Position numbers and translations under genes: made by a program. From contig NZ_BOOW01000018.1 in NCBI RefSeq assembly GCF_016863435.1, forward strand, positions 1 through 64,000: a stretch of DNA of 64,000 bases, written 5' to 3'. Below, one piece after another: positions 1 to 64,000 of the stretch (positions within the stretch are counted from its first letter, which is position 1; every line of letters begins with the position of its first letter). Source of the DNA: Sinosporangium siamense. Its GTDB lineage: Bacteria; Actinomycetota; Actinomycetes; Streptosporangiales; Streptosporangiaceae. The notes beneath the pieces were generated by a model. That model was not told the origin of the DNA, ran no database searches, and saw nothing but the letters and a program-made list of their open reading frames with translations.

Positions 1-90
1 GGAGCGCTGCCTTTGGGGAGCGCTGCCTTTGGGGAGCGCTGCCTTTGGGGAGCGCTGCCTTTGGGGAGCGCTGCCTTTGGGGAGCGCTGC
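1..90. repeat. 16-bp tandem repeat at left edge
   Basis: The unit GGAGCGCTGCCTTTGG is repeated head to tail five full times (1-80) plus a 10-base partial copy, with no mismatches between copies. It begins at the first base, so the array probably extends beyond the window. Each unit contains the palindrome AGCGCT. Such perfect short arrays change length easily. No function is visible, and the frames through it look like shadow coding. Confidence 0.9.
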
Positions 91-152
91 CATGTGAGGC
101 CGCGGTCACGTCGTCGCGGGTGCCCGGCCTCGCCCGGCGCCGGATACGCAAA

Positions 153-179
153 GATCTCGCAGTGCCCCACTGCGAGATC
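153..179. terminator. Hairpin, likely terminator of whiB1
   Basis: A perfect 12-bp stem, GATCTCGCAGTG pairing with CACTGCGAGATC around a 3-base loop. On the minus strand it is followed by TTTGCG. It lies about 200 bases downstream of the whiB1 stop, so it could end that transcript. The T-tract is short, so efficiency is uncertain. Confidence 0.5.
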
Positions 180-379
180 CCGCTCTCAACGCCCTTGGGG
201 GTCCGTCGGATGTGGAGGTCGGCCTGCTGAAATCCTCAGAAAGGCCGGGCCGTTGTCGTTAGCGGTCTGGGTCCGTGGAAGACTATGTGTTCTTCACCGC
301 AAGACGCCGGAGCGAGAGCAGGTGGAAGTCTCCAGAAGATGTCGGCTGTCAAGGTCGGGGGCGCGAAGGCCCCTGGGGG

Positions 380-634
380 TCAGACCGAGGCGCGTGCGCG
401 TGCGCGGGCCGTGCGGCGCTTGAGGGCGCGACGCTCGTCCTCGCTCAGGCCGCCCCAGACGCCGGCGTCCTGGCCGGACTCAAGGGCCCACTTCAGGCAG
501 GCTTCGCTGACGGTGCACTGCCTGCAGACCTGCTTGGCTTCCTCGATCTGCATCAGCGCGGGGCCGGTGTTGCCGATCGGGAAGAACAGCTCGGGGTCCA
601 CGTCACGGCAGGCAGCTCGGTGGCGCCAGTCCAT
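380..634 (-). CDS. whiB1: WhiB1-type iron-sulfur transcriptional regulator
   Basis: 84 residues, the normal length for WhiB1/WblE. The four cluster-binding cysteines are visible: one in AACRD and three in the VCRQCTVSEAC stretch (Cx2Cx5C). The G[VI]WGG turn appears as GVWGG, and the C-terminus is a basic tail. The family carries a 4Fe-4S cluster that reacts with nitric oxide, and WhiB1 binds the principal sigma factor. The chosen ATG (complement at 632-634) begins MDWRH as in known WhiB1 proteins and has a GAAGGAG ribosome site 7 bases upstream; a longer in-frame extension is not family-like. Monocistronic, with a CRP-like box upstream. Confidence 0.95.
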   Translation of the reverse strand: MDWRHRAACRDVDPELFFPIGNTGPALMQIEEAKQVCRQCTVSEACLKWALESGQDAGVWGGLSEDERRALKRRTARARARASV

Positions 635-691
635 GCGTTCCACTCCTTCGTGTGAGGAGCCTCTTGCGCGGCTCCTAGTGCGGCAAACGCT

Positions 692-707
692 TGTGAAGCA
701 TTTCACT
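692..707. promoter_or_regulatory. CRP-like binding site upstream of whiB1
   Basis: TGTGA-AGCATT-TCACT matches the CRP consensus TGTGA-N6-TCACA at 9 of 10 defined bases. It lies about 58 bases upstream of the whiB1 start. In Mycobacterium tuberculosis the whiB1 promoter is known to be controlled by the CRP protein Rv3676, so position and motif agree with family knowledge. Binding here is inferred. Confidence 0.55.
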
Positions 708-914
708 AGCCGTCGCGAACAGGTCCCGGCCCATGGAGGTCCGGGGGGTTCGTATGATCGCCGGGCCTGTGAGGTGCAGGTCCACCGCAAAGGTCCTACG
801 TTCCGACGTCATTCTTGAGAGTGTCAGCCACGCTCAGTACACGCAAGAGGTTTGGACTGAAGTTTTGACGGTCATGGATGTCGGATCCGTCACACTATGA
901 CGGAATGTAACCAA

Positions 915-1955
915 CTAGACCAGAACTTGTAACGCTTGCGGGATAGAGCGGAAGGTCACCCGCTCACGTTCGCCCAGGTAGTCGCCGTCCAGCTGGAACG
1001 CCGTCGGCCGCTCCGCCGTGAGTGTGAATTCGGCCTCATCGTGCAACTGGAAGAGGTTCCGGCCGATCGGCAGAGTGTCCCGCTCGCCCAGAATCTGCGG
1101 CACGAGGGCCAGGATGTTGCTCAGCTTCAAACGGCGCAACCCCAGCATGTCGAGACCGGTGTCGAAGCTCGACCACGGCGTGGGGGTCACCGGATATTGT
1201 CCGACATATGTCCAGGGAGAGGTGTTCGTGATGATCGCCATGAACACTCCGTCGGTGGAAGAGATGCCTGGCCCCTCGACCGACATCGCCGCGTGCCGCC
1301 GGTCGGTCATGAGGAAGTGGCGCAGCGCCGTGCCCATGTAGAGCGTGTGCCTCGCCGTATATCCCGCGCTTCTGAGGCCCTCCACGGCCCGGATCACCTC
1401 GGCGTCGTAGCCGAGACCCGAACAGAACGTGAAGTATCTGCTCTCGTCCTCCCAGAGCGCCTGGCCGAGCCCCACTGAACGGCGGCGTCCGTCGCGCAGC
1501 GCCTCCAGGATCGCGCCGGTGGCCTCCACGGGGTCGTTGGGCAGGCCCAATGCCCGCGCGAAGACGTTCGCGCTGCCACCGGGGATCACCGCCAGCGCCG
1601 GCCGCCGTGCTGCCCCGCCGTCGACGGCCGGCCTGGACCGGCCCCCGGATCTTGTGCGGGGGGCACGTCCGCCGGGACCGTCCGTATCGGAGCCGGCCGG
1701 GGGAGCATGATCGTCGAGGTCGCTTGGGGTGAGCAGGCCGTTGACGGTCTCGTTGACCGTTCCGTCGCCGCCGAGCACCACCACCACGTCATAACCCTTG
1801 GCGTGAGCGTTGCTCGCCAGGACCGCCGCGTGCCCGCGATAACACGTTTCCTCCACGGAAAGATCGACGGCCGCGCCGAGTGCCCGGATGAGCACGTCGG
1901 TGGTGCGCGAATGGGTGGTGGTCGCCTTCGGATTGACCAGGAGCATGGCCCGCAT
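915..1955 (-). CDS. Diacylglycerol kinase-family lipid kinase (DagK/YegS-like)
   Basis: 346 residues. The catalytic-domain signature GGDGTVNETVNG follows an N-terminal MLLVNPKA strand, and PGGSANVFARALG matches the second conserved block (G[GT][STA]xN). The C-terminal half is the beta-rich domain of the DAGK/sphingosine-kinase fold. The enzyme would phosphorylate a lipid such as diacylglycerol at the membrane using ATP; the true substrate cannot be read from sequence. A GTG/ATG-rich start region gives two choices: MRAMLLVNPK (used here) places the first beta strand normally, while a start 9 codons earlier is possible. A low-complexity Pro/Gly/Asp insert sits between the two motifs. Confidence 0.85.
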   Translation of the reverse strand: MRAMLLVNPKATTTHSRTTDVLIRALGAAVDLSVEETCYRGHAAVLASNAHAKGYDVVVVLGGDGTVNETVNGLLTPSDLDDHAPPAGSDTDGPGGRAPRTRSGGRSRPAVDGGAARRPALAVIPGGSANVFARALGLPNDPVEATGAILEALRDGRRRSVGLGQALWEDESRYFTFCSGLGYDAEVIRAVEGLRSAGYTARHTLYMGTALRHFLMTDRRHAAMSVEGPGISSTDGVFMAIITNTSPWTYVGQYPVTPTPWSSFDTGLDMLGLRRLKLSNILALVPQILGERDTLPIGRNLFQLHDEAEFTLTAERPTAFQLDGDYLGERERVTFRSIPQALQVLV

Positions 1956-2203
1956 GTCGCCAGCGTATCCGGCACCACACACGTCTCAGGTCCCGCAGCC
2001 GGAAGGAGACCGGCCTCACCTGGCCCGGCGGGAATATACGCGATATATACGCCTCCTCTACAGCGGCGGAGCAGAGTGTTTGTCGTACGGGGGAATGTGG
2101 AGCGCGGGTCGTTTCGGGGGACGGCGGGAAATCCGCTAGAGACGGCCCGCGCCACTGCACGCCTCGACCGCGCCCGAGGTGTGCTGCGAGTAGGGTTTCC
2201 AGC

Positions 2204-2596
2204 GTGTCGAACCGTCCGCTGCCCCTGTATCTCGCCGCCGTCGTCGTCGCGCTCGAGGGCCTGACCGCCCTCGGGCTCGGCGCTTCCGTCGCGGTCGAGA
2301 CCTTCGCAGGCTCCCCGGAGAGCCTCACCTCGTCGATCGGCGTGGCCGTGTTCGGCGTTCTGGTCGGGGCCGCGCTGCTGTGGGTGGCTTACGGGCTGCT
2401 GCGGGGCGAGCGCTGGGGGCGCGGGCCGGGCGTGGTGGCACAGATCTTCCTCGCCCCGGTCGCGGTCACATTGATCCAGTCCGACCGCTATGTGATGGGC
2501 ATCGTCGTGGCGGTCGTCGCCGTCCTCGGCCTCGTGGGCCTCCTGGCCCCCGCTACCACGGCGGTCCTCTACCACGACGACGACAAACGTCGCTGA
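2204..2596 (+). CDS. Small integral membrane protein, four predicted helices
   Basis: 130 residues starting at GTG (2204). About four hydrophobic segments are visible: residues ~7-28, ~43-66, ~76-92 and ~97-120. It ends in a charged YHDDDKRR tail. It resembles the small uncharacterised integral membrane proteins common in actinomycetes; no catalytic motif is present. It is divergent from the lipid kinase and convergent with the sigma-factor operon, so context gives no function. Function unknown. Confidence 0.7.
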   Translation: MSNRPLPLYLAAVVVALEGLTALGLGASVAVETFAGSPESLTSSIGVAVFGVLVGAALLWVAYGLLRGERWGRGPGVVAQIFLAPVAVTLIQSDRYVMGIVVAVVAVLGLVGLLAPATTAVLYHDDDKRR

Positions 2597-2640
2597 AGTC
2601 CCTTCACGGGCTTGGACGGGCTATCCGGGGAGGAAAACCT

Positions 2641-2682
2641 CGTGGCCCCGGCTCCGCGCTGGTGAGCGGAGCGAGGGCCACG
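2641..2682. terminator. Bidirectional hairpin between convergent genes
   Basis: A long imperfect stem: CGTGGCCC at 2641-2648 pairs with GGGCCACG at 2675-2682, and the inner arms GCTCCGC/GCGGAGC continue it. It lies between the membrane-protein stop and the sigma-factor stop, so it can serve both transcripts. Confidence 0.6.
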
Positions 2683-2708
2683 GTGGGTGGTCTTGGGGCC
2701 TCCGGCGG

Positions 2709-3488
2709 TCAGTCGTCGGCGGTGAGGCCCTCGCGGAGCTGGGCGAGGGTGCGGGCGAGCAGACGGGACACGTGCATCTGCGAGATGCCGAGCTCCGTCG
2801 CGATCTGCGACTGAGTCATGTTGCCGAAGAACCGCAGCAGCAGGATGCGCTTCTCACGCGGTGGCAGGCGCTCAAGCAACGGCTTAAGCGACTCGCGGTA
2901 TTCGACGCCCTCCAGCGACTCGTCCATGATGCCGAGCGAGTCGGCCACGGCCGGCGCGTCGTCGTCGCCGGAGTCGGGCGCGTCCAGAGACACCGTGGAA
3001 TAGGCGTTGGCCGACTCCAGGCCCTCCAGGACCTCTTCCTCGGTCATCTGCAGGTGTGTGGCCAGCTCCGCCACGGTGGGCGCGCGGCCCTCGCGCTGGG
3101 ACAGCTCGCTGATCGCCTTGGTGAGCGACAGCTTGAGCTCCTGGAGCCGCCGCGGCACACGGACGGCCCACCCTTTGTCGCGGAAATGGCGTTTGATCTC
3201 GCCCACGATCGTCGGGGTGGCGTAGGTGGAGAACTCCACCCCTCGAGCGAGGTCGAACCGGTCGATCGACTTGATCAGACCGATCGTCGCCACCTGCGTG
3301 AGGTCGTCGAGCCACTCCCCGCGGTTCCTGAACCGGCGGGCGAGGTATTCCACCAAGGGCAGGTGGAGCTCCACGAGCTCGTCCCTGATCCGCTGGCGCC
3401 GAGGATCGTCACCGGGCAACTCCGCCAGTTCCGCGAAGAGCGTGCGCGCGCGCACCCGGTCGGGCACCGCACTGTCGCTGGCGGCCAT
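2709..3488 (-). CDS. SigB/SigF-type stress RNA polymerase sigma factor
   Basis: About 259 residues with sigma regions 2 to 4 in order. Region 2 has the core-binding segment DDLTQVATIGLIKSIDRF and the -10 recognition helix ATPTIVGEIKRHFRD. Region 3 runs around residues ~120-170. Region 4 ends in the helix-turn-helix MTQSQIATELGISQMHVSRL. This is the SigF/SigB subfamily, which is held inactive by an RsbW-type kinase; that partner is the gene immediately upstream. The ATG used here has GAAAGGA 8 bases upstream. An alternative GTG 7 codons earlier overlaps the preceding stop (GTGA) and would couple translation of the pair. Confidence 0.9.
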   Translation of the reverse strand: MAASDSAVPDRVRARTLFAELAELPGDDPRRQRIRDELVELHLPLVEYLARRFRNRGEWLDDLTQVATIGLIKSIDRFDLARGVEFSTYATPTIVGEIKRHFRDKGWAVRVPRRLQELKLSLTKAISELSQREGRAPTVAELATHLQMTEEEVLEGLESANAYSTVSLDAPDSGDDDAPAVADSLGIMDESLEGVEYRESLKPLLERLPPREKRILLLRFFGNMTQSQIATELGISQMHVSRLLARTLAQLREGLTADD

Positions 3489-3505
3489 GGCTCGAGTCCT
3501 TTCCG

Positions 3506-3934
3506 TCACGCCGGCCTCGCCGCGCCTCGGCGCTTGCGCAGCACGATCGCCATGCGGTCGGGGGAGTCGGTCGCCGCCTCGACGTCGTCGGCCAGAGCGG
3601 TGAGCACCATCCAGGCGAAGTCATCACGCTTCGGTGGAGACGTGAGCAGAGTGTTGACCTCGACTCTCACCTGCATCTCCTGGCCGGTCAACTCGAACTC
3701 GGCTGTGAGATCGGTGCCGGGGACCGCCTGAGTCAGCAACATGGCGCAGGCCTCGTCGACCGCGATCCGCAGGTCCTCGATCTCGTCCAGGGTGAAGTCG
3801 AGCCGCGCGGCAAGCCCGGCGGTAGCCGTGCGCAGCACCGACAAATAGGCGCTCGCAGCGGGCAACCGGACGCTCACCACGTCGCGGATGCCACCGGAGA
3901 CGTCCGTAGCACGCGCCGCCATTTCGTCTGTCAC
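3506..3934 (-). CDS. RsbW-like anti-sigma factor / ATP-binding serine kinase
   Basis: 142 residues of the small GHKL fold. The N-box-like stretch EIEDLRIAVDEACAMLL is clear. In the family this domain binds the SigB/SigF-type sigma factor and phosphorylates a STAS anti-anti-sigma protein. No STAS gene is adjacent, so the antagonist must be elsewhere. The G1/G2 glycine-rich loops are weak, as in many actinomycete RsbW/UsfX proteins. Transcribed first in a two-gene operon with the sigma factor. The GTG start is preceded by GGAGG at short spacing; an ATG four codons in is possible. Confidence 0.82.
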   Translation of the reverse strand: MTDEMAARATDVSGGIRDVVSVRLPAASAYLSVLRTATAGLAARLDFTLDEIEDLRIAVDEACAMLLTQAVPGTDLTAEFELTGQEMQVRVEVNTLLTSPPKRDDFAWMVLTALADDVEAATDSPDRMAIVLRKRRGAARPA

Positions 3935-4024
3935 GTTCCTCCTCGTGCAGAGCCGCTTAGTTGCAACCTACAGCCACTCGACCCCTGCTTGCGGACTGAG
4001 ACTCGCGATGAGGTGAAAAAGGTC

Positions 4025-4058
4025 AGGCCCCGTGTGGGCTTGTCACCACACGGGGCCT
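4025..4058 (-). terminator. Rho-independent terminator of sodN
   Basis: A near-perfect 13-bp stem (AGGCCCCGTGTGG with CCACACGGGGCCT). On the minus strand it is followed by a TTTTT tract. It sits about 50 bases past the sodN stop and also ahead of the anti-sigma start, so it insulates the two. Confidence 0.85.
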
Positions 4059-4109
4059 GTTCGCCTGAGATCGGGTGAGGCGTCGCCTTCAATCGATCAG
4101 CGAAGTGAT

Positions 4110-4511
4110 CTAGGCGGCCTTGGTGGCCCAGAAGATCTTCGAGATCTCGTCAATCTTGGCGAGCAGCGTCTCGGCCTTGTCGACGTCGACCGTGCCCTTG
4201 GCGCCGGCCGCGCCGGCGAGCTTGGTGGCGTCCCAGAAGAGCTGGTGAAGCTGAGGGTACTGCTCAAGGTGCGGAGGCTTGAAGTAGTCGGTCCACAGCA
4301 CCCAGAGGTGGTGCTTGACCAGCTCGGCCCGCTCCTCCTTGATCGACAGCGCGCGGCTGCGGAAGACGGGGTCCTCGTTCGCCGCGTACTTCTCCATGAT
4401 GGCCTTGACGGACTCCGCCTCGATCCGCGCCTGCGCCGGGTCATAAACGCCACAGGGCAGGTCACAGTGCGCGGACGCGACCTGCGCGGGCCGCATCAGT
4501 CGTGTAAGCAT
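4110..4511 (-). CDS. sodN: Nickel-containing superoxide dismutase
   Basis: 133 residues as translated. The nickel hook HCDLPCGVYDP is present after a 14-residue leader (MLTRLMRPAQVASA). Removal of that leader exposes the N-terminal His, which together with the two Cys thiolates and backbone nitrogens coordinates Ni. The rest is the four-helix SodN bundle. The enzyme dismutates superoxide in the cytoplasm. The processing peptidase sodX is divergently placed, as in Streptomyces. In streptomycetes sodN is controlled by nickel through Nur; no convincing Nur box was found in the 210-base intergenic stretch. Confidence 0.97.
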   Translation of the reverse strand: MLTRLMRPAQVASAHCDLPCGVYDPAQARIEAESVKAIMEKYAANEDPVFRSRALSIKEERAELVKHHLWVLWTDYFKPPHLEQYPQLHQLFWDATKLAGAAGAKGTVDVDKAETLLAKIDEISKIFWATKAA

Positions 4512-4721
4512 CGGGGAATCCTTCCGTGATGCTGGGTGTCAGTTTGATCCATGAGGGTTCCTTGCCGGGCCTGGCCGGCCCGACACCGAACCGCCCCGGC
4601 GGCGCGGCACGGTGCTGTCGGCCTCGGCGGGGTCTCGGCTCTCGGAGAGAACAAGAAACGCTCACTAGCGACCTTACTCGCGCCCGATGCGGAAATGCCT
4701 GCCTGGGAGGGCCTTTAGACG

Positions 4722-5030
4722 ATGAGAGTCAGAGTTGAGGGCGAATCCATGCTGCCCGCGCTCCGCCCCGGCGATCGGCTTCTGGTATGTCTTCGCGCCC
4801 AGATCAGGCCGGGAGACCTTGTCCTGGCCCGGCTGCCGGGGGCGGAGGACACGCTGATCGTCAAAAGGGCCGCCTGGGCCACTGAGCAGGGATGGTGGGT
4901 GGAAAGCGACAATCAACGGGCAAGCGGGCGTAAAGACAGTTGGGATTTCGGTCCCGTCCCGGCATCGCTGCTGGTGGGAAGGGTCGTGCTGTGCTATTGG
5001 CCGGTCCGGAGGGCGTGGCTGCGCCCCTAG
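4722..5030 (+). CDS. sodX: SodN maturation peptidase, S26 signal-peptidase family
   Basis: 102 residues. The catalytic Ser lies in GESMLPAL near the N-terminus and the general-base Lys in LIVKRA, both in S26-type spacing. It lacks the transmembrane anchor typical of signal peptidase I, as expected for SodX. Its known role is to remove the SodN propeptide so the nickel hook can form. The position divergent to sodN supports the assignment. Short and highly reduced compared with leader peptidases, but complete. Confidence 0.93.
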   Translation: MRVRVEGESMLPALRPGDRLLVCLRAQIRPGDLVLARLPGAEDTLIVKRAAWATEQGWWVESDNQRASGRKDSWDFGPVPASLLVGRVVLCYWPVRRAWLRP

Positions 5031-5216
5031 AGGCCACCACACGCAGATCATGCGGAACCGTGTGACACAATCGAGCGACGGGTGACCCCCGTGCCCGCAA
5101 GGCGTCACTCTCATCGTGAGGTGAGGTCACCGGCGGCCACCAGTGCCGCCACCGGAGTGCACCTCGGAGTGCCGTCTCATGGAAGGAACCCGTCCGTCTT
5201 ACCTTCAGGGGTCGCT

Positions 5217-6416
5217 GTGGCCGTCACGCCAGTTTCTGTTTCTCATCCGTATCCGCCCGATCTGGACTCCGACCCGGCATTTGCTTTGCACCGGGGCGGG
5301 AAGCTTGAAGTCCGATCTACCGTCCCAGTTAACAATGCCGACGACCTCGCGCTCGCGTATACGCCTGGGGTCGCCCGGGTCTGCACCGCGATAGCCGAGC
5401 AACCCGCCCTGGTGAACGACTACACCTGGGTCTCCAACACCGTGGCCGTCATCACCGACGGCACCGCCGTTCTCGGCCTCGGAGACATCGGCCCCGCCGC
5501 CGCTCTGCCGGTCATGGAGGGCAAGGCACTGCTTTTCAAGCAGTTCGCCAACGTGGACGCCGTGCCCATCGGCCTCGACTGCACCGAGGTCGACGCGCTC
5601 GTCGAGACCATCGTGCGCCTCGCCCCCTCCTTCGGCGGCATCAACCTTGAGGACATCAGCGCCCCGCGCTGCTTCGAGGTCGAAGACCGGCTGCGGCAGG
5701 TGCTCGACATCCCCGTCTTCCACGACGACCAGCACGGCACCGCCATCGTGGCGCTCGCCGCGCTGACCAACGCCGCGAAGCTCACAGGGCGCCCCCTGGC
5801 CGAGCTGCGTGCCGTGGTGGCGGGCGCCGGCGCCTCGGGGGTCGCGGTCACGCGGATCCTCCTCAACGCCGGCATCGGCGACATCGCCGTGTCCGACTCC
5901 AAGGGCATGATCTACGAGGGCAGGGAGGGCCTCAACTCCTTCAAGGCCGCGCTCGCCCGCGACACCAACCGCGGCGGCTACACCGGCTCCACCGAGGAGG
6001 CGCTGGCCGGGGCCGACGTGTTCGTGGGCCTGTCCGGCTCGACGGTCTCCGAGGCCGCCATCGCCTCGATGGCACCGGGGGCGATCGTCTTCGCCCTCTC
6101 CAACCCGACACCCGAGGTTCACCCCGAGGTCGCGCGCAAGCACGCCCGCGTGGTGGCCACCGGCCGATCCGACTTCCCCAACCAGATCAACAACGTGCTC
6201 GCATTTCCCGGTGTCTTCCGCGGCGCTCTTGACGTCCGCGCGTCGACGATCACCGAGAACATGAAGGTCGCCGCCGCGGTCGCCCTGGCCGAGGTGGTGG
6301 GTGACGACCTCAGCGAGGACTACGTCATTCCGAGCCCGTTCGACGAGCGGGTCGCCCCCGCCGTCACCGCCGCTGTGGCCGCCCAGGCGCGCCTGGACGG
6401 CGTCGCTCGCCTTTGA
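5217..6416 (+). CDS. NAD(P)-dependent malic enzyme
   Basis: About 399 residues. It contains the malic-enzyme core: YTPGVARVC with the catalytic Tyr, VITDGTAVLGLGDIG, the metal-binding EDISAP segment, FHDDQHGTA, the Rossmann motif VVAGAGASGVAV, and the NQINNVLAFPGVFRGALD block. It decarboxylates malate to pyruvate, linking the TCA cycle to gluconeogenic and lipid precursors. The frame stays open to 5082, but homology begins just after the GTG at 5217, which has an AGGGG ribosome site, so that start is preferred. Length fits the short bacterial malic-enzyme class without the phosphotransacetylase tail. Confidence 0.92.
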   Translation: MAVTPVSVSHPYPPDLDSDPAFALHRGGKLEVRSTVPVNNADDLALAYTPGVARVCTAIAEQPALVNDYTWVSNTVAVITDGTAVLGLGDIGPAAALPVMEGKALLFKQFANVDAVPIGLDCTEVDALVETIVRLAPSFGGINLEDISAPRCFEVEDRLRQVLDIPVFHDDQHGTAIVALAALTNAAKLTGRPLAELRAVVAGAGASGVAVTRILLNAGIGDIAVSDSKGMIYEGREGLNSFKAALARDTNRGGYTGSTEEALAGADVFVGLSGSTVSEAAIASMAPGAIVFALSNPTPEVHPEVARKHARVVATGRSDFPNQINNVLAFPGVFRGALDVRASTITENMKVAAAVALAEVVGDDLSEDYVIPSPFDERVAPAVTAAVAAQARLDGVARL

Positions 6417-6455
6417 GCTTTCTTCGCTCCTTGAGCTTTTCGCCCGAGCTCTTGT

Positions 6456-6480
6456 CGGTCCCCGCCCTGTGCGGGGACCG
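6456..6480 (+). terminator. Hairpin downstream of malic enzyme
   Basis: A perfect 10-bp stem, CGGTCCCCGC/GCGGGGACCG, with a 5-base loop, 40 bases after the malic-enzyme stop. It is GC-rich without a strong T-tract, which is usual for this group. Confidence 0.65.
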
Positions 6481-6628
6481 AGGCATTTAAGGGGGCGGCG
6501 GCCGACTATGCCTCTGCCGCAGGGTGGGCTTTTGCCGTACGAATCTGTTGTCCGCGGTGGCCGTCGCGGCAAGATCTACGGCAGGGGTCCGGGTTGTGCC
6601 ATGGATCGGTGAAATCACGTGGGATATC

Positions 6629-6663
6629 GGAACGCCCTCTCCGCTGTTTGGAGAGGGCGTTCC
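6629..6663. repeat. Perfect 14-bp inverted repeat in gene-free stretch 6417-6902
   Basis: GGAACGCCCTCTCC pairs perfectly with GGAGAGGGCGTTCC around GCTGTTT. With the hairpin at 6456-6480 this is the only structure seen in the 486-base gap between malic enzyme and the next gene. No T-tract follows on either strand, so a second terminator or a structured 5' leader are both possible. The region 6700-6830 is AT-richer and probably carries the promoter of the downstream regulator. Confidence 0.6.
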
Positions 6664-6902
6664 GCGCATTCGCCGTGGGATGCGGAAAAAAGTCGATCTT
6701 GACCTGGGGTCACAACCCGAGTGGGTCCCGATTCTCCTGGTCGTCTATTTCGGTAACCTTTCCGAACGTCTAATATCGATGACGCAACGTGATATAACAA
6801 GGACCCTCTGTCACCACTCTGGGTAAAGGGCCGCTCCCCGTGCGGCGCGCGCAGGCGGGGGAGGCTCCAAGTCCCGCCCACCCCGACCGCCGGAGGAGAG
6901 CC

Positions 6903-8261
6903 ATGGAACGCGCGCCCAACCGATTACTTCAACGACTCATCGCGGAGGCCGGCTTCTCCCATAAAGGGCTGGCCCGGCGGCTCAACGACCTCGGCACCGC
7001 ACGCGGCATCGGGGGTCTGCGATACGACCACAGTTCCGTCCTGCGTTGGATCGGTGGTCAGCGCCCCCGCGACCCGGTGCCCGACCTGCTGGCCGAGATC
7101 TTCGCCCTGCGGCTTGGCCGTCCGGTCGGCTCCGGAGATCTCGGCATGCCCGCCTGCGCGATACCCCTCGACCTCGGACAGGAGTTCACGCGCACGTGGC
7201 AGGAGGGGATCGCGGCGGTGACTGCTTTGTGGCGTGCTGACGTGGAAAGACGTCGATTCTTACTCGACTCGACATTCGCCATCGGCGCCGGGTCCGCCGG
7301 TGCCGTGCGCTGGCTCACCTTGCCGACGGAAGGCCATCCGACCGGCAAGGGCATGCGGCGCGTGGGAATGTCCGACATCGCGGCCATCAGGGAGGTCACC
7401 AGGTCCTTCGGGGAGCTCGACAACCGCTTCGGCGGCGGCCGGGTGCGCTCTGCGGTCGTGAAATATCTCGACACGGCGGTCAGTCCGCTGCTCCATGACG
7501 GCTCGTACGGCGACGCCACCGGCCGTGAACTCGCCTCGGCCACCGCCGAGCTCACCCGGCTCGCCGGCTGGATGGCCTACGACCTCGAACAACACGGACT
7601 CGCCCAGCGATACCTCCTGCAGGCCCTGCGCCTCGCCAGAGGCGCAGGCGACCACAGCCTCGGCGGCGAGATCCTGGCCGGCATGAGTCACCAGGCCATC
7701 TACATCGGGCAACCCTCCCACGCCCTCGACCTCGCCCGTGCCGCCACGCTCTCCGCCCGCCGCGTCGGCGTGCATACGCTCCTCGCCGAAGCCCACGTGC
7801 TCGAAGCCCATGCGCTGGCCGCCCTGGGCGACCGTGCTTCCTGCTCCGCCGCACTCCACGAGGCCGAACTCGCCTTCGACCGCCGCCGGCCGGGCGACGA
7901 GCCCGAGTGGCTCGGCTATTTCGACGAGGCGTATCTTTCCGCGAAGTTCGCGCATTGCTTCCGGGATCTCGGCGACGGGGCCCGTGCCGTACAACACGCG
8001 CGGCGGTCGCTGGAGATGGACACGCGTTATGTGCGGGGGCGCATGTTCAACCTGTCGCTGCTCTCCGCCGGGCTGATTCAAAGCGGCGATCTGGACGAGG
8101 CGTGCGTGGCCGCGGCCGACGCACTGGAACTGGCCGCCGAACTTCAGTCGGCGCGCACGCGCACATATGCCGCCGACCTGCGAAAGCGGCTTGAGCCCTT
8201 CGAAGGGGAATCCCCGGTGCGTGCGCTCACCGAGCGCACAAGGGAATTGACCTCGGTGTGA
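6903..8261 (+). CDS. HTH transcriptional regulator with TPR-like C-terminal domain
   Basis: 452 residues. The N-terminal ~75 residues look like an atypical helix-turn-helix (LIAEAGFSHKGLARRLND ... VLRWIGG). The rest is helical, with TPR-like signatures such as GLAQRYLLQALRLARGAGD, ALAALGDRASCSAALHEAE and GDGARAVQHARRSLEMD. The architecture matches the large family of Streptomyces/Streptosporangium regulators related to NsdA-type repressors of development or secondary metabolism. The ATG has a GGAGGAG site 6 bases upstream; an upstream in-frame start at 6840 lacks one. Ligand and targets are unknown. Confidence 0.75.
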   Translation: MERAPNRLLQRLIAEAGFSHKGLARRLNDLGTARGIGGLRYDHSSVLRWIGGQRPRDPVPDLLAEIFALRLGRPVGSGDLGMPACAIPLDLGQEFTRTWQEGIAAVTALWRADVERRRFLLDSTFAIGAGSAGAVRWLTLPTEGHPTGKGMRRVGMSDIAAIREVTRSFGELDNRFGGGRVRSAVVKYLDTAVSPLLHDGSYGDATGRELASATAELTRLAGWMAYDLEQHGLAQRYLLQALRLARGAGDHSLGGEILAGMSHQAIYIGQPSHALDLARAATLSARRVGVHTLLAEAHVLEAHALAALGDRASCSAALHEAELAFDRRRPGDEPEWLGYFDEAYLSAKFAHCFRDLGDGARAVQHARRSLEMDTRYVRGRMFNLSLLSAGLIQSGDLDEACVAAADALELAAELQSARTRTYAADLRKRLEPFEGESPVRALTERTRELTSV

Positions 8262-8263
8262 AA

Positions 8264-8295
8264 ACAGGGGTCCGCTTTCGCCGGCGGACCCCTGT
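8264..8295. terminator. Bidirectional terminator between convergent genes
   Basis: A perfect 12-bp stem ACAGGGGTCCGC/GCGGACCCCTGT starting 3 bases after the regulator stop and ending 8 bases before the stop of the convergent secreted protein. It serves both transcripts. Confidence 0.85.
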
Positions 8296-8303
8296 CCTGC
8301 CGA

Positions 8304-9578
8304 TTACTTCAGGAGCTGGCCCTTGTCTCCGACGATGCGGGACGACTGGATGCCGTTCGCCTTGCTGTAGACCCCGTGCGTCTCACCGTCGAAGTACGGC
8401 GAGCTGATGTGGTCCACGCGGTTGTTGGCGTCCTGGTCGTGGAAAACGCTGGTGACGCCGTTGATGTAGCCATAACGCTTGGTGTTGTCGTAGCGGATCA
8501 CCCACGGGCCGCCGTCGGCGCCGCCGGTCATCGCGCACTTAAGCGCCACGTGGTCGGCGACCTTGTAGTCGCTGATCTTGTAGGTCTTCGCCAGCGGCTT
8601 GCCGGTGCAGAACTTCGGCGTCACACCGGTGAACGGCTTGTCGCCGTCCGGGTGCGGCGACCCCGGGTAACCGAAGGCGATGACCGGCTCGCCGATCTTC
8701 TGGTTCCAGGCGAAGCCGAGCGCGCCGACCGCCGAGGCCAGGCTCCCGGTGTCCTTGGCCGCGCCCACGATGTAGCGGTTGCGGTAGTAGGCCGAGCCCT
8801 TGGTCCAGTAGTCGCCGGGATACTTGGCGGCGCCCTCGTTGTACTGCTCCTGAGCGGTCTTGCCGCCCGGGATGTCGATGATCTCCTCGGAGTAGGAACG
8901 CTTGACGCCGTTCCACTCGGAGTAGTCCTTCCGGTCGACGTCCTTGGCGCCGATCTCGGAGAAACCGTTGTAGACCGCGACGAACGCGTAGTCCTGGTCG
9001 TAGTCCTCGTAGACGTCGAGCGCGTAGGAGGTGACCGCCTGCTTGCCGACGTAGATGCCGTAAGGGGCCTTGCCCTGGTAGTACGAGGGAACGAAGACCC
9101 AGCGGTCCAGGACGTCCTTGTTGCCTTCCATGTCGTATACGCAGTGCCCGGCGGTGGCGACCAGGTTGCCGTAGCGCGACTGGACGGACGCGCCGGAACA
9201 CCAGCGGTACTCGCCCTTATGGTCGACGAAGAAGACCTTGCCGATGGTCCTCGGCAGGTTGACGTTCTTGACCTTGGCGGTCGTGGCCGGCTTCGGGCCG
9301 ATCATGCCTGGCTTGCCGTCGGTCACGTCACCGCTGCTGCGAACCAGCTTGGTGACGTCCTTGGCGTCCCAGACATACTCCTGGGCCTTCCTCATGGCCG
9401 CGCCGTTGGCGTCCAGCCAGAAGCGGGCTGCGCCGTACGCCTCGGCGGGGGAGGAAAGCAGGAGGTCGGAGGCGTAGGCGGGGGACGCCTGCGCGGGGCC
9501 GCCGAATGCGGAGGCGGCGAGTACGGCTGTCGCCGCCAGGGCGCCTAGGGGGAGTAGGCGCTTGGCACGGTTGGACAC
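8304..9578 (-). CDS. Secreted trypsin-fold protein, catalytic Ser replaced by Asp
   Basis: 424 residues with a Sec signal peptide (MSNRAKRLL, hydrophobic core, cleavage after AQAS). The trypsin/glutamyl-endopeptidase-like fold is recognisable: WCSGAS, the His motif NLVATAGHC, and the Asp motif DQDYAFV. At the serine motif GxSGGP the codons read GGC GCC GAC GGC GGC CCG TGG, that is G-A-D-G-G-P-W, so the nucleophile is Asp. Both disulfide pairs seen in the family are kept (WC..GHC and FCTG..LKCAM). It is probably exported and catalytically dead, or chemically altered. It is the last of three related genes on this strand (see 9717-11255 and 11655-12839). Confidence 0.85.
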   Translation of the reverse strand: MSNRAKRLLPLGALAATAVLAASAFGGPAQASPAYASDLLLSSPAEAYGAARFWLDANGAAMRKAQEYVWDAKDVTKLVRSSGDVTDGKPGMIGPKPATTAKVKNVNLPRTIGKVFFVDHKGEYRWCSGASVQSRYGNLVATAGHCVYDMEGNKDVLDRWVFVPSYYQGKAPYGIYVGKQAVTSYALDVYEDYDQDYAFVAVYNGFSEIGAKDVDRKDYSEWNGVKRSYSEEIIDIPGGKTAQEQYNEGAAKYPGDYWTKGSAYYRNRYIVGAAKDTGSLASAVGALGFAWNQKIGEPVIAFGYPGSPHPDGDKPFTGVTPKFCTGKPLAKTYKISDYKVADHVALKCAMTGGADGGPWVIRYDNTKRYGYINGVTSVFHDQDANNRVDHISSPYFDGETHGVYSKANGIQSSRIVGDKGQLLK

Positions 9579-9630
9579 GGCAACTCTCCAGGTGCTGTGA
9601 AGAAGTCTTGCGGCTTTACCCCAGAAAAGG

Positions 9631-9662
9631 CCGTGGGGCCCGGCAGATGCCGAGCCCCACGG
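9631..9662 (-). terminator. Terminator after the middle protease-like gene
   Basis: CCGTGGGGC pairs with GCCCCACGG with an inner GGCA/TGCC helix. On the minus strand it is followed by CCTTTTC, and on the plus strand by TTTTT. It sits 55 bases after the stop at 9717 and before the next start at 9578, so the three protease-like genes are likely separate transcripts. Confidence 0.75.
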
Positions 9663-9716
9663 TTTTTAGCGCTTTGGTTCGAACCCAGGGTTTGGACCCC
9701 TGCGTCCGGGCGGCGA

Positions 9717-11255
9717 CTACTTGAGCACTTCGCCGTTCGGGCCGACGATCTTGCCGGACCAGAGAGCAGCAGCCTTGTCGTAAACGCCCTTGGTCTCACC
9801 GTCGAAGTAGGCCGAGGCCACGGTGTCCCAACGCTCGTTCTTGTCGGTGTCACCGATGACGCCGGTCACACCGTTGATGTAGCCGAGACGCTTGGCGCTG
9901 GTGTAACGGTAGATCCAGGGACCACCGTCAGAGCCACCGGTCAGGGCGCCGCTCTTGATGCCGACGAGCTCCTCGGCCTTCAGGCTGAGAGCCGTAGCCT
10001 TGACGGTCTTGCCGTACGCCCACTTGAGCACAGTGCCGCTGTAGGGACGGTTGCCGTCGGGGTGCTCGCCACCCGGGTAGCCGAAGACGAAGACCGGGAT
10101 GCCCAGCTTCTGGTTCCAGGCGAAGCCCTGCGAACCAACGTTGCTGTGCAGGGTGCCACGGTCGACAGCCTTGCCGATGACGTACTTGTCGATGTACCAC
10201 TCGGCGTCGGCACCGGGCTTCACCCACTGCTTCACGAAGTAGTGGCTGATGAAGTAGTTGCCCTTGCCGTCCGTGGACTTGGTGCCGCGCGGCTTGTCCT
10301 TGTCGGCCTTCTTGTCGTCAACGTGGGCCTTGTACTGGGCCTCGGTGACGGGCTCGTTGACCACGTAGGCCTGCGCACCAGGCTTGTGCACTTCCGGCTT
10401 GTCGGTCGTGGCGTCGTACACCGACTTGATGACTTCCTTCGGAGCGTAGACCGCACCGGGGTAGTCGGGGCCAACCGGAGCCGGGTCAACCTTGGACTTG
10501 TACTCGCCAGTCCCGCCCTTGGCCAGCCACTCGTCGTAAGCCTTCTGGTCGACCTTGACCTTGTCGATCCACTTGTCGCCGATCCACTTGTCGTAGTCGG
10601 CCTTGCTCACAACCTGCTTGTCGCCCAGCGAGAAGCCGTTGTAGACGTTGACGAACGCGTAGTTCTTGTCAAAGTCCTCGTAGACGTCGAAGTCGTAGTG
10701 GGTGAAGGCCTGCTTACCCACGTAGACGCCCCAGGGAGCCTTGCCCTGGTAGTAGCCCGGGATGAAGATCCACTTGTCCAGGACGTCCTTGTTGCCGTCC
10801 ACGTCGTAGACGCAGTGGCCGGCGGTGGCAACCAGGTTGCCGTACTTGGACTGGATGGACGAGCCGGTGCACCAGTAGGCCTTGCCATCCTTGAGGAAGA
10901 ACACCTTACCGGTGGTCTTCGGCAGGTTGACGTTCTTGACCTTGGAGGTCGGCGCAGTCGACTGGCCGATCAGACCGGGCTTGCCGTCCGAAGCCGGAGC
11001 ACCGGAGGAGCCCAGCGTGTGACGCTTGACGGCCTTGTAGTCAAAGGCGTACTGCGTCGCGCGCTTGAGGTCGTCGCCCTGGGACTTCAGCCAGAACTCG
11101 GCGGCGCTGTAAGCGACGGCCGGGTTGGCGGCGAGCTGGTCGGTGGCGACCACGGGGGCGGCGGAAGCGGGGGCGGCCAGGCCGGCGCCGATCATCGCGG
11201 CGGCGGCGATGGTGCCACCCAGGGGCAGAACCAGGCGCTTAACTCGGGTGTTCAT
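9717..11255 (-). CDS. Secreted trypsin-fold pseudoprotease with large insert
   Basis: 512 residues with a Sec signal peptide ending in PASAA. It is closely related to the product of 8304-9578 (shared NLVATAGHCVYD, KNVNLP, FGYPGG, YFDGET). The His motif is intact, but the Asp motif reads DKNYAFV (codon AAC, Asn) and the serine motif reads G-S-D-G-G-P-W (codon GAC, Asp). The two Cys of the C-terminal disulfide seen in both relatives are also missing (LKWAYG and IKSGAL). An extra ~90-residue Lys/Asp-rich segment (~residues 225-330) separates the two barrels. The reading frame is clean and codon use is strongly biased, so the gene looks maintained, probably as a binding or inhibitor-like protein. 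Confidence 0.85.
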   Translation of the reverse strand: MNTRVKRLVLPLGGTIAAAAMIGAGLAAPASAAPVVATDQLAANPAVAYSAAEFWLKSQGDDLKRATQYAFDYKAVKRHTLGSSGAPASDGKPGLIGQSTAPTSKVKNVNLPKTTGKVFFLKDGKAYWCTGSSIQSKYGNLVATAGHCVYDVDGNKDVLDKWIFIPGYYQGKAPWGVYVGKQAFTHYDFDVYEDFDKNYAFVNVYNGFSLGDKQVVSKADYDKWIGDKWIDKVKVDQKAYDEWLAKGGTGEYKSKVDPAPVGPDYPGAVYAPKEVIKSVYDATTDKPEVHKPGAQAYVVNEPVTEAQYKAHVDDKKADKDKPRGTKSTDGKGNYFISHYFVKQWVKPGADAEWYIDKYVIGKAVDRGTLHSNVGSQGFAWNQKLGIPVFVFGYPGGEHPDGNRPYSGTVLKWAYGKTVKATALSLKAEELVGIKSGALTGGSDGGPWIYRYTSAKRLGYINGVTGVIGDTDKNERWDTVASAYFDGETKGVYDKAAALWSGKIVGPNGEVLK

Positions 11256-11531
11256 TACAGCTCCTTGCGCTGATGTGGGGCGCCTCTTGCGTCCCAGGCG
11301 TCAGTAAAGGGATAGCCAGGACCATACAGTCCTGATCTTGAAAACTGGAACCCGCTTCGCGCAGAAACGTCGGCCCCTAAGGGCCTGTGACCGTTTCGTG
11401 ATGTTTAAAGTGGCTCTTTACCTGTCCTGGGGTTTCGGAGGGTGAGGACAGTTTTCCCAGATCGCGGGAAGGTTGTGAAAGGTGTGACGTATGAGAGGTA
11501 AGGGGGCGTATACGGTGCGTGACGTCGCTGA

Positions 11532-11547
11532 TGTGACGCAGATCACA
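11532..11547. promoter_or_regulatory. Perfect CRP-type box in gene-free stretch 11256-11654
   Basis: TGTGA-CGCAGA-TCACA matches the CRP consensus at all 10 defined positions. It lies 277 bases upstream of the pseudoprotease start at 11255 and downstream of the active protease gene, so control of the former is possible but distant. The rest of this ~400-base stretch holds only the presumed promoter of the 9717-11255 gene and the hairpin at 11601-11630. Confidence 0.5.
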
Positions 11548-11600
11548 TCGCCAAGATGGCACCGAATCGGCGCGGCCCACGTCTAACGCGCCCGAAAGCC

Positions 11601-11630
11601 GAGAGCCCCGGCGAAAACGCTGGGGCCCTC
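11601..11630 (-). terminator. Hairpin downstream of the intact serine protease
   Basis: A 13-bp imperfect stem (GAGAGCCCCGGCG with CGCTGGGGCCCTC, loop AAAA) 25 bases after the stop at 11655. A short CTTTC follows on the minus strand. Confidence 0.6.
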
Positions 11631-11654
11631 ATACGCACGAGATGCGAAGAAACG

Positions 11655-12839
11655 CTACGGAAGGGCGATTTTCTCAGCGTGGCGGTAGGCCGCCAGCGTG
11701 TAGGCGCCGAAGTAGCTCGACGAGATCGCGTCGAATCTCCCGTCGACCTTCAGGTTCCAGCTGAGGCTGTTGATCCCGTTGAGGAAGCCGCTGCCGGTTG
11801 CCGGGTTGTAGTCGACGACCCACGGCCCGCCGCTCGCGCCGGCGGAGAACATGCAGTTGCCGATCATCAACCCGTTGTTGAGCAGGTAAGTGGGGGACTT
11901 CGTCACCGTCGTGCGTCCCGAGCACACGTGAACGGTCCGCCCGTTGAAGGGGCGGCTGCCGTCGGGCTGCGGTCCCGAGGGATAACCGAAGGTCTGGGTC
12001 TGGTTGCCGGCACCCCGCGAGGTAAGCACCTTCAGCCCGCCCACCTTGTCCTGCAGCCTGCCGACCTCAGTGCGCTTGTATGTCACGGCGCCCTTGGCGT
12101 CCTTCTGCTCCGACCAGGTGAAGCCCTTGTGCACTGTGACGAAGGCGTAGTCGTGGTCGTAGTCGCCCTTGCCGGGGAAGTCCTCATGCATGGTCAGCGT
12201 GTGCCCGACGTAGATCCCGCCCTCGATCCCGCTCTCCGGGCTGGGAATGAAGATCCAGTACTGCGCCGCCTCGTAGCGCCGCACGTCATATGCGCAGTGG
12301 CCGGCGGTGGCGACCAGGCTCCGGTTCTTGGCCTCGACGGAGGTCGCCGAGCACCAGTACTCCTTGTTGTTGAACTTGAAGAAAACCTTGCCGACGGTCT
12401 TCGGAGTGATCGGGGCGCTCCCCTTCGCCGGCATGCCTGCACCGACGCTCGTGCCCGCCTCGGCGAGGCTCGGGGTGGCGGGCTTGGTGGGTGCCGGGGT
12501 GGAGGCCGTAGGAGAGGACGTCGGCCCGACCTTGGCTCCCGGGCCTGCGGGCGTGTAGCTCTCCGCGCGCTTGATGCGCTCCGGCTGCCAGTACTGCGCG
12601 ACCTTCTCCCGCTCCGCGGCGGTCTTCGCGAGCGCGACCGTGAAGAGCTTGGTCTCCGTCGTGTCGAACGGCGGAGCCACCGTGCTGTGGGCCGCGAGCG
12701 CGGTCTTGCCCTCCGTCGGGAGTGTGCCCATGGCGTTCGCCGGGAATGCGCTCACGGCGAGCACGCTCGCACCCATGAGGCCGCAGAGCGCGGCCAGGAA
12801 GCGCCTCACCGGGGGGAACACGAGGGCCATACCTTTCAT
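11655..12839 (-). CDS. Secreted trypsin-like serine protease, triad intact
   Basis: 394 residues. A signal peptide (residues ~1-36, ending FPANA) is followed by a Ser/Thr/Pro-rich linker (~100-125). The S1-type domain has His in SLVATAGHC, Asp in DYDHDYAFV and Ser in GASGGPWVV, so all three catalytic residues are present. Cys pairs WC..GHC and VCSG..NCMF are kept. It resembles secreted glutamyl-endopeptidase-like proteases of Streptosporangiaceae. It is the only intact enzyme of a local family of three genes plus a relic and may be the ancestor type. Start uncertain between the first ATG and one three codons later. Confidence 0.85.
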   Translation of the reverse strand: MKGMALVFPPVRRFLAALCGLMGASVLAVSAFPANAMGTLPTEGKTALAAHSTVAPPFDTTETKLFTVALAKTAAEREKVAQYWQPERIKRAESYTPAGPGAKVGPTSSPTASTPAPTKPATPSLAEAGTSVGAGMPAKGSAPITPKTVGKVFFKFNNKEYWCSATSVEAKNRSLVATAGHCAYDVRRYEAAQYWIFIPSPESGIEGGIYVGHTLTMHEDFPGKGDYDHDYAFVTVHKGFTWSEQKDAKGAVTYKRTEVGRLQDKVGGLKVLTSRGAGNQTQTFGYPSGPQPDGSRPFNGRTVHVCSGRTTVTKSPTYLLNNGLMIGNCMFSAGASGGPWVVDYNPATGSGFLNGINSLSWNLKVDGRFDAISSSYFGAYTLAAYRHAEKIALP

Positions 12840-13159
12840 GGTCGTTGGGGGTTACGCAACTGTAAGGGGTGATTTTTCCAGATCAACATGGATCCGGATA
12901 GCTTGATGGAGTGATCCGGTTTGAGTCCGTTACCTGATCAAGCTTGTCTTTTCCCTGATAAGACGTCTGTGAAGGGATGGCGAGATCGGATTAGTGCGAT
13001 CTCTCCCTCTCTTAACTGTGCGCTTTTTGCCGCCTGCCCAGAGTGACCATTACGACGATTCAAGCATCGTTTTGGCTGTTCAGGGGCGTGGCCGGGGTCT
13101 GGTCGCCGACCGGAAAAATCATATTGATCGTTTCCGGTTTCCTGTCGAGGGCTTCGGCG

Positions 13160-13345
13160 TCCGCGGGGTGGCCGCGTACTTGTAGATGCCCTACGTGCCA
13201 CCGTCGAAGTACGCAGTTGTGGCCCTGCCGTCGCGCTTGTTTCCGGCGCCTTCGCGGGTGAGAGAGATCACTTCGCGGGGGTATGCGTTGTGCTTAGCGC
13301 CCGACTAGTTCATCGGGAACGATCCACCGGGAACATGCACCTGAG
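13160..13345 (-). pseudogene. Decayed C-terminal relic of a fourth trypsin-fold paralog
   Basis: Read on the minus strand, this stretch gives AYFDGGT-stop-GIYKYA, matching SAYFDGETKGVYDKA at the C-termini of the neighbouring proteins. The preceding 29 residues align without gaps to GYINGVTSVF... of the 8304-9578 product, with Y, V, S, N, R and YFDG shared, and an upstream GGSFP..AK segment fits GGPW..AK at the same spacing. Two in-frame stops are present and the serine motif is damaged. It fills part of the ~850-base gap 12840-13689, in which no other gene is recognisable. Confidence 0.6.
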
Positions 13346-13689
13346 CAGTGGCTTGCCGTTCTCAGCCGCTCATGGTGCTCCTCGGTGCATCAGTGGTGGT
13401 GGCCTCGCCGTACCGGCCGTGGAGCGCCCAAGGGACACCACAATTACACGAAGAGGTAGAAGTGACCGTAACAGCGTGATCATTCGTATATGGTCACAAA
13501 TCAGACAGGGGGCGCTAGCGATACAACTTTGTTATCGAAACGAGGGAACCGATCTTCGTGTGCGTGCGTCCAACGGCCCTTCCGGTAGGGATGGGCCCTG
13601 CGGACGACAGGTGTCTCACCCGCCGGTCATGGAATTTGAGGTCAGGCTCACGGTGCAATAAGGGACACTCCCCGCGACAGGAACATGAC

Positions 13690-14603
13690 GTGGCCGTCGA
13701 CGCAGATGACATCGTCCAGGCGGAGCCCCCCGGCGGCGGGCCTCGGCGATGGATCGGCCTTGCCGTACTCTCCGTGCTCATCGCCGTGCCCGCCGTGGCG
13801 CTGATCGTCGACTACGAGCCGCTGCCGCCGGCGCCGGTCGCCCCCACCGCCACGCCGGTGAAACGTGCGGCGACGCCCCCCAACGAGATCTATCCGAAGA
13901 TCAGGAAGGTGGGGAAGCGGGAGGTCGTGCGCGTCGTCTTCCCCGACGGCAGGCGGGCCGAGATCTCCTACCCGGCGAGGTTCCCCGTCGCCTCTTTAGG
14001 GGTGTCGCCCGGTTTCCGTGAGGCGATGCTGGGAGACGACAGGTTGACGCGCAGGGTCATCATGGCCCCGCAGTGGGGGCAGCTCCCACTCATCACGCAG
14101 GCGGGGAAACTACGCGACCTCACCGATACGTCGCCCTTTATCCGTCGTCCAGCACGCAATACACCTACTCCCATAAAGGGCATGTGCTGGTCTTCACCTT
14201 CGGCCCGTGGTCGCTCGTGATGCAGGACGACGTCGAGGGCCTCGACTTCGACCAGCGCATGACGTGGGCCCGTTCCCTGCGCGGTGAGGTCGACCGTGAC
14301 GGCTGGCTGACGTTGTCCGCCGAGCCCCCGCTCACCCTGCGCGACGCCAAGAGCTCCAGCCTGCGCGGCCCTCACCTGGTCTTCGCCGACCGGCACCGGG
14401 CGCTCGCCCTGATGCCACATGAGTCCTGCGCCCGCTTCGGCGACCTCAGTCGTCTGCCCTTCCGCGACCGGCCCGGCGCCATAAGCCGCCTGGGGCCGGA
14501 GTTCGACAAGATCTTCTGCCGAGGGGACTATCTGGTGTGGGTCACCGGTGATCCGGAATACACCGAGGGCCTGCGCAAGGGGTTCCGGATCACTCCAAGG
14601 TGA
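13690..14603 (+). pseudogene. Membrane-anchored protein, broken by a -1 frameshift
   Basis: The first frame runs from GTG 13690 (AGGAA upstream) through an N-terminal transmembrane helix (WIGLAVLSVLIAVPAVALIV) and a Pro/Ala stretch, then reads KVGKREVVRVVFPDGRRAEI until about 14128. There the sensible reading continues one base back in another frame as YVALYPSSSTQYTYSHKGH to the stop at 14603. The join, near CTCACCGATACG, would be repaired by one extra base. The intact product would be ~300 residues, mostly extracellular. Family not recognised. A sequencing error is an alternative to true inactivation. Confidence 0.65.
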
Positions 14604-14644
14604 CGCGACACAGATGAAGTGGGCGCAAGCCGTACAAGCCCTTT

Positions 14645-15430
14645 CTAATGCGGGTGCAGGATGTCGCGGATGCGGTCCGTCGTCTCCTCAAGCACGGCGC
14701 GCACCTCCGCCACCATCTCGGGCGACAGGTGCTCAGCGTCGGCATCGCGGCGCACGACCGCCACGAAATCCGCGAGCGCGGTGCCGAGCTCGAGGTCGAG
14801 CCGCTCATGCGGGGCCTTTGCCCCACCCAGCTGGGCCCAGATGTCGTCCCAGACGCGTCGCCACTCGTAGCCCTGCCGACCGGCCTGCGACTGCCAGGCC
14901 TTCACCCGTTCGACCCATTCGTCACGCTCTGAGCGGTGCCGTTTCTTGATGCGCTCCCACTCGGTCTTCTGCTCCTCGCCCACGCGCTTCAGCTCCTCCT
15001 TCTGCTCTCGCCAGGTGCCGCGGGCGGTGTCGGAGCTTTCCCGCCTGATCTCCTTGGCCATGTGCGTGAGCTCGTCACGGAGCGAGCGCACTGTCGCGCG
15101 CACGTCCTCCTTGACCTCGCGGGCGATGTCGCGGACCGAATCGGAGATCTCCTGCTCGAGCTCGTCGAGTTCCTCTCCCCGCGCCTGCAACTCGGCGCGG
15201 CCGCGGTCGGTGATGGAGAAGATCTTCTTGCCGTCGGCCACCTCGTGAGTGACCAGACCTTCCTCCTCCAGCCTCGCCAGACGCGGATAGATCGTGCCGG
15301 GCGACGGCGAGTAGACGCCGAGGAATCGGTCCTGGAGCAGCCTGATCACCTCGTAGCCGTGTCTTGGGCTCTCCTCCAGCAGCTTGAGAAGGTAGAGCCG
15401 GAGTCGTCCGTGGGCGAAAACTGGGCTCAT
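14645..15430 (-). CDS. PadR-family transcriptional regulator with long coiled-coil tail
   Basis: 261 residues. The N-terminal PadR winged helix is clear (LLKLLEESPRHGYEVIRLL ... SPGTIYPRLARLEEEGLV). Residues ~90-200 are a highly charged helix rich in Glu/Lys/Arg, followed by a compact C-terminal domain. The start overlaps the stop of the upstream DUF4097 gene (ATGA), so the two are co-translated. PadR proteins usually repress their own operon; direct repeats upstream of the operon at 16267-16303 are candidate operators. Confidence 0.88.
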   Translation of the reverse strand: MSPVFAHGRLRLYLLKLLEESPRHGYEVIRLLQDRFLGVYSPSPGTIYPRLARLEEEGLVTHEVADGKKIFSITDRGRAELQARGEELDELEQEISDSVRDIAREVKEDVRATVRSLRDELTHMAKEIRRESSDTARGTWREQKEELKRVGEEQKTEWERIKKRHRSERDEWVERVKAWQSQAGRQGYEWRRVWDDIWAQLGGAKAPHERLDLELGTALADFVAVVRRDADAEHLSPEMVAEVRAVLEETTDRIRDILHPH

Positions 15431-16224
15431 CGCTCTTCTCCCTTGAGCAGTGTGATGTCGCCGGACATCGTGATCGCGCTGAGGGAGGCCATGCCTCCCC
15501 CTAGACGTCCGGACAATGTGCGGTTGGCGGGCTTGGCGGCGTTGCCCAAGCCGTCGAAAGCGGTGTCGAGCCGCCCCGAGGTCGATCGCAGGGTGACATC
15601 GGTGTTCACCTCGTGGGGAAGGCGCACCACCACCGACCCCGAGACGCTGTTGAGCGTGACATGCCCTGTGGGCGCGAGGTCCAGGTCCGCGGTGATCCGC
15701 CCGGAGACGGTGTTCGCCCGCAGGCGGCGCGGCATCCCGTCGGCGACCGTGAGATCACCCGCGACACTCGTGAAGTAGAGGTCGCCCGTGAGGAAGCGGC
15801 TCTCCACCGAACCGGAAACCGTCTCGGCGTGCACATCGCCGCTGACGCCGTCGAGGACGATCTCACCGTTGACGCTTTTGACGTTCGTACGGTTCTCCAG
15901 CCCGGTCACCACCGCCGAGGCCGAGATCACCCCAACGCGCACCAGGCAGGACTTCGGCACCGTGAGCGAGAGCGTGGTCGACCGTGTGCCGGAGCGCAGC
16001 CAGCCGAGGATGCCGTCCCAGGAAAGGTCGGTGTAGGCCACCGTGAGGGTGCCGTCCTCCTCATGCGTGACGGTGAGCGGGGGTGAGCCCACCTCGCTCA
16101 CCTCCAGCGCAGGTGGCCCGTCGCTCGCCAGCACGGCGACTCGACCGGCCACGATCCGCACGTTGAGGGCGTTGACGGTTTCGAACGTAAACTGGCCCGG
16201 TTTGTCTACCGTCCACTGAGGCAT
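15427..16224 (-). CDS. DUF4097-family beta-repeat protein
   Basis: 265 residues. The repeated short motifs VNGEIVLDGVSGDVHAETVSGSV, TVSGRITADLDL and LNSVSGSVVVRL are typical of the DUF4097/DUF4098 right-handed beta-helix-like repeat. No signal peptide or membrane segment is seen. Function unknown, but pairing with a PadR regulator is common in actinomycetes and suggests an envelope-stress or toxin-response module. ATG chosen at MPQWTVDKPG with AAGGACG upstream; 14 extra codons upstream are possible. Confidence 0.85.
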   Translation of the reverse strand: MPQWTVDKPGQFTFETVNALNVRIVAGRVAVLASDGPPALEVSEVGSPPLTVTHEEDGTLTVAYTDLSWDGILGWLRSGTRSTTLSLTVPKSCLVRVGVISASAVVTGLENRTNVKSVNGEIVLDGVSGDVHAETVSGSVESRFLTGDLYFTSVAGDLTVADGMPRRLRANTVSGRITADLDLAPTGHVTLNSVSGSVVVRLPHEVNTDVTLRSTSGRLDTAFDGLGNAAKPANRTLSGRLGGGMASLSAITMSGDITLLKGEER

Positions 16225-16266
16225 GGTCCGTCCTTCATCCCTGACGCGTATCCATCTATACAACAC

Positions 16267-16303
16267 GATATGTCGCGTCTGAGGAAAATCAAGATGTATC
16301 GCG
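16267..16303. promoter_or_regulatory. Direct repeats, candidate PadR operator
   Basis: GATATGTCGCG (16267-16277) and GATGTATCGCG (16293-16303) agree at 9 of 11 positions and lie 26 bases apart in the 5' region of the DUF4097-PadR operon. A TATAGAT element on the minus strand nearby may be the -10 box. Inferred only from placement. Confidence 0.4.
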
Positions 16304-16502
16304 TTTCGCTATAAGGGTTGGCGCAGTACGCGGCAGGTGCTCGAGGGCAGCGGATGAGGGTGCGGCAGGTGGTCGGGGCGGGGATACGGCAGTATCCCCG
16401 GCGAGCCTTGCTAGCGTTCCCGAGCAGCTTCCCCAGCGCCCCAGCCCCGCCACCCACAGGATGGGCCGGCAACGGAAGCCCAGCAAGCCCGAGCTTTCCC
16501 CC

Positions 16503-16685
16503 TCAGTCCTCTTCGTCGTCGTCGTCCAGCCGGGCGAGCCAAGTGGCCAGCCGCTCGACCGGAGTCTCAAACTCCGGATTGAGGTCGACGAACTCGCGCA
16601 GCCGCTCGGCCAGCCAGGACACGCTGACCTCTTCCTGGCCGCGCCGTTCGACCAGCTCCTCGATGCCCCGATCGGTGAAGTACAT
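16503..16685 (-). CDS. DUF6104-family small protein
   Basis: 60 residues starting MYFTDRGIEELVERRG and ending in an acidic DDDDEED tail. This is the conserved micro-protein found next to the 2-oxoglutarate dehydrogenase E1 gene in many Streptomyces and relatives. The ATG has a perfect AAGGAGG site. No function is established for the family. It follows kgd on the same strand, but a terminator lies between them, so it probably has its own promoter or depends on read-through. Confidence 0.88.
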   Translation of the reverse strand: MYFTDRGIEELVERRGQEEVSVSWLAERLREFVDLNPEFETPVERLATWLARLDDDDEED

Positions 16686-16724
16686 GGGCGAGAACCTCCT
16701 TGAAGCCCTGACATGAAATTGAAA

Positions 16725-16757
16725 AGGTCCCCCGCGCGGGCGAATCGCGGGGGACCT
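16725..16757 (-). terminator. Rho-independent terminator of kgd
   Basis: A perfect 12-bp stem AGGTCCCCCGCG/CGCGGGGGACCT, followed on the minus strand by TTTTC, starting 14 bases after the kgd stop. Confidence 0.85.
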
Positions 16758-16770
16758 CTCACCTAATCGA

Positions 16771-19700
16771 TCAACTGAAGACCTCGTGCAGCATCTGCTC
16801 CAGCTCGGCCTCGTGGGCGGCATGCGAACCCACCGCCGGGGACGAGTTGGGCTTACGCGACACCCTGCGGAGCTTGCGCCCATCGAAAATGTCAGGATTC
16901 TCGGTCAGCTTGAGCGCCAGGAACGGCCACGGCCCCATGTTGACCGGCTCGTCCTGAGCCCAGACCAGCTCCACGTCACTGCCGTAACGCGACAGCTCGG
17001 CCTGCAGCGGGTTGCCCGGGAACGGGTAGAGCCTCTCCAGCCGGACAATCGCGACATCCGTACGGTTCTGCTTGTCCCTGGCCGCGGCGAGATCGTAGTA
17101 GATCTTGCCGGAGCACAGCACGACCCTGCGCACCGCGGACGCGTCGACCGTCTCGTCCCCGATGACCGGGCGGAACACACCGCTGGTGAACTCCGCCGTC
17201 GGCGAGGACGCCGCCTTGTGCCGCAGCAGCGACTTCGGCGTGAACACCACCATCGGACGGCGGCGGTTCGACAACGTCTGCCACCGCAGCAGGTGGAAGT
17301 AGTTCGCCGGCGTCGTCGGCTGGGCCACCGTCATGTTGTCCTGCGCACACATCTGCAGGAACCGCTCGATCCTGGCCGACGAGTGGTCCGGCCCCTGGCC
17401 CTCGTAGCCGTGCGGCAGCAGCAGCACGACCGACGAACGCTGACCCCACTTCTGCTCACCCGACGAGATGAACTCGTCGATGATCGACTGAGCGCCGTTG
17501 GCGAAATCGCCGAACTGCGCCTCCCACGCGACCAGAGCCTCGGGGCGCTCCACGCTGTAGCCGTACTCGAAGCCCATCGCCGCGAACTCGCTCAGCAGCG
17601 AGTCGTAGACGTAGAACTTCGTCGTGCCGTGGTTGAACGACTTGAGCGGCGTGTGGTCCTCACCCGTGACCCGGTCGACGAGCACCGCGTGCCGCTGACC
17701 GAACGTGCCACGCCGCGAGTCCTGCCCGACAAGGCGCACCGGGTGGCCGTCGATCAGCAGCGACCCGAAGGCCAGCAGCTCACCGGTCGCCCAGTCGATC
17801 GCGTCATCGGCGATCATGGCCCCGCGGCGCTGGAGCAGCGGCGCGAGCCTCGGGTGGATCGTGAAGCCTTCGGGCAGGTTGAGCTGCGTGTCGATGACCC
17901 GCTTGACCGTCTCATCGTTGATCGCGGTTGGCGTGTCCTTGTGCGACCACGGGATGACCTCGGGGTCGACCGGACGGGCGAACTCGCCGGTCTTCTCCCT
18001 CACCGCCTCACGCGTCTCGGTGAACGCCCGCTCAAGCTGCTCCTGGTAGTCGCGGAGCGCCTGCTCGGCCTCCTCCACCGTGATGTCGCCCCGGCCGATC
18101 AGCGCCTCGGTGTAAAGCTTGCGGGTCGACCGCTTGGCGTCGATCAGGTCGTACATGAGCGGCTGGGTGAAGCTCGGGTTGTCCATCTCGTTGTGCCCGC
18201 GGCGGCGGTAGCACACGAGGTCGATCACGACGTCCTTGCGGAACGCCTGGCGGTATTCGAACGCCAGCTTGCCGACCCGGCTCACGGCCTCGGGGTCGTC
18301 GCCGTTCACGTGGAAGATCGGCGCCTGGATCATCCGCGCCACGTCGGTCGCGTAGACACTCGACCGCGACGAGGCCGGCGAAGTCGTGAAGCCCACCTGG
18401 TTGTTCACCACGATGTGCACCGTTCCGCCCGTGCGGTAACCGCGCAGCTGCGACAGGTGCAGCGTCTCGGCCACCACACCCTGACCCGCGAAAGCGGCGT
18501 CGCCGTGCACAAGCACCGGGAGTACGGTGAAGCCCTCTTCGCCCCGCTCAAGCAGGTCCTGCTTCGCCCGCACCACACCCTCGAGCACCGGGTCGACCGC
18601 CTCCAGGTGCGAGGGGTTGGCGACCACGGACGCCACGATCTTCTTGCCCGTCGGCGACACGAAGTCGCCATGGGCACCGAGGTGGTATTTCACGTCACCC
18701 GAGCCGTGAGCACTCCGCGGGTCGAGGTTGCCCTCGAACTCGCCGAAGATCTGGCCGTAGGACTTGCCCACGATGTTGGCCAGCACATTGAGCCGGCCGC
18801 GGTGCGCCATGCCGATGACGACCTCGTCGAGCTTCCAGTCGGCCGCCTCGGAGATCACCGAGTCGAGCAGCGGGATCAGCGACTCGCCGCCCTCCAGGGA
18901 GAACCGCTTCTGCCCCACGAACTTGGTCTGCAGGAACGTCTCGAACGCCTCGGCGGTGTTCAACCGGCTGAGGATGTTGAGCTGCTCCTCGCGGTTCGTC
19001 TTGGCGTGCGGCAGCTCGACCTTCGACTGGATCCAGGCGCGCTCCTCGGGCCCCTGAATGTGCATGTACTCGATGCCGACCGTGCGGCAGTAAGTGTCGC
19101 GCAGCACACCCAGGATCTCGCGCAGCTTCATCACCGGCTTGCCGCCGAACCCGCCCGTCGGGAACTCCCGCTCCAGGTCCCACAACGTCAGACCGTGGGA
19201 CTGGATGTCAAGGTCCGGGTGCTTGCGCTGGCGGTATTCAAGCGGGTCGGTGTCGGCCATCAGGTGACCGCGCACACGATAGGCGTGGATCAGCTCGATG
19301 ACACGGGCGGACTTCGCCACGTCTTCGTCGTGCGTCGCCGAGATGTCCGGCACCCAGCGCACCGGCTCATACGGAATGCGCAGCGCCTCGAAGATCTCGT
19401 CATAGAAGCGGTCGGCGCCGAGCAGCAACTGGTGGATCCTGCGCAGGAAGTCACCTGACTGCGCGCCCTGAATAATGCGGTGGTCATAGGTCGACGTCAG
19501 CGTCATGACCTTGCTAACCGCGAGACGCGTCAGCGTGTCAGGCGAGGCCCCCTGGTATTCCGCGGGGTATTCCATCGCGCCGACACCGATGATCGTGCCC
19601 TGCCCCGGCATCAGCCTCGGCACAGAGTGCACCGTGCCGATCGTGCCCGGGTTGGTCAGGCTGATCGTCGTGCCCACAAAGTCGTCCACGCTCAGCTTGC

Positions 19701-20442
19701 CCGAACGCGACTTGCGGACGATCTCCTCGTAGGCCATCCAGAACTGCCGGAAGTCCATCGTGTCCGCGGCCTTGATCGACGGCACGAGCAACTGGCGGCT
19801 GCCGTCGCTCTTCTGCACGTCGATCGCGAGCCCGAAGTTCACGTGCTCCGGCTTCATCAGGACGGGCTTGCCGTTGACCTCGTTGAACGAGAAGTTCATC
19901 TCGGGCATCGACTTGAGTGCCCGGATGACCGCATAACCGATGAGGTGGGTGAACGACACCTTCCCGCCGCGTCCCCGCAGCAGGTGGTTGTTGATCACGA
20001 TCCTGTTGTCGATCAGCAGCTTGGCGGGAACCGCACGCACACTTGTGGCGGTCGGGACCGTCAGCGACGAGTCCATGTTGACCGCGGTGCGCGCGGCGGC
20101 ACCCTTAAGAGGCACCTCTTGCGCCCCAGCCGGCACCGGCGTCACCGGCTTCGGCTTCTCGGCCTTCGGCGCCGCTGGCGCCGGAGCGGCCTGCGGCTGT
20201 GGCGCAGGCGCGGCCTTGGGTGGAGAACTAATGGTGGAGGTGGCGGCCGTCGTGCCGGTCGTCGCCTCCCGGGCAGGGTTACGGCCCGGCCCATAGTCGG
20301 GGTGGTAGTCGGCAAAGAAGTTCCACCAGGCCCGGTCCACAGACTCGGGATCCTGGAGATACTTCTGGTATAGCTCGTCGACAAGCCATTCGTTTTGACC
20401 GAAGCTTGCCAGCGGGTTTGTCCGCGACGACTCAGACGACAC
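16771..20442 (-). CDS. kgd: Fused 2-oxoglutarate decarboxylase/dehydrogenase E1-E2 (Kgd)
   Basis: 1223 residues, the length of mycobacterial Kgd/SucA. In order: an N-terminal E1 segment ([13 protein letters not shown] ... WWNFFADY), a Pro/Ala linker, an E2-type succinyltransferase domain (catalytic [12 protein letters not shown]), then the thiamine-diphosphate E1 domain ([44 protein letters not shown]). It converts 2-oxoglutarate in the TCA cycle. In relatives it is regulated by the FHA protein GarA, which is not in this window. GTG at 20442 gives the family-typical start ([15 protein letters not shown]); a TTG 18 codons upstream also keeps the frame open. Confidence 0.95.
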
Positions 20443-20865
20443 GGCGGAAATCGCCCTCTTCCGCAGATCGGCGTTGATGATAGAGAACCTGTCCAAGGCT
20501 ACTCGCCCGGACTCCTACCGTGCGCCCACCTGGACGCACCTCACTGCTGATCCTCCCAGGACCGTCCAAACTGGTCACGCCGGGGTAGCCCTTCTTGGTG
20601 GTGTGGTTCTCGTCACTTTTTGGTAACAGCCCCGGGACCGCGAACCTTCCCGCGTACGGCAGAGCCCGGTGCGCCCTCCTGGACCCATGTGACCTGAGTT
20701 CACGCAGGTTGCTCAAGTGACCGTTGATGACACCTGGGAATCCGACACACTACGCCGGCACCACCACTCGAGGCGTGGACGAGCAGCCCGGCTTTACGGC
20801 CGACCCCTAACCCACGCTCGCCCCCCAAACCCCACTTTTTCCACACCCGGCCACACTGGCCCGTT

Positions 20866-20891
20866 TTGGTCAAGCTGCTTCGTTTGACCAA
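20866..20891. repeat. Inverted repeat in gene-free stretch 20443-20921
   Basis: TTGGTCAA and TTGACCAA are perfect 8-base arms around a 10-base spacer, just past the stop of the B3/B4-domain gene. They could be its terminator or an operator. Nothing else is visible in this ~480-base stretch, which must contain the kgd promoter. Confidence 0.45.
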
Positions 20892-20921
20892 GGCGGCGGT
20901 GCCTCCCCTGGTATAGGAGCC

Positions 20922-21581
20922 CTAGCCGGGCACGTGGAGCGAACTTTCCACCCTGATGTCCGGTGTGATCTCCCGAAGGAGCCCAACGAGCTCCTCCCCC
21001 GCCAAAGACAACTCCTCGACCGGCATCGGCTCCAGTCGCTCGAGCAGAAAGAGCGCATCGGACGTCTCCTCCGTGATCCGCGTCCGCACACACTGCCGCC
21101 AGTTCCACCGCCGGCACGTCACCCCATGATCATCCCGCCAGACAACCTCCCCGATCTCCGGATGATCGACCACCACCTCCCCCTTGTCGACCGTGTCGAA
21201 CACCTCATCCCCGGCAGCCCGCACCAACCGCGCCACCCCCACGTAATGCCGCAGATCCTCCCCGCCAACCGGCAACACGTGCCGCACACTGATCGAGTTG
21301 TAGGCGTCGACGACCTGATTGATCTCCGGCAAAGGCATCCGCCGCAGAAGCGCATCCACCGATGGCCGAGTCCGCTGCGGCTTAGCCCCAAACCCCCGAT
21401 AGGCATCCCGCCACGCCTCCACCCGCTCGTGGTCAGGCCCGGCAGCCCCTTGCGCCGCCTCGGCCAGCCACCCCCGCGACCGATCATCGCTAGGCCCATT
21501 GCGCAAGCCGTACACCTTGACCGCAAGCACCCCAAAGTCGGGACGAAGGGCTGTGACGGCGGGGTCGATCACTATGTCCAT
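20922..21581 (-). CDS. B3/B4 tRNA-binding-domain protein
   Basis: 219 residues. The segment PEINQVVDAYNSISVRHVLPVGGEDL is characteristic of the B3/B4 domain found in the beta subunit of phenylalanyl-tRNA synthetase and in free-standing bacterial proteins. Free-standing members are thought to bind or edit tRNA-related substrates, but most are uncharacterised. No synthetase catalytic domain is present. It stands alone between kgd and the RHS gene on the opposite strand. Confidence 0.75.
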   Translation of the reverse strand: MDIVIDPAVTALRPDFGVLAVKVYGLRNGPSDDRSRGWLAEAAQGAAGPDHERVEAWRDAYRGFGAKPQRTRPSVDALLRRMPLPEINQVVDAYNSISVRHVLPVGGEDLRHYVGVARLVRAAGDEVFDTVDKGEVVVDHPEIGEVVWRDDHGVTCRRWNWRQCVRTRITEETSDALFLLERLEPMPVEELSLAGEELVGLLREITPDIRVESSLHVPG

Positions 21582-21828
21582 GGAGCCAGCTTAGGGAGTC
21601 TTCCGGCAGGCGACTTGACAATTGTCCCCTTCTAAGCATTTTGTGACGAATCGTAATCAAAAGCTCCTTCTGTGTGTTGTTGTCGTTTCGTGATGAAGAT
21701 CCTTATTGTTCGGAAGATCGCGCCGGGTTACGTTCCAGGGTGTTTGCCGTGATCAAGTTCTCGTGCGCTCTATAGCTGCGGGGGAACACGGTCAATTCGC
21801 TCGGAACTCGTACTCGGAGGGGGACGGC

Positions 21829-21867
21829 GTGCGGTCTGTTTTGCGTTGCCTACGTTCGGTCCGATAG
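21829..21867 (+). other. Interrupted upstream start of the RHS gene (GTG, 12 codons, TAG)
   Basis: GTG at 21829 has the best ribosome site in the area (GGAGGGGG, 5-7 bases away) and is in frame with the RHS gene. It encodes MRSVLRCLRSVR, an ideal basic n-region for a signal peptide, and then meets TAG at 21865-21867 directly followed by the ATG used for the RHS protein. The hydrophobic core of the signal peptide lies after the stop. Either the TAG is a nonsense mutation or the protein restarts at the adjoining ATG. Confidence 0.6.
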
Positions 21868-24800
21868 ATGTCCTGGCCAGCCGTGACGGTATTTGTCCTC
21901 ACTGTTCCCGGCCTGATGCAAATCTCCGCACAGCCTGTTTGGGCCGAACCTCGATCCGCGCCCCAGCCCACCTTGGAACAGATCCGGGCGATGATGCCCC
22001 AACAATTGACGGGCACCGCCGCCGGACGCCCCCACTTAGTGGACTCCTCGGCGACAAGAGCCCAAGTCGCCAGCGGCGACAAGGAAGGCAATCGAATCAA
22101 GGCACCTAAAAGACCGAAGAATTCATTGCCGGTAGAGGGTCGATTTATTGACGAGAATGCAGTGGCGCGCCGACTGGTCCCGGGATCAGGCCTTGTCGTT
22201 CCAGAAGGTGTTCATCGCTCCGAGAGGCCGAATGAAATTTCTGGGAAGGGTCGACCGATAGTCCAGAATGAACCGGTCAAGAAATGTAGAGACTATTCGC
22301 AGTGGTCGGAATGGTATCAGTATGCAAACGGCGACTACGTCACTTATAATTCTCGGATTTGGCAGGCCTATCAAGCCAACAGCAACTTCGGTCCACCGGG
22401 AGTTACAGGACCGTGGTTGGATCGTGGCGAGTGTGTGATCGGAGCGCCTCCCACGGCAGTGGCCGTCAAGCCTGACGATGAGGCTTTGATCTCTTCTCTA
22501 ACCCCAACCCTGCGGGCGGACAGTCCTCCGACCGGCCACTGGTCCACGACCTTTGCTTTCAAGTTCACGGTTTGCGACAACCAGAGCATGACAGGTTCGA
22601 GTTGTGTAAGCTCGAATTTTGACGAGCCGTTCTGGACTGTTCCGGCAGGACACTTGAAGTGGGCCAAGGAATACTGGTGGACGGCTACAGTAAGGGAGTC
22701 CATCGATGGGCTCACCAATACGACGGCGAAGCGGTCGTTCACCACGGGTGTGCGTCAGCCCACCATCACTTCAAAGCTTTCCGCTCGCGGCGCCAACGGC
22801 CAAGAGTTTCATCCGCTTGCAGGAAACTACACCACCTCTTTCACTGACGCCGTGGTCAATACGGTGGGACCGCCCTTGTCGGTGGTGCGGTCCTACAACA
22901 GCATGGACCCACGCAGGACAGGCATGTTCGGTGCCGGCTGGTCGACCCGGTGGGACATGCACATCCGGCAGCAGACGCTCGCGGGGCAGCCGACACTGCT
23001 GGTCACCTATCCCGACGGGCGGGAGGTGCGCTTCGCCGACAACGGGGATGGCACTTTCCAGCCACCACCAGGCATGCATGCCACGCTTGGCACGGTGACC
23101 GGCGGCGGTTGGCGGCTCACAGACAAGTCCTCCACTACGATCTACCACTTCGATGCCCAAGGGCGTCTTAGCTCTGCCACTGACAGGCGTGGGCGAAGCC
23201 AGACCCTTACCTATGACGGGAACGGCAAGCTTGTCACCGTGATAGGCGCCGGCGGACGTTCATTAACGTTCAACTGGACTGGTGGTCAGGTAACTTCGGT
23301 CGCGACGAATCCTGTGGAGGGGAGTCCGCTCACGTGGACGTATGAGTACACCCAGGGCAGGCTTACGAAGGTCTGCTCCCCGGCTGCTGCTCCGAACTGC
23401 ACTCTCTACGATTATGGAGTTGGATCCACTTACCGAACCACGGTCCTCAATGAGGATCCGACAGGTTACTGGCGTCTCAATGAGACGACCGGAGCCACGG
23501 CTTCGAATCTGGGCTCCGAGGGAGGTACAGGGGATTACTGGACTGGGCCTATAAGTGTTGCTGGAGCGCTTGAGGGCACTCCCGACACAGCGGTCGACAT
23601 GAGCGATGAGACCATTATCCTTCCTAAAGGCGTGCTGCACCGCCGCGAAAAGCAGATCTCTCTAGAACTCTGGTTTAAGACCACGGCATCCGGAGTGGTA
23701 GTGGCTCCGGGAGGAGACGGGGATTTTTCCGGGACCCAACAGGGATCGGCGTTGTATGTGGGCCTCGACGGAAAGCTGCGAGGTTCCTGGAACGAGTCGG
23801 CTACACCGATCACGTCGGCAGCTCCGGTCAACAATGGCCAATGGCATCATGCTGTTCTCACCGGCGCCGCCTCAGACCAGAAACTTTATCTAGACGGTGC
23901 TTTGGTCGGCTCGTTGAATGCGCCTGTAGAGATCCCCGACGACTTCGTTACGCTCGGTTACGGCATGGCCTTGCCTGGTCATTCCCCGAGTGTGCCGGGC
24001 ACTTCAGGAACCAGGACCGCTTTCCCCTTCACCGGCCATCTTGACGAAGTCGCCGTCTATGACCGGCCGCTCAGCCTGGCTGAGGTCCAGCAGCACTATG
24101 ACGCCCGTTTGGCAGTACCCCACTTGATGACCAAGATCACCTTGCCGTCCGGCAGAACTTGGGCGGAGAACACGTATGACCCGGCGACTGACAGAGTCAA
24201 GACCCACACCGACCAGCACGGCGGCGTCTGGCAGGTCGGTGTGCCGGCCTATACGGCGGCTACTGGGCGATCAACGGTCATCGTGAAAGATCCTCGGAAT
24301 AAGAACCTGACATATGAATACGACGCCTGGCGCGGCAACCGACTGATTCGGGAGATCGACCAGTTGGGGAGGGCGACCGGCTATGCCTACGACACTGGCG
24401 GTTTCATCTCAAGAATCACCGACCGCAACGGCCTGCAGACCCGCCAGACGTTCGACAAGCGCGGCAATCTGCTCACCAAACTGGACTGCGATCCCGCTGT
24501 CACGGGATCGTGCCAGGCCATACCTCACCGCTACACCTATCACCTGAATGCAACCGACGAGTTCGACCCGCGCAACGACCAAGTCATCACTCACCGCGAC
24601 CCCCGTTCCACCAGTGCGACCGACAACACCTACGCCACCACCTGGGAGTACAACCAGTACGGCGAGCAGATCAAACAGACCTTCCCTGCCACCTCGGACT
24701 TTCCCAACGGCCGTAGCAGCACCACGACCTACACCGACGGCACCGAGCCGGCCGAAGGTGGCGGTCAGACCCTGGCTGGCCTGGTCAAGACGAATACCGA

Positions 24801-27800
24801 CCCCAAGGGCAATGCCGTCTCCTACAAATACACCTCTGCAGGTGATCTGGCCGAGGAGACAACGGCCACTGGACTGATCCTCCGCCACGAGTACGACACC
24901 CTGGGGCGGGCGACCGCAAAAACCGAAGTCTCCCAAGCCAACCCAACCGGGGTGAGAACCACCTATACCTACAGCCCGCTCGGCCAGCTCCTCACCCAGA
25001 CGGCCCCAGGCGTATTGAACGAGGTCTCCCGGGTGACGCACACCGCCGAGACCCGCCACACTTACAACCCCGACGGCCTGACCCTCACCACCAGCGTGGT
25101 CGACCTGACCGGCGGCAACCCCGAGCGCAAGATCACATACACCTACGACCCGCGCGGCAGACTGGAGACAGAGACAGACCCGGAAGGCGGCGTGGTCTCT
25201 CACACTTGGGACACCACCGGCGCCCACACCAGCTCGACCGATCAATTGGGCAATAAAACCGTCTTCGCCTACACCTTCAGAGGTGAACTCGCCTCGAAGA
25301 CCCTGAAGAACTGGACCGGCAGCCCGGTGGCCCCCCAAGCCCCCGCCGACCTGGTCCTTGAGTCCTACGCTTACGACTTCGGCGGACGCTTGGCCAGCAC
25401 GACAAACGCGGTGGGCCGTATTACTGCCAAGACCTACTTCCCCGACGACAAAGTCGCAACCGTCAAGGCTGTCAACGCGCGGACCAACGCAGCCACCACC
25501 GGCCGGGACATCCCACTGGAAGCCAACACCTACGACGCGGCCGGTAACCTCATCATGCAGGTCACGGGCAATGGACGCACGACCACGAACTACGTCTACG
25601 ACGCGGCCAACAGGCTCACCACAAAGACCGTCGACCCCAACGGCCTGGCCCGCGCGACGTCCTTCACTTACGACGCGAACGGCAACGTCACCCGCGAGAC
25701 GAAGTCCGCCGCAGGCACCAGCCGTACCGAGAGCGTCGAGTACGCCTACAGCCCCGGCGACCAGCAGACCCGCCAAACCGTCGAAAACGGTGCCCAAGAC
25801 CTAGAGACCACTTGGACCCGAGACGACCGCGGCCTGGTCACTGCTATGACTTCCCCACGCGGCAACCTCCCCGGCGCCACCGGATTCAAGACCGAGTACA
25901 CCTACGACAAGGTCGGCCGACTTGTGGCGGATACCGCGCCGGAAGTTCAGGTTGAGAGACACGGAGCCGCCTCTGCCAGCCGGCCCGTCACCATGCACGG
26001 TTATGACAACGCCGGCAGCAAAACCCATGTGGTCGATGCCGAAGGACGTACGAGCACCACCAATTACGACCGTCTCGGCCGGACTACCTCCACTGTCGGC
26101 GCCACCTACTTCGCTCCACTAGGCAACGCACCTGCGCCCCTGACTGGCGCGGTCGCCCATTGGAAGATTGATGAGGGCACAGGGACCGCCCTCGCCGACA
26201 CCATCGGTTCACGCACGGCCACCTTGAGCGGAAGCACTGCCTGGGTGCCCGGCCGTGCAGGCTCCGGCGTACAGTTCGGCAGCAATACTCACGCTGTGAC
26301 AGCTGCCCCCGTTCTCACCACCAACGCCAGCTACACCGTAAGTGCGTGGGTGCGGCTGACTCACGGTGACCTCAACGCCACCGTGAGTCAGGACGGCGCA
26401 ACCAGGAGCGCGTTCCAACTTGCCTACTCTGCAGCAGATGGCAAGTGGCGCCTGGCGACGTACGACACCGACAGCGCCACTGCTGTTGAGAAGAGCGCGG
26501 TGTCCAACCGGCGCGCAAAGCTGAACGACTGGACCCACCTCGTCGGCGTATACGACGCGGCTACCGGCCACATCCGCCTGTACGAGAACGGCGAACAGGT
26601 CGCCTCCAACGCTGTGACCGCTACCTTCAACGCCGCAGGCGGCTTCCTCATCGGCAGCAGCAAACAGAACGGTGCCTACGAGCACTCCTTCCGCGGCGAC
26701 CTGGACGAGGTCCAGGCGTACGGCAGAGCGCTCACCGACCAGGAGATCCGTTCCCTGTCCGGAATCACGCCCAAGGTGAGTTACCTCTACGATGCGGCCG
26801 GGCGAGAGACCAAGCGAACCGACGCCCGCGGGTCGAGCTGGACCACTGAATACGACGCTTTGGGCAACCGCGTCCGCATCACTGAGCCTGGCCCCAACGG
26901 CCAGCCCGGCGGACAGAGGGTGTCTGAGTACAACACACTTGGGGAGCAGACCGGCGCCGTCGACCCGACAGGCGCCAGGACCGGGGCTACCTACGACGAT
27001 CTCGGCCGTATGGTCACCTCGACAAGTGTCGAACGCGAACCGACGCTCAGTACGCTCGTCACGAGATTTGAGTACAACGACGCTGGCAACAAGACCAAGG
27101 AAATCCGGCCCGGCAGTCGCACCACCCTTTATCAGGTGAACGCCGTCGGAGAAGTGACCTCCGAGACCAACCCGCTTAGCAATGCAACACAGTTCGTCTA
27201 CGATCTAGTCGGCCGCAGCACCAAGGTGACCAACCCTCTCGGCAACGCGACCGTCACTGAGTACGATCTGGCGGGCAGGAAAACCGCAGTTAAGGATCTA
27301 AACAGCACAGGGGCCGTGCTTCGGGAAACGTCCACCAGTTATGACGCCGACGGCAATCCCGTTGCGGAGACCTCGGCTGAGGGCCATATGGTCGACCGGA
27401 CGTTCGATGCCCTAGGCAGGATGACCCAACTTGTTGAGCCAGTGACCGCGACTCAGTCGATCACCACCACCTTCGGCTACGACACAGCGGGCAACCGCAC
27501 CCGCACCACTGACGGGCGCGGAAACGTGATCTGGACTGCCTACAACAGCCTCGGCATGGTGGAAACCGTCACCGAGCCGGCTACCACTGCGTACCCCAAC
27601 CTCGCCGACCGCACCTGGACCAGCGTCTATGACGCAGGCGGCAACGCGGTCACGACCGCTGCACCCGGCGGGGTCCGCATCGACCGGACCTTCGACCACC
27701 TGGGCAACCTCACCCGCCAGACCGGTACCGGCGCAGAGACCGCCACAGCCGAGCGGACGTTTGGCTACGACCTGGCCGGCCGGCCTACCTCGATCGGCGA

Positions 27801-29391
27801 TTTCGCGATCGATTACAACGACCGCGGGCTCATGACAAGGGTGCTCAAGGGAGCGACTCAGCAAGGTGCCTACTCCTATGACGGGGTGGGCAACCTTCTG
27901 CAGCGCGTTGATGCCGCCGGAACGGCCAACTTCACCTGGGATACCGCCGACCGTCTCGCGACGGCGACCGACCCAGTCGTCAACCGCACCCTCACCTATG
28001 GCTACGACACGGCCAACCAAATGACGTCGGTGACCGCTACCGGCCAGGCCAGCCAGCAGACGTTCGCTTACGACGATATGGGTCGGCGCACCAGCCACAC
28101 GGTGAAGCGCGGCAACGGTGTCCAGCTCGCAAAGATCACTTACGGGTGGGACAAGGACGACAACCTCACCTCCAAGACCACTGTGAGCCTGGCAGGCGCA
28201 GGCGCCAACACTTATGCGTACGACAAGGCAGGGCGCCTGACCTCTTGGACGGATCCCGCCAACACCACCACTGCCTACGAGTGGGATGCCGCCGGCAACC
28301 GCACAAAGGCCGGGAACACAGTCTTCACCTACGACGAACGCAACCGCCTCACCTCCGGCGGTGGTACCGACTACACCTACACTCCCCGCGGCACGGTAAA
28401 TGGCGAGACCACCAATGGGACCACCAAGAATCTGGTGTTCGACGCGTTCGACCAGTTGACCAGCGACGGCACCACCACCTATGCCTATGACGCGCTCAAC
28501 CGAGTCAGCTCCCGCACCGAAGGTGGTTCCGTTCAGCACTTCACCTACAGCGGTCTGGCTAACGACCTAGCCGCCGTCACCGACGCCGGCGGCGCGGTGC
28601 AGGCGAAGTACAGCCGTGACTCCGCAGGGCAGTTGCTGGGCCTGCAGGAAGGCGGTGGCGCTGCGGTCGCCGCCGCGAACGACCTGCGTGGAGACCTGGT
28701 GGCGACCTTCTCCTCCACCGCGGTTGTCGACTCCTTCGCCTACAACCCGTTCGGCGAGGTGGTCGCAGAGAGCGGAACGCGGAAGAACATCGGCTATCAG
28801 GGGGAATACACCGACCCGGCCTCCGGCAAGGTCAACATGGCGGCGCGCTGGTATCGGCCCGGCACCGGAGGGTTCGTCTCCCGGGACACCATGACCCTTG
28901 ATCCCGCCCCCAGCGTTCAGGCCAACCGCTACACGTACGCCAACGCATCCCCGCTCACGAATGTCGACCCAACCGGAAATTACGCGCTCGAGGTGGTCAA
29001 CTCCTCCTACACCTCTCCCCCTGGATCCCAATCCAGCCCGAAGCCGACCTCGTGCCAGTACTGCATGAACTGGGGGAAAGAGTGGGAGGTGGATACCGGT
29101 GGAATGCCGCCGTGGTGGTACATGAACAACGACCTCCAATATGTGAATCATCATGATGCTGAAGCGGTCCGCTGGAATCCCATCATGTCCGATGAGGAGG
29201 CCCGCGCCGCCGGAGTAATGCCCAATGGCCGGGAGTCGGAGATAGATGGCTACTGGAAGCTGGATAAAAACGCACGAGAGCTTCATTTAGGGCTGTATGA
29301 GTCGGGAATGTTTGCGAGCATTAAGACGCCTATATGTGTAAAACAGAGGCGTGCAACCTGTAAGGACTATCCTTTCCTCATCATATGCTGA
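21868..29391 (+). CDS. Giant secreted RHS/YD-repeat protein (WapA-like)
   Basis: 2507 residues. In order: hydrophobic signal core (1-26); a chitin-binding CBM5/12-like patch (~138-180, YSQWSEWYQYANGDYVTY); a DUF6531-like start of the RHS shell (~320-370, SVVRSYNSMDPRRTGMFG); YD repeats; a LamG-type domain (~529-741, YWRLNETTG ... LDEVAVYDRPL); more YD repeats; a second LamG (~1427-1630); YD repeats; and the RHS core block ending YTYANASPLTNVDPTG (~2292-2371). After DPTG comes a unique 136-residue tail with CQYC and a Cys-rich end. Such proteins encapsulate a C-terminal toxin and deliver it to neighbouring cells. The stop overlaps the next ORF (ATGCTGA). Confidence 0.88.
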   Translation: MSWPAVTVFVLTVPGLMQISAQPVWAEPRSAPQPTLEQIRAMMPQQLTGTAAGRPHLVDSSATRAQVASGDKEGNRIKAPKRPKNSLPVEGRFIDENAVARRLVPGSGLVVPEGVHRSERPNEISGKGRPIVQNEPVKKCRDYSQWSEWYQYANGDYVTYNSRIWQAYQANSNFGPPGVTGPWLDRGECVIGAPPTAVAVKPDDEALISSLTPTLRADSPPTGHWSTTFAFKFTVCDNQSMTGSSCVSSNFDEPFWTVPAGHLKWAKEYWWTATVRESIDGLTNTTAKRSFTTGVRQPTITSKLSARGANGQEFHPLAGNYTTSFTDAVVNTVGPPLSVVRSYNSMDPRRTGMFGAGWSTRWDMHIRQQTLAGQPTLLVTYPDGREVRFADNGDGTFQPPPGMHATLGTVTGGGWRLTDKSSTTIYHFDAQGRLSSATDRRGRSQTLTYDGNGKLVTVIGAGGRSLTFNWTGGQVTSVATNPVEGSPLTWTYEYTQGRLTKVCSPAAAPNCTLYDYGVGSTYRTTVLNEDPTGYWRLNETTGATASNLGSEGGTGDYWTGPISVAGALEGTPDTAVDMSDETIILPKGVLHRREKQISLELWFKTTASGVVVAPGGDGDFSGTQQGSALYVGLDGKLRGSWNESATPITSAAPVNNGQWHHAVLTGAASDQKLYLDGALVGSLNAPVEIPDDFVTLGYGMALPGHSPSVPGTSGTRTAFPFTGHLDEVAVYDRPLSLAEVQQHYDARLAVPHLMTKITLPSGRTWAENTYDPATDRVKTHTDQHGGVWQVGVPAYTAATGRSTVIVKDPRNKNLTYEYDAWRGNRLIREIDQLGRATGYAYDTGGFISRITDRNGLQTRQTFDKRGNLLTKLDCDPAVTGSCQAIPHRYTYHLNATDEFDPRNDQVITHRDPRSTSATDNTYATTWEYNQYGEQIKQTFPATSDFPNGRSSTTTYTDGTEPAEGGGQTLAGLVKTNTDPKGNAVSYKYTSAGDLAEETTATGLILRHEYDTLGRATAKTEVSQANPTGVRTTYTYSPLGQLLTQTAPGVLNEVSRVTHTAETRHTYNPDGLTLTTSVVDLTGGNPERKITYTYDPRGRLETETDPEGGVVSHTWDTTGAHTSSTDQLGNKTVFAYTFRGELASKTLKNWTGSPVAPQAPADLVLESYAYDFGGRLASTTNAVGRITAKTYFPDDKVATVKAVNARTNAATTGRDIPLEANTYDAAGNLIMQVTGNGRTTTNYVYDAANRLTTKTVDPNGLARATSFTYDANGNVTRETKSAAGTSRTESVEYAYSPGDQQTRQTVENGAQDLETTWTRDDRGLVTAMTSPRGNLPGATGFKTEYTYDKVGRLVADTAPEVQVERHGAASASRPVTMHGYDNAGSKTHVVDAEGRTSTTNYDRLGRTTSTVGATYFAPLGNAPAPLTGAVAHWKIDEGTGTALADTIGSRTATLSGSTAWVPGRAGSGVQFGSNTHAVTAAPVLTTNASYTVSAWVRLTHGDLNATVSQDGATRSAFQLAYSAADGKWRLATYDTDSATAVEKSAVSNRRAKLNDWTHLVGVYDAATGHIRLYENGEQVASNAVTATFNAAGGFLIGSSKQNGAYEHSFRGDLDEVQAYGRALTDQEIRSLSGITPKVSYLYDAAGRETKRTDARGSSWTTEYDALGNRVRITEPGPNGQPGGQRVSEYNTLGEQTGAVDPTGARTGATYDDLGRMVTSTSVEREPTLSTLVTRFEYNDAGNKTKEIRPGSRTTLYQVNAVGEVTSETNPLSNATQFVYDLVGRSTKVTNPLGNATVTEYDLAGRKTAVKDLNSTGAVLRETSTSYDADGNPVAETSAEGHMVDRTFDALGRMTQLVEPVTATQSITTTFGYDTAGNRTRTTDGRGNVIWTAYNSLGMVETVTEPATTAYPNLADRTWTSVYDAGGNAVTTAAPGGVRIDRTFDHLGNLTRQTGTGAETATAERTFGYDLAGRPTSIGDFAIDYNDRGLMTRVLKGATQQGAYSYDGVGNLLQRVDAAGTANFTWDTADRLATATDPVVNRTLTYGYDTANQMTSVTATGQASQQTFAYDDMGRRTSHTVKRGNGVQLAKITYGWDKDDNLTSKTTVSLAGAGANTYAYDKAGRLTSWTDPANTTTAYEWDAAGNRTKAGNTVFTYDERNRLTSGGGTDYTYTPRGTVNGETTNGTTKNLVFDAFDQLTSDGTTTYAYDALNRVSSRTEGGSVQHFTYSGLANDLAAVTDAGGAVQAKYSRDSAGQLLGLQEGGGAAVAAANDLRGDLVATFSSTAVVDSFAYNPFGEVVAESGTRKNIGYQGEYTDPASGKVNMAARWYRPGTGGFVSRDTMTLDPAPSVQANRYTYANASPLTNVDPTGNYALEVVNSSYTSPPGSQSSPKPTSCQYCMNWGKEWEVDTGGMPPWWYMNNDLQYVNHHDAEAVRWNPIMSDEEARAAGVMPNGRESEIDGYWKLDKNARELHLGLYESGMFASIKTPICVKQRRATCKDYPFLIIC

Positions 29392-29972
29392 AGTATGCCA
29401 AGGAGATCGCGGATGCGGCGAAGCGGTTTGGGGTTAACAAATATGCGTTGACCGCAACCATGTTGTATGAGAACCAGTTCACACATTTCGAGGTGAAGTA
29501 TGGGAAGGCGGTGTGGCTGGCTTCCTTCCTGGCCAATGCGGCTACTTTGAAGCCGCAGAACGCTTCGGTCGGGGTCTCGCAATTGGAGATATATAGAGTG
29601 AAGCAGTTGATGAATGACAGGGATCTGAAGAAGCACTTCACTGCAAAAGAGCGAAGTATGTCCACAGTGCAGATCTATAATAGATTGACCCAGGATCCCG
29701 AGTACTCGATCAAGATGGCTGCTGCTCGAATGACATATGTCAAGAGGGAATTCGGGCTAGATGACTGGATGGCGACGATCGCTTATTGTGGGTGCGCTAG
29801 TAGCAATAGAGCAAATTTCCGCCGGTGGGTTGCCAGTGGATATCAATCTGCATTCGCTCCGAGCAAGGAGGCGCAAAAGCGATACAATAAAATGTTTGCA
29901 AAAAACGGCATAAGTGGGCGGGCGTTCGAGTATTGGAATTGCGTGGATAATAAGTGCTGGTGGCTGACATGA
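29385..29972 (+). CDS. Lysozyme/SLT-like domain protein, likely RHS effector
   Basis: 195 residues. The layout resembles soluble lytic transglycosylases: a helix ending in a Glu (ALTATMLYEN, candidate catalytic E29), ASVGVSQLEIYRVKQL in place of the usual GxxQ(I/L) motif, DPEYSIKMAAARMTYVKREFG, and MATIAYCGCAS in place of AYNAG. It would cleave peptidoglycan. It has no signal peptide of its own and starts inside the RHS stop in the -1 frame, so it is either translationally coupled or the displaced C-terminal toxin domain of the RHS protein. AT-richer than its surroundings. Family match is by pattern only. Confidence 0.65.
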   Translation: MLKYAKEIADAAKRFGVNKYALTATMLYENQFTHFEVKYGKAVWLASFLANAATLKPQNASVGVSQLEIYRVKQLMNDRDLKKHFTAKERSMSTVQIYNRLTQDPEYSIKMAAARMTYVKREFGLDDWMATIAYCGCASSNRANFRRWVASGYQSAFAPSKEAQKRYNKMFAKNGISGRAFEYWNCVDNKCWWLT

Positions 29973-30499
29973 AAGACGAATCCTGCGGTATTTATAAGAG
30001 CGGAGAGCGGCGCCGTCGATTCATGTATCGTTCGGGATGTGTGATATTGAGTTTGTCTCTGGGGGTGGCTCTCGCTTCATGTGGAAGGGAGGAGCACTTC
30101 GATCCAGCTGCAGTAGCTGACGTTAGGTCGATCGGTAAAGTGCTATCTGAAGCGAATAGCGAATGGTATTCGGGAGACAATTGGTGGCCACCGCTAAGGT
30201 CCTTTGGTCGCGTGCTCGTGCTGGATGTGGGAGTAGTTGAACCCCGAGGCGCTATTGAAAAGGCTCGCAAGCTGTTGCTAGAACGCGGATGGAAAATCGA
30301 TTTGCCGGTCAAAGGCGAAGAACTCTATATGAGCTCCAGAGGGCGGCAGGGGGCCGAGCTGCTCATTTTTAGCGTGAGATCTTATGTTCAGGAATGGGGC
30401 CTGGAGAGTTTGGAAGCGCCAAGCGAAGTGAAGGCAATCAAAGAGGCGCGACAAATGTCCTCCTCGGACGGTCTTCTGCTAGTCCACGTTCAGCCTTGA
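29969..30499 (+). CDS. Small lipoprotein, candidate immunity protein
   Basis: 176 residues from the ATG that overlaps the preceding stop (ATGA). A lipoprotein signal is plain from the internal Met at 30023: MYRSGCVILSLSLGVALASC, lipobox LASC. The mature part (~140 residues) matches no known family. Location on the outer face of the membrane fits protection against a cell-wall hydrolase, and the position immediately after the SLT-like gene is that of an immunity gene. AT-rich like its neighbour. The real start may be 30023, which gives a normal 20-residue signal peptide. Confidence 0.65.
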   Translation: MKDESCGIYKSGERRRRFMYRSGCVILSLSLGVALASCGREEHFDPAAVADVRSIGKVLSEANSEWYSGDNWWPPLRSFGRVLVLDVGVVEPRGAIEKARKLLLERGWKIDLPVKGEELYMSSRGRQGAELLIFSVRSYVQEWGLESLEAPSEVKAIKEARQMSSSDGLLLVHVQP

Positions 30500-30804
30500 A
30501 GCTTTGTCCCTTAGCCTCGGGCTTTCGGGATGGGTTTCGGAGAACTTGATCGTTTGCATGAGAAAAATGCCCTTCAACTGGGAAAGTCGGGTTTGTCCAA
30601 GGTTCCGTCCAAACCTCCTGGCCGCCGTGAACTGCATTGCTAGATCTAGCGTCCATCGTCTCAGAAATCCCGCCTTGCGGCGTGGGGGGACGCGCTTCAT
30701 CCGCTGAAATGGCTTTCGGGTTGGGATTGGGGTTTGGGGCTGATGATCTGGCTTGTGGCGCGCGGCAATGCTTGGTGAGGTGGGTGAGCATGCCAAGGAA
30801 GTCT
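30500..30804. other. Gene-free stretch after the toxin-like locus
   Basis: About 300 bases with no supported gene. Both strands have short open frames without ribosome sites or recognisable motifs, which may be debris of old toxin cassettes. No clear terminator was found. Confidence 0.4.
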
Positions 30805-30822
30805 TGCAAAGAGATCTTTGCA
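30805..30822. promoter_or_regulatory. Palindromic operator of the ArsR-type gene
   Basis: TGCAAAGA-GA-TCTTTGCA is a perfect palindrome with 8-base arms, ending 16 bases before the regulator start codon. ArsR-family repressors bind such dyads over their own promoters, so self-repression of the regulator/MFS operon is the likely role. Confidence 0.65.
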
Positions 30823-30838
30823 TGCTTACCATGCGGGC

Positions 30839-31426
30839 ATGGAGGAGATCTATCACGTCACGGATCCGCGCACGCTCAAGGCGGTGAGTCATCCGCTCAG
30901 GGTGCGGATGTTGGGGTTGTTGCGGGCGGAGGGGCCGGCTACCGCTTCGGAGTTGGGGCGGCTGGTTGGGGAGAGTTCGGGGGCTACCAGCTATCACCTG
31001 CGGGAGCTGGCGAAGTACGGGTTCATTGAGGATGATCCGGGGCCGCGGGTGGGGCGGGAGCGGCGGTGGCGGGCGGTGCATCGGTATACGTCGTGGAGTG
31101 TGGCGGAGTTAGGGGAGACGCCGGAGGGGCGGGCGGCGGTTCGGGCTATGCGGGGGCGGCAGCTTGAGGGGCTTGTGAGGGATTTTGAGGTTTGGAGGGA
31201 GGGGGTGGAGGAGGCGGGAGCGCTATGGGATGAGGCTTTGGGGATGTCGGATTCGGTGGTGGAGTTGTCGGCCGAGGGGGTGCGGCGGTTGGGGGAGAGG
31301 CTTTGGGAGGTTTTGGGGGAGGTGATTGCGGAGGATGTAGAGAAGAAGGCGCGGGGGGAGACTAAGCAGGTGGGGGTTTATTTGGCGTTCTTGCCTTACT
31401 CGGGTGCTGAGGGGGAGGGGCGGTGA
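30839..31426 (+). CDS. ArsR/HTH-20-type transcriptional regulator
   Basis: 195 residues. The winged helix occupies ~8-85: DPRTLKAVSHPLRVRMLGLLR, then the recognition region SELGRLVGESSGATSYHLRELAKYGFIED. The C-terminal half is helical and charged, probably for dimerisation or ligand sensing; no metal-site CxC motif is present, so a metal sensor is unlikely. Its last four bases overlap the MFS start (GTGA), so both are one operon. The regulator probably controls export of the MFS substrate. Codon use is unusually rich in G at third positions. The start has no clear ribosome site. Confidence 0.85.
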   Translation: MEEIYHVTDPRTLKAVSHPLRVRMLGLLRAEGPATASELGRLVGESSGATSYHLRELAKYGFIEDDPGPRVGRERRWRAVHRYTSWSVAELGETPEGRAAVRAMRGRQLEGLVRDFEVWREGVEEAGALWDEALGMSDSVVELSAEGVRRLGERLWEVLGEVIAEDVEKKARGETKQVGVYLAFLPYSGAEGEGR

Positions 31427-32718
31427 GTGTTACCGGGCGCTATTTGCTGGTTAGTTTTCTTACCTGGTTGTCGCCTGGGTTGACGGTGGCGGCGATGGTT
31501 CTGCTTATGGGGGCTCGAGGGCAGAGTATTGCGGTTATCGGGGGGCTGCTGGCGGTTTATTCAGTGGTTGTTATCGTGCTCGAGCTGCCTACTGGGGGGT
31601 TGGCGGATGTTTGGGGGCGGCGGGTGGTGTTGGCGGCGGCTGCGGGGTTTGGGGCAGCTGGGGCGTTGGTTATGGCGTTTGCTTCGTCGTTTTGGGGGTT
31701 CTTGGGGGCGATGGTTTTTATGGGGGTGGGGCGGGCGCTTTCCAGTGGGCCTGCCGAGGCTTGGTTTGTGGATGCCTTGCAGGCGGAGAAGGGGGAGGGG
31801 GTGGATTTGCGGCCGGGGTTGGCTCGGGGGCGGACGATGGATGCCGTGGGTGTTTGTTTGGGGACGTTGGTTGGGGGGACTGTGCCGCTGTTCGTGCCCC
31901 GGGAGGCTTCCGTGGCTTTGGCGGTGCCCATGGTTTTGGGGGCGGCGGCTTCGGGGGTTTTGCTGGTTGTGGCGTTGATGGTGATGACGGAGGCTCGGCG
32001 GGAGCGGGCCAAGTTTGGGGAGGTTATGCGGGCTGTGCCGTACACGGTGGGGATGGGGGTGCGGCTGGCTGGGGTTGATGGGGTTTTGCGGAGGTTGATG
32101 GGGGTGAAGGTGGCGATTGGGGTTGTGTTGGGTGGGGTGGAGCTTCTTACGCCTGGGATGGTGCTTCAGCTCACTGGGCGGCCCACTCTGGCCGGCACGG
32201 TTTATGCGGTGATCGCGGCGCTTGGGTTTGTGGGGAGTGGTTTGGGGAGTTTTGTGACGCCGTGGGCCGCGAGGAGGGTGGGGGGTTCTCGGCAAGGAGT
32301 GCGGGGGGCTGTTGTTGGGGGTTTGGGGGCTTGTCTGGGCATTGGTGGTGTGGCGGCCGCCGGGGTTTTGGGGGAGGTGGCGGGGCTTGTCGCAGCCGCC
32401 CTGGCGTACGTGGTGTTGTTTGCGGGGCTGGCCATGCTTCAGGTGTTGTGTGCGGAGATGTTGCACCATCGGGTCACCTCTGGGGAGAGGGCGACCGTGA
32501 TGTCCGCTCAATCGCTCTCGCTGCAGGTTGGTGGGGTGTGCGCAAGTGTGGCCCTCGGTGCGCTCGCGGCCGGAGTCGGTACGGCAGGAGCCTTCTTGGC
32601 GTCCACCTCGGTGATGTGCTTGTCGCTGCTTCTCTTCGTTCGGGTTCCGTTCAGCCGCGGCCGTGAGGGGCATCCCAGTCCAGGGCAGGTCCCACTGGCA
32701 CAACCTGGCTCGGATTGA
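31423..32718 (+). CDS. MFS transporter
   Basis: 431 residues with about 12 hydrophobic segments. The MFS loop motif appears as GGLADVWGRRVV after helix 2. The protein probably exports a drug-like compound, by analogy with ArsR/MFS pairs, but the substrate is unknown. The GTG start overlaps the regulator stop. The last 68 bases overlap the convergent gene at 32651, so the two mRNAs are antisense to each other at their ends. The coding strand is extremely G-rich (runs of GGGG, Gly mostly GGG), unlike most genes in the window. Confidence 0.85.
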   Translation: MSVTGRYLLVSFLTWLSPGLTVAAMVLLMGARGQSIAVIGGLLAVYSVVVIVLELPTGGLADVWGRRVVLAAAAGFGAAGALVMAFASSFWGFLGAMVFMGVGRALSSGPAEAWFVDALQAEKGEGVDLRPGLARGRTMDAVGVCLGTLVGGTVPLFVPREASVALAVPMVLGAAASGVLLVVALMVMTEARRERAKFGEVMRAVPYTVGMGVRLAGVDGVLRRLMGVKVAIGVVLGGVELLTPGMVLQLTGRPTLAGTVYAVIAALGFVGSGLGSFVTPWAARRVGGSRQGVRGAVVGGLGACLGIGGVAAAGVLGEVAGLVAAALAYVVLFAGLAMLQVLCAEMLHHRVTSGERATVMSAQSLSLQVGGVCASVALGALAAGVGTAGAFLASTSVMCLSLLLFVRVPFSRGREGHPSPGQVPLAQPGSD

Positions 32719-33568
32719 CGTTCGTCTGCGTGATGAAGTAATGCCGTTTGATCTGGTCGAAGTCGGTTGTGTTGTGGAACGCCGGGCGTTGGTAGAGGTC
32801 GCGGGCGTAGGCCCAGAGGGCTGGATAGTCGGTGAGGCGGCGGATTGAGCACTTGAAGTGGGAGTAGTAGACCGGGTCGAACCTCGCCAAGGTGGTGTAG
32901 AGCCTCACGTCGCTGTCGGTCAGTTGGTCGCCGTGGAGGAAGCGGTGGGTGGTTAGGCGTTCTTCCAGCCTGTCCAGGGTGGTGAAGACGCGTGTGACGG
33001 CGTCCTCGTACTTCTGTTGGTTCCTGCTGAAGCCTGCTTCGTAGACGGCGTTGTTGATGCCGCCGTAGAGCCAGTCGTTCATGGCGTCGATGTCGCGGCG
33101 GAGTCTCGACGGGTACAGGTCGGGGGAGCCGGCGGCGTGCCAGGGGGCGAAGGCGGTTTCCAGGGTGATCGTGAGTTGTGGGTAGTCGTTGGTGACCAGG
33201 CGTTCGGTCTGGGTGTCCCAGATGCAGGGGACCGTGTAGCGGCCGAAATACTCCGGGTCGGTCGCGTGGTAGAGCTCCGACAAGTAGGAGGCGCCGGTGA
33301 CGGGGTCGCGGTCGCCGGGGGAGAGGGTGAATCGCCAGCCTTTGTCGTCGCGGATGGGGTCGACGACGGTCAGGCCGATGATGTCCTCCAGGCCGAGGAG
33401 CTGCCGGACGATCAGCGAGCGTTGTGCCCAGGGGCAGGCATATGAGGCGTAGAGGTGATAACGCCCGGGGCCTGGCGGGTAGGGGCTGTCGGGTTCGATG
33501 CGGTTGGTGAACCGGTTGGGTTGACGGACGAAACGCCCGTCTCCGGAGATCTCGCGTCCCAGCTTCAT
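32651..33568 (-). CDS. Glutathionyl-hydroquinone reductase-type thioltransferase
   Basis: 305 residues. The catalytic motif YASYACPWAQRS contains the CPWA signature of the Xi-class/EcM4-YqjG family, followed by the DPIRDDKGWRF region, VPCIWD near residue 115, and a helical C-terminal GST domain (NNAVYEAGF..., GDQLTDSDVRLYTTL). The family reduces S-thiol conjugates of quinols. Actinomycetes mostly use mycothiol, so the true thiol partner here is uncertain. The 3' end overlaps the MFS gene. Confidence 0.87.
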   Translation of the reverse strand: MKLGREISGDGRFVRQPNRFTNRIEPDSPYPPGPGRYHLYASYACPWAQRSLIVRQLLGLEDIIGLTVVDPIRDDKGWRFTLSPGDRDPVTGASYLSELYHATDPEYFGRYTVPCIWDTQTERLVTNDYPQLTITLETAFAPWHAAGSPDLYPSRLRRDIDAMNDWLYGGINNAVYEAGFSRNQQKYEDAVTRVFTTLDRLEERLTTHRFLHGDQLTDSDVRLYTTLARFDPVYYSHFKCSIRRLTDYPALWAYARDLYQRPAFHNTTDFDQIKRHYFITQTNVNPSQVVPVGPALDWDAPHGRG

Positions 33569-33675
33569 GCTTCCACGCTACGACGCCCGACTAGACGATG
33601 CCCGATTAGAACAAGGTTCGGTCGAGAGGGCAGAATCAGTTTCGGTACCACGAACCCCCGTGAGAGGAGTGCCAG

Positions 33676-34752
33676 GTGGACAGCGCCCCGGCGAGGCCCG
33701 CAGGTGTGACCCCGGCTAACGAGCAGCAGCGTACGGCGTGGCGGGCGGGAGGTTTTCCCGAGGTCGAGCGGGTGCGGCCGGGGATCTGGTCGATCCCGGT
33801 GCCGCTTCCGTTGGAGGCGATGCGCTATGTCCTCGTCTATGCCCTTGAGGTGCCCGGTGGGGTGGTGCTCGTGGACGCCGGGTGGGACACCGACGAGGCG
33901 TATACGGCGTTGTGCGATGGGCTGGCGACCGCCGGTTATGCGATCACCGATGTCAAGGGCGTGTTGGTGACGCATATCCACCACGATCACTACGGTCTCG
34001 CGGGGCGGGTCCGGGAGAGTTCCGGGGCCTGGGTGGGGTTGCATCCCGCCGATGCGGCGCTGCTTGACGGCGATCTCGACGATGATCGTCTGAATGCCGC
34101 CATCGCGCAGGAGCGCTCCTCCTTGGTGCGCGTGGGAGCGCCGCCGGAGGCTCTGGAGGGGTTGGCGGGCATGGCGAAGATGTTCCGGGAGTACATGTCC
34201 CTGCCGCGGCCCGATCGGCTGATCGAGGACGGTGAGCGTCTGGACCTGCGGGGGTGGAATTTGCAGGCGTTGTGGACTCCGGGCCATTCGCCGGGGCATC
34301 TGTGTTTTGTGGAGCCCGACCGGCGGCTGCTCTTCTCCGGCGACCACGTCTTGCCGAAGATCACTCCGATCGTGGCGGTGCATGCCCGGTCGACGGCGAA
34401 CCCCCTGGCGGACTATCTGGACTCGCTGGCCAAGGTGCGCGATATGGAGGTCGAGGAGGTGTTGCCGGCCCACGAGTATCGCTTCCTGGAATTGGCGGAT
34501 CGGGTCGACTATGTGATGGCGCATCACCATGAGCGGCTGGCCGAGATCGAGGCGGGGCTGGGGGAGCGGGACGGGGTGAGCTGCTGGGAGCTGGCCGGTG
34601 TGCTGACCTGGTCCCGGCCCTGGGAGGCGATCCGGGGGTTCATGCGCAGGGCCGCCTGTAATGAGACCTTGGCGCATCTGGTCTGGCTGGAGGCGCGGGG
34701 GCGGGTGGTCCGGGTGCCTGGGGAGCCTGACCTCTGGTACGTCAAGCGGTGA
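33676..34752 (+). CDS. MBL-fold metallo-hydrolase
   Basis: 358 residues. The metal-binding signature THIHHDHYGLAG (HxHxDH) is present, with a further His in TPGHSPGH, the Asp in LLFSGDHVLP, and a His in LPAHEYRF, so both zinc sites are complete. The C-terminal ~90 residues form a helical domain (HHHERLAEIEAGL...) typical of the glyoxalase II/RNase-like MBL subgroup. It hydrolyses an ester, thioester or similar bond; the substrate is unknown. GTG start with AGGAG 6 bases upstream. Confidence 0.85.
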   Translation: MDSAPARPAGVTPANEQQRTAWRAGGFPEVERVRPGIWSIPVPLPLEAMRYVLVYALEVPGGVVLVDAGWDTDEAYTALCDGLATAGYAITDVKGVLVTHIHHDHYGLAGRVRESSGAWVGLHPADAALLDGDLDDDRLNAAIAQERSSLVRVGAPPEALEGLAGMAKMFREYMSLPRPDRLIEDGERLDLRGWNLQALWTPGHSPGHLCFVEPDRRLLFSGDHVLPKITPIVAVHARSTANPLADYLDSLAKVRDMEVEEVLPAHEYRFLELADRVDYVMAHHHERLAEIEAGLGERDGVSCWELAGVLTWSRPWEAIRGFMRRAACNETLAHLVWLEARGRVVRVPGEPDLWYVKR

Positions 34753-34857
34753 GGGTTTCCACGCTAGTCGAGGGAGCCTGGTCTGCGGGGTGAGGGAGTG
34801 CTGGGAGGGGCGCTCCCGCTCCTCGTGAGAATTTTCATGTAAAACCAGTAGGAAATA

Positions 34858-34887
34858 TTGACTTAGTCCCATTTCGGTCCGTACTGT
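34858..34887 (+). promoter_or_regulatory. Promoter of the sulfur operon, leaderless
   Basis: TTGACT (34858-34863) and TACTGT (34882-34887) are separated by 18 bases. The A of the leader-peptide ATG lies 8 bases after the -10 box, where transcription should begin, so the leader peptide is predicted to be translated from a leaderless mRNA. Confidence 0.6.
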
Positions 34888-34894
34888 CGAATCC

Positions 34895-34978
34895 ATGAGC
34901 CAGGGCCAGAACCTGACGAAGCGCATGCATGTGGACTTCGGTCACGTGGTCAGCGCGCAGTGTTGTCGCAAGCCGTAG
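34895..34978 (+). CDS. Cysteine-containing leader peptide (attenuator uORF)
   Basis: 27 codons, no ribosome site. The C-terminal part reads MHVDFGHVVSAQCCRKP, with Cys-Cys (TGT TGT) four codons before the stop. Short leader peptides of the MHVDL..ASAxC type precede sulfur genes in many actinomycetes, and in mycobacteria leaderless poly-Cys ORFs are reported to sense cysteine shortage through ribosome behaviour at the Cys codons. Here it stands upstream of a sulfonate-type transport operon, as that model expects. Too short to be seen by standard gene callers. Confidence 0.7.
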   Translation: MSQGQNLTKRMHVDFGHVVSAQCCRKP

Positions 34979-35167
34979 AGCGCGACCTCAGAGACCGTCG
35001 ATCGGTGGTGCGTCGCGCGCTCAGCCCGGACGTCCACGTCTAAAAGCCGTCCCCCAGCTCTCACCGGCAGCTCCTCAGAGCCGTACGTGGCGTGATCCCG
35101 CTGAGCCCCGCCCTTTCCCATCTCCAGCGACCATCAGCCATCCAATCCCGCTATGTCCCCCGACTCA

Positions 35168-35232
35168 GGGATCCCCCACAGGATGCTCAGGCACCTCGCC
35201 TAGGGATCCCCCACCCCGGGATCCCCATTTTT
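35168..35232 (+). promoter_or_regulatory. Possible attenuator: three self-complementary GGGATCCC copies
   Basis: GGGATCCC occurs at 35168, 35203 and 35218. The sequence is its own reverse complement, so any two copies can pair. Copies 2 and 3 form a 7-base-loop hairpin followed by ATTTTTC, which looks like a Rho-independent terminator. Copies 1 and 2 would form the alternative antiterminator. It lies between the leader peptide and the first structural gene, 60 bases before the latter. The 190-base distance to the leader stop is long for classical attenuation. Confidence 0.5.
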
Positions 35233-35290
35233 CGGGACATGGCGTGGGTCGTGCCGGCGATCCGCCGCGCGACAAGTGAGGACGAAACCC

Positions 35291-36346
35291 GTGAAATCCC
35301 TCCGTCATGCCCTAATAGCCACCGTCCTTCTCACGTCCCTGACTGCCTGCGGCGCGTCCGCCGCCACCACAAATGCCGAGACCCTGGAACTCCGCTACCA
35401 AGGCAGCGTCGGCCAGGTCACCCTCCCTGAACTGGCCGAGGACCTCGGCTATCTCGCGCCTGTCAAGCTCAAGTGGATCGGCAACACGATCAGCGGCCCC
35501 CAGGACATCCAGTCCGCCGCCACCGGCCAGACCGACTTCGGCGGCGCGTTCAACGGCGCGATCGTAAAGCTCGTCGCCGCCAAGGCTCCCATCAAGGCCG
35601 TGATCAGCTACTACGGCAGCGACAAAGACTCCTTCCAGGGCTACTACGTCCTGGACAACAGCCCCATCAAGACCGCCCGCGACCTGATCGGCAAAAAGGT
35701 CGGCATGAACACCCTGGGCGCCCACGCCGAAGCCGCCCTGAAGGAATACCTCAAACGCGGCGGCCTCACCCCAGACGAGATCAAGCAGGTAGAACTGGTC
35801 GTCGTCCCGCCGGTCAACACCGAACAGGGCCTACGGCAAAGCCAGATCGACGTCGCCGTGCTCGGTGGCGTGCTCCGCGACAAGGCCCTGGAACGCGGCG
35901 GGCTACGCACGCTGTTCTCGGACTTCGACCTGTTCGGCCCCTTCTCAGCGGGCAGCTACGTGCTCACCCAGAAGTTCATCGACGAGAACCCGCAGACCGT
36001 CAAGAAGTTCGTCGAAGCCACAGCGAAAGCCATCAAGTGGACACAGGAACGCCCACGCGAAGAGGTCGTGGCGAAGTACAAGGAGATCATCGCCAAGCGC
36101 GGTCGCAGTGAGGACACCACAGCGGTCGGGTTCTGGAAGAGCACGGGCATCGCGGCCCCCGGCGGCGTGATCGCGGAGAAGGAGTTCCAGACCTGGATCG
36201 ACTGGCTGGAACGCGAAGGCGAACTCACACCAGGCCAGGTCAAGGCCTCCGACGTCTACACGAACGCCTACAACCCTCTGGCAGCCAAACGAGTAGCAAC
36301 GCCCGCAGGAACCCCCCAAGCAACGTCCGAAGGACAGTCGCGATGA
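35291..36346 (+). CDS. ABC transporter substrate-binding lipoprotein (sulfonate/taurine/nitrate type)
   Basis: 351 residues with a lipoprotein signal (MKSLRHALIATVLLTSLTAC, lipobox LTAC). The mature protein has the SsuA/TauA/NMT1-like pattern: LRYQGSVGQVTLPELAEDLGYL, TGQTDFGGAFNGAIVKLV, DLIGKKVGMNTLGAHAEAALKEYL. It would capture the substrate outside the membrane and hand it to the permease encoded two genes on. The GTG at 35291 is preferred because GAGG lies 9 bases ahead and the signal peptide is then normal; GTG at 35276 adds five residues. The downstream monooxygenase suggests an organosulfur substrate. Confidence 0.85.
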   Translation: MKSLRHALIATVLLTSLTACGASAATTNAETLELRYQGSVGQVTLPELAEDLGYLAPVKLKWIGNTISGPQDIQSAATGQTDFGGAFNGAIVKLVAAKAPIKAVISYYGSDKDSFQGYYVLDNSPIKTARDLIGKKVGMNTLGAHAEAALKEYLKRGGLTPDEIKQVELVVVPPVNTEQGLRQSQIDVAVLGGVLRDKALERGGLRTLFSDFDLFGPFSAGSYVLTQKFIDENPQTVKKFVEATAKAIKWTQERPREEVVAKYKEIIAKRGRSEDTTAVGFWKSTGIAAPGGVIAEKEFQTWIDWLEREGELTPGQVKASDVYTNAYNPLAAKRVATPAGTPQATSEGQSR

Positions 36347-37137
36347 CCGCGAAAATCAGCATCAGAGGCGTCACCAAGGACTTCTCCGTACGCGACCACG
36401 ACGAACCGTTCACCGCCCTCCACGACATCCACCTCGACGTGCGCACGGGGGAGTTCCTCACCCTGGTGGGCCCCAGCGGATGCGGCAAATCCACCCTGCT
36501 CGACCTGCTCGCCGGACTCACGGCGCCAACGCACGGCGAGATCCTGCTCGACGGAGTCCCGATCGAGGGGCCGGGACTCGACCGCGGAATCGTGTTCCAG
36601 CAATATGCCCTCTTTCCCTGGCGTACGGCTCTCGCCAACGTCGAGTTCGGCCTGGAGGCCAAGGACACGAAGAAGCGTGAGCGGCGAGAGCGGGCGCGGC
36701 ACTTCCTGGACCTGGTCGGCCTGAGCGGGTTCGCCGAACGTTATCCCCACGAGTTGTCGGGCGGAATGCGGCAACGGGTGGCGATCGCGCGCAGTCTCGC
36801 GTTCGACCCGGATGTGCTGTTGATGGACGAACCCTTCGCGGCGCTCGATGCGCAGACACGGGAGACCTTGCAGGAGGAACTCCTCCGCATCTGGGAGAAG
36901 ACCCAGAAGACGGTCGTCTTCATCACCCACGGCATCGACGAAGCGGTCTATCTCGGGCAGCGGGTCGCCGTCATGACGTCGCGCCCAGGCCGCATCAAGC
37001 ATGTGCTCGATGTCGAGTTCGAGGCACGAGAGGGTGATCTGCGGGCGGACGCCAGGTTTGGGGACTATCGCCACGTGGTGTGGACCCTCCTGCGCGACGA
37101 GGTGGCGGCGGCACGGCAGGAGGCCCCCGTTGGTTAG
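36343..37137 (+). CDS. ABC transporter ATP-binding protein (SsuB/TauB type)
   Basis: 264 residues. Walker A GPSGCGKST, Q-loop FQQYALFPWRT, ABC signature LSGGMRQRV, Walker B VLLMDEPFAALD and the switch His in FITHGIDEAV are all present, so it is complete and active-looking. It powers uptake with the flanking substrate-binding protein and permease. Its start overlaps the preceding stop by 4 bases (ATGA). Confidence 0.93.
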   Translation: MTAKISIRGVTKDFSVRDHDEPFTALHDIHLDVRTGEFLTLVGPSGCGKSTLLDLLAGLTAPTHGEILLDGVPIEGPGLDRGIVFQQYALFPWRTALANVEFGLEAKDTKKRERRERARHFLDLVGLSGFAERYPHELSGGMRQRVAIARSLAFDPDVLLMDEPFAALDAQTRETLQEELLRIWEKTQKTVVFITHGIDEAVYLGQRVAVMTSRPGRIKHVLDVEFEAREGDLRADARFGDYRHVVWTLLRDEVAAARQEAPVG

Positions 37138-38047
37138 CGTCAGCACCCCCACGACCACGGCGCCGCAGCTCGCCACCCCTCCGACAGAAGCTCCGACAGA
37201 AGCTCCGACAGAAGCTCCGACGGAAGCTCCGACGGAAGCTCTGGCAAAAGCTCCGGCAAAAGCCCCCACGTCACGTACGGCGAAGCCTGCAGTGCACCTC
37301 CTGAAAGGACTGCGGCGAGTCGCAGCAATCACACTGCTCGCCGTGGTCTGGGAGGTGTTGCCCAGAACCGGCGTCGTCGACCGCACCTTCCTCCCACCCC
37401 TGTCCGAGGTGCTGACCGCCCTGGCCAACCTGGCGGCAACCGGCGAACTCCTCGACCACACGCAGGCCAGCCTCGGCAGATCCCTAGCCGGATTCGGCCT
37501 GGCGATCGCCCTGGCCATCCCCCTAGGCCTGCTGATCGGCTGGTATCGCCCCCTCGCGGACTTTCTCAACCCCCTCCTGGAGTTGTTCCGCAACACGGCC
37601 ACCCTCGCGCTCCTGCCCGTGTTTGTGCTGCTCCTCGGTCTGGGCGAGACATCGAAGATCGCCATCATCCTCTATGCCGCCGCCTGGCCGATCCTGCTCA
37701 ACACGATCGCGGGTGTGCGCGGCGTGGATCCGCTCCTGATCAAGTCGGCGCGATCCCTGGGACTCCCGGCACACCGGCTGTTTCAGAAGGTGATCCTGCC
37801 CGCCTCCGTGCCCACGATCTTCACAGGCATACGGCTCGCCGGAGCCTACTCGATGCTCGTCCTGGTGGCCGCCGAGATGGTCGGGGCGAAGGCCGGGCTT
37901 GGCTATCTCATCAACTACGCCCAGTTCAACTTCCGCGTACACGACATGTACGCCGGCATCATCACGATCTCCGTACTGGGCCTGCTTTTCAACGTGCTCC
38001 TCGCCTCGCTGGAGCGCCGATTCTCAACGTGGAGGGCCACCTCATGA
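37130..38047 (+). CDS. ABC transporter permease (SsuC/TauC type) with TEAP-repeat N-terminus
   Basis: 305 residues. About six transmembrane helices follow a ~50-residue soluble N-terminus, and the permease EAA loop reads ILLNTIAGVRGVDPLLIKSARSLG. The N-terminus contains a repeated P-T-E-A tetrapeptide drifting into A-K-A-P. TTG at 37130 is preferred as start: GGAGG lies 6 bases upstream and the gene then overlaps the ATPase gene by 8 bases. The frame stays open further upstream without homology. Confidence 0.85.
   Translation: MVSVSTPTTTAPQLATPPTEAPTEAPTEAPTEAPTEALAKAPAKAPTSRTAKPAVHLLKGLRRVAAITLLAVVWEVLPRTGVVDRTFLPPLSEVLTALANLAATGELLDHTQASLGRSLAGFGLAIALAIPLGLLIGWYRPLADFLNPLLELFRNTATLALLPVFVLLLGLGETSKIAIILYAAAWPILLNTIAGVRGVDPLLIKSARSLGLPAHRLFQKVILPASVPTIFTGIRLAGAYSMLVLVAAEMVGAKAGLGYLINYAQFNFRVHDMYAGIITISVLGLLFNVLLASLERRFSTWRATS
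37181..37264 (+). repeat. 12-bp tandem repeat inside the permease gene
   Basis: Seven adjoining 12-base units of the type CCGACAGAAGCT. The first three are identical, the next two differ by one base, and the last two are more diverged. They encode the tetrapeptide repeat at the permease N-terminus. Unit length is a multiple of three, so copy changes keep the frame. Confidence 0.9.
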
Positions 38048-39366
38048 CAGACTCCCGCAGGCTTCACTTGAACGCCTTTCTCCTCAACGTCGGACACCAC
38101 GAAGCCGCCTGGCGGCACGCCGACAGCGATCCCTCCGGGGTGACCGATCTGCGGCACTTCCAGGAGCTGGCGCGTACGGCGGAGCGCGGCAGGCTCGACT
38201 CCGTCTTCCTGGCCGACGGCCTGGCCCTCTGGAACGACGTACGGCACGGCGCGGCAGGCGGCCTCGAACCGCTGACGTTGTTGTCGGCGCTGGCGGCGGT
38301 GACCGAGCACATCGGCCTGATCGCGACGGTCTCCACGACCTATAACGAACCCTTCCATCTCGCTCGGAAGTTCGCCTCGCTCGATCATCTGAGCGGCGGG
38401 CGCGCCGGGTGGAACATCGTGACATCGGCGGGTGAGGCGGAGGCCGAGAACTTCGGCAGGGAACGCCCGGCACACGCCGACCGCTACGCGCGGGCCGATG
38501 AGTTCCTGGAGGTGGTGAAGCGACTCTGGGACAGCTGGGACGACGACGCGATCGTGGCGGATCGGGTGGCGGGGCACTACGCGGACCCGGCGAAGATTCA
38601 CCCCGTCAACCACCAAGGGGGATATTTCAAGGTCCGTGGCCCCCTAACCTCGCCGAGATCCCCGCAGGGCTACCCCGTCCTGGTCCAGGCGGGATCGTCG
38701 GAGGACGGCAAGGCGTTCGCCGCCCGCCACGCCGAAGCGGTGTTCACCGCCCAGCAGACCCTCGCCGAGGCCCAGGAGTTCTACGCCGACCTCAAGTCAC
38801 GCCTCGCCGCTCATGGGCGCGAGCCGTACGAGGTGAAGGTGTTGCCCGGCATTTCCCCCATCATCGGCAGCACGGAGGCCGAGGCCCGCCGCCTGGAACA
38901 CGAACTCAGCGAGCTGATCATCCCGGAATACGGCATCAAGCAACTGTCCGGCATCTTCGGACACGACCTATCGGGCTACCCCCTCGACGGGCCGCTGCCC
39001 GACCTGCCACCTGTGCCCGACGGCCAGCAGAGCCGCGTCAAACTGGTCACCGACCTGGCCCGCCGGGACAGTCTCACCATCCGCCAGCTGCTCGGCCGTC
39101 TCGCCGGCGGGCGTGGGCACCGGGTCGTCGTGGGCACACCCGAGCAGATCGCCGACCAGCTCCAGGAGTGGTTCGGCAACGGCGCGGCGGACGGTTTCAA
39201 CATCATGCCGCCGCTGCTCCCCAGCGGTCTCACCGACTTCGTCGACCACGTCGTGCCCGAGTTGCAGAGGCGCGAACTGTTCCGCACCGAATACGAGGGT
39301 TCCACGCTGCGCGATCACTACGGCCTGCCCCGCCCGGCCGCGCGCCGTCTGGCGGTGGCGTCATGA
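38044..39366 (+). CDS. FMN-dependent monooxygenase, NtaA/SnaA/DszA family
   Basis: 440 residues of the bacterial luciferase-like fold. Diagnostic stretches are LDSVFLADGLALW, VSTTYNEPFHLARKFASLDHLSGGRAGWNIVTS, NFGRERPAHADRYARADEFLEVV and YPVLVQAGSSEDGKAFAARHAE. The family includes DszA (dibenzothiophene sulfone) and nitrilotriacetate monooxygenases, and uses reduced FMN from a separate reductase. Two such reductases follow directly. In this operon it probably splits a C-S bond of the imported compound. Starts inside the permease stop (ATGA). Confidence 0.9.
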   Translation: MTDSRRLHLNAFLLNVGHHEAAWRHADSDPSGVTDLRHFQELARTAERGRLDSVFLADGLALWNDVRHGAAGGLEPLTLLSALAAVTEHIGLIATVSTTYNEPFHLARKFASLDHLSGGRAGWNIVTSAGEAEAENFGRERPAHADRYARADEFLEVVKRLWDSWDDDAIVADRVAGHYADPAKIHPVNHQGGYFKVRGPLTSPRSPQGYPVLVQAGSSEDGKAFAARHAEAVFTAQQTLAEAQEFYADLKSRLAAHGREPYEVKVLPGISPIIGSTEAEARRLEHELSELIIPEYGIKQLSGIFGHDLSGYPLDGPLPDLPPVPDGQQSRVKLVTDLARRDSLTIRQLLGRLAGGRGHRVVVGTPEQIADQLQEWFGNGAADGFNIMPPLLPSGLTDFVDHVVPELQRRELFRTEYEGSTLRDHYGLPRPAARRLAVAS

Positions 39367-39884
39367 GCCTCGTGACGGTGGTGGGCAACCCGAAGCCGGC
39401 TTCCCGGACATACGGCGTGGCGGTCGCGGCAGGCGAGGCCCTGGCCCGCGACCTCGGGTACGGCACCGCCCCCGAGGTCGTGGACCTCGCGGCGCTCGCC
39501 CCCACGCTGCTCGCCCCCTCCCCGGCGGCGGCGGTCGAGGTGGCGATCGACCTGGTCAAGGGGGCCGATGTGCTTCTCGTGGCGAGCCCCACCTACAAGG
39601 GCACCTATACGGGGTTGCTCAAGGTGTTCCTCGACCGGCTGCCCCCTGGCGTGCTGGTGGACAAGATCGCGCTGCCCCTCCTCGTGGTGGGCGACGCACG
39701 GCACGCGCTCGCGGTGGAGGTGCATTTGCGTCCGTTGCTCGTCGAACTGGGCGCCGCCGTACCGACCCCCGGGCTGGCCCTGCTGGAGGCCGATTTCCTG
39801 AAATCGGACGAGGTGGTGTCGCGGTGGGCGGCGAAGATCGGGCCGCAGGTGGCGGCGCTCCGCGGAGGGCAGGTGAGAGTCTGA
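39363..39884 (+). CDS. NAD(P)H-dependent FMN reductase (SsuE/MsuE type)
   Basis: 173 residues. The flavodoxin-like start SLVTVVGNPKPASRTYGVA and the motif LLVASPTYKGTYTGLLKVFLDRLP match the NADPH-dependent FMN reductase family. It would supply FMNH2 to the neighbouring monooxygenase. The start overlaps the monooxygenase stop (ATGA) and its stop overlaps the next start (TGATG). Confidence 0.9.
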   Translation: MSLVTVVGNPKPASRTYGVAVAAGEALARDLGYGTAPEVVDLAALAPTLLAPSPAAAVEVAIDLVKGADVLLVASPTYKGTYTGLLKVFLDRLPPGVLVDKIALPLLVVGDARHALAVEVHLRPLLVELGAAVPTPGLALLEADFLKSDEVVSRWAAKIGPQVAALRGGQVRV

Positions 39885-40405
39885 TGACCGAGATGTTGAA
39901 CGAGCGTGTGGCGGAGGCCAGGCCGGTGGACGACGCCCGGTTCAAGCGGGCTCTCGCCGTACACGCCGCCGGGGTTGTGGTGATCACCGCACGGGTGCAG
40001 GGGGTGCCGGTCGGGTTGACGGCGACGTCGTTCTCGTCGGTGAGTCTCAGCCCGCCGCTTGTGTCCTTCTTCGTGGACGCCGCCTCCAGCACATGGCGGC
40101 GATTGCGGGAGGCCGATCATTTCGCGGTTAACGTGCTCGCCAGTGATCAGGCGGAGGTGGCGGCGAGGTTCGCCCGTAAGAACATCGACCGTTTCGCCCC
40201 GCCGACGAGCTGGCAGCCGGGTCCCCTCGGGGTGCCGCTGCTCGACGGGGCGCCGGCTCACCTGGTGTGCGCGCCGTACTCGACGGTGGAGATCGGCGAT
40301 CACAACCTGGTGGTCGGCCTGGTGACGGACACGAGTGTGGCCGGGCAGGGGCGTCCACTCCTCTACCACCAGGGGAGGTTCGGGCGGTTCATCCCGCACC
40401 TGTAG
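39884..40405 (+). CDS. Flavin reductase (FMN-binding split barrel, HpaC/DszD-like)
   Basis: 173 residues. The motif GVVVITARVQGVPVGLTATSFSSVSLSPPLVSFFV is characteristic of flavin reductase-like split-barrel proteins, and C-terminal GDHNLVVGLV closes the domain. It is a second, structurally unrelated source of reduced flavin for the same monooxygenase, which is unusual but seen in other desulfurisation clusters. Last gene of the operon; it converges on the PucR gene with only 23 bases between stops. Confidence 0.9.
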   Translation: MTEMLNERVAEARPVDDARFKRALAVHAAGVVVITARVQGVPVGLTATSFSSVSLSPPLVSFFVDAASSTWRRLREADHFAVNVLASDQAEVAARFARKNIDRFAPPTSWQPGPLGVPLLDGAPAHLVCAPYSTVEIGDHNLVVGLVTDTSVAGQGRPLLYHQGRFGRFIPHL

Positions 40406-40428
40406 CACTACAGGTGGCAGGGGGAGGC

Positions 40429-42003
40429 CTACGGCGTCAGCCGGAGAGCCAGCCGGAGGGCGAGGCGGTCGTGCGGGTCGTCGAGGTCGACGTTGAGCAG
40501 GGAACGAATGCGCTGCAACCGCTGGATCACGGTGTTCCGGTGGAGATGAAGGGCCACCGCGGTCTGGGAGACGTTCGACTCGGTGTCGAGATATGTCCTC
40601 AATGTGCTGATGAGCTGCCCCGAAGGGTCCGCGTCGCGGATCGGATCGGTCAGGCTCGCGACGACGTCCCGGGCCGCGCCGTCGGGAAGCCATGTGCGCA
40701 CCAGACGGCTCGCGGTCATCGCGTCGGACCGCCGTACGACGGCCCGCCCCTGCTGGGCCTCGGCGAACGCCAGGGCGTGCCGGGCGTCGGCGAGGGAGAG
40801 GGCGAGCCCGCGCGGTCCCTCGTGCGGGTCGCCGATCCCGGCACGCAGCCGGAGGCGGGGATATCCCCTCTCGATCTCCGCGAGTGCCGCATGGACGCTA
40901 CCGGCCAGTGCCGCCACCTGGCCGGTGTCCGGTGTGGCGGTGGTCGTCGTCCAGAAGACGACGGCCTGCCCGGTGTCGACCGGCCGGGTGTGCACACCGC
41001 TGGTTTCGAGGGCTTGAGCGAGTGATCGGGTGAGGGCCGGTGGCGGCAGGTCGGCGGGGCTGCCGATCGCCCGCACTTGAACGGCGAGATGCCACCCCAC
41101 CAGCTGCCATCCGAGGGCCGCGGCGCGTTCGATGTCGGCGAGCCCCACGTCGTCGCATTTGCGGAGCAGGTCGTCGAGCAAGAGGCCGGCTTCGCGGTTC
41201 TCCCGCTCGTAGGCCAGGGACGCCTGGGCGAGGTGGCCGGCGAGTGCGAGTGCGGCGATCCGCAGGGAGGTGAGGACATAGCCGGAATGGGCGTCCAGCC
41301 CGTACGGCACGCGCACGCCGAGCCAGAGCCGAGGCCGGTCCGTCGCGGACGGGAAGCCGGCGACGATCACGAAGGTTCCCTCCGCTCCGGCTTCCACGAT
41401 CATGTCCCGGGGAGCGGCGCGCCCGTCGAACGAGCGCAGCAGTTCGGCCAGGTAGTCGGGCGGCGCGAGGGTGGGGCCGGCGATCGAGTGGCCGTCGAGG
41501 CCGACCAAGGCGACCGGGAAGGCGATCAACCGGGCCAGGCGGCCCACGAGGTCGCCCACGTCGCGCACGGGGTTCATCATGCTTTCGCTCACGGTGCGGA
41601 TCACGCCGACACCGACGAGTTCGGGATTGCGGACAAGCCGCTCGATACGTGAGCACAGTCCCCGGGGGTCGAGGTCGGGTTCGCGCCAGAGCACGATGCG
41701 GAACTGCTCCGCCAGCCGGCGGGTGGGGGAGGGCAGTTCGCCGGTGCCGGCGTCCACCACCACGCAGCTCACCCGTACGGCTGCCGCGCGGCGGATGATC
41801 AGGTCCAGGGCGACGTCGCCACCGGCTGCGATCTGCCTGGGCACGATGAGGAGCGCTCCGGGGTGCAACGTCTCGATCTCCTCAAGTCCGGAGAGGATCA
41901 CGACGGCACTGACCGGGCGGTGTGCGGCCCTATCCCCACCGATAAGGCTTTCGCGGGCGTTTCGTCCAGCGAAGGTCTGTGCGATGGCACCCACGTTCAG
42001 CAT
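40429..42003 (-). CDS. PucR-family transcriptional regulator
   Basis: 524 residues. An N-terminal PucR purine-catabolism domain (LNVGAIAQTFAGRN ... GALLIVPRQIAAGGD) is followed by a GAF-like middle part. The C-terminal PucR helix-turn-helix reads LRTYLDTESNVSQTAVALHLHRNTVIQRLQRI. Family members sense small nitrogen compounds and often activate adjacent degradation genes. It is divergent from the DUF917/hydantoinase cluster with 123 bases between starts, so it most likely controls that cluster through the palindrome at 42062-42075. Confidence 0.88.
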   Translation of the reverse strand: MLNVGAIAQTFAGRNARESLIGGDRAAHRPVSAVVILSGLEEIETLHPGALLIVPRQIAAGGDVALDLIIRRAAAVRVSCVVVDAGTGELPSPTRRLAEQFRIVLWREPDLDPRGLCSRIERLVRNPELVGVGVIRTVSESMMNPVRDVGDLVGRLARLIAFPVALVGLDGHSIAGPTLAPPDYLAELLRSFDGRAAPRDMIVEAGAEGTFVIVAGFPSATDRPRLWLGVRVPYGLDAHSGYVLTSLRIAALALAGHLAQASLAYERENREAGLLLDDLLRKCDDVGLADIERAAALGWQLVGWHLAVQVRAIGSPADLPPPALTRSLAQALETSGVHTRPVDTGQAVVFWTTTTATPDTGQVAALAGSVHAALAEIERGYPRLRLRAGIGDPHEGPRGLALSLADARHALAFAEAQQGRAVVRRSDAMTASRLVRTWLPDGAARDVVASLTDPIRDADPSGQLISTLRTYLDTESNVSQTAVALHLHRNTVIQRLQRIRSLLNVDLDDPHDRLALRLALRLTP

Positions 42004-42061
42004 GGTGGCTCACCTGCGCCTACATCTCGGAAAACTGCTCAGTGTGGGGGAAAAGTGTATG

Positions 42062-42075
42062 CACTGTGCACAGTG
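42062..42075. promoter_or_regulatory. Perfect palindrome between PucR and DUF917 genes
   Basis: CACTGTGCACAGTG is a perfect 14-base palindrome placed midway in the 123-base divergent intergenic stretch. It is the best candidate for the PucR-family operator here. Confidence 0.5.
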
Positions 42076-42126
42076 ACGATGCCTCCTCACCTGCGCAATG
42101 CTTCACGGAAGCAAAGGGAGCAGCCC

Positions 42127-43212
42127 ATGAGATTCACGGCTGACGATGTGGCGCCGATGGCGCTCGGCGCCGCGGTCCTAGGCGGCGGGGGTGGCGGTGA
42201 GCCGTTCCTCGCCGAGGTGATGTTGAGGGAAGCGCTCGGTGAGAGCGGGACGATCGAGATCGTCACAGTCGATCAGCTCGACGCCGATGCCGAAGTCGCG
42301 CCCTTTGTGCTCTTGGGCTCGCCCCACGCCCTCTCCGAGAAGCTGCTGGGCCTCGCCGAGCCGTCCATCGTGTTCGCCGGCGAGCCGCTTCGCAGCCGCA
42401 GGCCGTCGGCGGTCATGTCGTACGAGACGGCCGGGATCAACGCCCTCTACCCGCTGGCAGCCGCGGCGCTGCTGGGGGTTCCCTGCGTGGACGCCGATTT
42501 CTGCGGGCGCGGTGTGCCGAGCTTCGACCTGTCCGTGCTCGAACTCGACGACGTGCAGTCCGACTCCTATCTGCTGTGCGACCCGAACGGCCGCACCGTC
42601 GTGATCCGGAAGTGGGGCCGGATCTCCGTCGAGCGGCTGGTACGTCCGGTGGTCGAGACCATGGGCTGGCTGGCCGTGCTCAGCACCTCGTCCATGAGTG
42701 CGGAGTTCCTCCGCGCCCACGCCCTTCGCGGGTCGGTGAGCCGGTGCCTCGAACTCGGCCGCGTCTTCAGCGGGCTGGCGGGCCTCGACGACGCATGCGC
42801 CGCACGGCTGCTTGAGCGCTGCGGGAGCGTGCTGATCGGCAGCGGCGTGATCACCGAGCGCCTGGCCACCGCCGACCGCCTCGGCCTCAGGTCCTCCCTG
42901 TCGATCGAACACGACGACGCCGCGGAGGCGCCGCTGCGGCTTGAGGCGCGCAACGAGTTCCACCTGGCCGTGCGAGCCGGCGAGGTCCTCGCCTCGACGC
43001 CCGACATCCTCGTGGTCGCCGACCGGGTGAGCTGGCAGCCGCTGTCGACGGAGGACGCCGCGGTCGACCGCGACGTCCACGTCGTCGCGCTCCCCGCCGA
43101 CGCCCGCTGGCGCACGCGGAAAGGGCTCGCGCTCACGGGTCCCCGCGCGCTCGGCTACGGCCTCGACTACGTCGACTTCTCGGCCGTGGCGACGGGAGGT
43201 GGCGTGCGATGA
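42127..43212 (+). CDS. DUF917-family protein (hydantoinase-associated), copy 1
   Basis: 361 residues. The N-terminal glycine-rich motif AAVLGGGGGGEPF and the end block RWRTRKGLALTGPRALGYGLDY mark the DUF917 family. To my knowledge this family has been renamed after an S-methyl-thiohydantoin desulfurase. Members occur beside hydantoinase/oxoprolinase genes, as here. Substrate not shown. ATG with AAAGGGAG upstream. Its end overlaps the next start by 4 bases. This copy is clearly diverged from copy 2 at 46249. Confidence 0.85.
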   Translation: MRFTADDVAPMALGAAVLGGGGGGEPFLAEVMLREALGESGTIEIVTVDQLDADAEVAPFVLLGSPHALSEKLLGLAEPSIVFAGEPLRSRRPSAVMSYETAGINALYPLAAAALLGVPCVDADFCGRGVPSFDLSVLELDDVQSDSYLLCDPNGRTVVIRKWGRISVERLVRPVVETMGWLAVLSTSSMSAEFLRAHALRGSVSRCLELGRVFSGLAGLDDACAARLLERCGSVLIGSGVITERLATADRLGLRSSLSIEHDDAAEAPLRLEARNEFHLAVRAGEVLASTPDILVVADRVSWQPLSTEDAAVDRDVHVVALPADARWRTRKGLALTGPRALGYGLDYVDFSAVATGGGVR

Positions 43213-44501
43213 ACACCGGGGGCCCCTTCCGTCTCGGGATCTCGATCGCCGGGCCGCGGTTCGGCGCGGTCGCGGTCGACGACTCCGGCCGTGTCGTCGC
43301 GAGCGAGGTGACGGAGGGCTTCGGGGGCTTGGCCGTCGTCGTCGGGAGTGTGCTCAAGCAGGTCGGCGCCGGGCGGATCGGGGCGGCGATGCTCGCGATG
43401 TCGGCCTTCGCCGACTGGCTCCGCGACCACAGGACCGTCGGCCGGGTCGGGGTGCTGCGCGTCGGCGCGACCCCCACGACCGCCGTGCCGCCGCTGGCCG
43501 GATGGCCGCGAGAGGTCGCGGAGCGGGTCGCGGGCCCCTGGCTCACGACCGCGGGCGGCATCGACATCGACGGCAGTACGGCAGGCGAACTCGACCTCGA
43601 CGCCGTGCGGGACTTCGCCGGGCGTTGCGGGACCGCCGCGAGCGCGGTCGCCGTCTCGGGCTCCTTCTCCTATCTCGACAACCGCCCCGAACGTGCCGCG
43701 GCCGCCGTCGTCCGGGACGTCCTCGGCGCCGGCTATCCGATCACATTGAGCGATGACGTCGGTGGATTCGGGCTGTATGAACGGGAAAACGCAGCGATCC
43801 TCAACGCCGCGCTCGGCGCACGTGCCCAGACCTTGATCGAAGGGGTGCGGTCCATCCTGCATGAGCACGGCGTGGGAACCGAGCTCTTCGTCGCGCGGAA
43901 CGACGGCACTCTTGTCACCGCGCCAGGCGCGGCGGCGCTTCCGATTCACATTGTCTCAGGGCATCTCGCGGCGGTTGTCCGGGGCCACGCCCGGATGGCA
44001 GGGGTTGAGAACGCCATCGTCGTCGGCGGTGGCGGTCGGCATCCGGGTGCCGGAGTGGTACGCCATGGGCGGCTTGTCCTTGAGCCGACCCCCACTCTCG
44101 CGGGCGTTCGCACGAATCAGCCCGTGCCGCTGGGCTTTATGGCGCCGGCCGGGATGACCGAGGACCACCTGGTGAGCTGGCTCCGGCGCCGGGTGGGTGA
44201 TCTTCCCGTGCTGGACTCCGAGGCGGGTGGCCCGGCGATCGCCGCCGCAGTGGGGGTGGCTCTCGCCCCGGTGTCGGGGAACGTGTGGAGTTTCGTGGGG
44301 GATGGCGGCGACCGCGTCGAGGGGATCGCCGAGGCCGGACGGCAGGCCGTCGACAGGGCCGTGCTCGCGGGGGCAGACCCGGCAGGCACGGAGGTCCGCC
44401 AGGTCGTCGAGACACAGGCGACGTACATGTCGGGCGGCGCTCTGCGGCTGTTCGTCCAGGCGGCGGGCCGCCCTTTCTCATCTGAGAGCCGAGTTCCATG
44501 A
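43209..44501 (+). CDS. Hydantoinase/oxoprolinase (HyuA-type), divergent copy 1
   Basis: 430 residues. It shares HyuA-type blocks such as ERENAAILNAALG, VARNDGTLV and IHIVSGHLAAVVRGHARMAG with copy 2, but the N-terminal ATP-binding signature is degenerate (LGISIAGPRFGAVAVD instead of GIDVGGTNTDAVV). Hydantoinases use ATP to open 5-membered cyclic amides. The weak nucleotide motif and shorter length suggest a subunit or an altered enzyme. Overlaps DUF917 copy 1 by 4 bases, so the two products are made in balance and may form a complex. Confidence 0.8.
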   Translation: MNTGGPFRLGISIAGPRFGAVAVDDSGRVVASEVTEGFGGLAVVVGSVLKQVGAGRIGAAMLAMSAFADWLRDHRTVGRVGVLRVGATPTTAVPPLAGWPREVAERVAGPWLTTAGGIDIDGSTAGELDLDAVRDFAGRCGTAASAVAVSGSFSYLDNRPERAAAAVVRDVLGAGYPITLSDDVGGFGLYERENAAILNAALGARAQTLIEGVRSILHEHGVGTELFVARNDGTLVTAPGAAALPIHIVSGHLAAVVRGHARMAGVENAIVVGGGGRHPGAGVVRHGRLVLEPTPTLAGVRTNQPVPLGFMAPAGMTEDHLVSWLRRRVGDLPVLDSEAGGPAIAAAVGVALAPVSGNVWSFVGDGGDRVEGIAEAGRQAVDRAVLAGADPAGTEVRQVVETQATYMSGGALRLFVQAAGRPFSSESRVP

Positions 44502-44686
44502 CCTAAATCCCTCGGTGCCCGATCACCTCAAAGTCCCCACCGAGCAGCCGCTTCCTTCGATCACGTCTCGCCTTCGACAGCCACAGACGTCCCTTTGGCG
44601 TGCCTGGAGCGTTCCCAGCGATCGGCCGCCGCATTCCGAACCATGAACGACCAGGGCCCACACCCCCAAGTAGTAGGAGAACCAAC

Positions 44687-46246
44687 GTGCCACTACGCAT
44701 CGGAATCGATGTCGGTGGGACCAACACCGACGCGGTCGTCCTAGACGGCAGTCGAGTGGTCGCCGCCACGAAGGCGCCGACGTCGAAGGACGTGACATCG
44801 GGCATCCTCGCCGCCCTGACCGAGGTGCTCGGCGCCGTGGACACAGGCGAGGTCGCGTCGGTGTTCATCGGCACGACGCACTTCATCAACGCGATCGCGC
44901 AGGGGCGGGACCTGGGGCGTGTCGCTGTGGTGCGGCTGGCCACGCCGCCCCAGTCCCTCCTACCGATGATCGACTGGCCCGACCGGCTGCGGGAGGTCGT
45001 CGACGGAGGCGTCTACGTGTGTGCGGGCGGGGCGCAATTCGACGGCTCGCCGCTCAACGAACTGGACGAAGCGGGACTGCGCCAGGCCGCCAAGCAGATC
45101 GGCGCGTCCGGTGTGCGGCACATCGCCCTGAGTTCGGTCTTCTCCACGGTCAACCCGGAACCGGAGATCAGGGCGGAGGAGATCCTCCGCGAGGAGCTGC
45201 CGGAGGTGTCGATCACCCGCTCCGCCCTCGTGGGGCGCAACGGCCTCCTCGAACGCGAAAGCGCGACGATCCTGAACGCCGCCCTCCTCGACCTGGCGGG
45301 CAGCGTGATCGACGGTCTTGAGGCTGCCGTCGCCAGCGCGGGCATCTCCGCCACGATCTCGCTGTCGCAGAACGACGGCACCGTGATGCCCCTCGATCGG
45401 GCGCGGACCTTCCCCATCTTCACGATCGCGTCGGGTCCGACCAACTCGATCCGGGGTGCGGCCCTGCTCACCGGCATCGACCACGGAGTGGTCGTGGACG
45501 TCGGCGGGACCACCTCCGACGTCGGCATGCTCCACCACGGTTTCCCCAGGGAGTCGACGGTGGCGATGAGTTTCGCGGGCGTGCGGAGCAACTTCCGCAT
45601 TCCCGACGTCCTCTCCCTCGCTCTCGGCGGCGGCACCCACATCGCCGAGGACGGCTCGGCGGTCGGCCCGGAAAGCGTCGGCCACCGCATCACAACTGAG
45701 GCGCGGGTCTTCGGCGGCGACACCTTGACCTTCACCGACGTCGCGGTGGCGGCGGGCGCCGCCCAGGTCGGAGACCCCGCAGCGGTCTCCGGCCTCCCCG
45801 CCGACACCGTGCGCCGTGCCCTCGGCATCGCGACCGAACGGCTGGTCCGGGCCATCGACAAGGCCAAACTGACCGTCGCCGACATCCCCGTGATCCTCGT
45901 CGGGGGCGGCGGGCCGCTCCTCGCCGCCCTGCCGGACCTCGGAGACGTCGTCATCCCGGATCACGCGGGTGTCGCGAACGCCGTGGGCGCGGCTTTCGCC
46001 GAGGCCGGCGGCGAGGTCGACCGGATCTACTCACTTTCCGGGACCACCCGGGCGGAGGTGCTGGAGAGCGCCACAGCGGAGGCGGTCGCCCGCGCCGTCG
46101 AGGCGGGCGCCGACCCCGAGGCGGTGCGCATCGTCGACACCGAGGACGTCCCGCTCACGCACCTGCCGGGAGGCGGCGCGGTGCACGTCAGGGTGAAGGC
46201 CGCAGGCCCGTTCCGCACCCTTGCCACGACTTTGAAAGGACAGTGA
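44687..46246 (+). CDS. Hydantoinase/oxoprolinase (HyuA-type), canonical copy 2
   Basis: 519 residues. The ASKHA ATP-binding motif IGIDVGGTNTDAVVL is intact, followed by FIGTTHFINAI, GLLERESATILNAALL, SQNDGTVMPLDRA, VVDVGGTTSDVGML and VGGGGPLL. It should be an ATP-dependent ring-opening enzyme acting on a hydantoin, oxoproline or thiohydantoin. GTG at 44687 with TAGGAG 8 bases upstream is chosen; 29 extra upstream codons lack homology. The 185 bases separating it from copy 1 show no terminator. Followed by DUF917 copy 2. Confidence 0.9.
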   Translation: MPLRIGIDVGGTNTDAVVLDGSRVVAATKAPTSKDVTSGILAALTEVLGAVDTGEVASVFIGTTHFINAIAQGRDLGRVAVVRLATPPQSLLPMIDWPDRLREVVDGGVYVCAGGAQFDGSPLNELDEAGLRQAAKQIGASGVRHIALSSVFSTVNPEPEIRAEEILREELPEVSITRSALVGRNGLLERESATILNAALLDLAGSVIDGLEAAVASAGISATISLSQNDGTVMPLDRARTFPIFTIASGPTNSIRGAALLTGIDHGVVVDVGGTTSDVGMLHHGFPRESTVAMSFAGVRSNFRIPDVLSLALGGGTHIAEDGSAVGPESVGHRITTEARVFGGDTLTFTDVAVAAGAAQVGDPAAVSGLPADTVRRALGIATERLVRAIDKAKLTVADIPVILVGGGGPLLAALPDLGDVVIPDHAGVANAVGAAFAEAGGEVDRIYSLSGTTRAEVLESATAEAVARAVEAGADPEAVRIVDTEDVPLTHLPGGGAVHVRVKAAGPFRTLATTLKGQ

Positions 46247-46248
46247 CG

Positions 46249-47340
46249 ATGCGGCTCATCGACGAAGCGGCGCTCGCCGACATCACCCTCGGCTCGACGG
46301 TGCTCGGTTCAGGCGGCGGCGGTGATCCGTACATCGGCATGCTGCTCGCCCGTGAAGCGATCCGGCGGCACGGCCCGGTGCCGCTGGTCGACCTGGACGA
46401 GGTGCCGGGCGATGCGAACATCGTCTTCATCGCCGGTCTCGGCGCACCCGGCGTGCTGGTCGAGAAACTCCCGCGCGAGAACGAGTACGCGGGTGTGCTG
46501 CGCGAACTCGAACGGTTCACCGGGCAGACCTACTCCTACATCTGTCCCGCCGAGGCGGGCGGATTCAACGGGGTGACGCCGTTCACGACGTCGGCGGTGA
46601 CCGGGGTGCCCGTCGTCGACGCCGACGGCATGGGGCGCGCCTTTCCCGAATTGCAGTTGGTCACCCCGACGCTTTACGGCGGTCGTGCGACGCCGCTCAC
46701 GATGGTGGACGAGCACGGCAACGTGATGTCCCTCGAGAGTCCCACCAACGCGTGGTCGGAGGCCTATGTACGTGCCGCCGTGGTGGCGAGCGGAGCCCAC
46801 GGCGCCATCGCGGTCTATCCGATGACGGGAGCCGAGGCGAAGGAACGCCTTATCCGCGGCCCCATCACGCTCGCCGAGGAAATCGGCCGGGCCATCCGGG
46901 AGGCACGCGCCGCGCACACCTCGCCCGTCGAGGCCGTGCTCGCCAAACAGGGGGGAGTGCTGCTTCTGACCGGCAAGGTGGAGGAGGTCGAGCGTAAGAA
47001 CGAAGGCGGCTGGACGGTCGGAAAGGCCCGCCTGAGCGGACTCGACGACGACCGCGGGCGCCGGATGACCGTGGATTTCCAGAACGAATATCTCATCGCC
47101 GAGCGCGACGGACGAGTGGTCGCGACCAGCCCCGACCTCATCATGACCCTGGAGATCGACTCGGGCGAGCCGATCCCCGCCGAGGAGATCCGGTACGGCT
47201 ATCGCGTCGCGGTTGTCGGGCTCCCCTGCGACCCCCACTGGCGCACCGAGGCGGGCATCGAGATCGCCGGCCCCCGGCACTTCGGTTACGACATCGACTA
47301 CCGCCCCGTCGAGGAAACGGCGGGCGACGTCCGCGCCTAA
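46249..47340 (+). CDS. DUF917-family protein, copy 2
   Basis: 363 residues. Family marks are TVLGSGGGGDPYIGML, SYICPAEAGGFNGV, VPVVDADGMGRAFPELQL and the end block PHWRTEAGIEIAGPRHFGYDIDY. Closer to the family consensus than copy 1. ATG at 46249 has GAAAGGA 8 bases upstream; a GTG two codons earlier overlaps the preceding stop. Acts presumably with the hydantoinase encoded just before it. Confidence 0.87.
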   Translation: MRLIDEAALADITLGSTVLGSGGGGDPYIGMLLAREAIRRHGPVPLVDLDEVPGDANIVFIAGLGAPGVLVEKLPRENEYAGVLRELERFTGQTYSYICPAEAGGFNGVTPFTTSAVTGVPVVDADGMGRAFPELQLVTPTLYGGRATPLTMVDEHGNVMSLESPTNAWSEAYVRAAVVASGAHGAIAVYPMTGAEAKERLIRGPITLAEEIGRAIREARAAHTSPVEAVLAKQGGVLLLTGKVEEVERKNEGGWTVGKARLSGLDDDRGRRMTVDFQNEYLIAERDGRVVATSPDLIMTLEIDSGEPIPAEEIRYGYRVAVVGLPCDPHWRTEAGIEIAGPRHFGYDIDYRPVEETAGDVRA

Positions 47341-47410
47341 ACCAACCCCCACCCGGCACGCGCCCACCTCGATGAACACCACCCCCACCTGGACAGAGAG
47401 CGATTGAGCC

Positions 47411-48412
47411 ATGCGCGCACTTTTTTACGACCTCCTCGGAGACACCGACGACGCCGCGACGGGTCTCGTCGTCCGCGAGGTCGACGTTCCCACCCCGGGC
47501 CCCGACGAGGTCCTTATCCGCGTCTCCGCATACGGCCTGAACCAGGCCGACATCCTGCTGATGAACGGCCGTCACTACACCAGTTCGGATTTCCCGATGC
47601 GGCTCGGCTACGAGGCGAGCGGCGTCGTCGAGGCCGTCGGCGCGAAGGTGACCCGTTTCCAGGTCGGCGACAAGGTGAGCACGATCCCCAACGTCGAGGA
47701 CGCCTACAGCTGCGCGAACGAATTCGCGCTCGCGCGTGAGGCGTTCACGACGCCGTGGCCGGAGGGCTGGTCGGCGGCCGAGGCCACCGGATTCTGGATG
47801 CAATACCTGACGGCCTACTACCCGATGAAGGAACTCTTTCCCCTCTCCGAGGGCGACTGGGTATTCATCACGGCGGCCTCGGGCGGCACCGGCCTCGGCA
47901 TGATCCGGATGGCGAAGGCCCTCGGCGCCAGGGTCATCGCGAGCACACGCACGTCGGAGAAGCGGGAGTTCCTGCTCAAGGAGGGCGCGGACGCCACGGT
48001 CGCGACGGCGGAGGAGAACGTGACCGAGGCGCTCATGGCGATCACAGGCGGGGAAGGCGTCCGGCTCGTCTCCGACGGCATCAGCGGCGGGTTCGTCGCC
48101 GAATACGTCGACGCGCTCGCCGTGGGCGGAATCGCCTTCGTCCACGGAGCACTGTCCGGGACGAACGACCTGGCCTTCCCGGTCCTGCCGCTCGTGCGCC
48201 GCAAGGCGGGGGTGCACGGCTACTCGCTGATCAACGAGACACGCGACCCGGTGACCCTGCAACGCGGGATCGACTTCGTCACCCAGGGCATCGCCGACGG
48301 CGTCCTCGGCAGGCCGGTGATCGACAGCACCTTCCCGCTCTCCGAGGCCGCCGCCGCGTACGACCGGATGAAGAGCGGCGTACAGCGCGGGAAGATCGTC
48401 GTCACGATGTGA
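47411..48412 (+). CDS. Quinone oxidoreductase-like MDR-family dehydrogenase
   Basis: 333 residues. GroES-like N-terminal domain (VREVDVPTPGPDEVLIRV, NQADILLMNGRH, GYEASGVVEAVGAKV) and Rossmann domain (VFITAASGGTGLGMIRMAKALGARVIAST). The zinc ligands of alcohol dehydrogenases are absent, so it belongs to the zinc-free NADPH:quinone reductase branch. It reduces an enone, quinone or similar group. It follows DUF917 copy 2 after 70 bases and may finish the same catabolic route. Confidence 0.87.
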   Translation: MRALFYDLLGDTDDAATGLVVREVDVPTPGPDEVLIRVSAYGLNQADILLMNGRHYTSSDFPMRLGYEASGVVEAVGAKVTRFQVGDKVSTIPNVEDAYSCANEFALAREAFTTPWPEGWSAAEATGFWMQYLTAYYPMKELFPLSEGDWVFITAASGGTGLGMIRMAKALGARVIASTRTSEKREFLLKEGADATVATAEENVTEALMAITGGEGVRLVSDGISGGFVAEYVDALAVGGIAFVHGALSGTNDLAFPVLPLVRRKAGVHGYSLINETRDPVTLQRGIDFVTQGIADGVLGRPVIDSTFPLSEAAAAYDRMKSGVQRGKIVVTM

Positions 48413-48469
48413 GAAATCGTGGTGCGAGACACCATGGTGTGGGACATCACGGTGTGAGATAGGCCACTC

Positions 48470-48493
48470 GGCGCCGGCGACCGGGCCGGCGCC
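48470..48493 (+). terminator. GC-rich hairpin after the dehydrogenase
   Basis: GGCGCCGGC pairs with GCCGGCGCC around a 6-base loop, about 60 bases past the stop. Just before it, three degenerate copies of a ~16-base unit related to ACGGTGTGAGA run from 48411 to 48460. No T-tract. Confidence 0.5.
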
Positions 48494-48519
48494 GGGCGGG
48501 CCGTGCGTGCCCGCCCGTC

Positions 48520-50145
<1,626 letters not shown>

Positions 50146-50153
50146 CCACTCCC

Positions 50154-50180
50154 GCCCGTCGGTCCCCCCAGCCGACGGGC
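50154..50180. terminator. Bidirectional terminator between gdhA and serine hydrolase
   Basis: GCCCGTCGG pairs with CCGACGGGC with a 9-base loop, 9 bases after gdhA and 3 bases before the convergent stop. Confidence 0.75.
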
Positions 50181-50182
50181 AA

Positions 50183-51262
50183 TCATCGCGAGCCGGTACG
50201 GCAGAAGCGGGCCTCAAGCAACTCCGTGAAGGTCGCCAGCGGGTCGTCCCAGTCGCCGTTCACGTTGCTCACGACGCGGTGGGTGCCCCGCCGGCTGCCC
50301 ATGGCGTAGGTCCACGACCCCGGGACCGCGCCGCCCCCGCCCCAGACGGTCACGCCGCAGCGGAGCCTCTGGGCGTAGACGCCGAGACCGTATCGGGTGT
50401 TCGCGATCCAATCGCCGCCCTCGGTGGAGACCGTGGTGAACATCTCGCGCTGCTGGGCGGGCGGGAGAAGACGGCCGCGCAGCAGGGAGTCCAGGAACCT
50501 GTGCAGGTCCGCGGTCGTCGAGATCATGCCACCGGCGGCCCACGCCCACGACACGTCCGTCTCCGTCACGTCATGGATTTGCGCGCCGGGCCCTGTGCCG
50601 TCCTTGGTGTAGTGGCGAGCGTGGGGTGTGCGGATCGCCGTCTCGCCACCGGGCAGATATGTGCCGGTCAGGCCCAGCGGGCGGGCGATCCGCCGCGCGA
50701 TCTCGTCCGCGAGCTTCGCCCCCGTCACCCGCTCGATGATCATGCCCGCGAGGTTGTAGTTGAGCTTGGAGTAGATGAACCCCGCCCCGGGCCGCTCGGG
50801 GCGGGGAATCTCCTGGCCGGGCACGACATCGGGCAGTCCGCTGGTGTGGTTGAGCAGCCGCCTGAGGTCGATCTTGCTCCCGTCGCCGCCGAGCTGCTCC
50901 TCGACCACTCCGGGCAGCCACTTCGCCACCGTGTCGTCCATGGACAACCTGCCCTCGGCCGCCAGTTGCAACATCACCGTGGCCGTGAACGCCTTGGTGA
51001 CGCTGCCGATGCGGAAATGTTCCCCCTGCACACGCTTGGCGCCGGTCGCCCGATCGGCCACCCCTGCCGTGCCGAACCAGGTTTTACGGTGTTTGCGGTG
51101 GATCTCGGCGACGATGCCGGGCACACCGCCATCGGCCACGGCCCGGTCGAGCACTCGTTGCACGGGGCTGCCGTCGTTCGCGGAGGCGGGCGTGGCCGTC
51201 ATGGCCAGGGCGGTGACGGTGGCGGCGAGGAGCAGGCCGGTGCGGGGGCGGGAGACCGCCAT
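50183..51262 (-). CDS. Secreted serine hydrolase, class C beta-lactamase/S12 family
   Basis: 359 residues with a Sec signal peptide (MAVSRPRTGLLLAATV, cleavage near PASA-ND). SxxK motif GSVTKAFTA gives the nucleophile Ser and Lys, YSKLNYN gives the Tyr-x-Asn motif, and HRVVSNVNG is in the place of the third (KTG/HxG-like) motif. The family includes D-alanyl-D-alanine carboxypeptidases, esterases and beta-lactamases; the degenerate third motif makes a carboxypeptidase or esterase likelier than a beta-lactamase. ATG preceded by AAGGAGG. About 280 bases upstream are empty. Confidence 0.85.
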   Translation of the reverse strand: MAVSRPRTGLLLAATVTALAMTATPASANDGSPVQRVLDRAVADGGVPGIVAEIHRKHRKTWFGTAGVADRATGAKRVQGEHFRIGSVTKAFTATVMLQLAAEGRLSMDDTVAKWLPGVVEEQLGGDGSKIDLRRLLNHTSGLPDVVPGQEIPRPERPGAGFIYSKLNYNLAGMIIERVTGAKLADEIARRIARPLGLTGTYLPGGETAIRTPHARHYTKDGTGPGAQIHDVTETDVSWAWAAGGMISTTADLHRFLDSLLRGRLLPPAQQREMFTTVSTEGGDWIANTRYGLGVYAQRLRCGVTVWGGGGAVPGSWTYAMGSRRGTHRVVSNVNGDWDDPLATFTELLEARFCRTGSR

Positions 51263-51545
51263 GGTTGATGCCTCCTTGGGCAGCGGAAAGCGACAGAGGG
51301 TACGGCGAATGCCTTCTTGGGCCGCCCGACGCCCGCAAACGGCGTGATCGGCCGGGAGCCTGACCCGTTGAAGATCGGCATCCGCGTTCACAGGTGATCG
51401 CGCCTCACGGGCGCATGACCGGCGGACCGCCGTTGGTCAGGAGTGAAGGAGAGGGAAGGCTGCCCTCAGCCGGAGCGGACGCCGCTCGACGGGGTGTGGC
51501 TCGCCTGGTGAGGTGTGTGTGGTGCTGATGTGCCGGCGCGTGGTG

Positions 51546-52025
51546 TCATTCGGTCGTGTTCGTGACATCCTCCACGGCGCGGGCCAGCAGGCCGGCCCTG
51601 TCGACGCCGGTGAGGTCGAGGGCGCGTGGCACCTTGCCCACCTCCGCCCGCAAGATCGCGATCAGCACATGCATGGGCCGCAGGTCCTTCTTGCGGTTGC
51701 CCGTGAAGATCCGATCAAGCACCTGCCTGCCGCTGGCTCCCATGCCGGACGGACGCTTGAGCGCGGGGCTCGGCCTGGGCATCGTGAACGCGGCGGTGGA
51801 CACCCCGACGGAGTTGAGGCTGTGCTCGAACTCCCGCTGAAGTGCCGCGCGCACCCCCTGGTGGTCGAGCCCGGCCTCGGCCAGGAGACGCTGCGGGGCG
51901 GTGCCCTCCTGGGCCGCGACGGCCAGCAGGAGGTGGCACGCCTCGATCGTCGCCGCGCCGTCCCGCTGGGCTTCGACTCCCCCCTCGGTGATGATCGTAT
52001 GGAAGTACCTCTGGAACGTGGTCAC
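51546..52025 (-). CDS. Stand-alone Clp N-terminal domain protein
   Basis: 159 residues. Two Clp-N repeats are recognisable (TIEACHLLLAVAAQEGTAPQRLLAEAGLD and LRPMHVLIAILRAEVGKVPRALDLTGVD), as in the N-domain of ClpC/ClpA, but no ATPase module follows. Such proteins could bind substrates or adaptors of the Clp protease, or mimic its docking surface. The GTG start overlaps the stop of the HTH gene (GTGA), so the pair is one operon found widely in actinomycetes. Function not established. Confidence 0.82.
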   Translation of the reverse strand: MTTFQRYFHTIITEGGVEAQRDGAATIEACHLLLAVAAQEGTAPQRLLAEAGLDHQGVRAALQREFEHSLNSVGVSTAAFTMPRPSPALKRPSGMGASGRQVLDRIFTGNRKKDLRPMHVLIAILRAEVGKVPRALDLTGVDRAGLLARAVEDVTNTTE

Positions 52026-52258
52026 GGTGAACGTCTCCTCAGCTTCACGCCCGCGGCGATGAGCCGTTTGGCATGCTTCCTGTGCACGGCCTGGCGGGTC
52101 ACGCCGAGTGCCTCGGCGACCTGCGGCCAGGTCCAGCCGGCGCGCATCGCCTGCTCGACGGCGGCGTCCTCCAGGTTGTCGGCCATGCGCCGCAACGCCA
52201 TGACGGCGGCCAGCGCGTCTGCCGGATCCTGAGGGACAGGGGTCTCGCTCGCGGACAT
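52022..52258 (-). CDS. Small helix-turn-helix regulator paired with Clp-N protein
   Basis: 78 residues. The motif WTWPQVAEALGVTRQAVHRKHAKRL is a clear helix-turn-helix close to the C-terminus. No ligand domain. The ATG has no ribosome site but lies 8 bases after a -10 box, so the mRNA is probably leaderless. GTTGCTTA half-sites flank the promoter, pointing to autorepression. The partner Clp-N protein may control stability or activity of this regulator. Confidence 0.82.
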   Translation of the reverse strand: MSASETPVPQDPADALAAVMALRRMADNLEDAAVEQAMRAGWTWPQVAEALGVTRQAVHRKHAKRLIAAGVKLRRRSP

Positions 52259-52309
52259 GTAAGCAACGGTAGTTGACTGAGCCCGGTTAAGCAACACACG
52301 TTGCTTAAC
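52259..52309 (-). promoter_or_regulatory. Leaderless promoter with embedded operator for the HTH/Clp-N operon
   Basis: Read on the minus strand: TTGCTT, 17 bases, TACCGT, 7 bases, ATG. The -35 box is inside one arm of a perfect inverted repeat (GGTTAAGCAAC, 4 bases, GTTGCTTAACC, 52284-52309), and a third GTTGCTTA half-site (52259-52266) covers the transcription start. A repressor bound here would block RNA polymerase at both elements. Confidence 0.7.
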
Positions 52310-52407
52310 CGCGTGCGCCGGTGCCGACCGGCCGGGCAGGCTTGCGCCGTACGAGGTTCACCACCTGGCTTCCGCCGCATGGTGCACCTGCCGGAAGCCG
52401 GGTACGG

Positions 52408-53469
52408 CTAAGCCAGCCGCACCGTGCCCCTCCCCGTGGCCAGTGGCAGGTCGAGCAGTGTCCGGATGCCCGGTGGCGCCGCGCACACGGCGGCGATGGA
52501 GTTGACCGCGTGTGCCGCCGCTGCGACGAGGCCGTTGGACACCTCGTCCATGTTGCACACCAGATGCGGCTCACCCTCGATGTGGATGGTGAAACCGGGC
52601 CCCGGCCAGCGCCGCACGCGGGTGGAGTCCGCCTTGTACACACACTCGACGGTCATGAACGGGCGTCCGCGCACCAGTCCGCTGAAAACCCACCGGGACG
52701 CGCAGACCGTGCCCGGCATCACACGGCCCGCCGAGATCGCGAACTCCTCCGTGGCCAGCTCGAACTCGTCGCTCTCCTCCACCTCGTCGAGCTCGACGCC
52801 GAGGGCGTCGGCCACGAGCCGCACACTTTCCCCGAACAGGGCGTGCTGGTAGGCGCGGTAGGAACGCACCGAGGTGGCGTAGTCCTTCTGTGAGCGGGTG
52901 AACCCCATCAGGTCGACCACGAACTGGCGGGAGGTGTGCCCGCGATAGTCGGACGACTCGCGCACGTAGATGTGGTCGATGCGGCGGGACAGCCCGGTGA
53001 GGGCGAGCGGCAGGAGGTCGCTCATGAACCCGGGGTTGACTCCGGTGCCGTGCAGCGATGTGCCGCCGGCGCGGCAGGCGGTCTGGACCCGCTCGACGAC
53101 GCCGGGGCCATAGGAGCGGGGGTGCACGAACCCGGTGGTGGTGATGACGTTCTTGCCGGACGCGAGCAGAGCACAGATGCTTTCGATGTCAACGGTCTGG
53201 TCGCTGCCGAAATAGGAGCCTGGGAGCGGCATGTGCAGCACGCAGTCGGCGTCGGCGGTCAGCACCCGCTCGACGTCGTCGGTGCAGATCACCCCCGAGG
53301 ACCGGAGGCCGACGAGCTCGCCGGCGTCTCTGCCCACCTTGTCGGGGTCGTAGACGAGCACGTCCACCAGGTCGAACTCCGCCGGGCGGGACAACAGGCC
53401 GCGCAGTGAGTCGCGGCCGAGGGCGCCTGTGGCCCACTGGACCACGCGGAGAGGCTGTGGTGCGGGCAT
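52408..53469 (-). CDS. NAD(P)-dependent dehydrogenase, DapB-N/diaminopentanoate-dehydrogenase-like
   Basis: 353 residues. An N-terminal Rossmann segment (RVVQWATGALGRDSLRGLL) and the pattern GKNVITTTGFVHP ... GTSLHGTGVNPGFMSDLLPLAL match the dihydrodipicolinate-reductase-like proteins related to 2,4-diaminopentanoate dehydrogenase. Substrate unknown. ATG with GGAGG 7 bases upstream. It is divergent from the SDR gene at 53690 and may share its control. Confidence 0.8.
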   Translation of the reverse strand: MPAPQPLRVVQWATGALGRDSLRGLLSRPAEFDLVDVLVYDPDKVGRDAGELVGLRSSGVICTDDVERVLTADADCVLHMPLPGSYFGSDQTVDIESICALLASGKNVITTTGFVHPRSYGPGVVERVQTACRAGGTSLHGTGVNPGFMSDLLPLALTGLSRRIDHIYVRESSDYRGHTSRQFVVDLMGFTRSQKDYATSVRSYRAYQHALFGESVRLVADALGVELDEVEESDEFELATEEFAISAGRVMPGTVCASRWVFSGLVRGRPFMTVECVYKADSTRVRRWPGPGFTIHIEGEPHLVCNMDEVSNGLVAAAAHAVNSIAAVCAAPPGIRTLLDLPLATGRGTVRLA

Positions 53470-53689
53470 GCAGGGCCTCCAGCCCGAGGGTTTGGGGCGG
53501 GGCTTACAGGGAGGGAAGTCGAAAGAGTGACCCGCGCCCGTGTGGTCGAAGACTCTAGCAAAGAACCACAGGCGTCATCACTATCCGCAACCGGTGTCGA
53601 CCTGGGCAGTTATCACTATCCCTTGCCTGCGCATATGGAGTTGTGGTGGTCTCAGACTAGAATCACGTTCGACTTTATGGAGGCCGGTC

Positions 53690-54586
53690 ATGGCGGAGCT
53701 CAGGTTCGACGGCAAGGTCGCGGTTGTCACTGGTGCCGGGCACGGGCTTGGCCGGTCGCACGCCCTCATGCTGGCCGAGCGCGGTGCGAAAGTGGTCGTC
53801 AACGACCTCGGCGGCGCCCGCGACGGGTCGGGTGCCTCGGCCGGGCCCGCGGCGCAGGTCGTGGCGGAGATCGAGGAGAGAGGCGGCACGGCGGTCGTCA
53901 GCGCCGACAACGTGGCCACTCCCGAGGGCGCCCAGGCGATCGTGCGCACCGCGCTCGACACCTTCGGCCGGATCGACATCGTGGTGAACAACGCGGGCCT
54001 CCTGCGGGACAAGTCGATCGGCAAGATGACGGTCGAGGAGTTCGACTCGGTGATCGCGGTGCATGTGCGCGGGTCGTTCCTGGTGAGCCACGCGGCGTTC
54101 CCCCACCTCAAAAGCCAGGGCTACGGGCGCATCGTCAACACCTCCTCCCCGTCCGGCCTGTTCGGCAGTTTCGGGCAGGCGAACTATTCCACCGCCAAAA
54201 TGGGCCTGGTCGGCATGACCAAGACCTTCGCCCTCGAAGGCGCCCGCGCCAACATCAAGGTCAACGCCATCGCCCCCGTCGCCTGGACCCGCATGACCGA
54301 GGGCCTGATGCCCGCGGACTTCGAGGAACGGCTCACCCCCGCCCGCGTGACCCCCCTGGTCGTCTACCTGTGCCACGACCAGTGCGAGACCAGCGGCGAG
54401 GTCTTCTCCGTCGGCGGCGGACGCATCGCCCGCGTCTTCGTCGCCGAGGGCCCCGGCTGGAAGCAGGACGAGCACTCCGTCGAGGACATCCAAGACAACT
54501 GGTCCACCATCACCGCCGAACAGCCCTACCTCACCCCCACCACCCTCGGCGACCAGTCCGCCGCCTCCTTCAAGGCCATGCTCTAG
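53690..54586 (+). CDS. SDR-family oxidoreductase (HSD17B4-like hydroxyacyl-CoA dehydrogenase type)
   Basis: 298 residues. Cofactor motif VVTGAGHGLGRSHA, NNAG (VVNNAGLLRDKS), catalytic Ser in NTSSPSG and YxxxK in YSTAKMG are all in place. The LRDKSIGKM segment and the long C-terminal extension are typical of the peroxisomal-type (3R)-hydroxyacyl-CoA dehydrogenase branch. ATG chosen because GGAGG is 6 bases upstream; the frame is open for 50 codons before without homology. Likely role in acyl-CoA or steroid-like side-chain oxidation. Confidence 0.88.
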   Translation: MAELRFDGKVAVVTGAGHGLGRSHALMLAERGAKVVVNDLGGARDGSGASAGPAAQVVAEIEERGGTAVVSADNVATPEGAQAIVRTALDTFGRIDIVVNNAGLLRDKSIGKMTVEEFDSVIAVHVRGSFLVSHAAFPHLKSQGYGRIVNTSSPSGLFGSFGQANYSTAKMGLVGMTKTFALEGARANIKVNAIAPVAWTRMTEGLMPADFEERLTPARVTPLVVYLCHDQCETSGEVFSVGGGRIARVFVAEGPGWKQDEHSVEDIQDNWSTITAEQPYLTPTTLGDQSAASFKAML

Positions 54587-54605
54587 CGCCTCATAAGCTC
54601 TGGCC

Positions 54606-54850
54606 GTGACACCGCTAGACCGGACAAGCCCGACCCCGGGCGGCTTCACCGCCGAAGCGTTCTCAAGGCTGCCGGGCCTCCCTCCGCATTCCGAGCTCAT
54701 TGACGGAAACCTCGTTTTCCCCATTCCTCACACGAAGTGGCACAGTCGGGTCATCACACGCTGACGGGCATCCACCACGACAGGCTCAAGGTGCCGGTGC
54801 CGTACGAGATCGACATCGATCTGTCCGCGATCGGCTCACGGTGGAGGTGA
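54606..54850 (+). pseudogene. Uma2-family nuclease gene with internal deletion
   Basis: The 5' part starts at GTG 54606 and reads TSPTPGGFTAEAFSRLPGLP then SELIDGNLVF..., ending at a TGA after HSRVITR. The 3' part resumes as LTGIHHDRLKVPVPYEIDID and ends at 54850. Both match the two ends of Uma2 (PD-(D/E)XK-like) proteins, which are abundant in Streptosporangiaceae. About 100 central codons with the catalytic core are missing. Confidence 0.75.
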
Positions 54851-54851
54851 A

Positions 54852-54873
54852 CGTCTCCCCTCGAGGGGAGACG
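54852..54873. terminator. Perfect palindrome, likely terminator of the ferredoxin gene
   Basis: CGTCTCCCC-TCGA-GGGGAGACG is perfectly self-complementary over 22 bases, between the Uma2 relic and the ferredoxin stop. Confidence 0.6.
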
Positions 54874-54941
54874 CTTGGCCGTGGGTTAGGGGAACACGAT
54901 GATTTGGCGGAGGGTGTCGCCGGTCAGGGATCGAAAGGAGG

Positions 54942-55133
54942 TCACTCCTCCAGGGAGAGTGCGGCCTTGGGGCAGGATCGCACGGCGTGCCGAACGCGGT
55001 CGCGCGCCTCGGGCGGCGGCTCGGGGAGCAGGATGTGCAGGTTCTCGTCGTCGTCGAGTTCGAAGACCTCGGGGGCGAGCCCGGAGCAAATGCCGTTGGC
55101 CTCACACACCAGGTAGTCGACCTTGACCCTCAT
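54942..55133 (-). CDS. Ferredoxin, 3Fe-4S/P450-partner type
   Basis: 63 residues. Cluster ligands are Cys in LVCEANGIC (Cx5C) and Cys in RSCPKAAL; the middle Cys of a 4Fe-4S set is lacking, as in ferredoxins that donate electrons to cytochromes P450. ATG with GGAGGAACC upstream. No P450 gene lies in the window, so the partner may belong to the polyketide cluster to the right or be elsewhere. Confidence 0.88.
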   Translation of the reverse strand: MRVKVDYLVCEANGICSGLAPEVFELDDDENLHILLPEPPPEARDRVRHAVRSCPKAALSLEE

Positions 55134-55225
55134 GGTTCCTCCGGCGTGAGCATAGAACACGTTCCACTAGGCCGGGCAAGGCCACGGGAAGCCGCGTCGC
55201 GGGCGTGGATTAGTCTCTCGTCACT

Positions 55226-55873
55226 ATGGACATCGCCACCATGCCAGCGGACCTGCTTTTCGCCGCCGAGCACGCCAAGGGTTTCATGCCGCCGGACGAG
55301 GGACGCGCCCTGTTCGAGACGGCGGTCGCGTACGGCTCGCGCGGGCCGCTGTGCGAGATCGGCAGCTATTGCGGCAAGTCCGCCGTCTACCTCGGCGCCG
55401 CCGCCCGCCTGACTGGAACGGTCGTGGTCACCGTCGACCACCACCGCGGGTCGGAGGAGATCCAGCCGGGCTGGGCGCACCACGACCCGACACTGATGGA
55501 CCCCCTCTTCGGCAAGATGGACTCCCTGCCGGTCTTCCGCCGTACCATCGCCGCGGCCGGGCTTGAGGACGTGGTCATCGCGGTCGTCGGCGGCTCCGAG
55601 CAGATGGCGGCGCTGTGGAACGCCCCGCTCGGACTGCTCTTCATCGACGGCGGCCACTCGGACGGCCCCGTGACGGCCGACTACGAGGGCTGGGCGCCGC
55701 ACGTGGCCGTCGGGGGAGCGCTGGTCTTCCACGACGTCTTCGCCGACCCGGCCGACGGCGGGCAGGGGCCCTACCGCGTCTACCGCCGCGCGCTCGCCTC
55801 GGGCGCCTTCACCGAGACCCGGCACGAGGGCTCGCTGCGCGTGCTGGAGCGCACCGGACCGGGCATCGGGTAA
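55226..55873 (+). CDS. Class I SAM-dependent methyltransferase-like protein
   Basis: 215 residues. The SAM-binding segment reads LCEIGSYCGKSAVYLGAAA, followed by VVTVDHHRG, LLFIDGGHSDGPVTADYEGW and GGALVFHDVF, as in the Methyltransferase_24 family. Substrate unknown. It converges on the polyketide synthase gene, with 63 bases between stops. In that gap the 16-mer GGACCGGGCATCGGGT of the gene's own 3' end recurs (about 55857 and 55905), a small local duplication. Confidence 0.8.
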   Translation: MDIATMPADLLFAAEHAKGFMPPDEGRALFETAVAYGSRGPLCEIGSYCGKSAVYLGAAARLTGTVVVTVDHHRGSEEIQPGWAHHDPTLMDPLFGKMDSLPVFRRTIAAAGLEDVVIAVVGGSEQMAALWNAPLGLLFIDGGHSDGPVTADYEGWAPHVAVGGALVFHDVFADPADGGQGPYRVYRRALASGAFTETRHEGSLRVLERTGPGIG

Positions 55874-55936
55874 CCCTGGGACGCCCCTAGGACGCCCCAG
55901 GACGGGACCGGGCATCGGGTGACCCGAGGGGCGCTC

Positions 55937-58900
55937 TCACCCACCCCCCTCGGCCATGAGCGCGATCGACACCGCCTCGTCCACGCCGCGGATGCGCACC
56001 ACGGTCGAGGCGATCAGGTTCGAACCGGAGCGCAACAACGCCCAGCCCCCGTCGAACACCCCCTCGACCGCCAGCGGCGCACTGGGCGGCAGCCCCGCCT
56101 TCGACAGGCACTCCACGGCGTTCCACACCCGGGTCGCCACGGTGTCCCTCGGCTCGTCGCACCGCGGCTGCAACTCGTTGACGAGCGGGGTGAGGCCGGG
56201 GCCGAGCGCCGGTACGGCACCGCCCACACGTTCCCATCCGCATGTCGCCGGGGAGGCCGTCGACAACACGTGCCCGGCGAGGTGGCTGCGCGAGCAGCCC
56301 GCCTCGGGCCGGTCGACGCTGACCCGCAGCGACGGCGAGAGGCCGAGCGCCACCGCGGCGCGCTGGAGGTAGACGGCGAGCAGGGACGGCGGCCACGGGT
56401 CCACGCGGGGCAGCGGCCCGGCGTCCTTCAGCCGCAGGCCGGTCCACGTGGCCACGGGGCGGCCTTCGCCGTTCACCGCCTCGACGTCCCAGACGTACTC
56501 GGCGATGTCGCCGTGCCGTTCCCTGGCGGAGAGGCGCACGTCGCCCCTGCCCGCCTCCGGGTGGATCACCAGGCGCTCGGCGCCGGCGGGCAGCAGCCGG
56601 CGGTGCGGCACACACGCCTGAAGCGCGTGAATCGTCGCGTCGGCGACGCCGGGGCTGCCCAGTAGCGGCGAAGCGCCGCCGAACCAGCCCTCCGGCTCGT
56701 CGCCGCGCACCTCACCCGCGCACGCGTGCGGCTCGACCAGCGTGAGCCGGGTCACCCGGCGGAAACGCCCGGTCTGGAAGCACAGCGGGCCGTAGATCTC
56801 GTCCGCCGTCAGCGGCTCGCCCCTGTTCTGCGCGGTCTGTGTCCCGGCCGGCGGGGAGTGCGCCCCCCGGGTGGAGGCGACGGGGAACACGGCGCGGACG
56901 TGATCGGCCTGGAAACCTGTCTCCTCCGAGCGCAGTACGACCTCGATCACGTCGTCGCGCCGCAGCGCGCACACCCTGACCGTCGTGCCGCCGCCTTCCG
57001 GCACGGTCACCGGCCGGTCGAACGACATGTCCGCGATCTCACTCACTCGCCGCCCCGCCACCACCGCGGCGGCCTGCGCCAGGGCCTCCAACGCGACCAC
57101 GGCGGGCAGGACCGCTGTGCCGCCGGGGCGGTGATCGCCGAGGCAGGGGTCGCTCGCCAGGGACACCACGCTGTCGGCGACCAGCTCGACCCCCGGGTAG
57201 TGCACACGCACGTCGTCCACGAACCGGCCACGCCCGGGACAGGGCGCCGGGGGCTGCCCCAGCCGCCCGTGCACCGCCACACTCGGCGGGAGTCCCGGCG
57301 TGCGCAGCAGCTTCAGGAACACCTCCACACCCTCGCGCTCGGGCAGAGGGGTCACGTCGCACGCGGGATCGCGCACGTCCGACCACGTCGTCCAGTCGAT
57401 GTTGAGCCCGCCGAGCCGCCTGCTCTGCTCCCGCATCAGCCCGGCGGCCAGGGCGTAGTGGCTTTCGCCCGCCATGCCGTACGTCCCGGCGACCGAGCCG
57501 AACGTGACGATGTGCTTGGGGGAGGCGGCGGCGACCAGGTGGGACAGGCCGGCGACCTTGGGGGTGAGGTGCGCGACGATCTCGTCGTCGCCGAGCTCGG
57601 CGAAACGCGCGGGGCGGTTGACGGCCGCCGCGTGGATCAGCATCGTGATCGGCCCGAGCGCGTCGGTGAGGAGCCGTACGGCACCGGCCGCCGCGGCCTC
57701 GTCCCCGATGTCGGCCAAAGCGTAGGCGTGCCGCACCCCGCGCTCGGCCAGCGCGGCCAGGTTCGCGCGGAGCACCTGGTCGTCGTCGGGCGAGGCCCGC
57801 CCGACGAGCCCGAGAGCACAGCCCGACGCCTCGGCCAGGCCGGTCGCGCAGGCCAGGCCGATGCCCTTGCCGCCGCCGCTGACCAGCACGACGTCGTCGG
57901 GGCCGACGGGCAGCGGGCCGTCGCCCGGCAACGGGATCGGGAGCGGCTGCGGGCGCGGATCGCCGGTGAAGACGTCCGGGTGCTCCAGGTGCAGGCTGCG
58001 GGCGAACCCCGCAAGCGCGCCGCCGTCGGCGGCTACGGTGAAGCCCGTCCCGTCGGCAAGCGCCTTCCTGGCCGCCCGCAGCAGACGGGCGATCTCCTCG
58101 GGGTCCAGCGGGTCGCCGACGACGAGTGTGCGCGGGTGGTGCAGGCGCGGCGCCGTGATACCGAGTGGCCGGCGCCGTGCCGCCGCCGGGCGTCCGCCGC
58201 TGCCCTGGACGAGTTTGGTGATCTCCTGCGGCCTCAGGGGGTCGTCGGTGGCGACGGCCTCCTGACGGCTTCGCCGTACCGGCGCGGGGCGGGGGGCGGT
58301 GTCCTGGACCAGTTTGGTGATCTCCTGCGGGTGCAGCGGGTCGGCCTGCGGGACGGTCTCCTGGGCGGGAGGCGACGAACCGGGGCCGACGAAATCGGGA
58401 TAGGCCGGTTCGGCGAAGCAGCGCACCCACGGGGCCACGCCCGGCACCGGGGTCGGCGGCGTCCTGTCGCCGTCCGGCCCGGCGGGCGGGAGCGCAGCGA
58501 TGCACTCCGCCAGGTCCGCGACGGTGATGTCCCCCGCCGGAGGCGCCACCGGGCGCCGGCGGCCCGCCGCCCGCGCCGCGCCGGCCGCGAGCCGCGCCGT
58601 CGAGGTCACCTTCAGGTCGCCCAGCAGGAACATGTCGTCCGTGACGGACTCGACGGGGAGCCCCGCCTCCGCGGCCACCAGGTCGCGGACCAGCCACACG
58701 ACCTCCTCGGCGGGGAGGAAACCTCCGGCCTCCCCGCAGGCCGTGTCGTTCCCGCGCAGTCTGGAACACGGGTTCGCGATGAACACGCGGTCCCGCCAGA
58801 TGTCCATCGGTCTGCCGGGCAGGTCGCCGTACAGAGGCGACAGATCCGGTATCGCGCCCGCCGCCCACAACGCGGCCGCCGTCTCCGCCGCGGGCGCCGC

Positions 58901-61435
58901 CGAACGGCCGAAGGCGTCCACGCTGACCGCGGGCACCCCCTCGATCAGCGCCGACAGGGTGCGGCCCGGGCCCGCCTCGCAGAACAGGTCCGTGTCACCC
59001 GCGACATGGCACACCGCGTCCCAGAAACGCACCGGGGCCGTGATCTGCCTGTGCAAGAGCAAGGCCGGATCGTCGTCGGGCGACAGCGGCGCACCCGTCA
59101 CCGTCGAGATCAGCGTGCGCACCGGCGGGCGGAACCGGACGTCCTTCAGGAAGTCCGCCATGGCCGCCGCGCAGTCGGCCACGAGCGGCGAGTGGAAGGC
59201 ACGCGACACCGGGAGCGCCGTCGTCGGCACCCCCCGCTCCGCCGCCCGCCGCACCGCCACCGCCAACTCCTCCAGCGACCCCGCGAGCACACACGAGGCC
59301 GGGCCGTTGACCGCCGCCAGGACCAGGGCCGTGCCCCGGGCGAGCTGCTCGGCGACCTCCCGGCCCGCTCCCACGCTGACCATGCCGGCGCCGGGGCGGC
59401 CGAGTTCGCTCATGATGTGGCCGCGCCGCCGCACCAGCCTGCGCGCGTCCTTGACGGTGAGGCTGCCCGCCCACACCAGGCCCGCGATCTCACCGAGGCT
59501 GTGCCCGACCGCCGCGCCGGCCGTCACACCGAGCCGGTCCAGTTTCCGCAGCGCCGCCAGGGACGCGGCGAGTATCGCCGGCTGTGCCTCGGCCGTGTCG
59601 GCGACACCGTCGCGCACCCGGCCGTCGGGGCTGCGCACCGGAGCGCCCTGGCCGGGGAACAGGAGAGTGACGCGGCCTCGCACGCCGTCGCCCGCGAACA
59701 CGCCGGGGGCGGCGTCGAGCACACCGGGCCGGAGCCGCTCCCAGCGGTCGGCGGCGACCGCGGCGCGCTCCGCGAGCTGCTCAGGCGACCCGGCCACGAG
59801 GGCCACCCGCCTGCCGCCGGCCTGCCCCGCGTCCCCGGCCGTGCCCGGAGCACCGCCAGGACGGGTGCCGAGCGCGCGGGCCAGGTCGACCAGTTCGGCC
59901 TCCGACCAGCAGGTCGCCTGATCGGCGATGCGGCGCAGCGTGCCGAGGACGTCCTCACCGGAGATCGCGAACACCAGCGGGTCGTCGCGTGACGGCAATC
60001 CTTCCGGCAATACGCGCCGCTCGCTCACCGGATAGGCGCCGCGGACACCGGCGGGGGTGGACGACATGGGGGCTTCCGCCGTACCCGACACCACCAGGTG
60101 GGCGTTGAGGCCGCCGACGCCCGCGGCGCTGACGCCGGCGTAGCGGGGGCCGTCGGGCCAGGGTTCGGGGGCGTCGAGGATACGGAGGGGGGAGGCGGGG
60201 CCGGTGAGAAGTTTGTGGGGGTTCTCGCAGCCGGTTGTCGGCGGCAGGGTGCCTGCGGCGAGGCTGAGGGCCGCCTTGATGAGACCCGCGACGCCGGCGG
60301 CGGCCTTGGTGTGGCCGATGTTGGCCTTCACCGAGCCGAGCGCCGCCGGGAAGGCGGGCCGCGAGGTGGACAGCAGCCGGGTGAGCGCGGTGAGTTCGGC
60401 GGTGTCGCCGGCGGATGTGCCGGCACCGTGCCCCTCGAACAGCGCGACCTCGCCGGGCAGCACTCCGGCGTGCGCATAGGCCCGGCGCAGCGCGAGCACC
60501 TGCCCGTCGGCCGCGTCGGCGCCTCCGGAAGACACACCCCACCCGGCGATCTCGGCGTGGATCCGCAACCCCAGGTCGCGGGCGTCGCCGGCCCGCATCA
60601 GGGCGACGAACCCGCAGCCCTCCCCGGGCCAGAAGCCACCCGCGCGCTCGTCGTAGACACGCATGCGGTCCGCGGCGAGCACGCCGGTCTTGGCGAGGCC
60701 CACCAGCTCGAAGGGGTCGAGGCTGACGTCGACGCCGCCGGCGAGCACGAAGTCGGCTCCGCCCTCACGGAGGGTACGGCAGGCCGAGATGACCGCGAGC
60801 AGCGATGACGCGCACGCGCCGTCCACCGCGTAACCGCCGCCGCCGAGGTCGAAATGGCGGCAGACGTGCCCGGCGATCATGGTGGGCTGCGCGCCCGCGA
60901 GGCTTTCGTCGGAGAACTCCGGGAAGGGGGAGAGATAGTCGCGTTCGGCGCGCTCCAGCACACGCACCCCCGTCTCGACGGGCAGGTCCGCGAGTGCGCA
61001 GGCGAGCACGTCCCGGACGTACGGCCAGCGCAGACGCAGGGCATGAGCCCGCGTCACCTCCCCGGCGAGCGTGTTCCCGACCACCACCGCCACCCGTTCG
61101 CGGGCGAGGCCGTCGGCGCCGGGGAAACCGGCGTCGGCCAGGGCGTGGGCGGCGGTGTCGAGGGCCAGCCAGTGCGCCGGGTCGCTCACCCGGTGCACGG
61201 CGGCCGGGATCCGGTAGGCGGTCCGGTCGAACTCCCAGCCTTCGATGAGCGCGGCCCGCGTGCTGTAGGTGCGGTCGGCCGACGATCGGTCGGGGGAGTG
61301 GTAGTCGGAGAGGCTGAGGCGTTCTGCGGGAATGCGGCGGAAGGCCCGCCTGCGCCACATCACGCTCTCCCATAGCGCGGCGGGGTGGGGAGCGTCGGGA
61401 TAGGCGCAGGCCATGCCGACGATCGCGATGTTCAC
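55937..61435 (-). CDS. pksE: Enediyne-type iterative type I polyketide synthase (PksE)
   Basis: 1832 residues. Order: KS (1-~470; Cys in VDGACASS near 205, His in EGHGAGTS and NIGHTKAAAG), AT (~590-880; GHSLGE near 645), ACP (~915-985; GDLKVTSTARL, Ser ~941 aligning with the PksE DLHLNS motif), a repeated linker (~1030-1120), KR (~1180-1390; VSGGGKGIG, Tyr in ESHYALA), DH (~1425-1600; LGDHRPGGTAVLPAVVALEA), and a C-terminal phosphopantetheinyl-transferase-like domain (RVWNAVECLSKAG). This layout, and the upstream UnbU and UnbV genes, identify the enediyne warhead synthase, which builds a polyene from malonyl units. GTG start overlaps the UnbU stop. Confidence 0.85.
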   Translation of the reverse strand: MNIAIVGMACAYPDAPHPAALWESVMWRRRAFRRIPAERLSLSDYHSPDRSSADRTYSTRAALIEGWEFDRTAYRIPAAVHRVSDPAHWLALDTAAHALADAGFPGADGLARERVAVVVGNTLAGEVTRAHALRLRWPYVRDVLACALADLPVETGVRVLERAERDYLSPFPEFSDESLAGAQPTMIAGHVCRHFDLGGGGYAVDGACASSLLAVISACRTLREGGADFVLAGGVDVSLDPFELVGLAKTGVLAADRMRVYDERAGGFWPGEGCGFVALMRAGDARDLGLRIHAEIAGWGVSSGGADAADGQVLALRRAYAHAGVLPGEVALFEGHGAGTSAGDTAELTALTRLLSTSRPAFPAALGSVKANIGHTKAAAGVAGLIKAALSLAAGTLPPTTGCENPHKLLTGPASPLRILDAPEPWPDGPRYAGVSAAGVGGLNAHLVVSGTAEAPMSSTPAGVRGAYPVSERRVLPEGLPSRDDPLVFAISGEDVLGTLRRIADQATCWSEAELVDLARALGTRPGGAPGTAGDAGQAGGRRVALVAGSPEQLAERAAVAADRWERLRPGVLDAAPGVFAGDGVRGRVTLLFPGQGAPVRSPDGRVRDGVADTAEAQPAILAASLAALRKLDRLGVTAGAAVGHSLGEIAGLVWAGSLTVKDARRLVRRRGHIMSELGRPGAGMVSVGAGREVAEQLARGTALVLAAVNGPASCVLAGSLEELAVAVRRAAERGVPTTALPVSRAFHSPLVADCAAAMADFLKDVRFRPPVRTLISTVTGAPLSPDDDPALLLHRQITAPVRFWDAVCHVAGDTDLFCEAGPGRTLSALIEGVPAVSVDAFGRSAAPAAETAAALWAAGAIPDLSPLYGDLPGRPMDIWRDRVFIANPCSRLRGNDTACGEAGGFLPAEEVVWLVRDLVAAEAGLPVESVTDDMFLLGDLKVTSTARLAAGAARAAGRRRPVAPPAGDITVADLAECIAALPPAGPDGDRTPPTPVPGVAPWVRCFAEPAYPDFVGPGSSPPAQETVPQADPLHPQEITKLVQDTAPRPAPVRRSRQEAVATDDPLRPQEITKLVQGSGGRPAAARRRPLGITAPRLHHPRTLVVGDPLDPEEIARLLRAARKALADGTGFTVAADGGALAGFARSLHLEHPDVFTGDPRPQPLPIPLPGDGPLPVGPDDVVLVSGGGKGIGLACATGLAEASGCALGLVGRASPDDDQVLRANLAALAERGVRHAYALADIGDEAAAAGAVRLLTDALGPITMLIHAAAVNRPARFAELGDDEIVAHLTPKVAGLSHLVAAASPKHIVTFGSVAGTYGMAGESHYALAAGLMREQSRRLGGLNIDWTTWSDVRDPACDVTPLPEREGVEVFLKLLRTPGLPPSVAVHGRLGQPPAPCPGRGRFVDDVRVHYPGVELVADSVVSLASDPCLGDHRPGGTAVLPAVVALEALAQAAAVVAGRRVSEIADMSFDRPVTVPEGGGTTVRVCALRRDDVIEVVLRSEETGFQADHVRAVFPVASTRGAHSPPAGTQTAQNRGEPLTADEIYGPLCFQTGRFRRVTRLTLVEPHACAGEVRGDEPEGWFGGASPLLGSPGVADATIHALQACVPHRRLLPAGAERLVIHPEAGRGDVRLSARERHGDIAEYVWDVEAVNGEGRPVATWTGLRLKDAGPLPRVDPWPPSLLAVYLQRAAVALGLSPSLRVSVDRPEAGCSRSHLAGHVLSTASPATCGWERVGGAVPALGPGLTPLVNELQPRCDEPRDTVATRVWNAVECLSKAGLPPSAPLAVEGVFDGGWALLRSGSNLIASTVVRIRGVDEAVSIALMAEGGG

Positions 61436-62370
61436 GACCGGGCCCCCGCCAGGGCCGGTGCGGTGGGAGCGATCTGGTCAGGGCCGGTGCGGGAGCGGGC
61501 CAGGATCGCGAGACCCACCCCGCGTGCCGCGCAGACCAGGAGGAGAGCGACGAACAGCCCGTTGGAGATGTGCAGGTGCACCAGCAGCCCGTAGACCACA
61601 GCCGCCGACATACCGAAGGCCACCTGGTGCAGCGGTCTGCTCGGTGTGGTGTCCGGATCGACGATCACGAAGGTGGTGAAGAGGACGAACATCGCGCCCG
61701 TCATCGGCAGCAGCGCACCTGCCGCCGACACGTCCGTGAACAGCCCGCGCACCACCGCCTGGGCGGCGAAACCACCTGCCCAGGCCAGGATCAGCGGCAT
61801 CCTCCCGGTCAGCCGCACGTGCGGCGCGACGCCGAGCCCCAGCAGGCCCAACGGCACGATCACGTCGAACACCCCGGACACCCACGCGGTGAACTGGTAC
61901 GGCGGAGCCAGGTCGGCCTGCGGACACAGCACGAGCACCGCGACGACGCCCAGGGCCACCGGGTTCAGGCAGCGCGGGCGGACCACATAGGCGCTGCCGA
62001 CCGCGACCACGGCGGCGAGCACGGTGGGCGTCAGGGAGGCGGTGCCGTACAGGAGCATCGCGCACAGCAGACCCACGCAATAGGACGGGAGGAAGAAATC
62101 CACTGCCCTCCCGAACGGCATGAGATAACGCGGGTGCCTGCGGTGTGCCCGCGCGTCGACCGACTCCAGCACAAGCTCGGCGATCAGCGCCGCCGCCACC
62201 GCGGCGACCGGCGCGGCATATGCCTGCTCGAAGCCGAGCACCGTGTGCCCGAGCACGGTCACCACCGTGAGCGACGCGGCGGAGCCGCGCAGCGCCAGAC
62301 CGCGTCTGCGCGCCGGGCTGAGGCCCGTCGCGATCGGGGTCGTCTTCTCCTCGGTGAGGGTGGTCGTCAC
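61432..62370 (-). CDS. unbU: UnbU-like / RnfD-like membrane protein of enediyne cassette
   Basis: 312 residues with about eight to ten hydrophobic segments, and the RnfD-like stretch VVRPRCLNPVALGVVAVLVLC. UnbU is one of the conserved genes accompanying pksE in enediyne clusters; its biochemical role is not established, though resemblance to RnfD/NqrB electron-transport subunits suggests redox or transport at the membrane. The GTG start overlaps the UnbV stop and its stop overlaps the pksE start (both GTGA), so all three are co-translated. Confidence 0.82.
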   Translation of the reverse strand: MTTTLTEEKTTPIATGLSPARRRGLALRGSAASLTVVTVLGHTVLGFEQAYAAPVAAVAAALIAELVLESVDARAHRRHPRYLMPFGRAVDFFLPSYCVGLLCAMLLYGTASLTPTVLAAVVAVGSAYVVRPRCLNPVALGVVAVLVLCPQADLAPPYQFTAWVSGVFDVIVPLGLLGLGVAPHVRLTGRMPLILAWAGGFAAQAVVRGLFTDVSAAGALLPMTGAMFVLFTTFVIVDPDTTPSRPLHQVAFGMSAAVVYGLLVHLHISNGLFVALLLVCAARGVGLAILARSRTGPDQIAPTAPALAGARS

Positions 62371-64000
62371 GTCATCTCCACGGCGCGTCCGTCGCCGGTC
62401 AGCAGCACCTTGTGCCAGCCGGGGGTGATCGAGGTCGAGGTGGTGCGTGGCACGCCGCAGGCGTCGCGCCACTTCACCGTCACAGGCAGCGACATCCGCG
62501 ACGACAGGTTCTTGACCCTGCCCGCGCCGCCGAGCCCGAAAAGCAGCTCGGGGGCGGACACGCCGCCGTGGCCGCCTGCCGGATAGAGCTGCCGGGTGCT
62601 TGTCGTGCCGTCGGGCAGCGTGAGTGTGGCCGCGGCGCCGATCGCCGGGCGGGTCGTCGCCGCGCGGATCGGTGGCTTGCGGCAGCCTCCGGCCGAGAGT
62701 CTCAGCCGCAACCCGACGAAGGGGGCAGTTGTCCCCGTGTTGCGGAAAAATGCGGACCTGCCCCACTGGTTGGCCAGCGCGAAGTCCAGCCTGCCGTCGT
62801 CGTCCACGTCGCCCACCGCGAGCGCCCTGCCGGCCGCGTCCGTGGTCATGCCCGCTTTTGCGGCGACGTCGACGTAGTGGCCGCCTGGATCCTTGGTGAA
62901 CAACGAGGTGGCGGTGCCTCCAGTGCGTCCGGTGCGTCCGGTATGTCCCCACAGGTCGTCGCCGGGGGCGAGGCGCGGCCACAGCCCCGGACGCCTCACG
63001 AGCAGGTCGTTGGCCATGGCCGCCTCCTGCCACTGCGGCCGGCGGTCCGCCGCGCCGGGCAGGAAACCGGTGGCGTGCACGATCTCGTCGCCGCCGTCGT
63101 TGTCGAAGTCCGCCGTCTTGACGTCCCACGACCAGCCGGTGCGGCTCAGCCCCAGCTCCTCGGCCCGATCGTCATACGGCAGTTGCCCGCGGGTGGACAC
63201 AAAGGCGAAGTTCCCCTGATCGGCGCCGTTGCCGACCAGGATGTCGGGCACCCGGTCCCGGTTGAGGTCGCCGAACGCCACCCCCATGCCCTTGTACGAA
63301 TCCCCGCCCAGCACGCGCGACCCCGGCGTGCCCGCCCGGCGGGCGCCTTTGACCTCGCGGAACGCGACCCGCCCCGGCGCCGAGACGTTCATGAGCAACT
63401 TGTCGGGCCCGGCGTCGTCGGCGATGTAGAGATCGGGACGCCCGTCCCCGTCGAGGTCCTGCGTGCCGAGCGCCATGGTCCAGCCCGTCGTCGAGACCGG
63501 CGCGAACGCCCCCGACACCTCGGTGAACCCGCCCGTCCCGTCTCCCAGGAACAGCCGCTCCGCACCGCCGTCGCGCGCGCTCGCCATCGAGCCGGGCATG
63601 ACGAGGTCGTCTTGACGGCCCGCAGGGTCGAACACGCGGGCGCCGTCGGGGAAATAGTTGCCGAAGATCAGGTCGAGCCGCCCGTCCCCGTCGTAGTCGC
63701 CCATCGTCGCGGCGGAGGTGCTCCAGACCTCGGGCACGGCGGTGAGTTCCCGGTGCTCATAGGCCCCCGCCGACAGCGCCGCCTTCGGCAGCCGCACGAA
63801 CAGCGACGGCGAACGCCCCCAGTAGTAGACGACCAGATCCTGCCACCCGTCCTGGTTGAGGTCCGCGGGCATACATCCCGTCGGGACCTCGTACGGCAGG
63901 AGCCTGGGAGCGGCCAGCGTGAACGACGGATAACGTTCGACCGTGCCCGGCGCGGGCGACACCGTCACCGTGTCGCGGCGCGGGTCCACCAGGCACACAT
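62367..64000 (-). CDS. unbV: UnbV-like VCBS-repeat/ASPIC protein, N-terminus outside window
   Basis: About 543 residues are visible; the start lies beyond the right edge. Six calcium-loop FG-GAP/VCBS motifs are readable, for example DLNQDGWQDLVVY, DYDGDGRLDLIFG, DLDGDGRPDLYIA and DVDDDGRLDFALA. They build a beta-propeller, followed by the ASPIC/UnbV C-terminal region (LPDGTTSTRQLYPAGG). UnbV proteins are a hallmark of enediyne clusters next to pksE; function unknown, probably extracellular or membrane-associated. Confidence 0.85.
   Translation of the reverse strand, partial: VCLVDPRRDTVTVSPAPGTVERYPSFTLAAPRLLPYEVPTGCMPADLNQDGWQDLVVYYWGRSPSLFVRLPKAALSAGAYEHRELTAVPEVWSTSAATMGDYDGDGRLDLIFGNYFPDGARVFDPAGRQDDLVMPGSMASARDGGAERLFLGDGTGGFTEVSGAFAPVSTTGWTMALGTQDLDGDGRPDLYIADDAGPDKLLMNVSAPGRVAFREVKGARRAGTPGSRVLGGDSYKGMGVAFGDLNRDRVPDILVGNGADQGNFAFVSTRGQLPYDDRAEELGLSRTGWSWDVKTADFDNDGGDEIVHATGFLPGAADRRPQWQEAAMANDLLVRRPGLWPRLAPGDDLWGHTGRTGRTGGTATSLFTKDPGGHYVDVAAKAGMTTDAAGRALAVGDVDDDGRLDFALANQWGRSAFFRNTGTTAPFVGLRLRLSAGGCRKPPIRAATTRPAIGAAATLTLPDGTTSTRQLYPAGGHGGVSAPELLFGLGGAGRVKNLSSRMSLPVTVKWRDACGVPRTTSTSITPGWHKVLLTGDGRAVEMT

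What the first reader, a model, noticed from the sequence alone, without database searches (positions are those of the whole stretch)
21829..30499. RHS toxin carrier with its lysozyme-like effector displaced into an overlapping -1 frame, followed by a lipoprotein
The RHS protein ends 136 residues after its DPTG boundary. Its stop codon overlaps the ATG of a lysozyme/SLT-like ORF that has no signal peptide. That ORF in turn overlaps, by ATGA, a lipoprotein gene. The gene order carrier, peptidoglycan hydrolase, surface-anchored lipoprotein fits a toxin/immunity set acting on the cell wall. The in-frame stop upstream of the SLT ORF is at 29361, so a single-base change or frameshift between 29364 and 29391 would fuse carrier and hydrolase. 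It may be a two-polypeptide delivery system or a recent split. AT-rich composition of the two small genes suggests acquired cassettes.
Basis: partly seen in the sequence, partly recalled or inferred. Interest (0 to 1): 0.82.

Follow-up and report, generated by a model that had tools for sequence, protein, structure and literature searches.

The report
Broken RHS wall-cutting toxin, immunity kept
This is a damaged copy of a bacterial weapon that probably cuts the cell walls of rivals: in relatives the cutting tip is part of the big RHS protein, here the reading frame is broken just before it, while the neighbouring gene that probably protects the producer is still intact.

Summary
The three ORFs and both overlaps are real. 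The middle ORF is a lysozyme/SLT-type domain. Its family profile matches the type VI muramidase Tse3, with E29 and Q66 on Tse3's Glu250 and Gln280. The third ORF is a lipoprotein; its family follows the toxin domain in 26 of 26 relatives' loci (20 of them helped build that profile), and a search with the window's protein alone finds 16 of the 26. The toxin/immunity reading holds.

The two-polypeptide reading does not. The split occurs in 0 of 26 relatives' loci: the domain shares a frame with the carrier's DPxG boundary in 23 and with the linker in 3. The window's linker is 10 nt shorter than in 7 of 7 relatives with the same anchor, which shifts the frame. There is no slippery heptamer and no well-placed Shine-Dalgarno. 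A second lesion, an in-frame stop at 21865-21867, cuts the carrier's leader where a congener's frame is open.

Best explanation: a recently inactivated RHS muramidase toxin with its immunity lipoprotein kept. Similar decay is common: the toxin domain is broken in 5 of 26 relatives' loci.

The parts
21829..21864 (+). Probable original start (GTG behind a GGAGG-type Shine-Dalgarno) and the charged n-region of the leader, 12 codons
   Evidence: Sequence printed; all 12 residues identical in the congener L078/L109 with 32 of 36 bases identical, i.e. past coding; of 23 other family carriers printed, 16 show MRR and 3 MR[GA] at a similar place, and in 4 the printed stretch begins further in
21865..21867 (+). 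In-frame stop codon that separates the n-region from the rest of the carrier (lesion 1)
   Evidence: the congener's frame is open here
21868..29391 (+). RHS carrier ORF, 2507 aa: RHS repeats, two LamG3 stretches, DUF6531, Rhs_assc_core
   Evidence: 65% identical to the congener's carrier over residues 1-2371
28966..28977 (+). DPTG boundary where tips are exchanged
   Evidence: similarity to the congener's carrier ends at residue 2371; the congener's tip is PT-HINT plus deaminase
28978..29388 (+). Pre-toxin tail, 137 aa, homologous to the tails of relatives (motif around DEEA..G.MPNGR...W)
   Evidence: Alignment with 26 relatives' upstream stretches
29359..29391 (+). Broken junction: 26 nt from the anchor Cys codon to the domain start against 36 nt in 5 of 5 relatives with that Cys, and 17 nt from the [FY]P anchor against 27 nt in 7 of 7; frame shift (lesion 2)
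29385..29972 (+). Muramidase/SLT-fold toxin domain in the -1 frame, 195 aa, no signal peptide seen; all seven invariant columns (I8 E29 G63 Q66 A113 Y134 R166) kept
29969..30499 (+). Probable immunity lipoprotein (lipobox LASC); an inner ATG at 30023 is another plausible start

Best explanation
The locus descends from an ordinary RHS polymorphic-toxin gene with its immunity gene. The toxin tip is a peptidoglycan glycan-strand hydrolase of the SLT/lysozyme fold, fused in frame to an exported RHS carrier; the downstream lipoprotein guards the outer face of the producer's own membrane. In this genome the toxin gene has recently been inactivated. A net 10-nt shortening of the linker before the tip puts the muramidase out of frame, and an in-frame stop in the n-region of the leader damages export of the carrier. 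The muramidase ORF, if translated at all, would stay in the cytoplasm, away from its substrate. The lipoprotein is intact and probably works as a stand-alone shield against siblings or relatives that still carry the toxin. Shown: homology, SLT-type domain, in-frame fusion in relatives, both frame breaks, conserved downstream gene. Inferred: enzymatic activity, immunity, the direction and recency of the changes, and loss of delivery.
Against: No relative shares either lesion, so the order and age of the changes rest on parsimony and on one congener for the leader. ATG 21868 directly follows the stop and could still start a carrier with a hydrophobic leader lacking K/R. ORF2 has an ATG exactly at the junction and a 7-nt overlap, which would permit coupled re-initiation. 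The toxin domain shows no decay of its own. No reads were available to exclude assembly error.
Confidence: 0.8

Rival explanations
1. Functional two-polypeptide system: carrier and muramidase are made separately by coupled translation across the 7-nt overlap, and the muramidase is packed into the RHS cage or exported with it.
For: ORF2 is intact, its start lies exactly at the domain start, and the overlap would allow re-initiation. RHS tips are cut from their carriers in studied systems (recalled).
Against: Split in 0 of 26 relatives' loci; no signal peptide seen on ORF2; no well-placed Shine-Dalgarno; the carrier's own leader is interrupted; the linker is 10 nt short.
Confidence: 0.08
2. Programmed -1 frameshifting gives a small share of fused carrier and toxin.
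For: ORF2 is in the -1 frame, with a stop-free shift window 29364-29391.
Against: No slippery heptamer in frame in 29300-29391; only half matches, the nearest at 29370 and 29373. Relatives need no shift because they are in frame.
Confidence: 0.03
3. Assembly or sequencing error at one or both places; the gene is really intact.
For: The genome is a draft of 84 contigs; no reads were seen.
Against: A net 10-nt loss is not a homopolymer slip, and a second, independent lesion sits 7.5 kb away. Neither place is near the start of the contig or the end of the stretch held.
Confidence: 0.09

Closest known systems
RHS/WapA (YD-repeat) polymorphic toxins with exchangeable C-terminal tips and linked immunity genes (PMC3482391 and PMC3967940, passages seen)
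   Same: RHS repeats, Rhs core, DPxG boundary, variable tip, immunity gene directly downstream; the congener has the same carrier with another tip.
   Different: In this genome the tip is out of frame and the leader is interrupted. In the 2012 survey (PMC3482391; first 300,000 of 357,715 characters held, passages for six terms seen) the one place with 'lysozyme' is Tox-Glucosaminidase and the one with 'lipoprotein' is Imm65, called the only lipoprotein immunity of that collection.
Orphan Rhs-CT/immunity modules of Salmonella (PMC3967940; abstract and passages seen)
   Same: A toxin reading frame cut off from start and export signals, followed by an immunity gene.
   Different: There the orphan is a displaced fragment behind a full main rhs gene. 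Here the main gene itself is broken by a small net deletion at the junction.
Tse3-Tsi3, type VI muramidase and its immunity protein (PMC3792639; abstract and passages seen)
   Same: SLT-type fold, catalytic Glu and conserved Gln columns.
TelC-TipC of Streptococcus intermedius (PMC5555719; passages seen)
   Same: A Gram-positive interbacterial toxin whose target lies on the outer face of the membrane, with an immunity protein that carries a signal sequence (inferred from the TipC-delta-ss construct).
   Different: LXG/Esx delivery and a lipid II phosphatase, not a glycan-strand hydrolase.

Membership tests
RHS polymorphic toxin | RHS repeats and Rhs-associated core ending at a DPxG-type boundary | tested here: met
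   25 RHS repeat stretches, TIGR03696 over cut-off; DPTG at 28966-28977
RHS polymorphic toxin | Tip after the boundary is exchanged between related carriers | tested here: met
   65% identity to the congener up to residue 2371, no match after; other tip PT-HINT plus Pput2613-like deaminase
RHS polymorphic toxin | Toxin domain is in frame with the carrier | tested here: not met
   ORF2 is in the -1 frame. In relatives in frame with DPxG in 23 of 26 loci and with the linker in the other 3. The window copy is filed as a broken descendant, not as a working member
RHS polymorphic toxin | Immunity gene directly downstream | tested here: met
   ORF3; homologue downstream in 26 of 26 relatives' loci, 16 of them found by ORF3 alone. 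The immunity activity itself is not tested
RHS polymorphic toxin | Export signal on the carrier | tested here: inconclusive
   Leader interrupted at 21865-21867; ATG 21868 could start a leader without K/R
RHS polymorphic toxin | Inhibits neighbours, neutralised by its immunity protein | not testable with these tools
   Needs bench assays
Tse3-type muramidase | SLT/lysozyme-like fold with the catalytic Glu and conserved Gln | tested here: met
   E29 and Q66 invariant in 22 aligned domains. Foldseek alone not significant
Tse3-type muramidase | Tse3 N-terminal domain | tested here: inconclusive
   The ORF2 model aligns with Tse3 206-388 only; the rest of the locus was not compared with Tse3's N-terminal part
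Tse3-type muramidase | Delivery by a type VI secretion system | not tested
   The domain is RHS-borne with a leader in relatives; no search for type VI genes was made
Tse3-type muramidase | Calcium sites near the catalytic Glu | not testable with these tools
   Reported for Tse3; not examined here
Two-polypeptide carrier plus toxin system | Split conserved in relatives | tested here: not met
   0 of 26 relatives' loci
Programmed -1 frameshift gene | Slippery heptamer in the overlap | tested here: not met
   None in frame in 29300-29391

The most novel reading that the evidence does not exclude
The split is adaptive: the carrier and the muramidase are expressed as two coupled polypeptides (or fused at low frequency), so that most cells keep only the lipoprotein shield and a few carry an armed toxin, a form of bet-hedging.
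Probability: 0.07. Interest if true: 0.65.

Novelty: new member of a known kind. Interest (0 to 1): 0.36.

Why it matters
It points to a toxin/immunity family so far seen here only in one actinobacterial family, Streptosporangiaceae: an RHS-borne SLT/Tse3-like muramidase paired with a lipoprotein or membrane-anchored guardian. No Pfam model other than the general SLT domain matches the toxin members, and none passes its cut-off for the lipoprotein of the window. The window copy catches a weapon just after it was disarmed while its shield is kept, one step in a series seen elsewhere in the family: intact, frame-broken, C-terminal remnant, lone immunity gene. That makes the question of why immunity genes outlive their toxins testable in named strains.

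Tried and rejected
Conserved two-gene system: rejected, 0 of 26 relatives' loci. Programmed frameshift: no heptamer. Sequence search of ORF2 alone against PDB: 0 matches; the family profile was needed.

ORF2 against genome contigs as a single sequence found nothing; a closer alignment found 8 loci. Range: ORF2 matches in 25 of 341 family genomes, the window's own included; in 3 of 394 class genomes, own included, all of the same family; by profile at E <= 1e-6 in 1 of 396 phylum genomes, the window's own. Classes and phylum were sampled, not exhausted.

Rows dropped: L036 and L037 repeat L021 and L033 and were not counted. L068's 'core' was only 39 nt and is left out of the GC comparison; L071 and L075 were not measured. 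L019 has a Cys before the domain with another motif (11 codons) and was not counted among the Cys-anchored five.

Circularity: the immunity profile (A2) was built from 20 of the 26 downstream proteins, so only L022, L025, L026, L028, L030 and L034 are independent hits; the single-sequence search gives 16 of 26 without that profile.

Literature: Rhs with Streptosporangium 1 irrelevant paper; Nonomuraea with polymorphic toxin 2; Rhs, muramidase and polymorphic toxin 16, 12 listed. Only listings were read, except passages of PMC3792639, PMC3482391, PMC3967940 and PMC5555719. I saw no description of this pair there; the library holds open-licence papers only.

Full report
WHAT IS THERE. The finding's anatomy is right. 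The RHS ORF runs from ATG 21868 to 29391, 2507 codons without a break, with 25 RHS-repeat stretches, two LamG3 stretches and a Rhs-associated core. ORF2, 29385-29972, overlaps it by 7 nt in the -1 frame, and ORF3 overlaps ORF2 by ATGA. The tail after DPTG is 137 residues. The finding's start, 21829, is a GTG behind a GGAGG-type Shine-Dalgarno, but its frame runs into a stop at 21865-21867 (sequence).

WHAT ORF3 IS. ORF3 has the lipobox LASC after a hydrophobic stretch. It has no Pfam match over cut-off. It is modelled as alpha+beta with good confidence (pLDDT 83) but without a firm structural relative. A profile of its family finds a homologue downstream of the toxin domain in 26 of 26 relatives' loci L010-L035: in 25 its match begins within 120 nt of the end of the toxin match (or of its last nearby fragment), and in L034 1219 nt away behind a transposase-like ORF. 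Twenty of these 26 proteins were used to build the profile; the other six (L022, L025, L026, L028, L030, L034) are independent hits. A search with ORF3 alone finds the neighbour of 16 of the 26 toxin loci at E <= 0.01. A simple lipobox pattern is met in 20 of 26; L018 has GSGC, L028 lacks its N-terminal part, and L019, L033, L034 and L035 (and L024, whose pattern match lies inside it) have a hydrophobic membrane anchor instead. Either way the protein would sit outside the cytoplasm, where a wall-cutting toxin acts. The immunity role is inferred from this.

THE RELATIVES ARE FUSED. ORF2 homologues occur in 25 of 341 genomes of the same family, the window's own included, giving 26 other loci in 24 genomes. 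Eight loci of named records belong to Nonomuraea, Sphaerisporangium, Streptosporangium and Planobispora, all Streptosporangiaceae (one species each). In 23 of the 26 loci the frame is open from the carrier's DPxG boundary, 200 residues or more upstream, into the domain; in L016 (contig end), L022 and L031 (stop 150 and 61 residues upstream) only the linker is seen in frame. The split at the junction is seen in none. Five loci are broken further in (L021, L022, L028, L031, L035), and so is L075.

THE JUNCTION. Seven relatives share an [FY]P anchor in the linker (L012, L014, L015, L021, L025, L027, L031); in all seven it lies 27 nt before the domain start, in the window 17 nt. Five of them also share the Cys before it: 36 nt in all five, 26 nt in the window. 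The residue three before the domain is Y, F, W or H in 26 of 26 relatives; in the window the carrier's frame ends before that point, and ORF2's frame has P there. The net loss of 10 nt explains the frame change. No X-XXY-YYZ heptamer lies in the carrier's frame between 29300 and 29391, and the best Shine-Dalgarno match before ORF2 is 4 of 6, 16 nt away.

A SECOND LESION. G571, the only genome marked 'same genus' in the lists, has the same carrier, 65% identical over residues 1-2371. Its frame is open through the region of the window's stop at 21865-21867, with all 12 residues before it identical and 32 of 36 bases identical there. Of 23 other family carriers printed, 16 show an MRR start and 3 an MR[GA] start at a similar place; in 4 the printed stretch begins further in. 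So the stop cuts off the charged part of the leader. ATG 21868 follows directly and may still start a weaker leader; this is not settled.

TIP EXCHANGE. The congener's carrier stops resembling the window's at residue 2371, just after DPTG. Its tip is a PT-HINT domain plus a Pput2613-like deaminase, and it has no match to ORF2 or ORF3. The window's tail, toxin and immunity gene have GC 50-54% against 62% for the core; in 5 of 5 relatives with a usable core (L069, L070, L072, L073, L074) toxin (47-52%) and immunity (45-53%) are also below the core (62-70%).

HOW IT MOST LIKELY WORKS. In relatives: an exported RHS carrier presents or releases a wall-cutting tip, and the anchored lipoprotein shields the producer (inferred). 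In the window: the tip is out of frame and without a leader, the carrier's own leader is interrupted, and the lipoprotein gene is intact. I conclude that the toxin has recently been lost and the shield kept. The family shows the same trend: of 29 other lipoprotein loci (the 30 that fetched, less the window's), 6 have a full toxin domain upstream, 3 a broken one, 3 a C-terminal remnant (two of them weak, E 0.02 and 0.25) and 17 none within the roughly 1.5 kb held; one of the 17 (L067) lies at a contig end. The lipoprotein is found in 48 of 341 genomes against 25 for the toxin, own genome counted in both; single-sequence searches differ in reach, so the difference is only indicative.

COMPARED WITH WHAT IS KNOWN. 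The architecture is that of RHS polymorphic toxins (PMC3482391, passages). Orphan toxin frames with linked immunity genes are known in Salmonella, where recombination with the main gene re-arms them (PMC3967940, abstract and passages). Tse3 is the nearest solved toxin by sequence profile. In the passages seen of the 2012 survey the one lysozyme-like toxin is a glucosaminidase and the only lipoprotein immunity is Imm65, so this pair looks unlisted there; I have not shown that it is unlisted everywhere.

VERDICT. The residual interest lies in the toxin/immunity family itself and in a disarmed copy with its shield kept.

Noticed in passing
21829-21868: A GTG behind a GGAGG-type Shine-Dalgarno opens the carrier's leader, but an in-frame stop follows 12 codons later and ATG 21868 comes directly after it.
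   Followed up: yes
L109 (G571:C30), 1751-11064, minus strand: The congener has the same RHS carrier with a different tip, PT-HINT plus Pput2613-like deaminase, followed by a 135-aa ORF without obvious leader, perhaps its immunity protein.
   Followed up: partly
L022, L031, L044, L061: Two immunity-family genes in a row, in L022 with a second toxin fragment between them: arrays of shields without a whole toxin.
   Followed up: partly
L043, L047, L058: Short remnants of the toxin's C-terminal end directly before a lone immunity gene (L047 and L058 weak).
   Followed up: partly
L019, L024, L027, L033, L034: A subgroup of toxin domains lacks the YCGC motif and has GxxQ[MI]Q where the others have GxxQ followed by another pair. 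Four of the five (not L027, which has a lipobox) are followed by an immunity-family protein with a membrane anchor (in L034 it lies 1219 nt away).
   Followed up: no
30818-32718: ArsR-type regulator (HTH_20/HTH_5) and MFS transporter genes overlapping by 4 nt just downstream.
   Followed up: no
16771-20496, minus strand: Multifunctional 2-oxoglutarate dehydrogenase/acyltransferase (kgd-type) gene upstream of the RHS locus.
   Followed up: no
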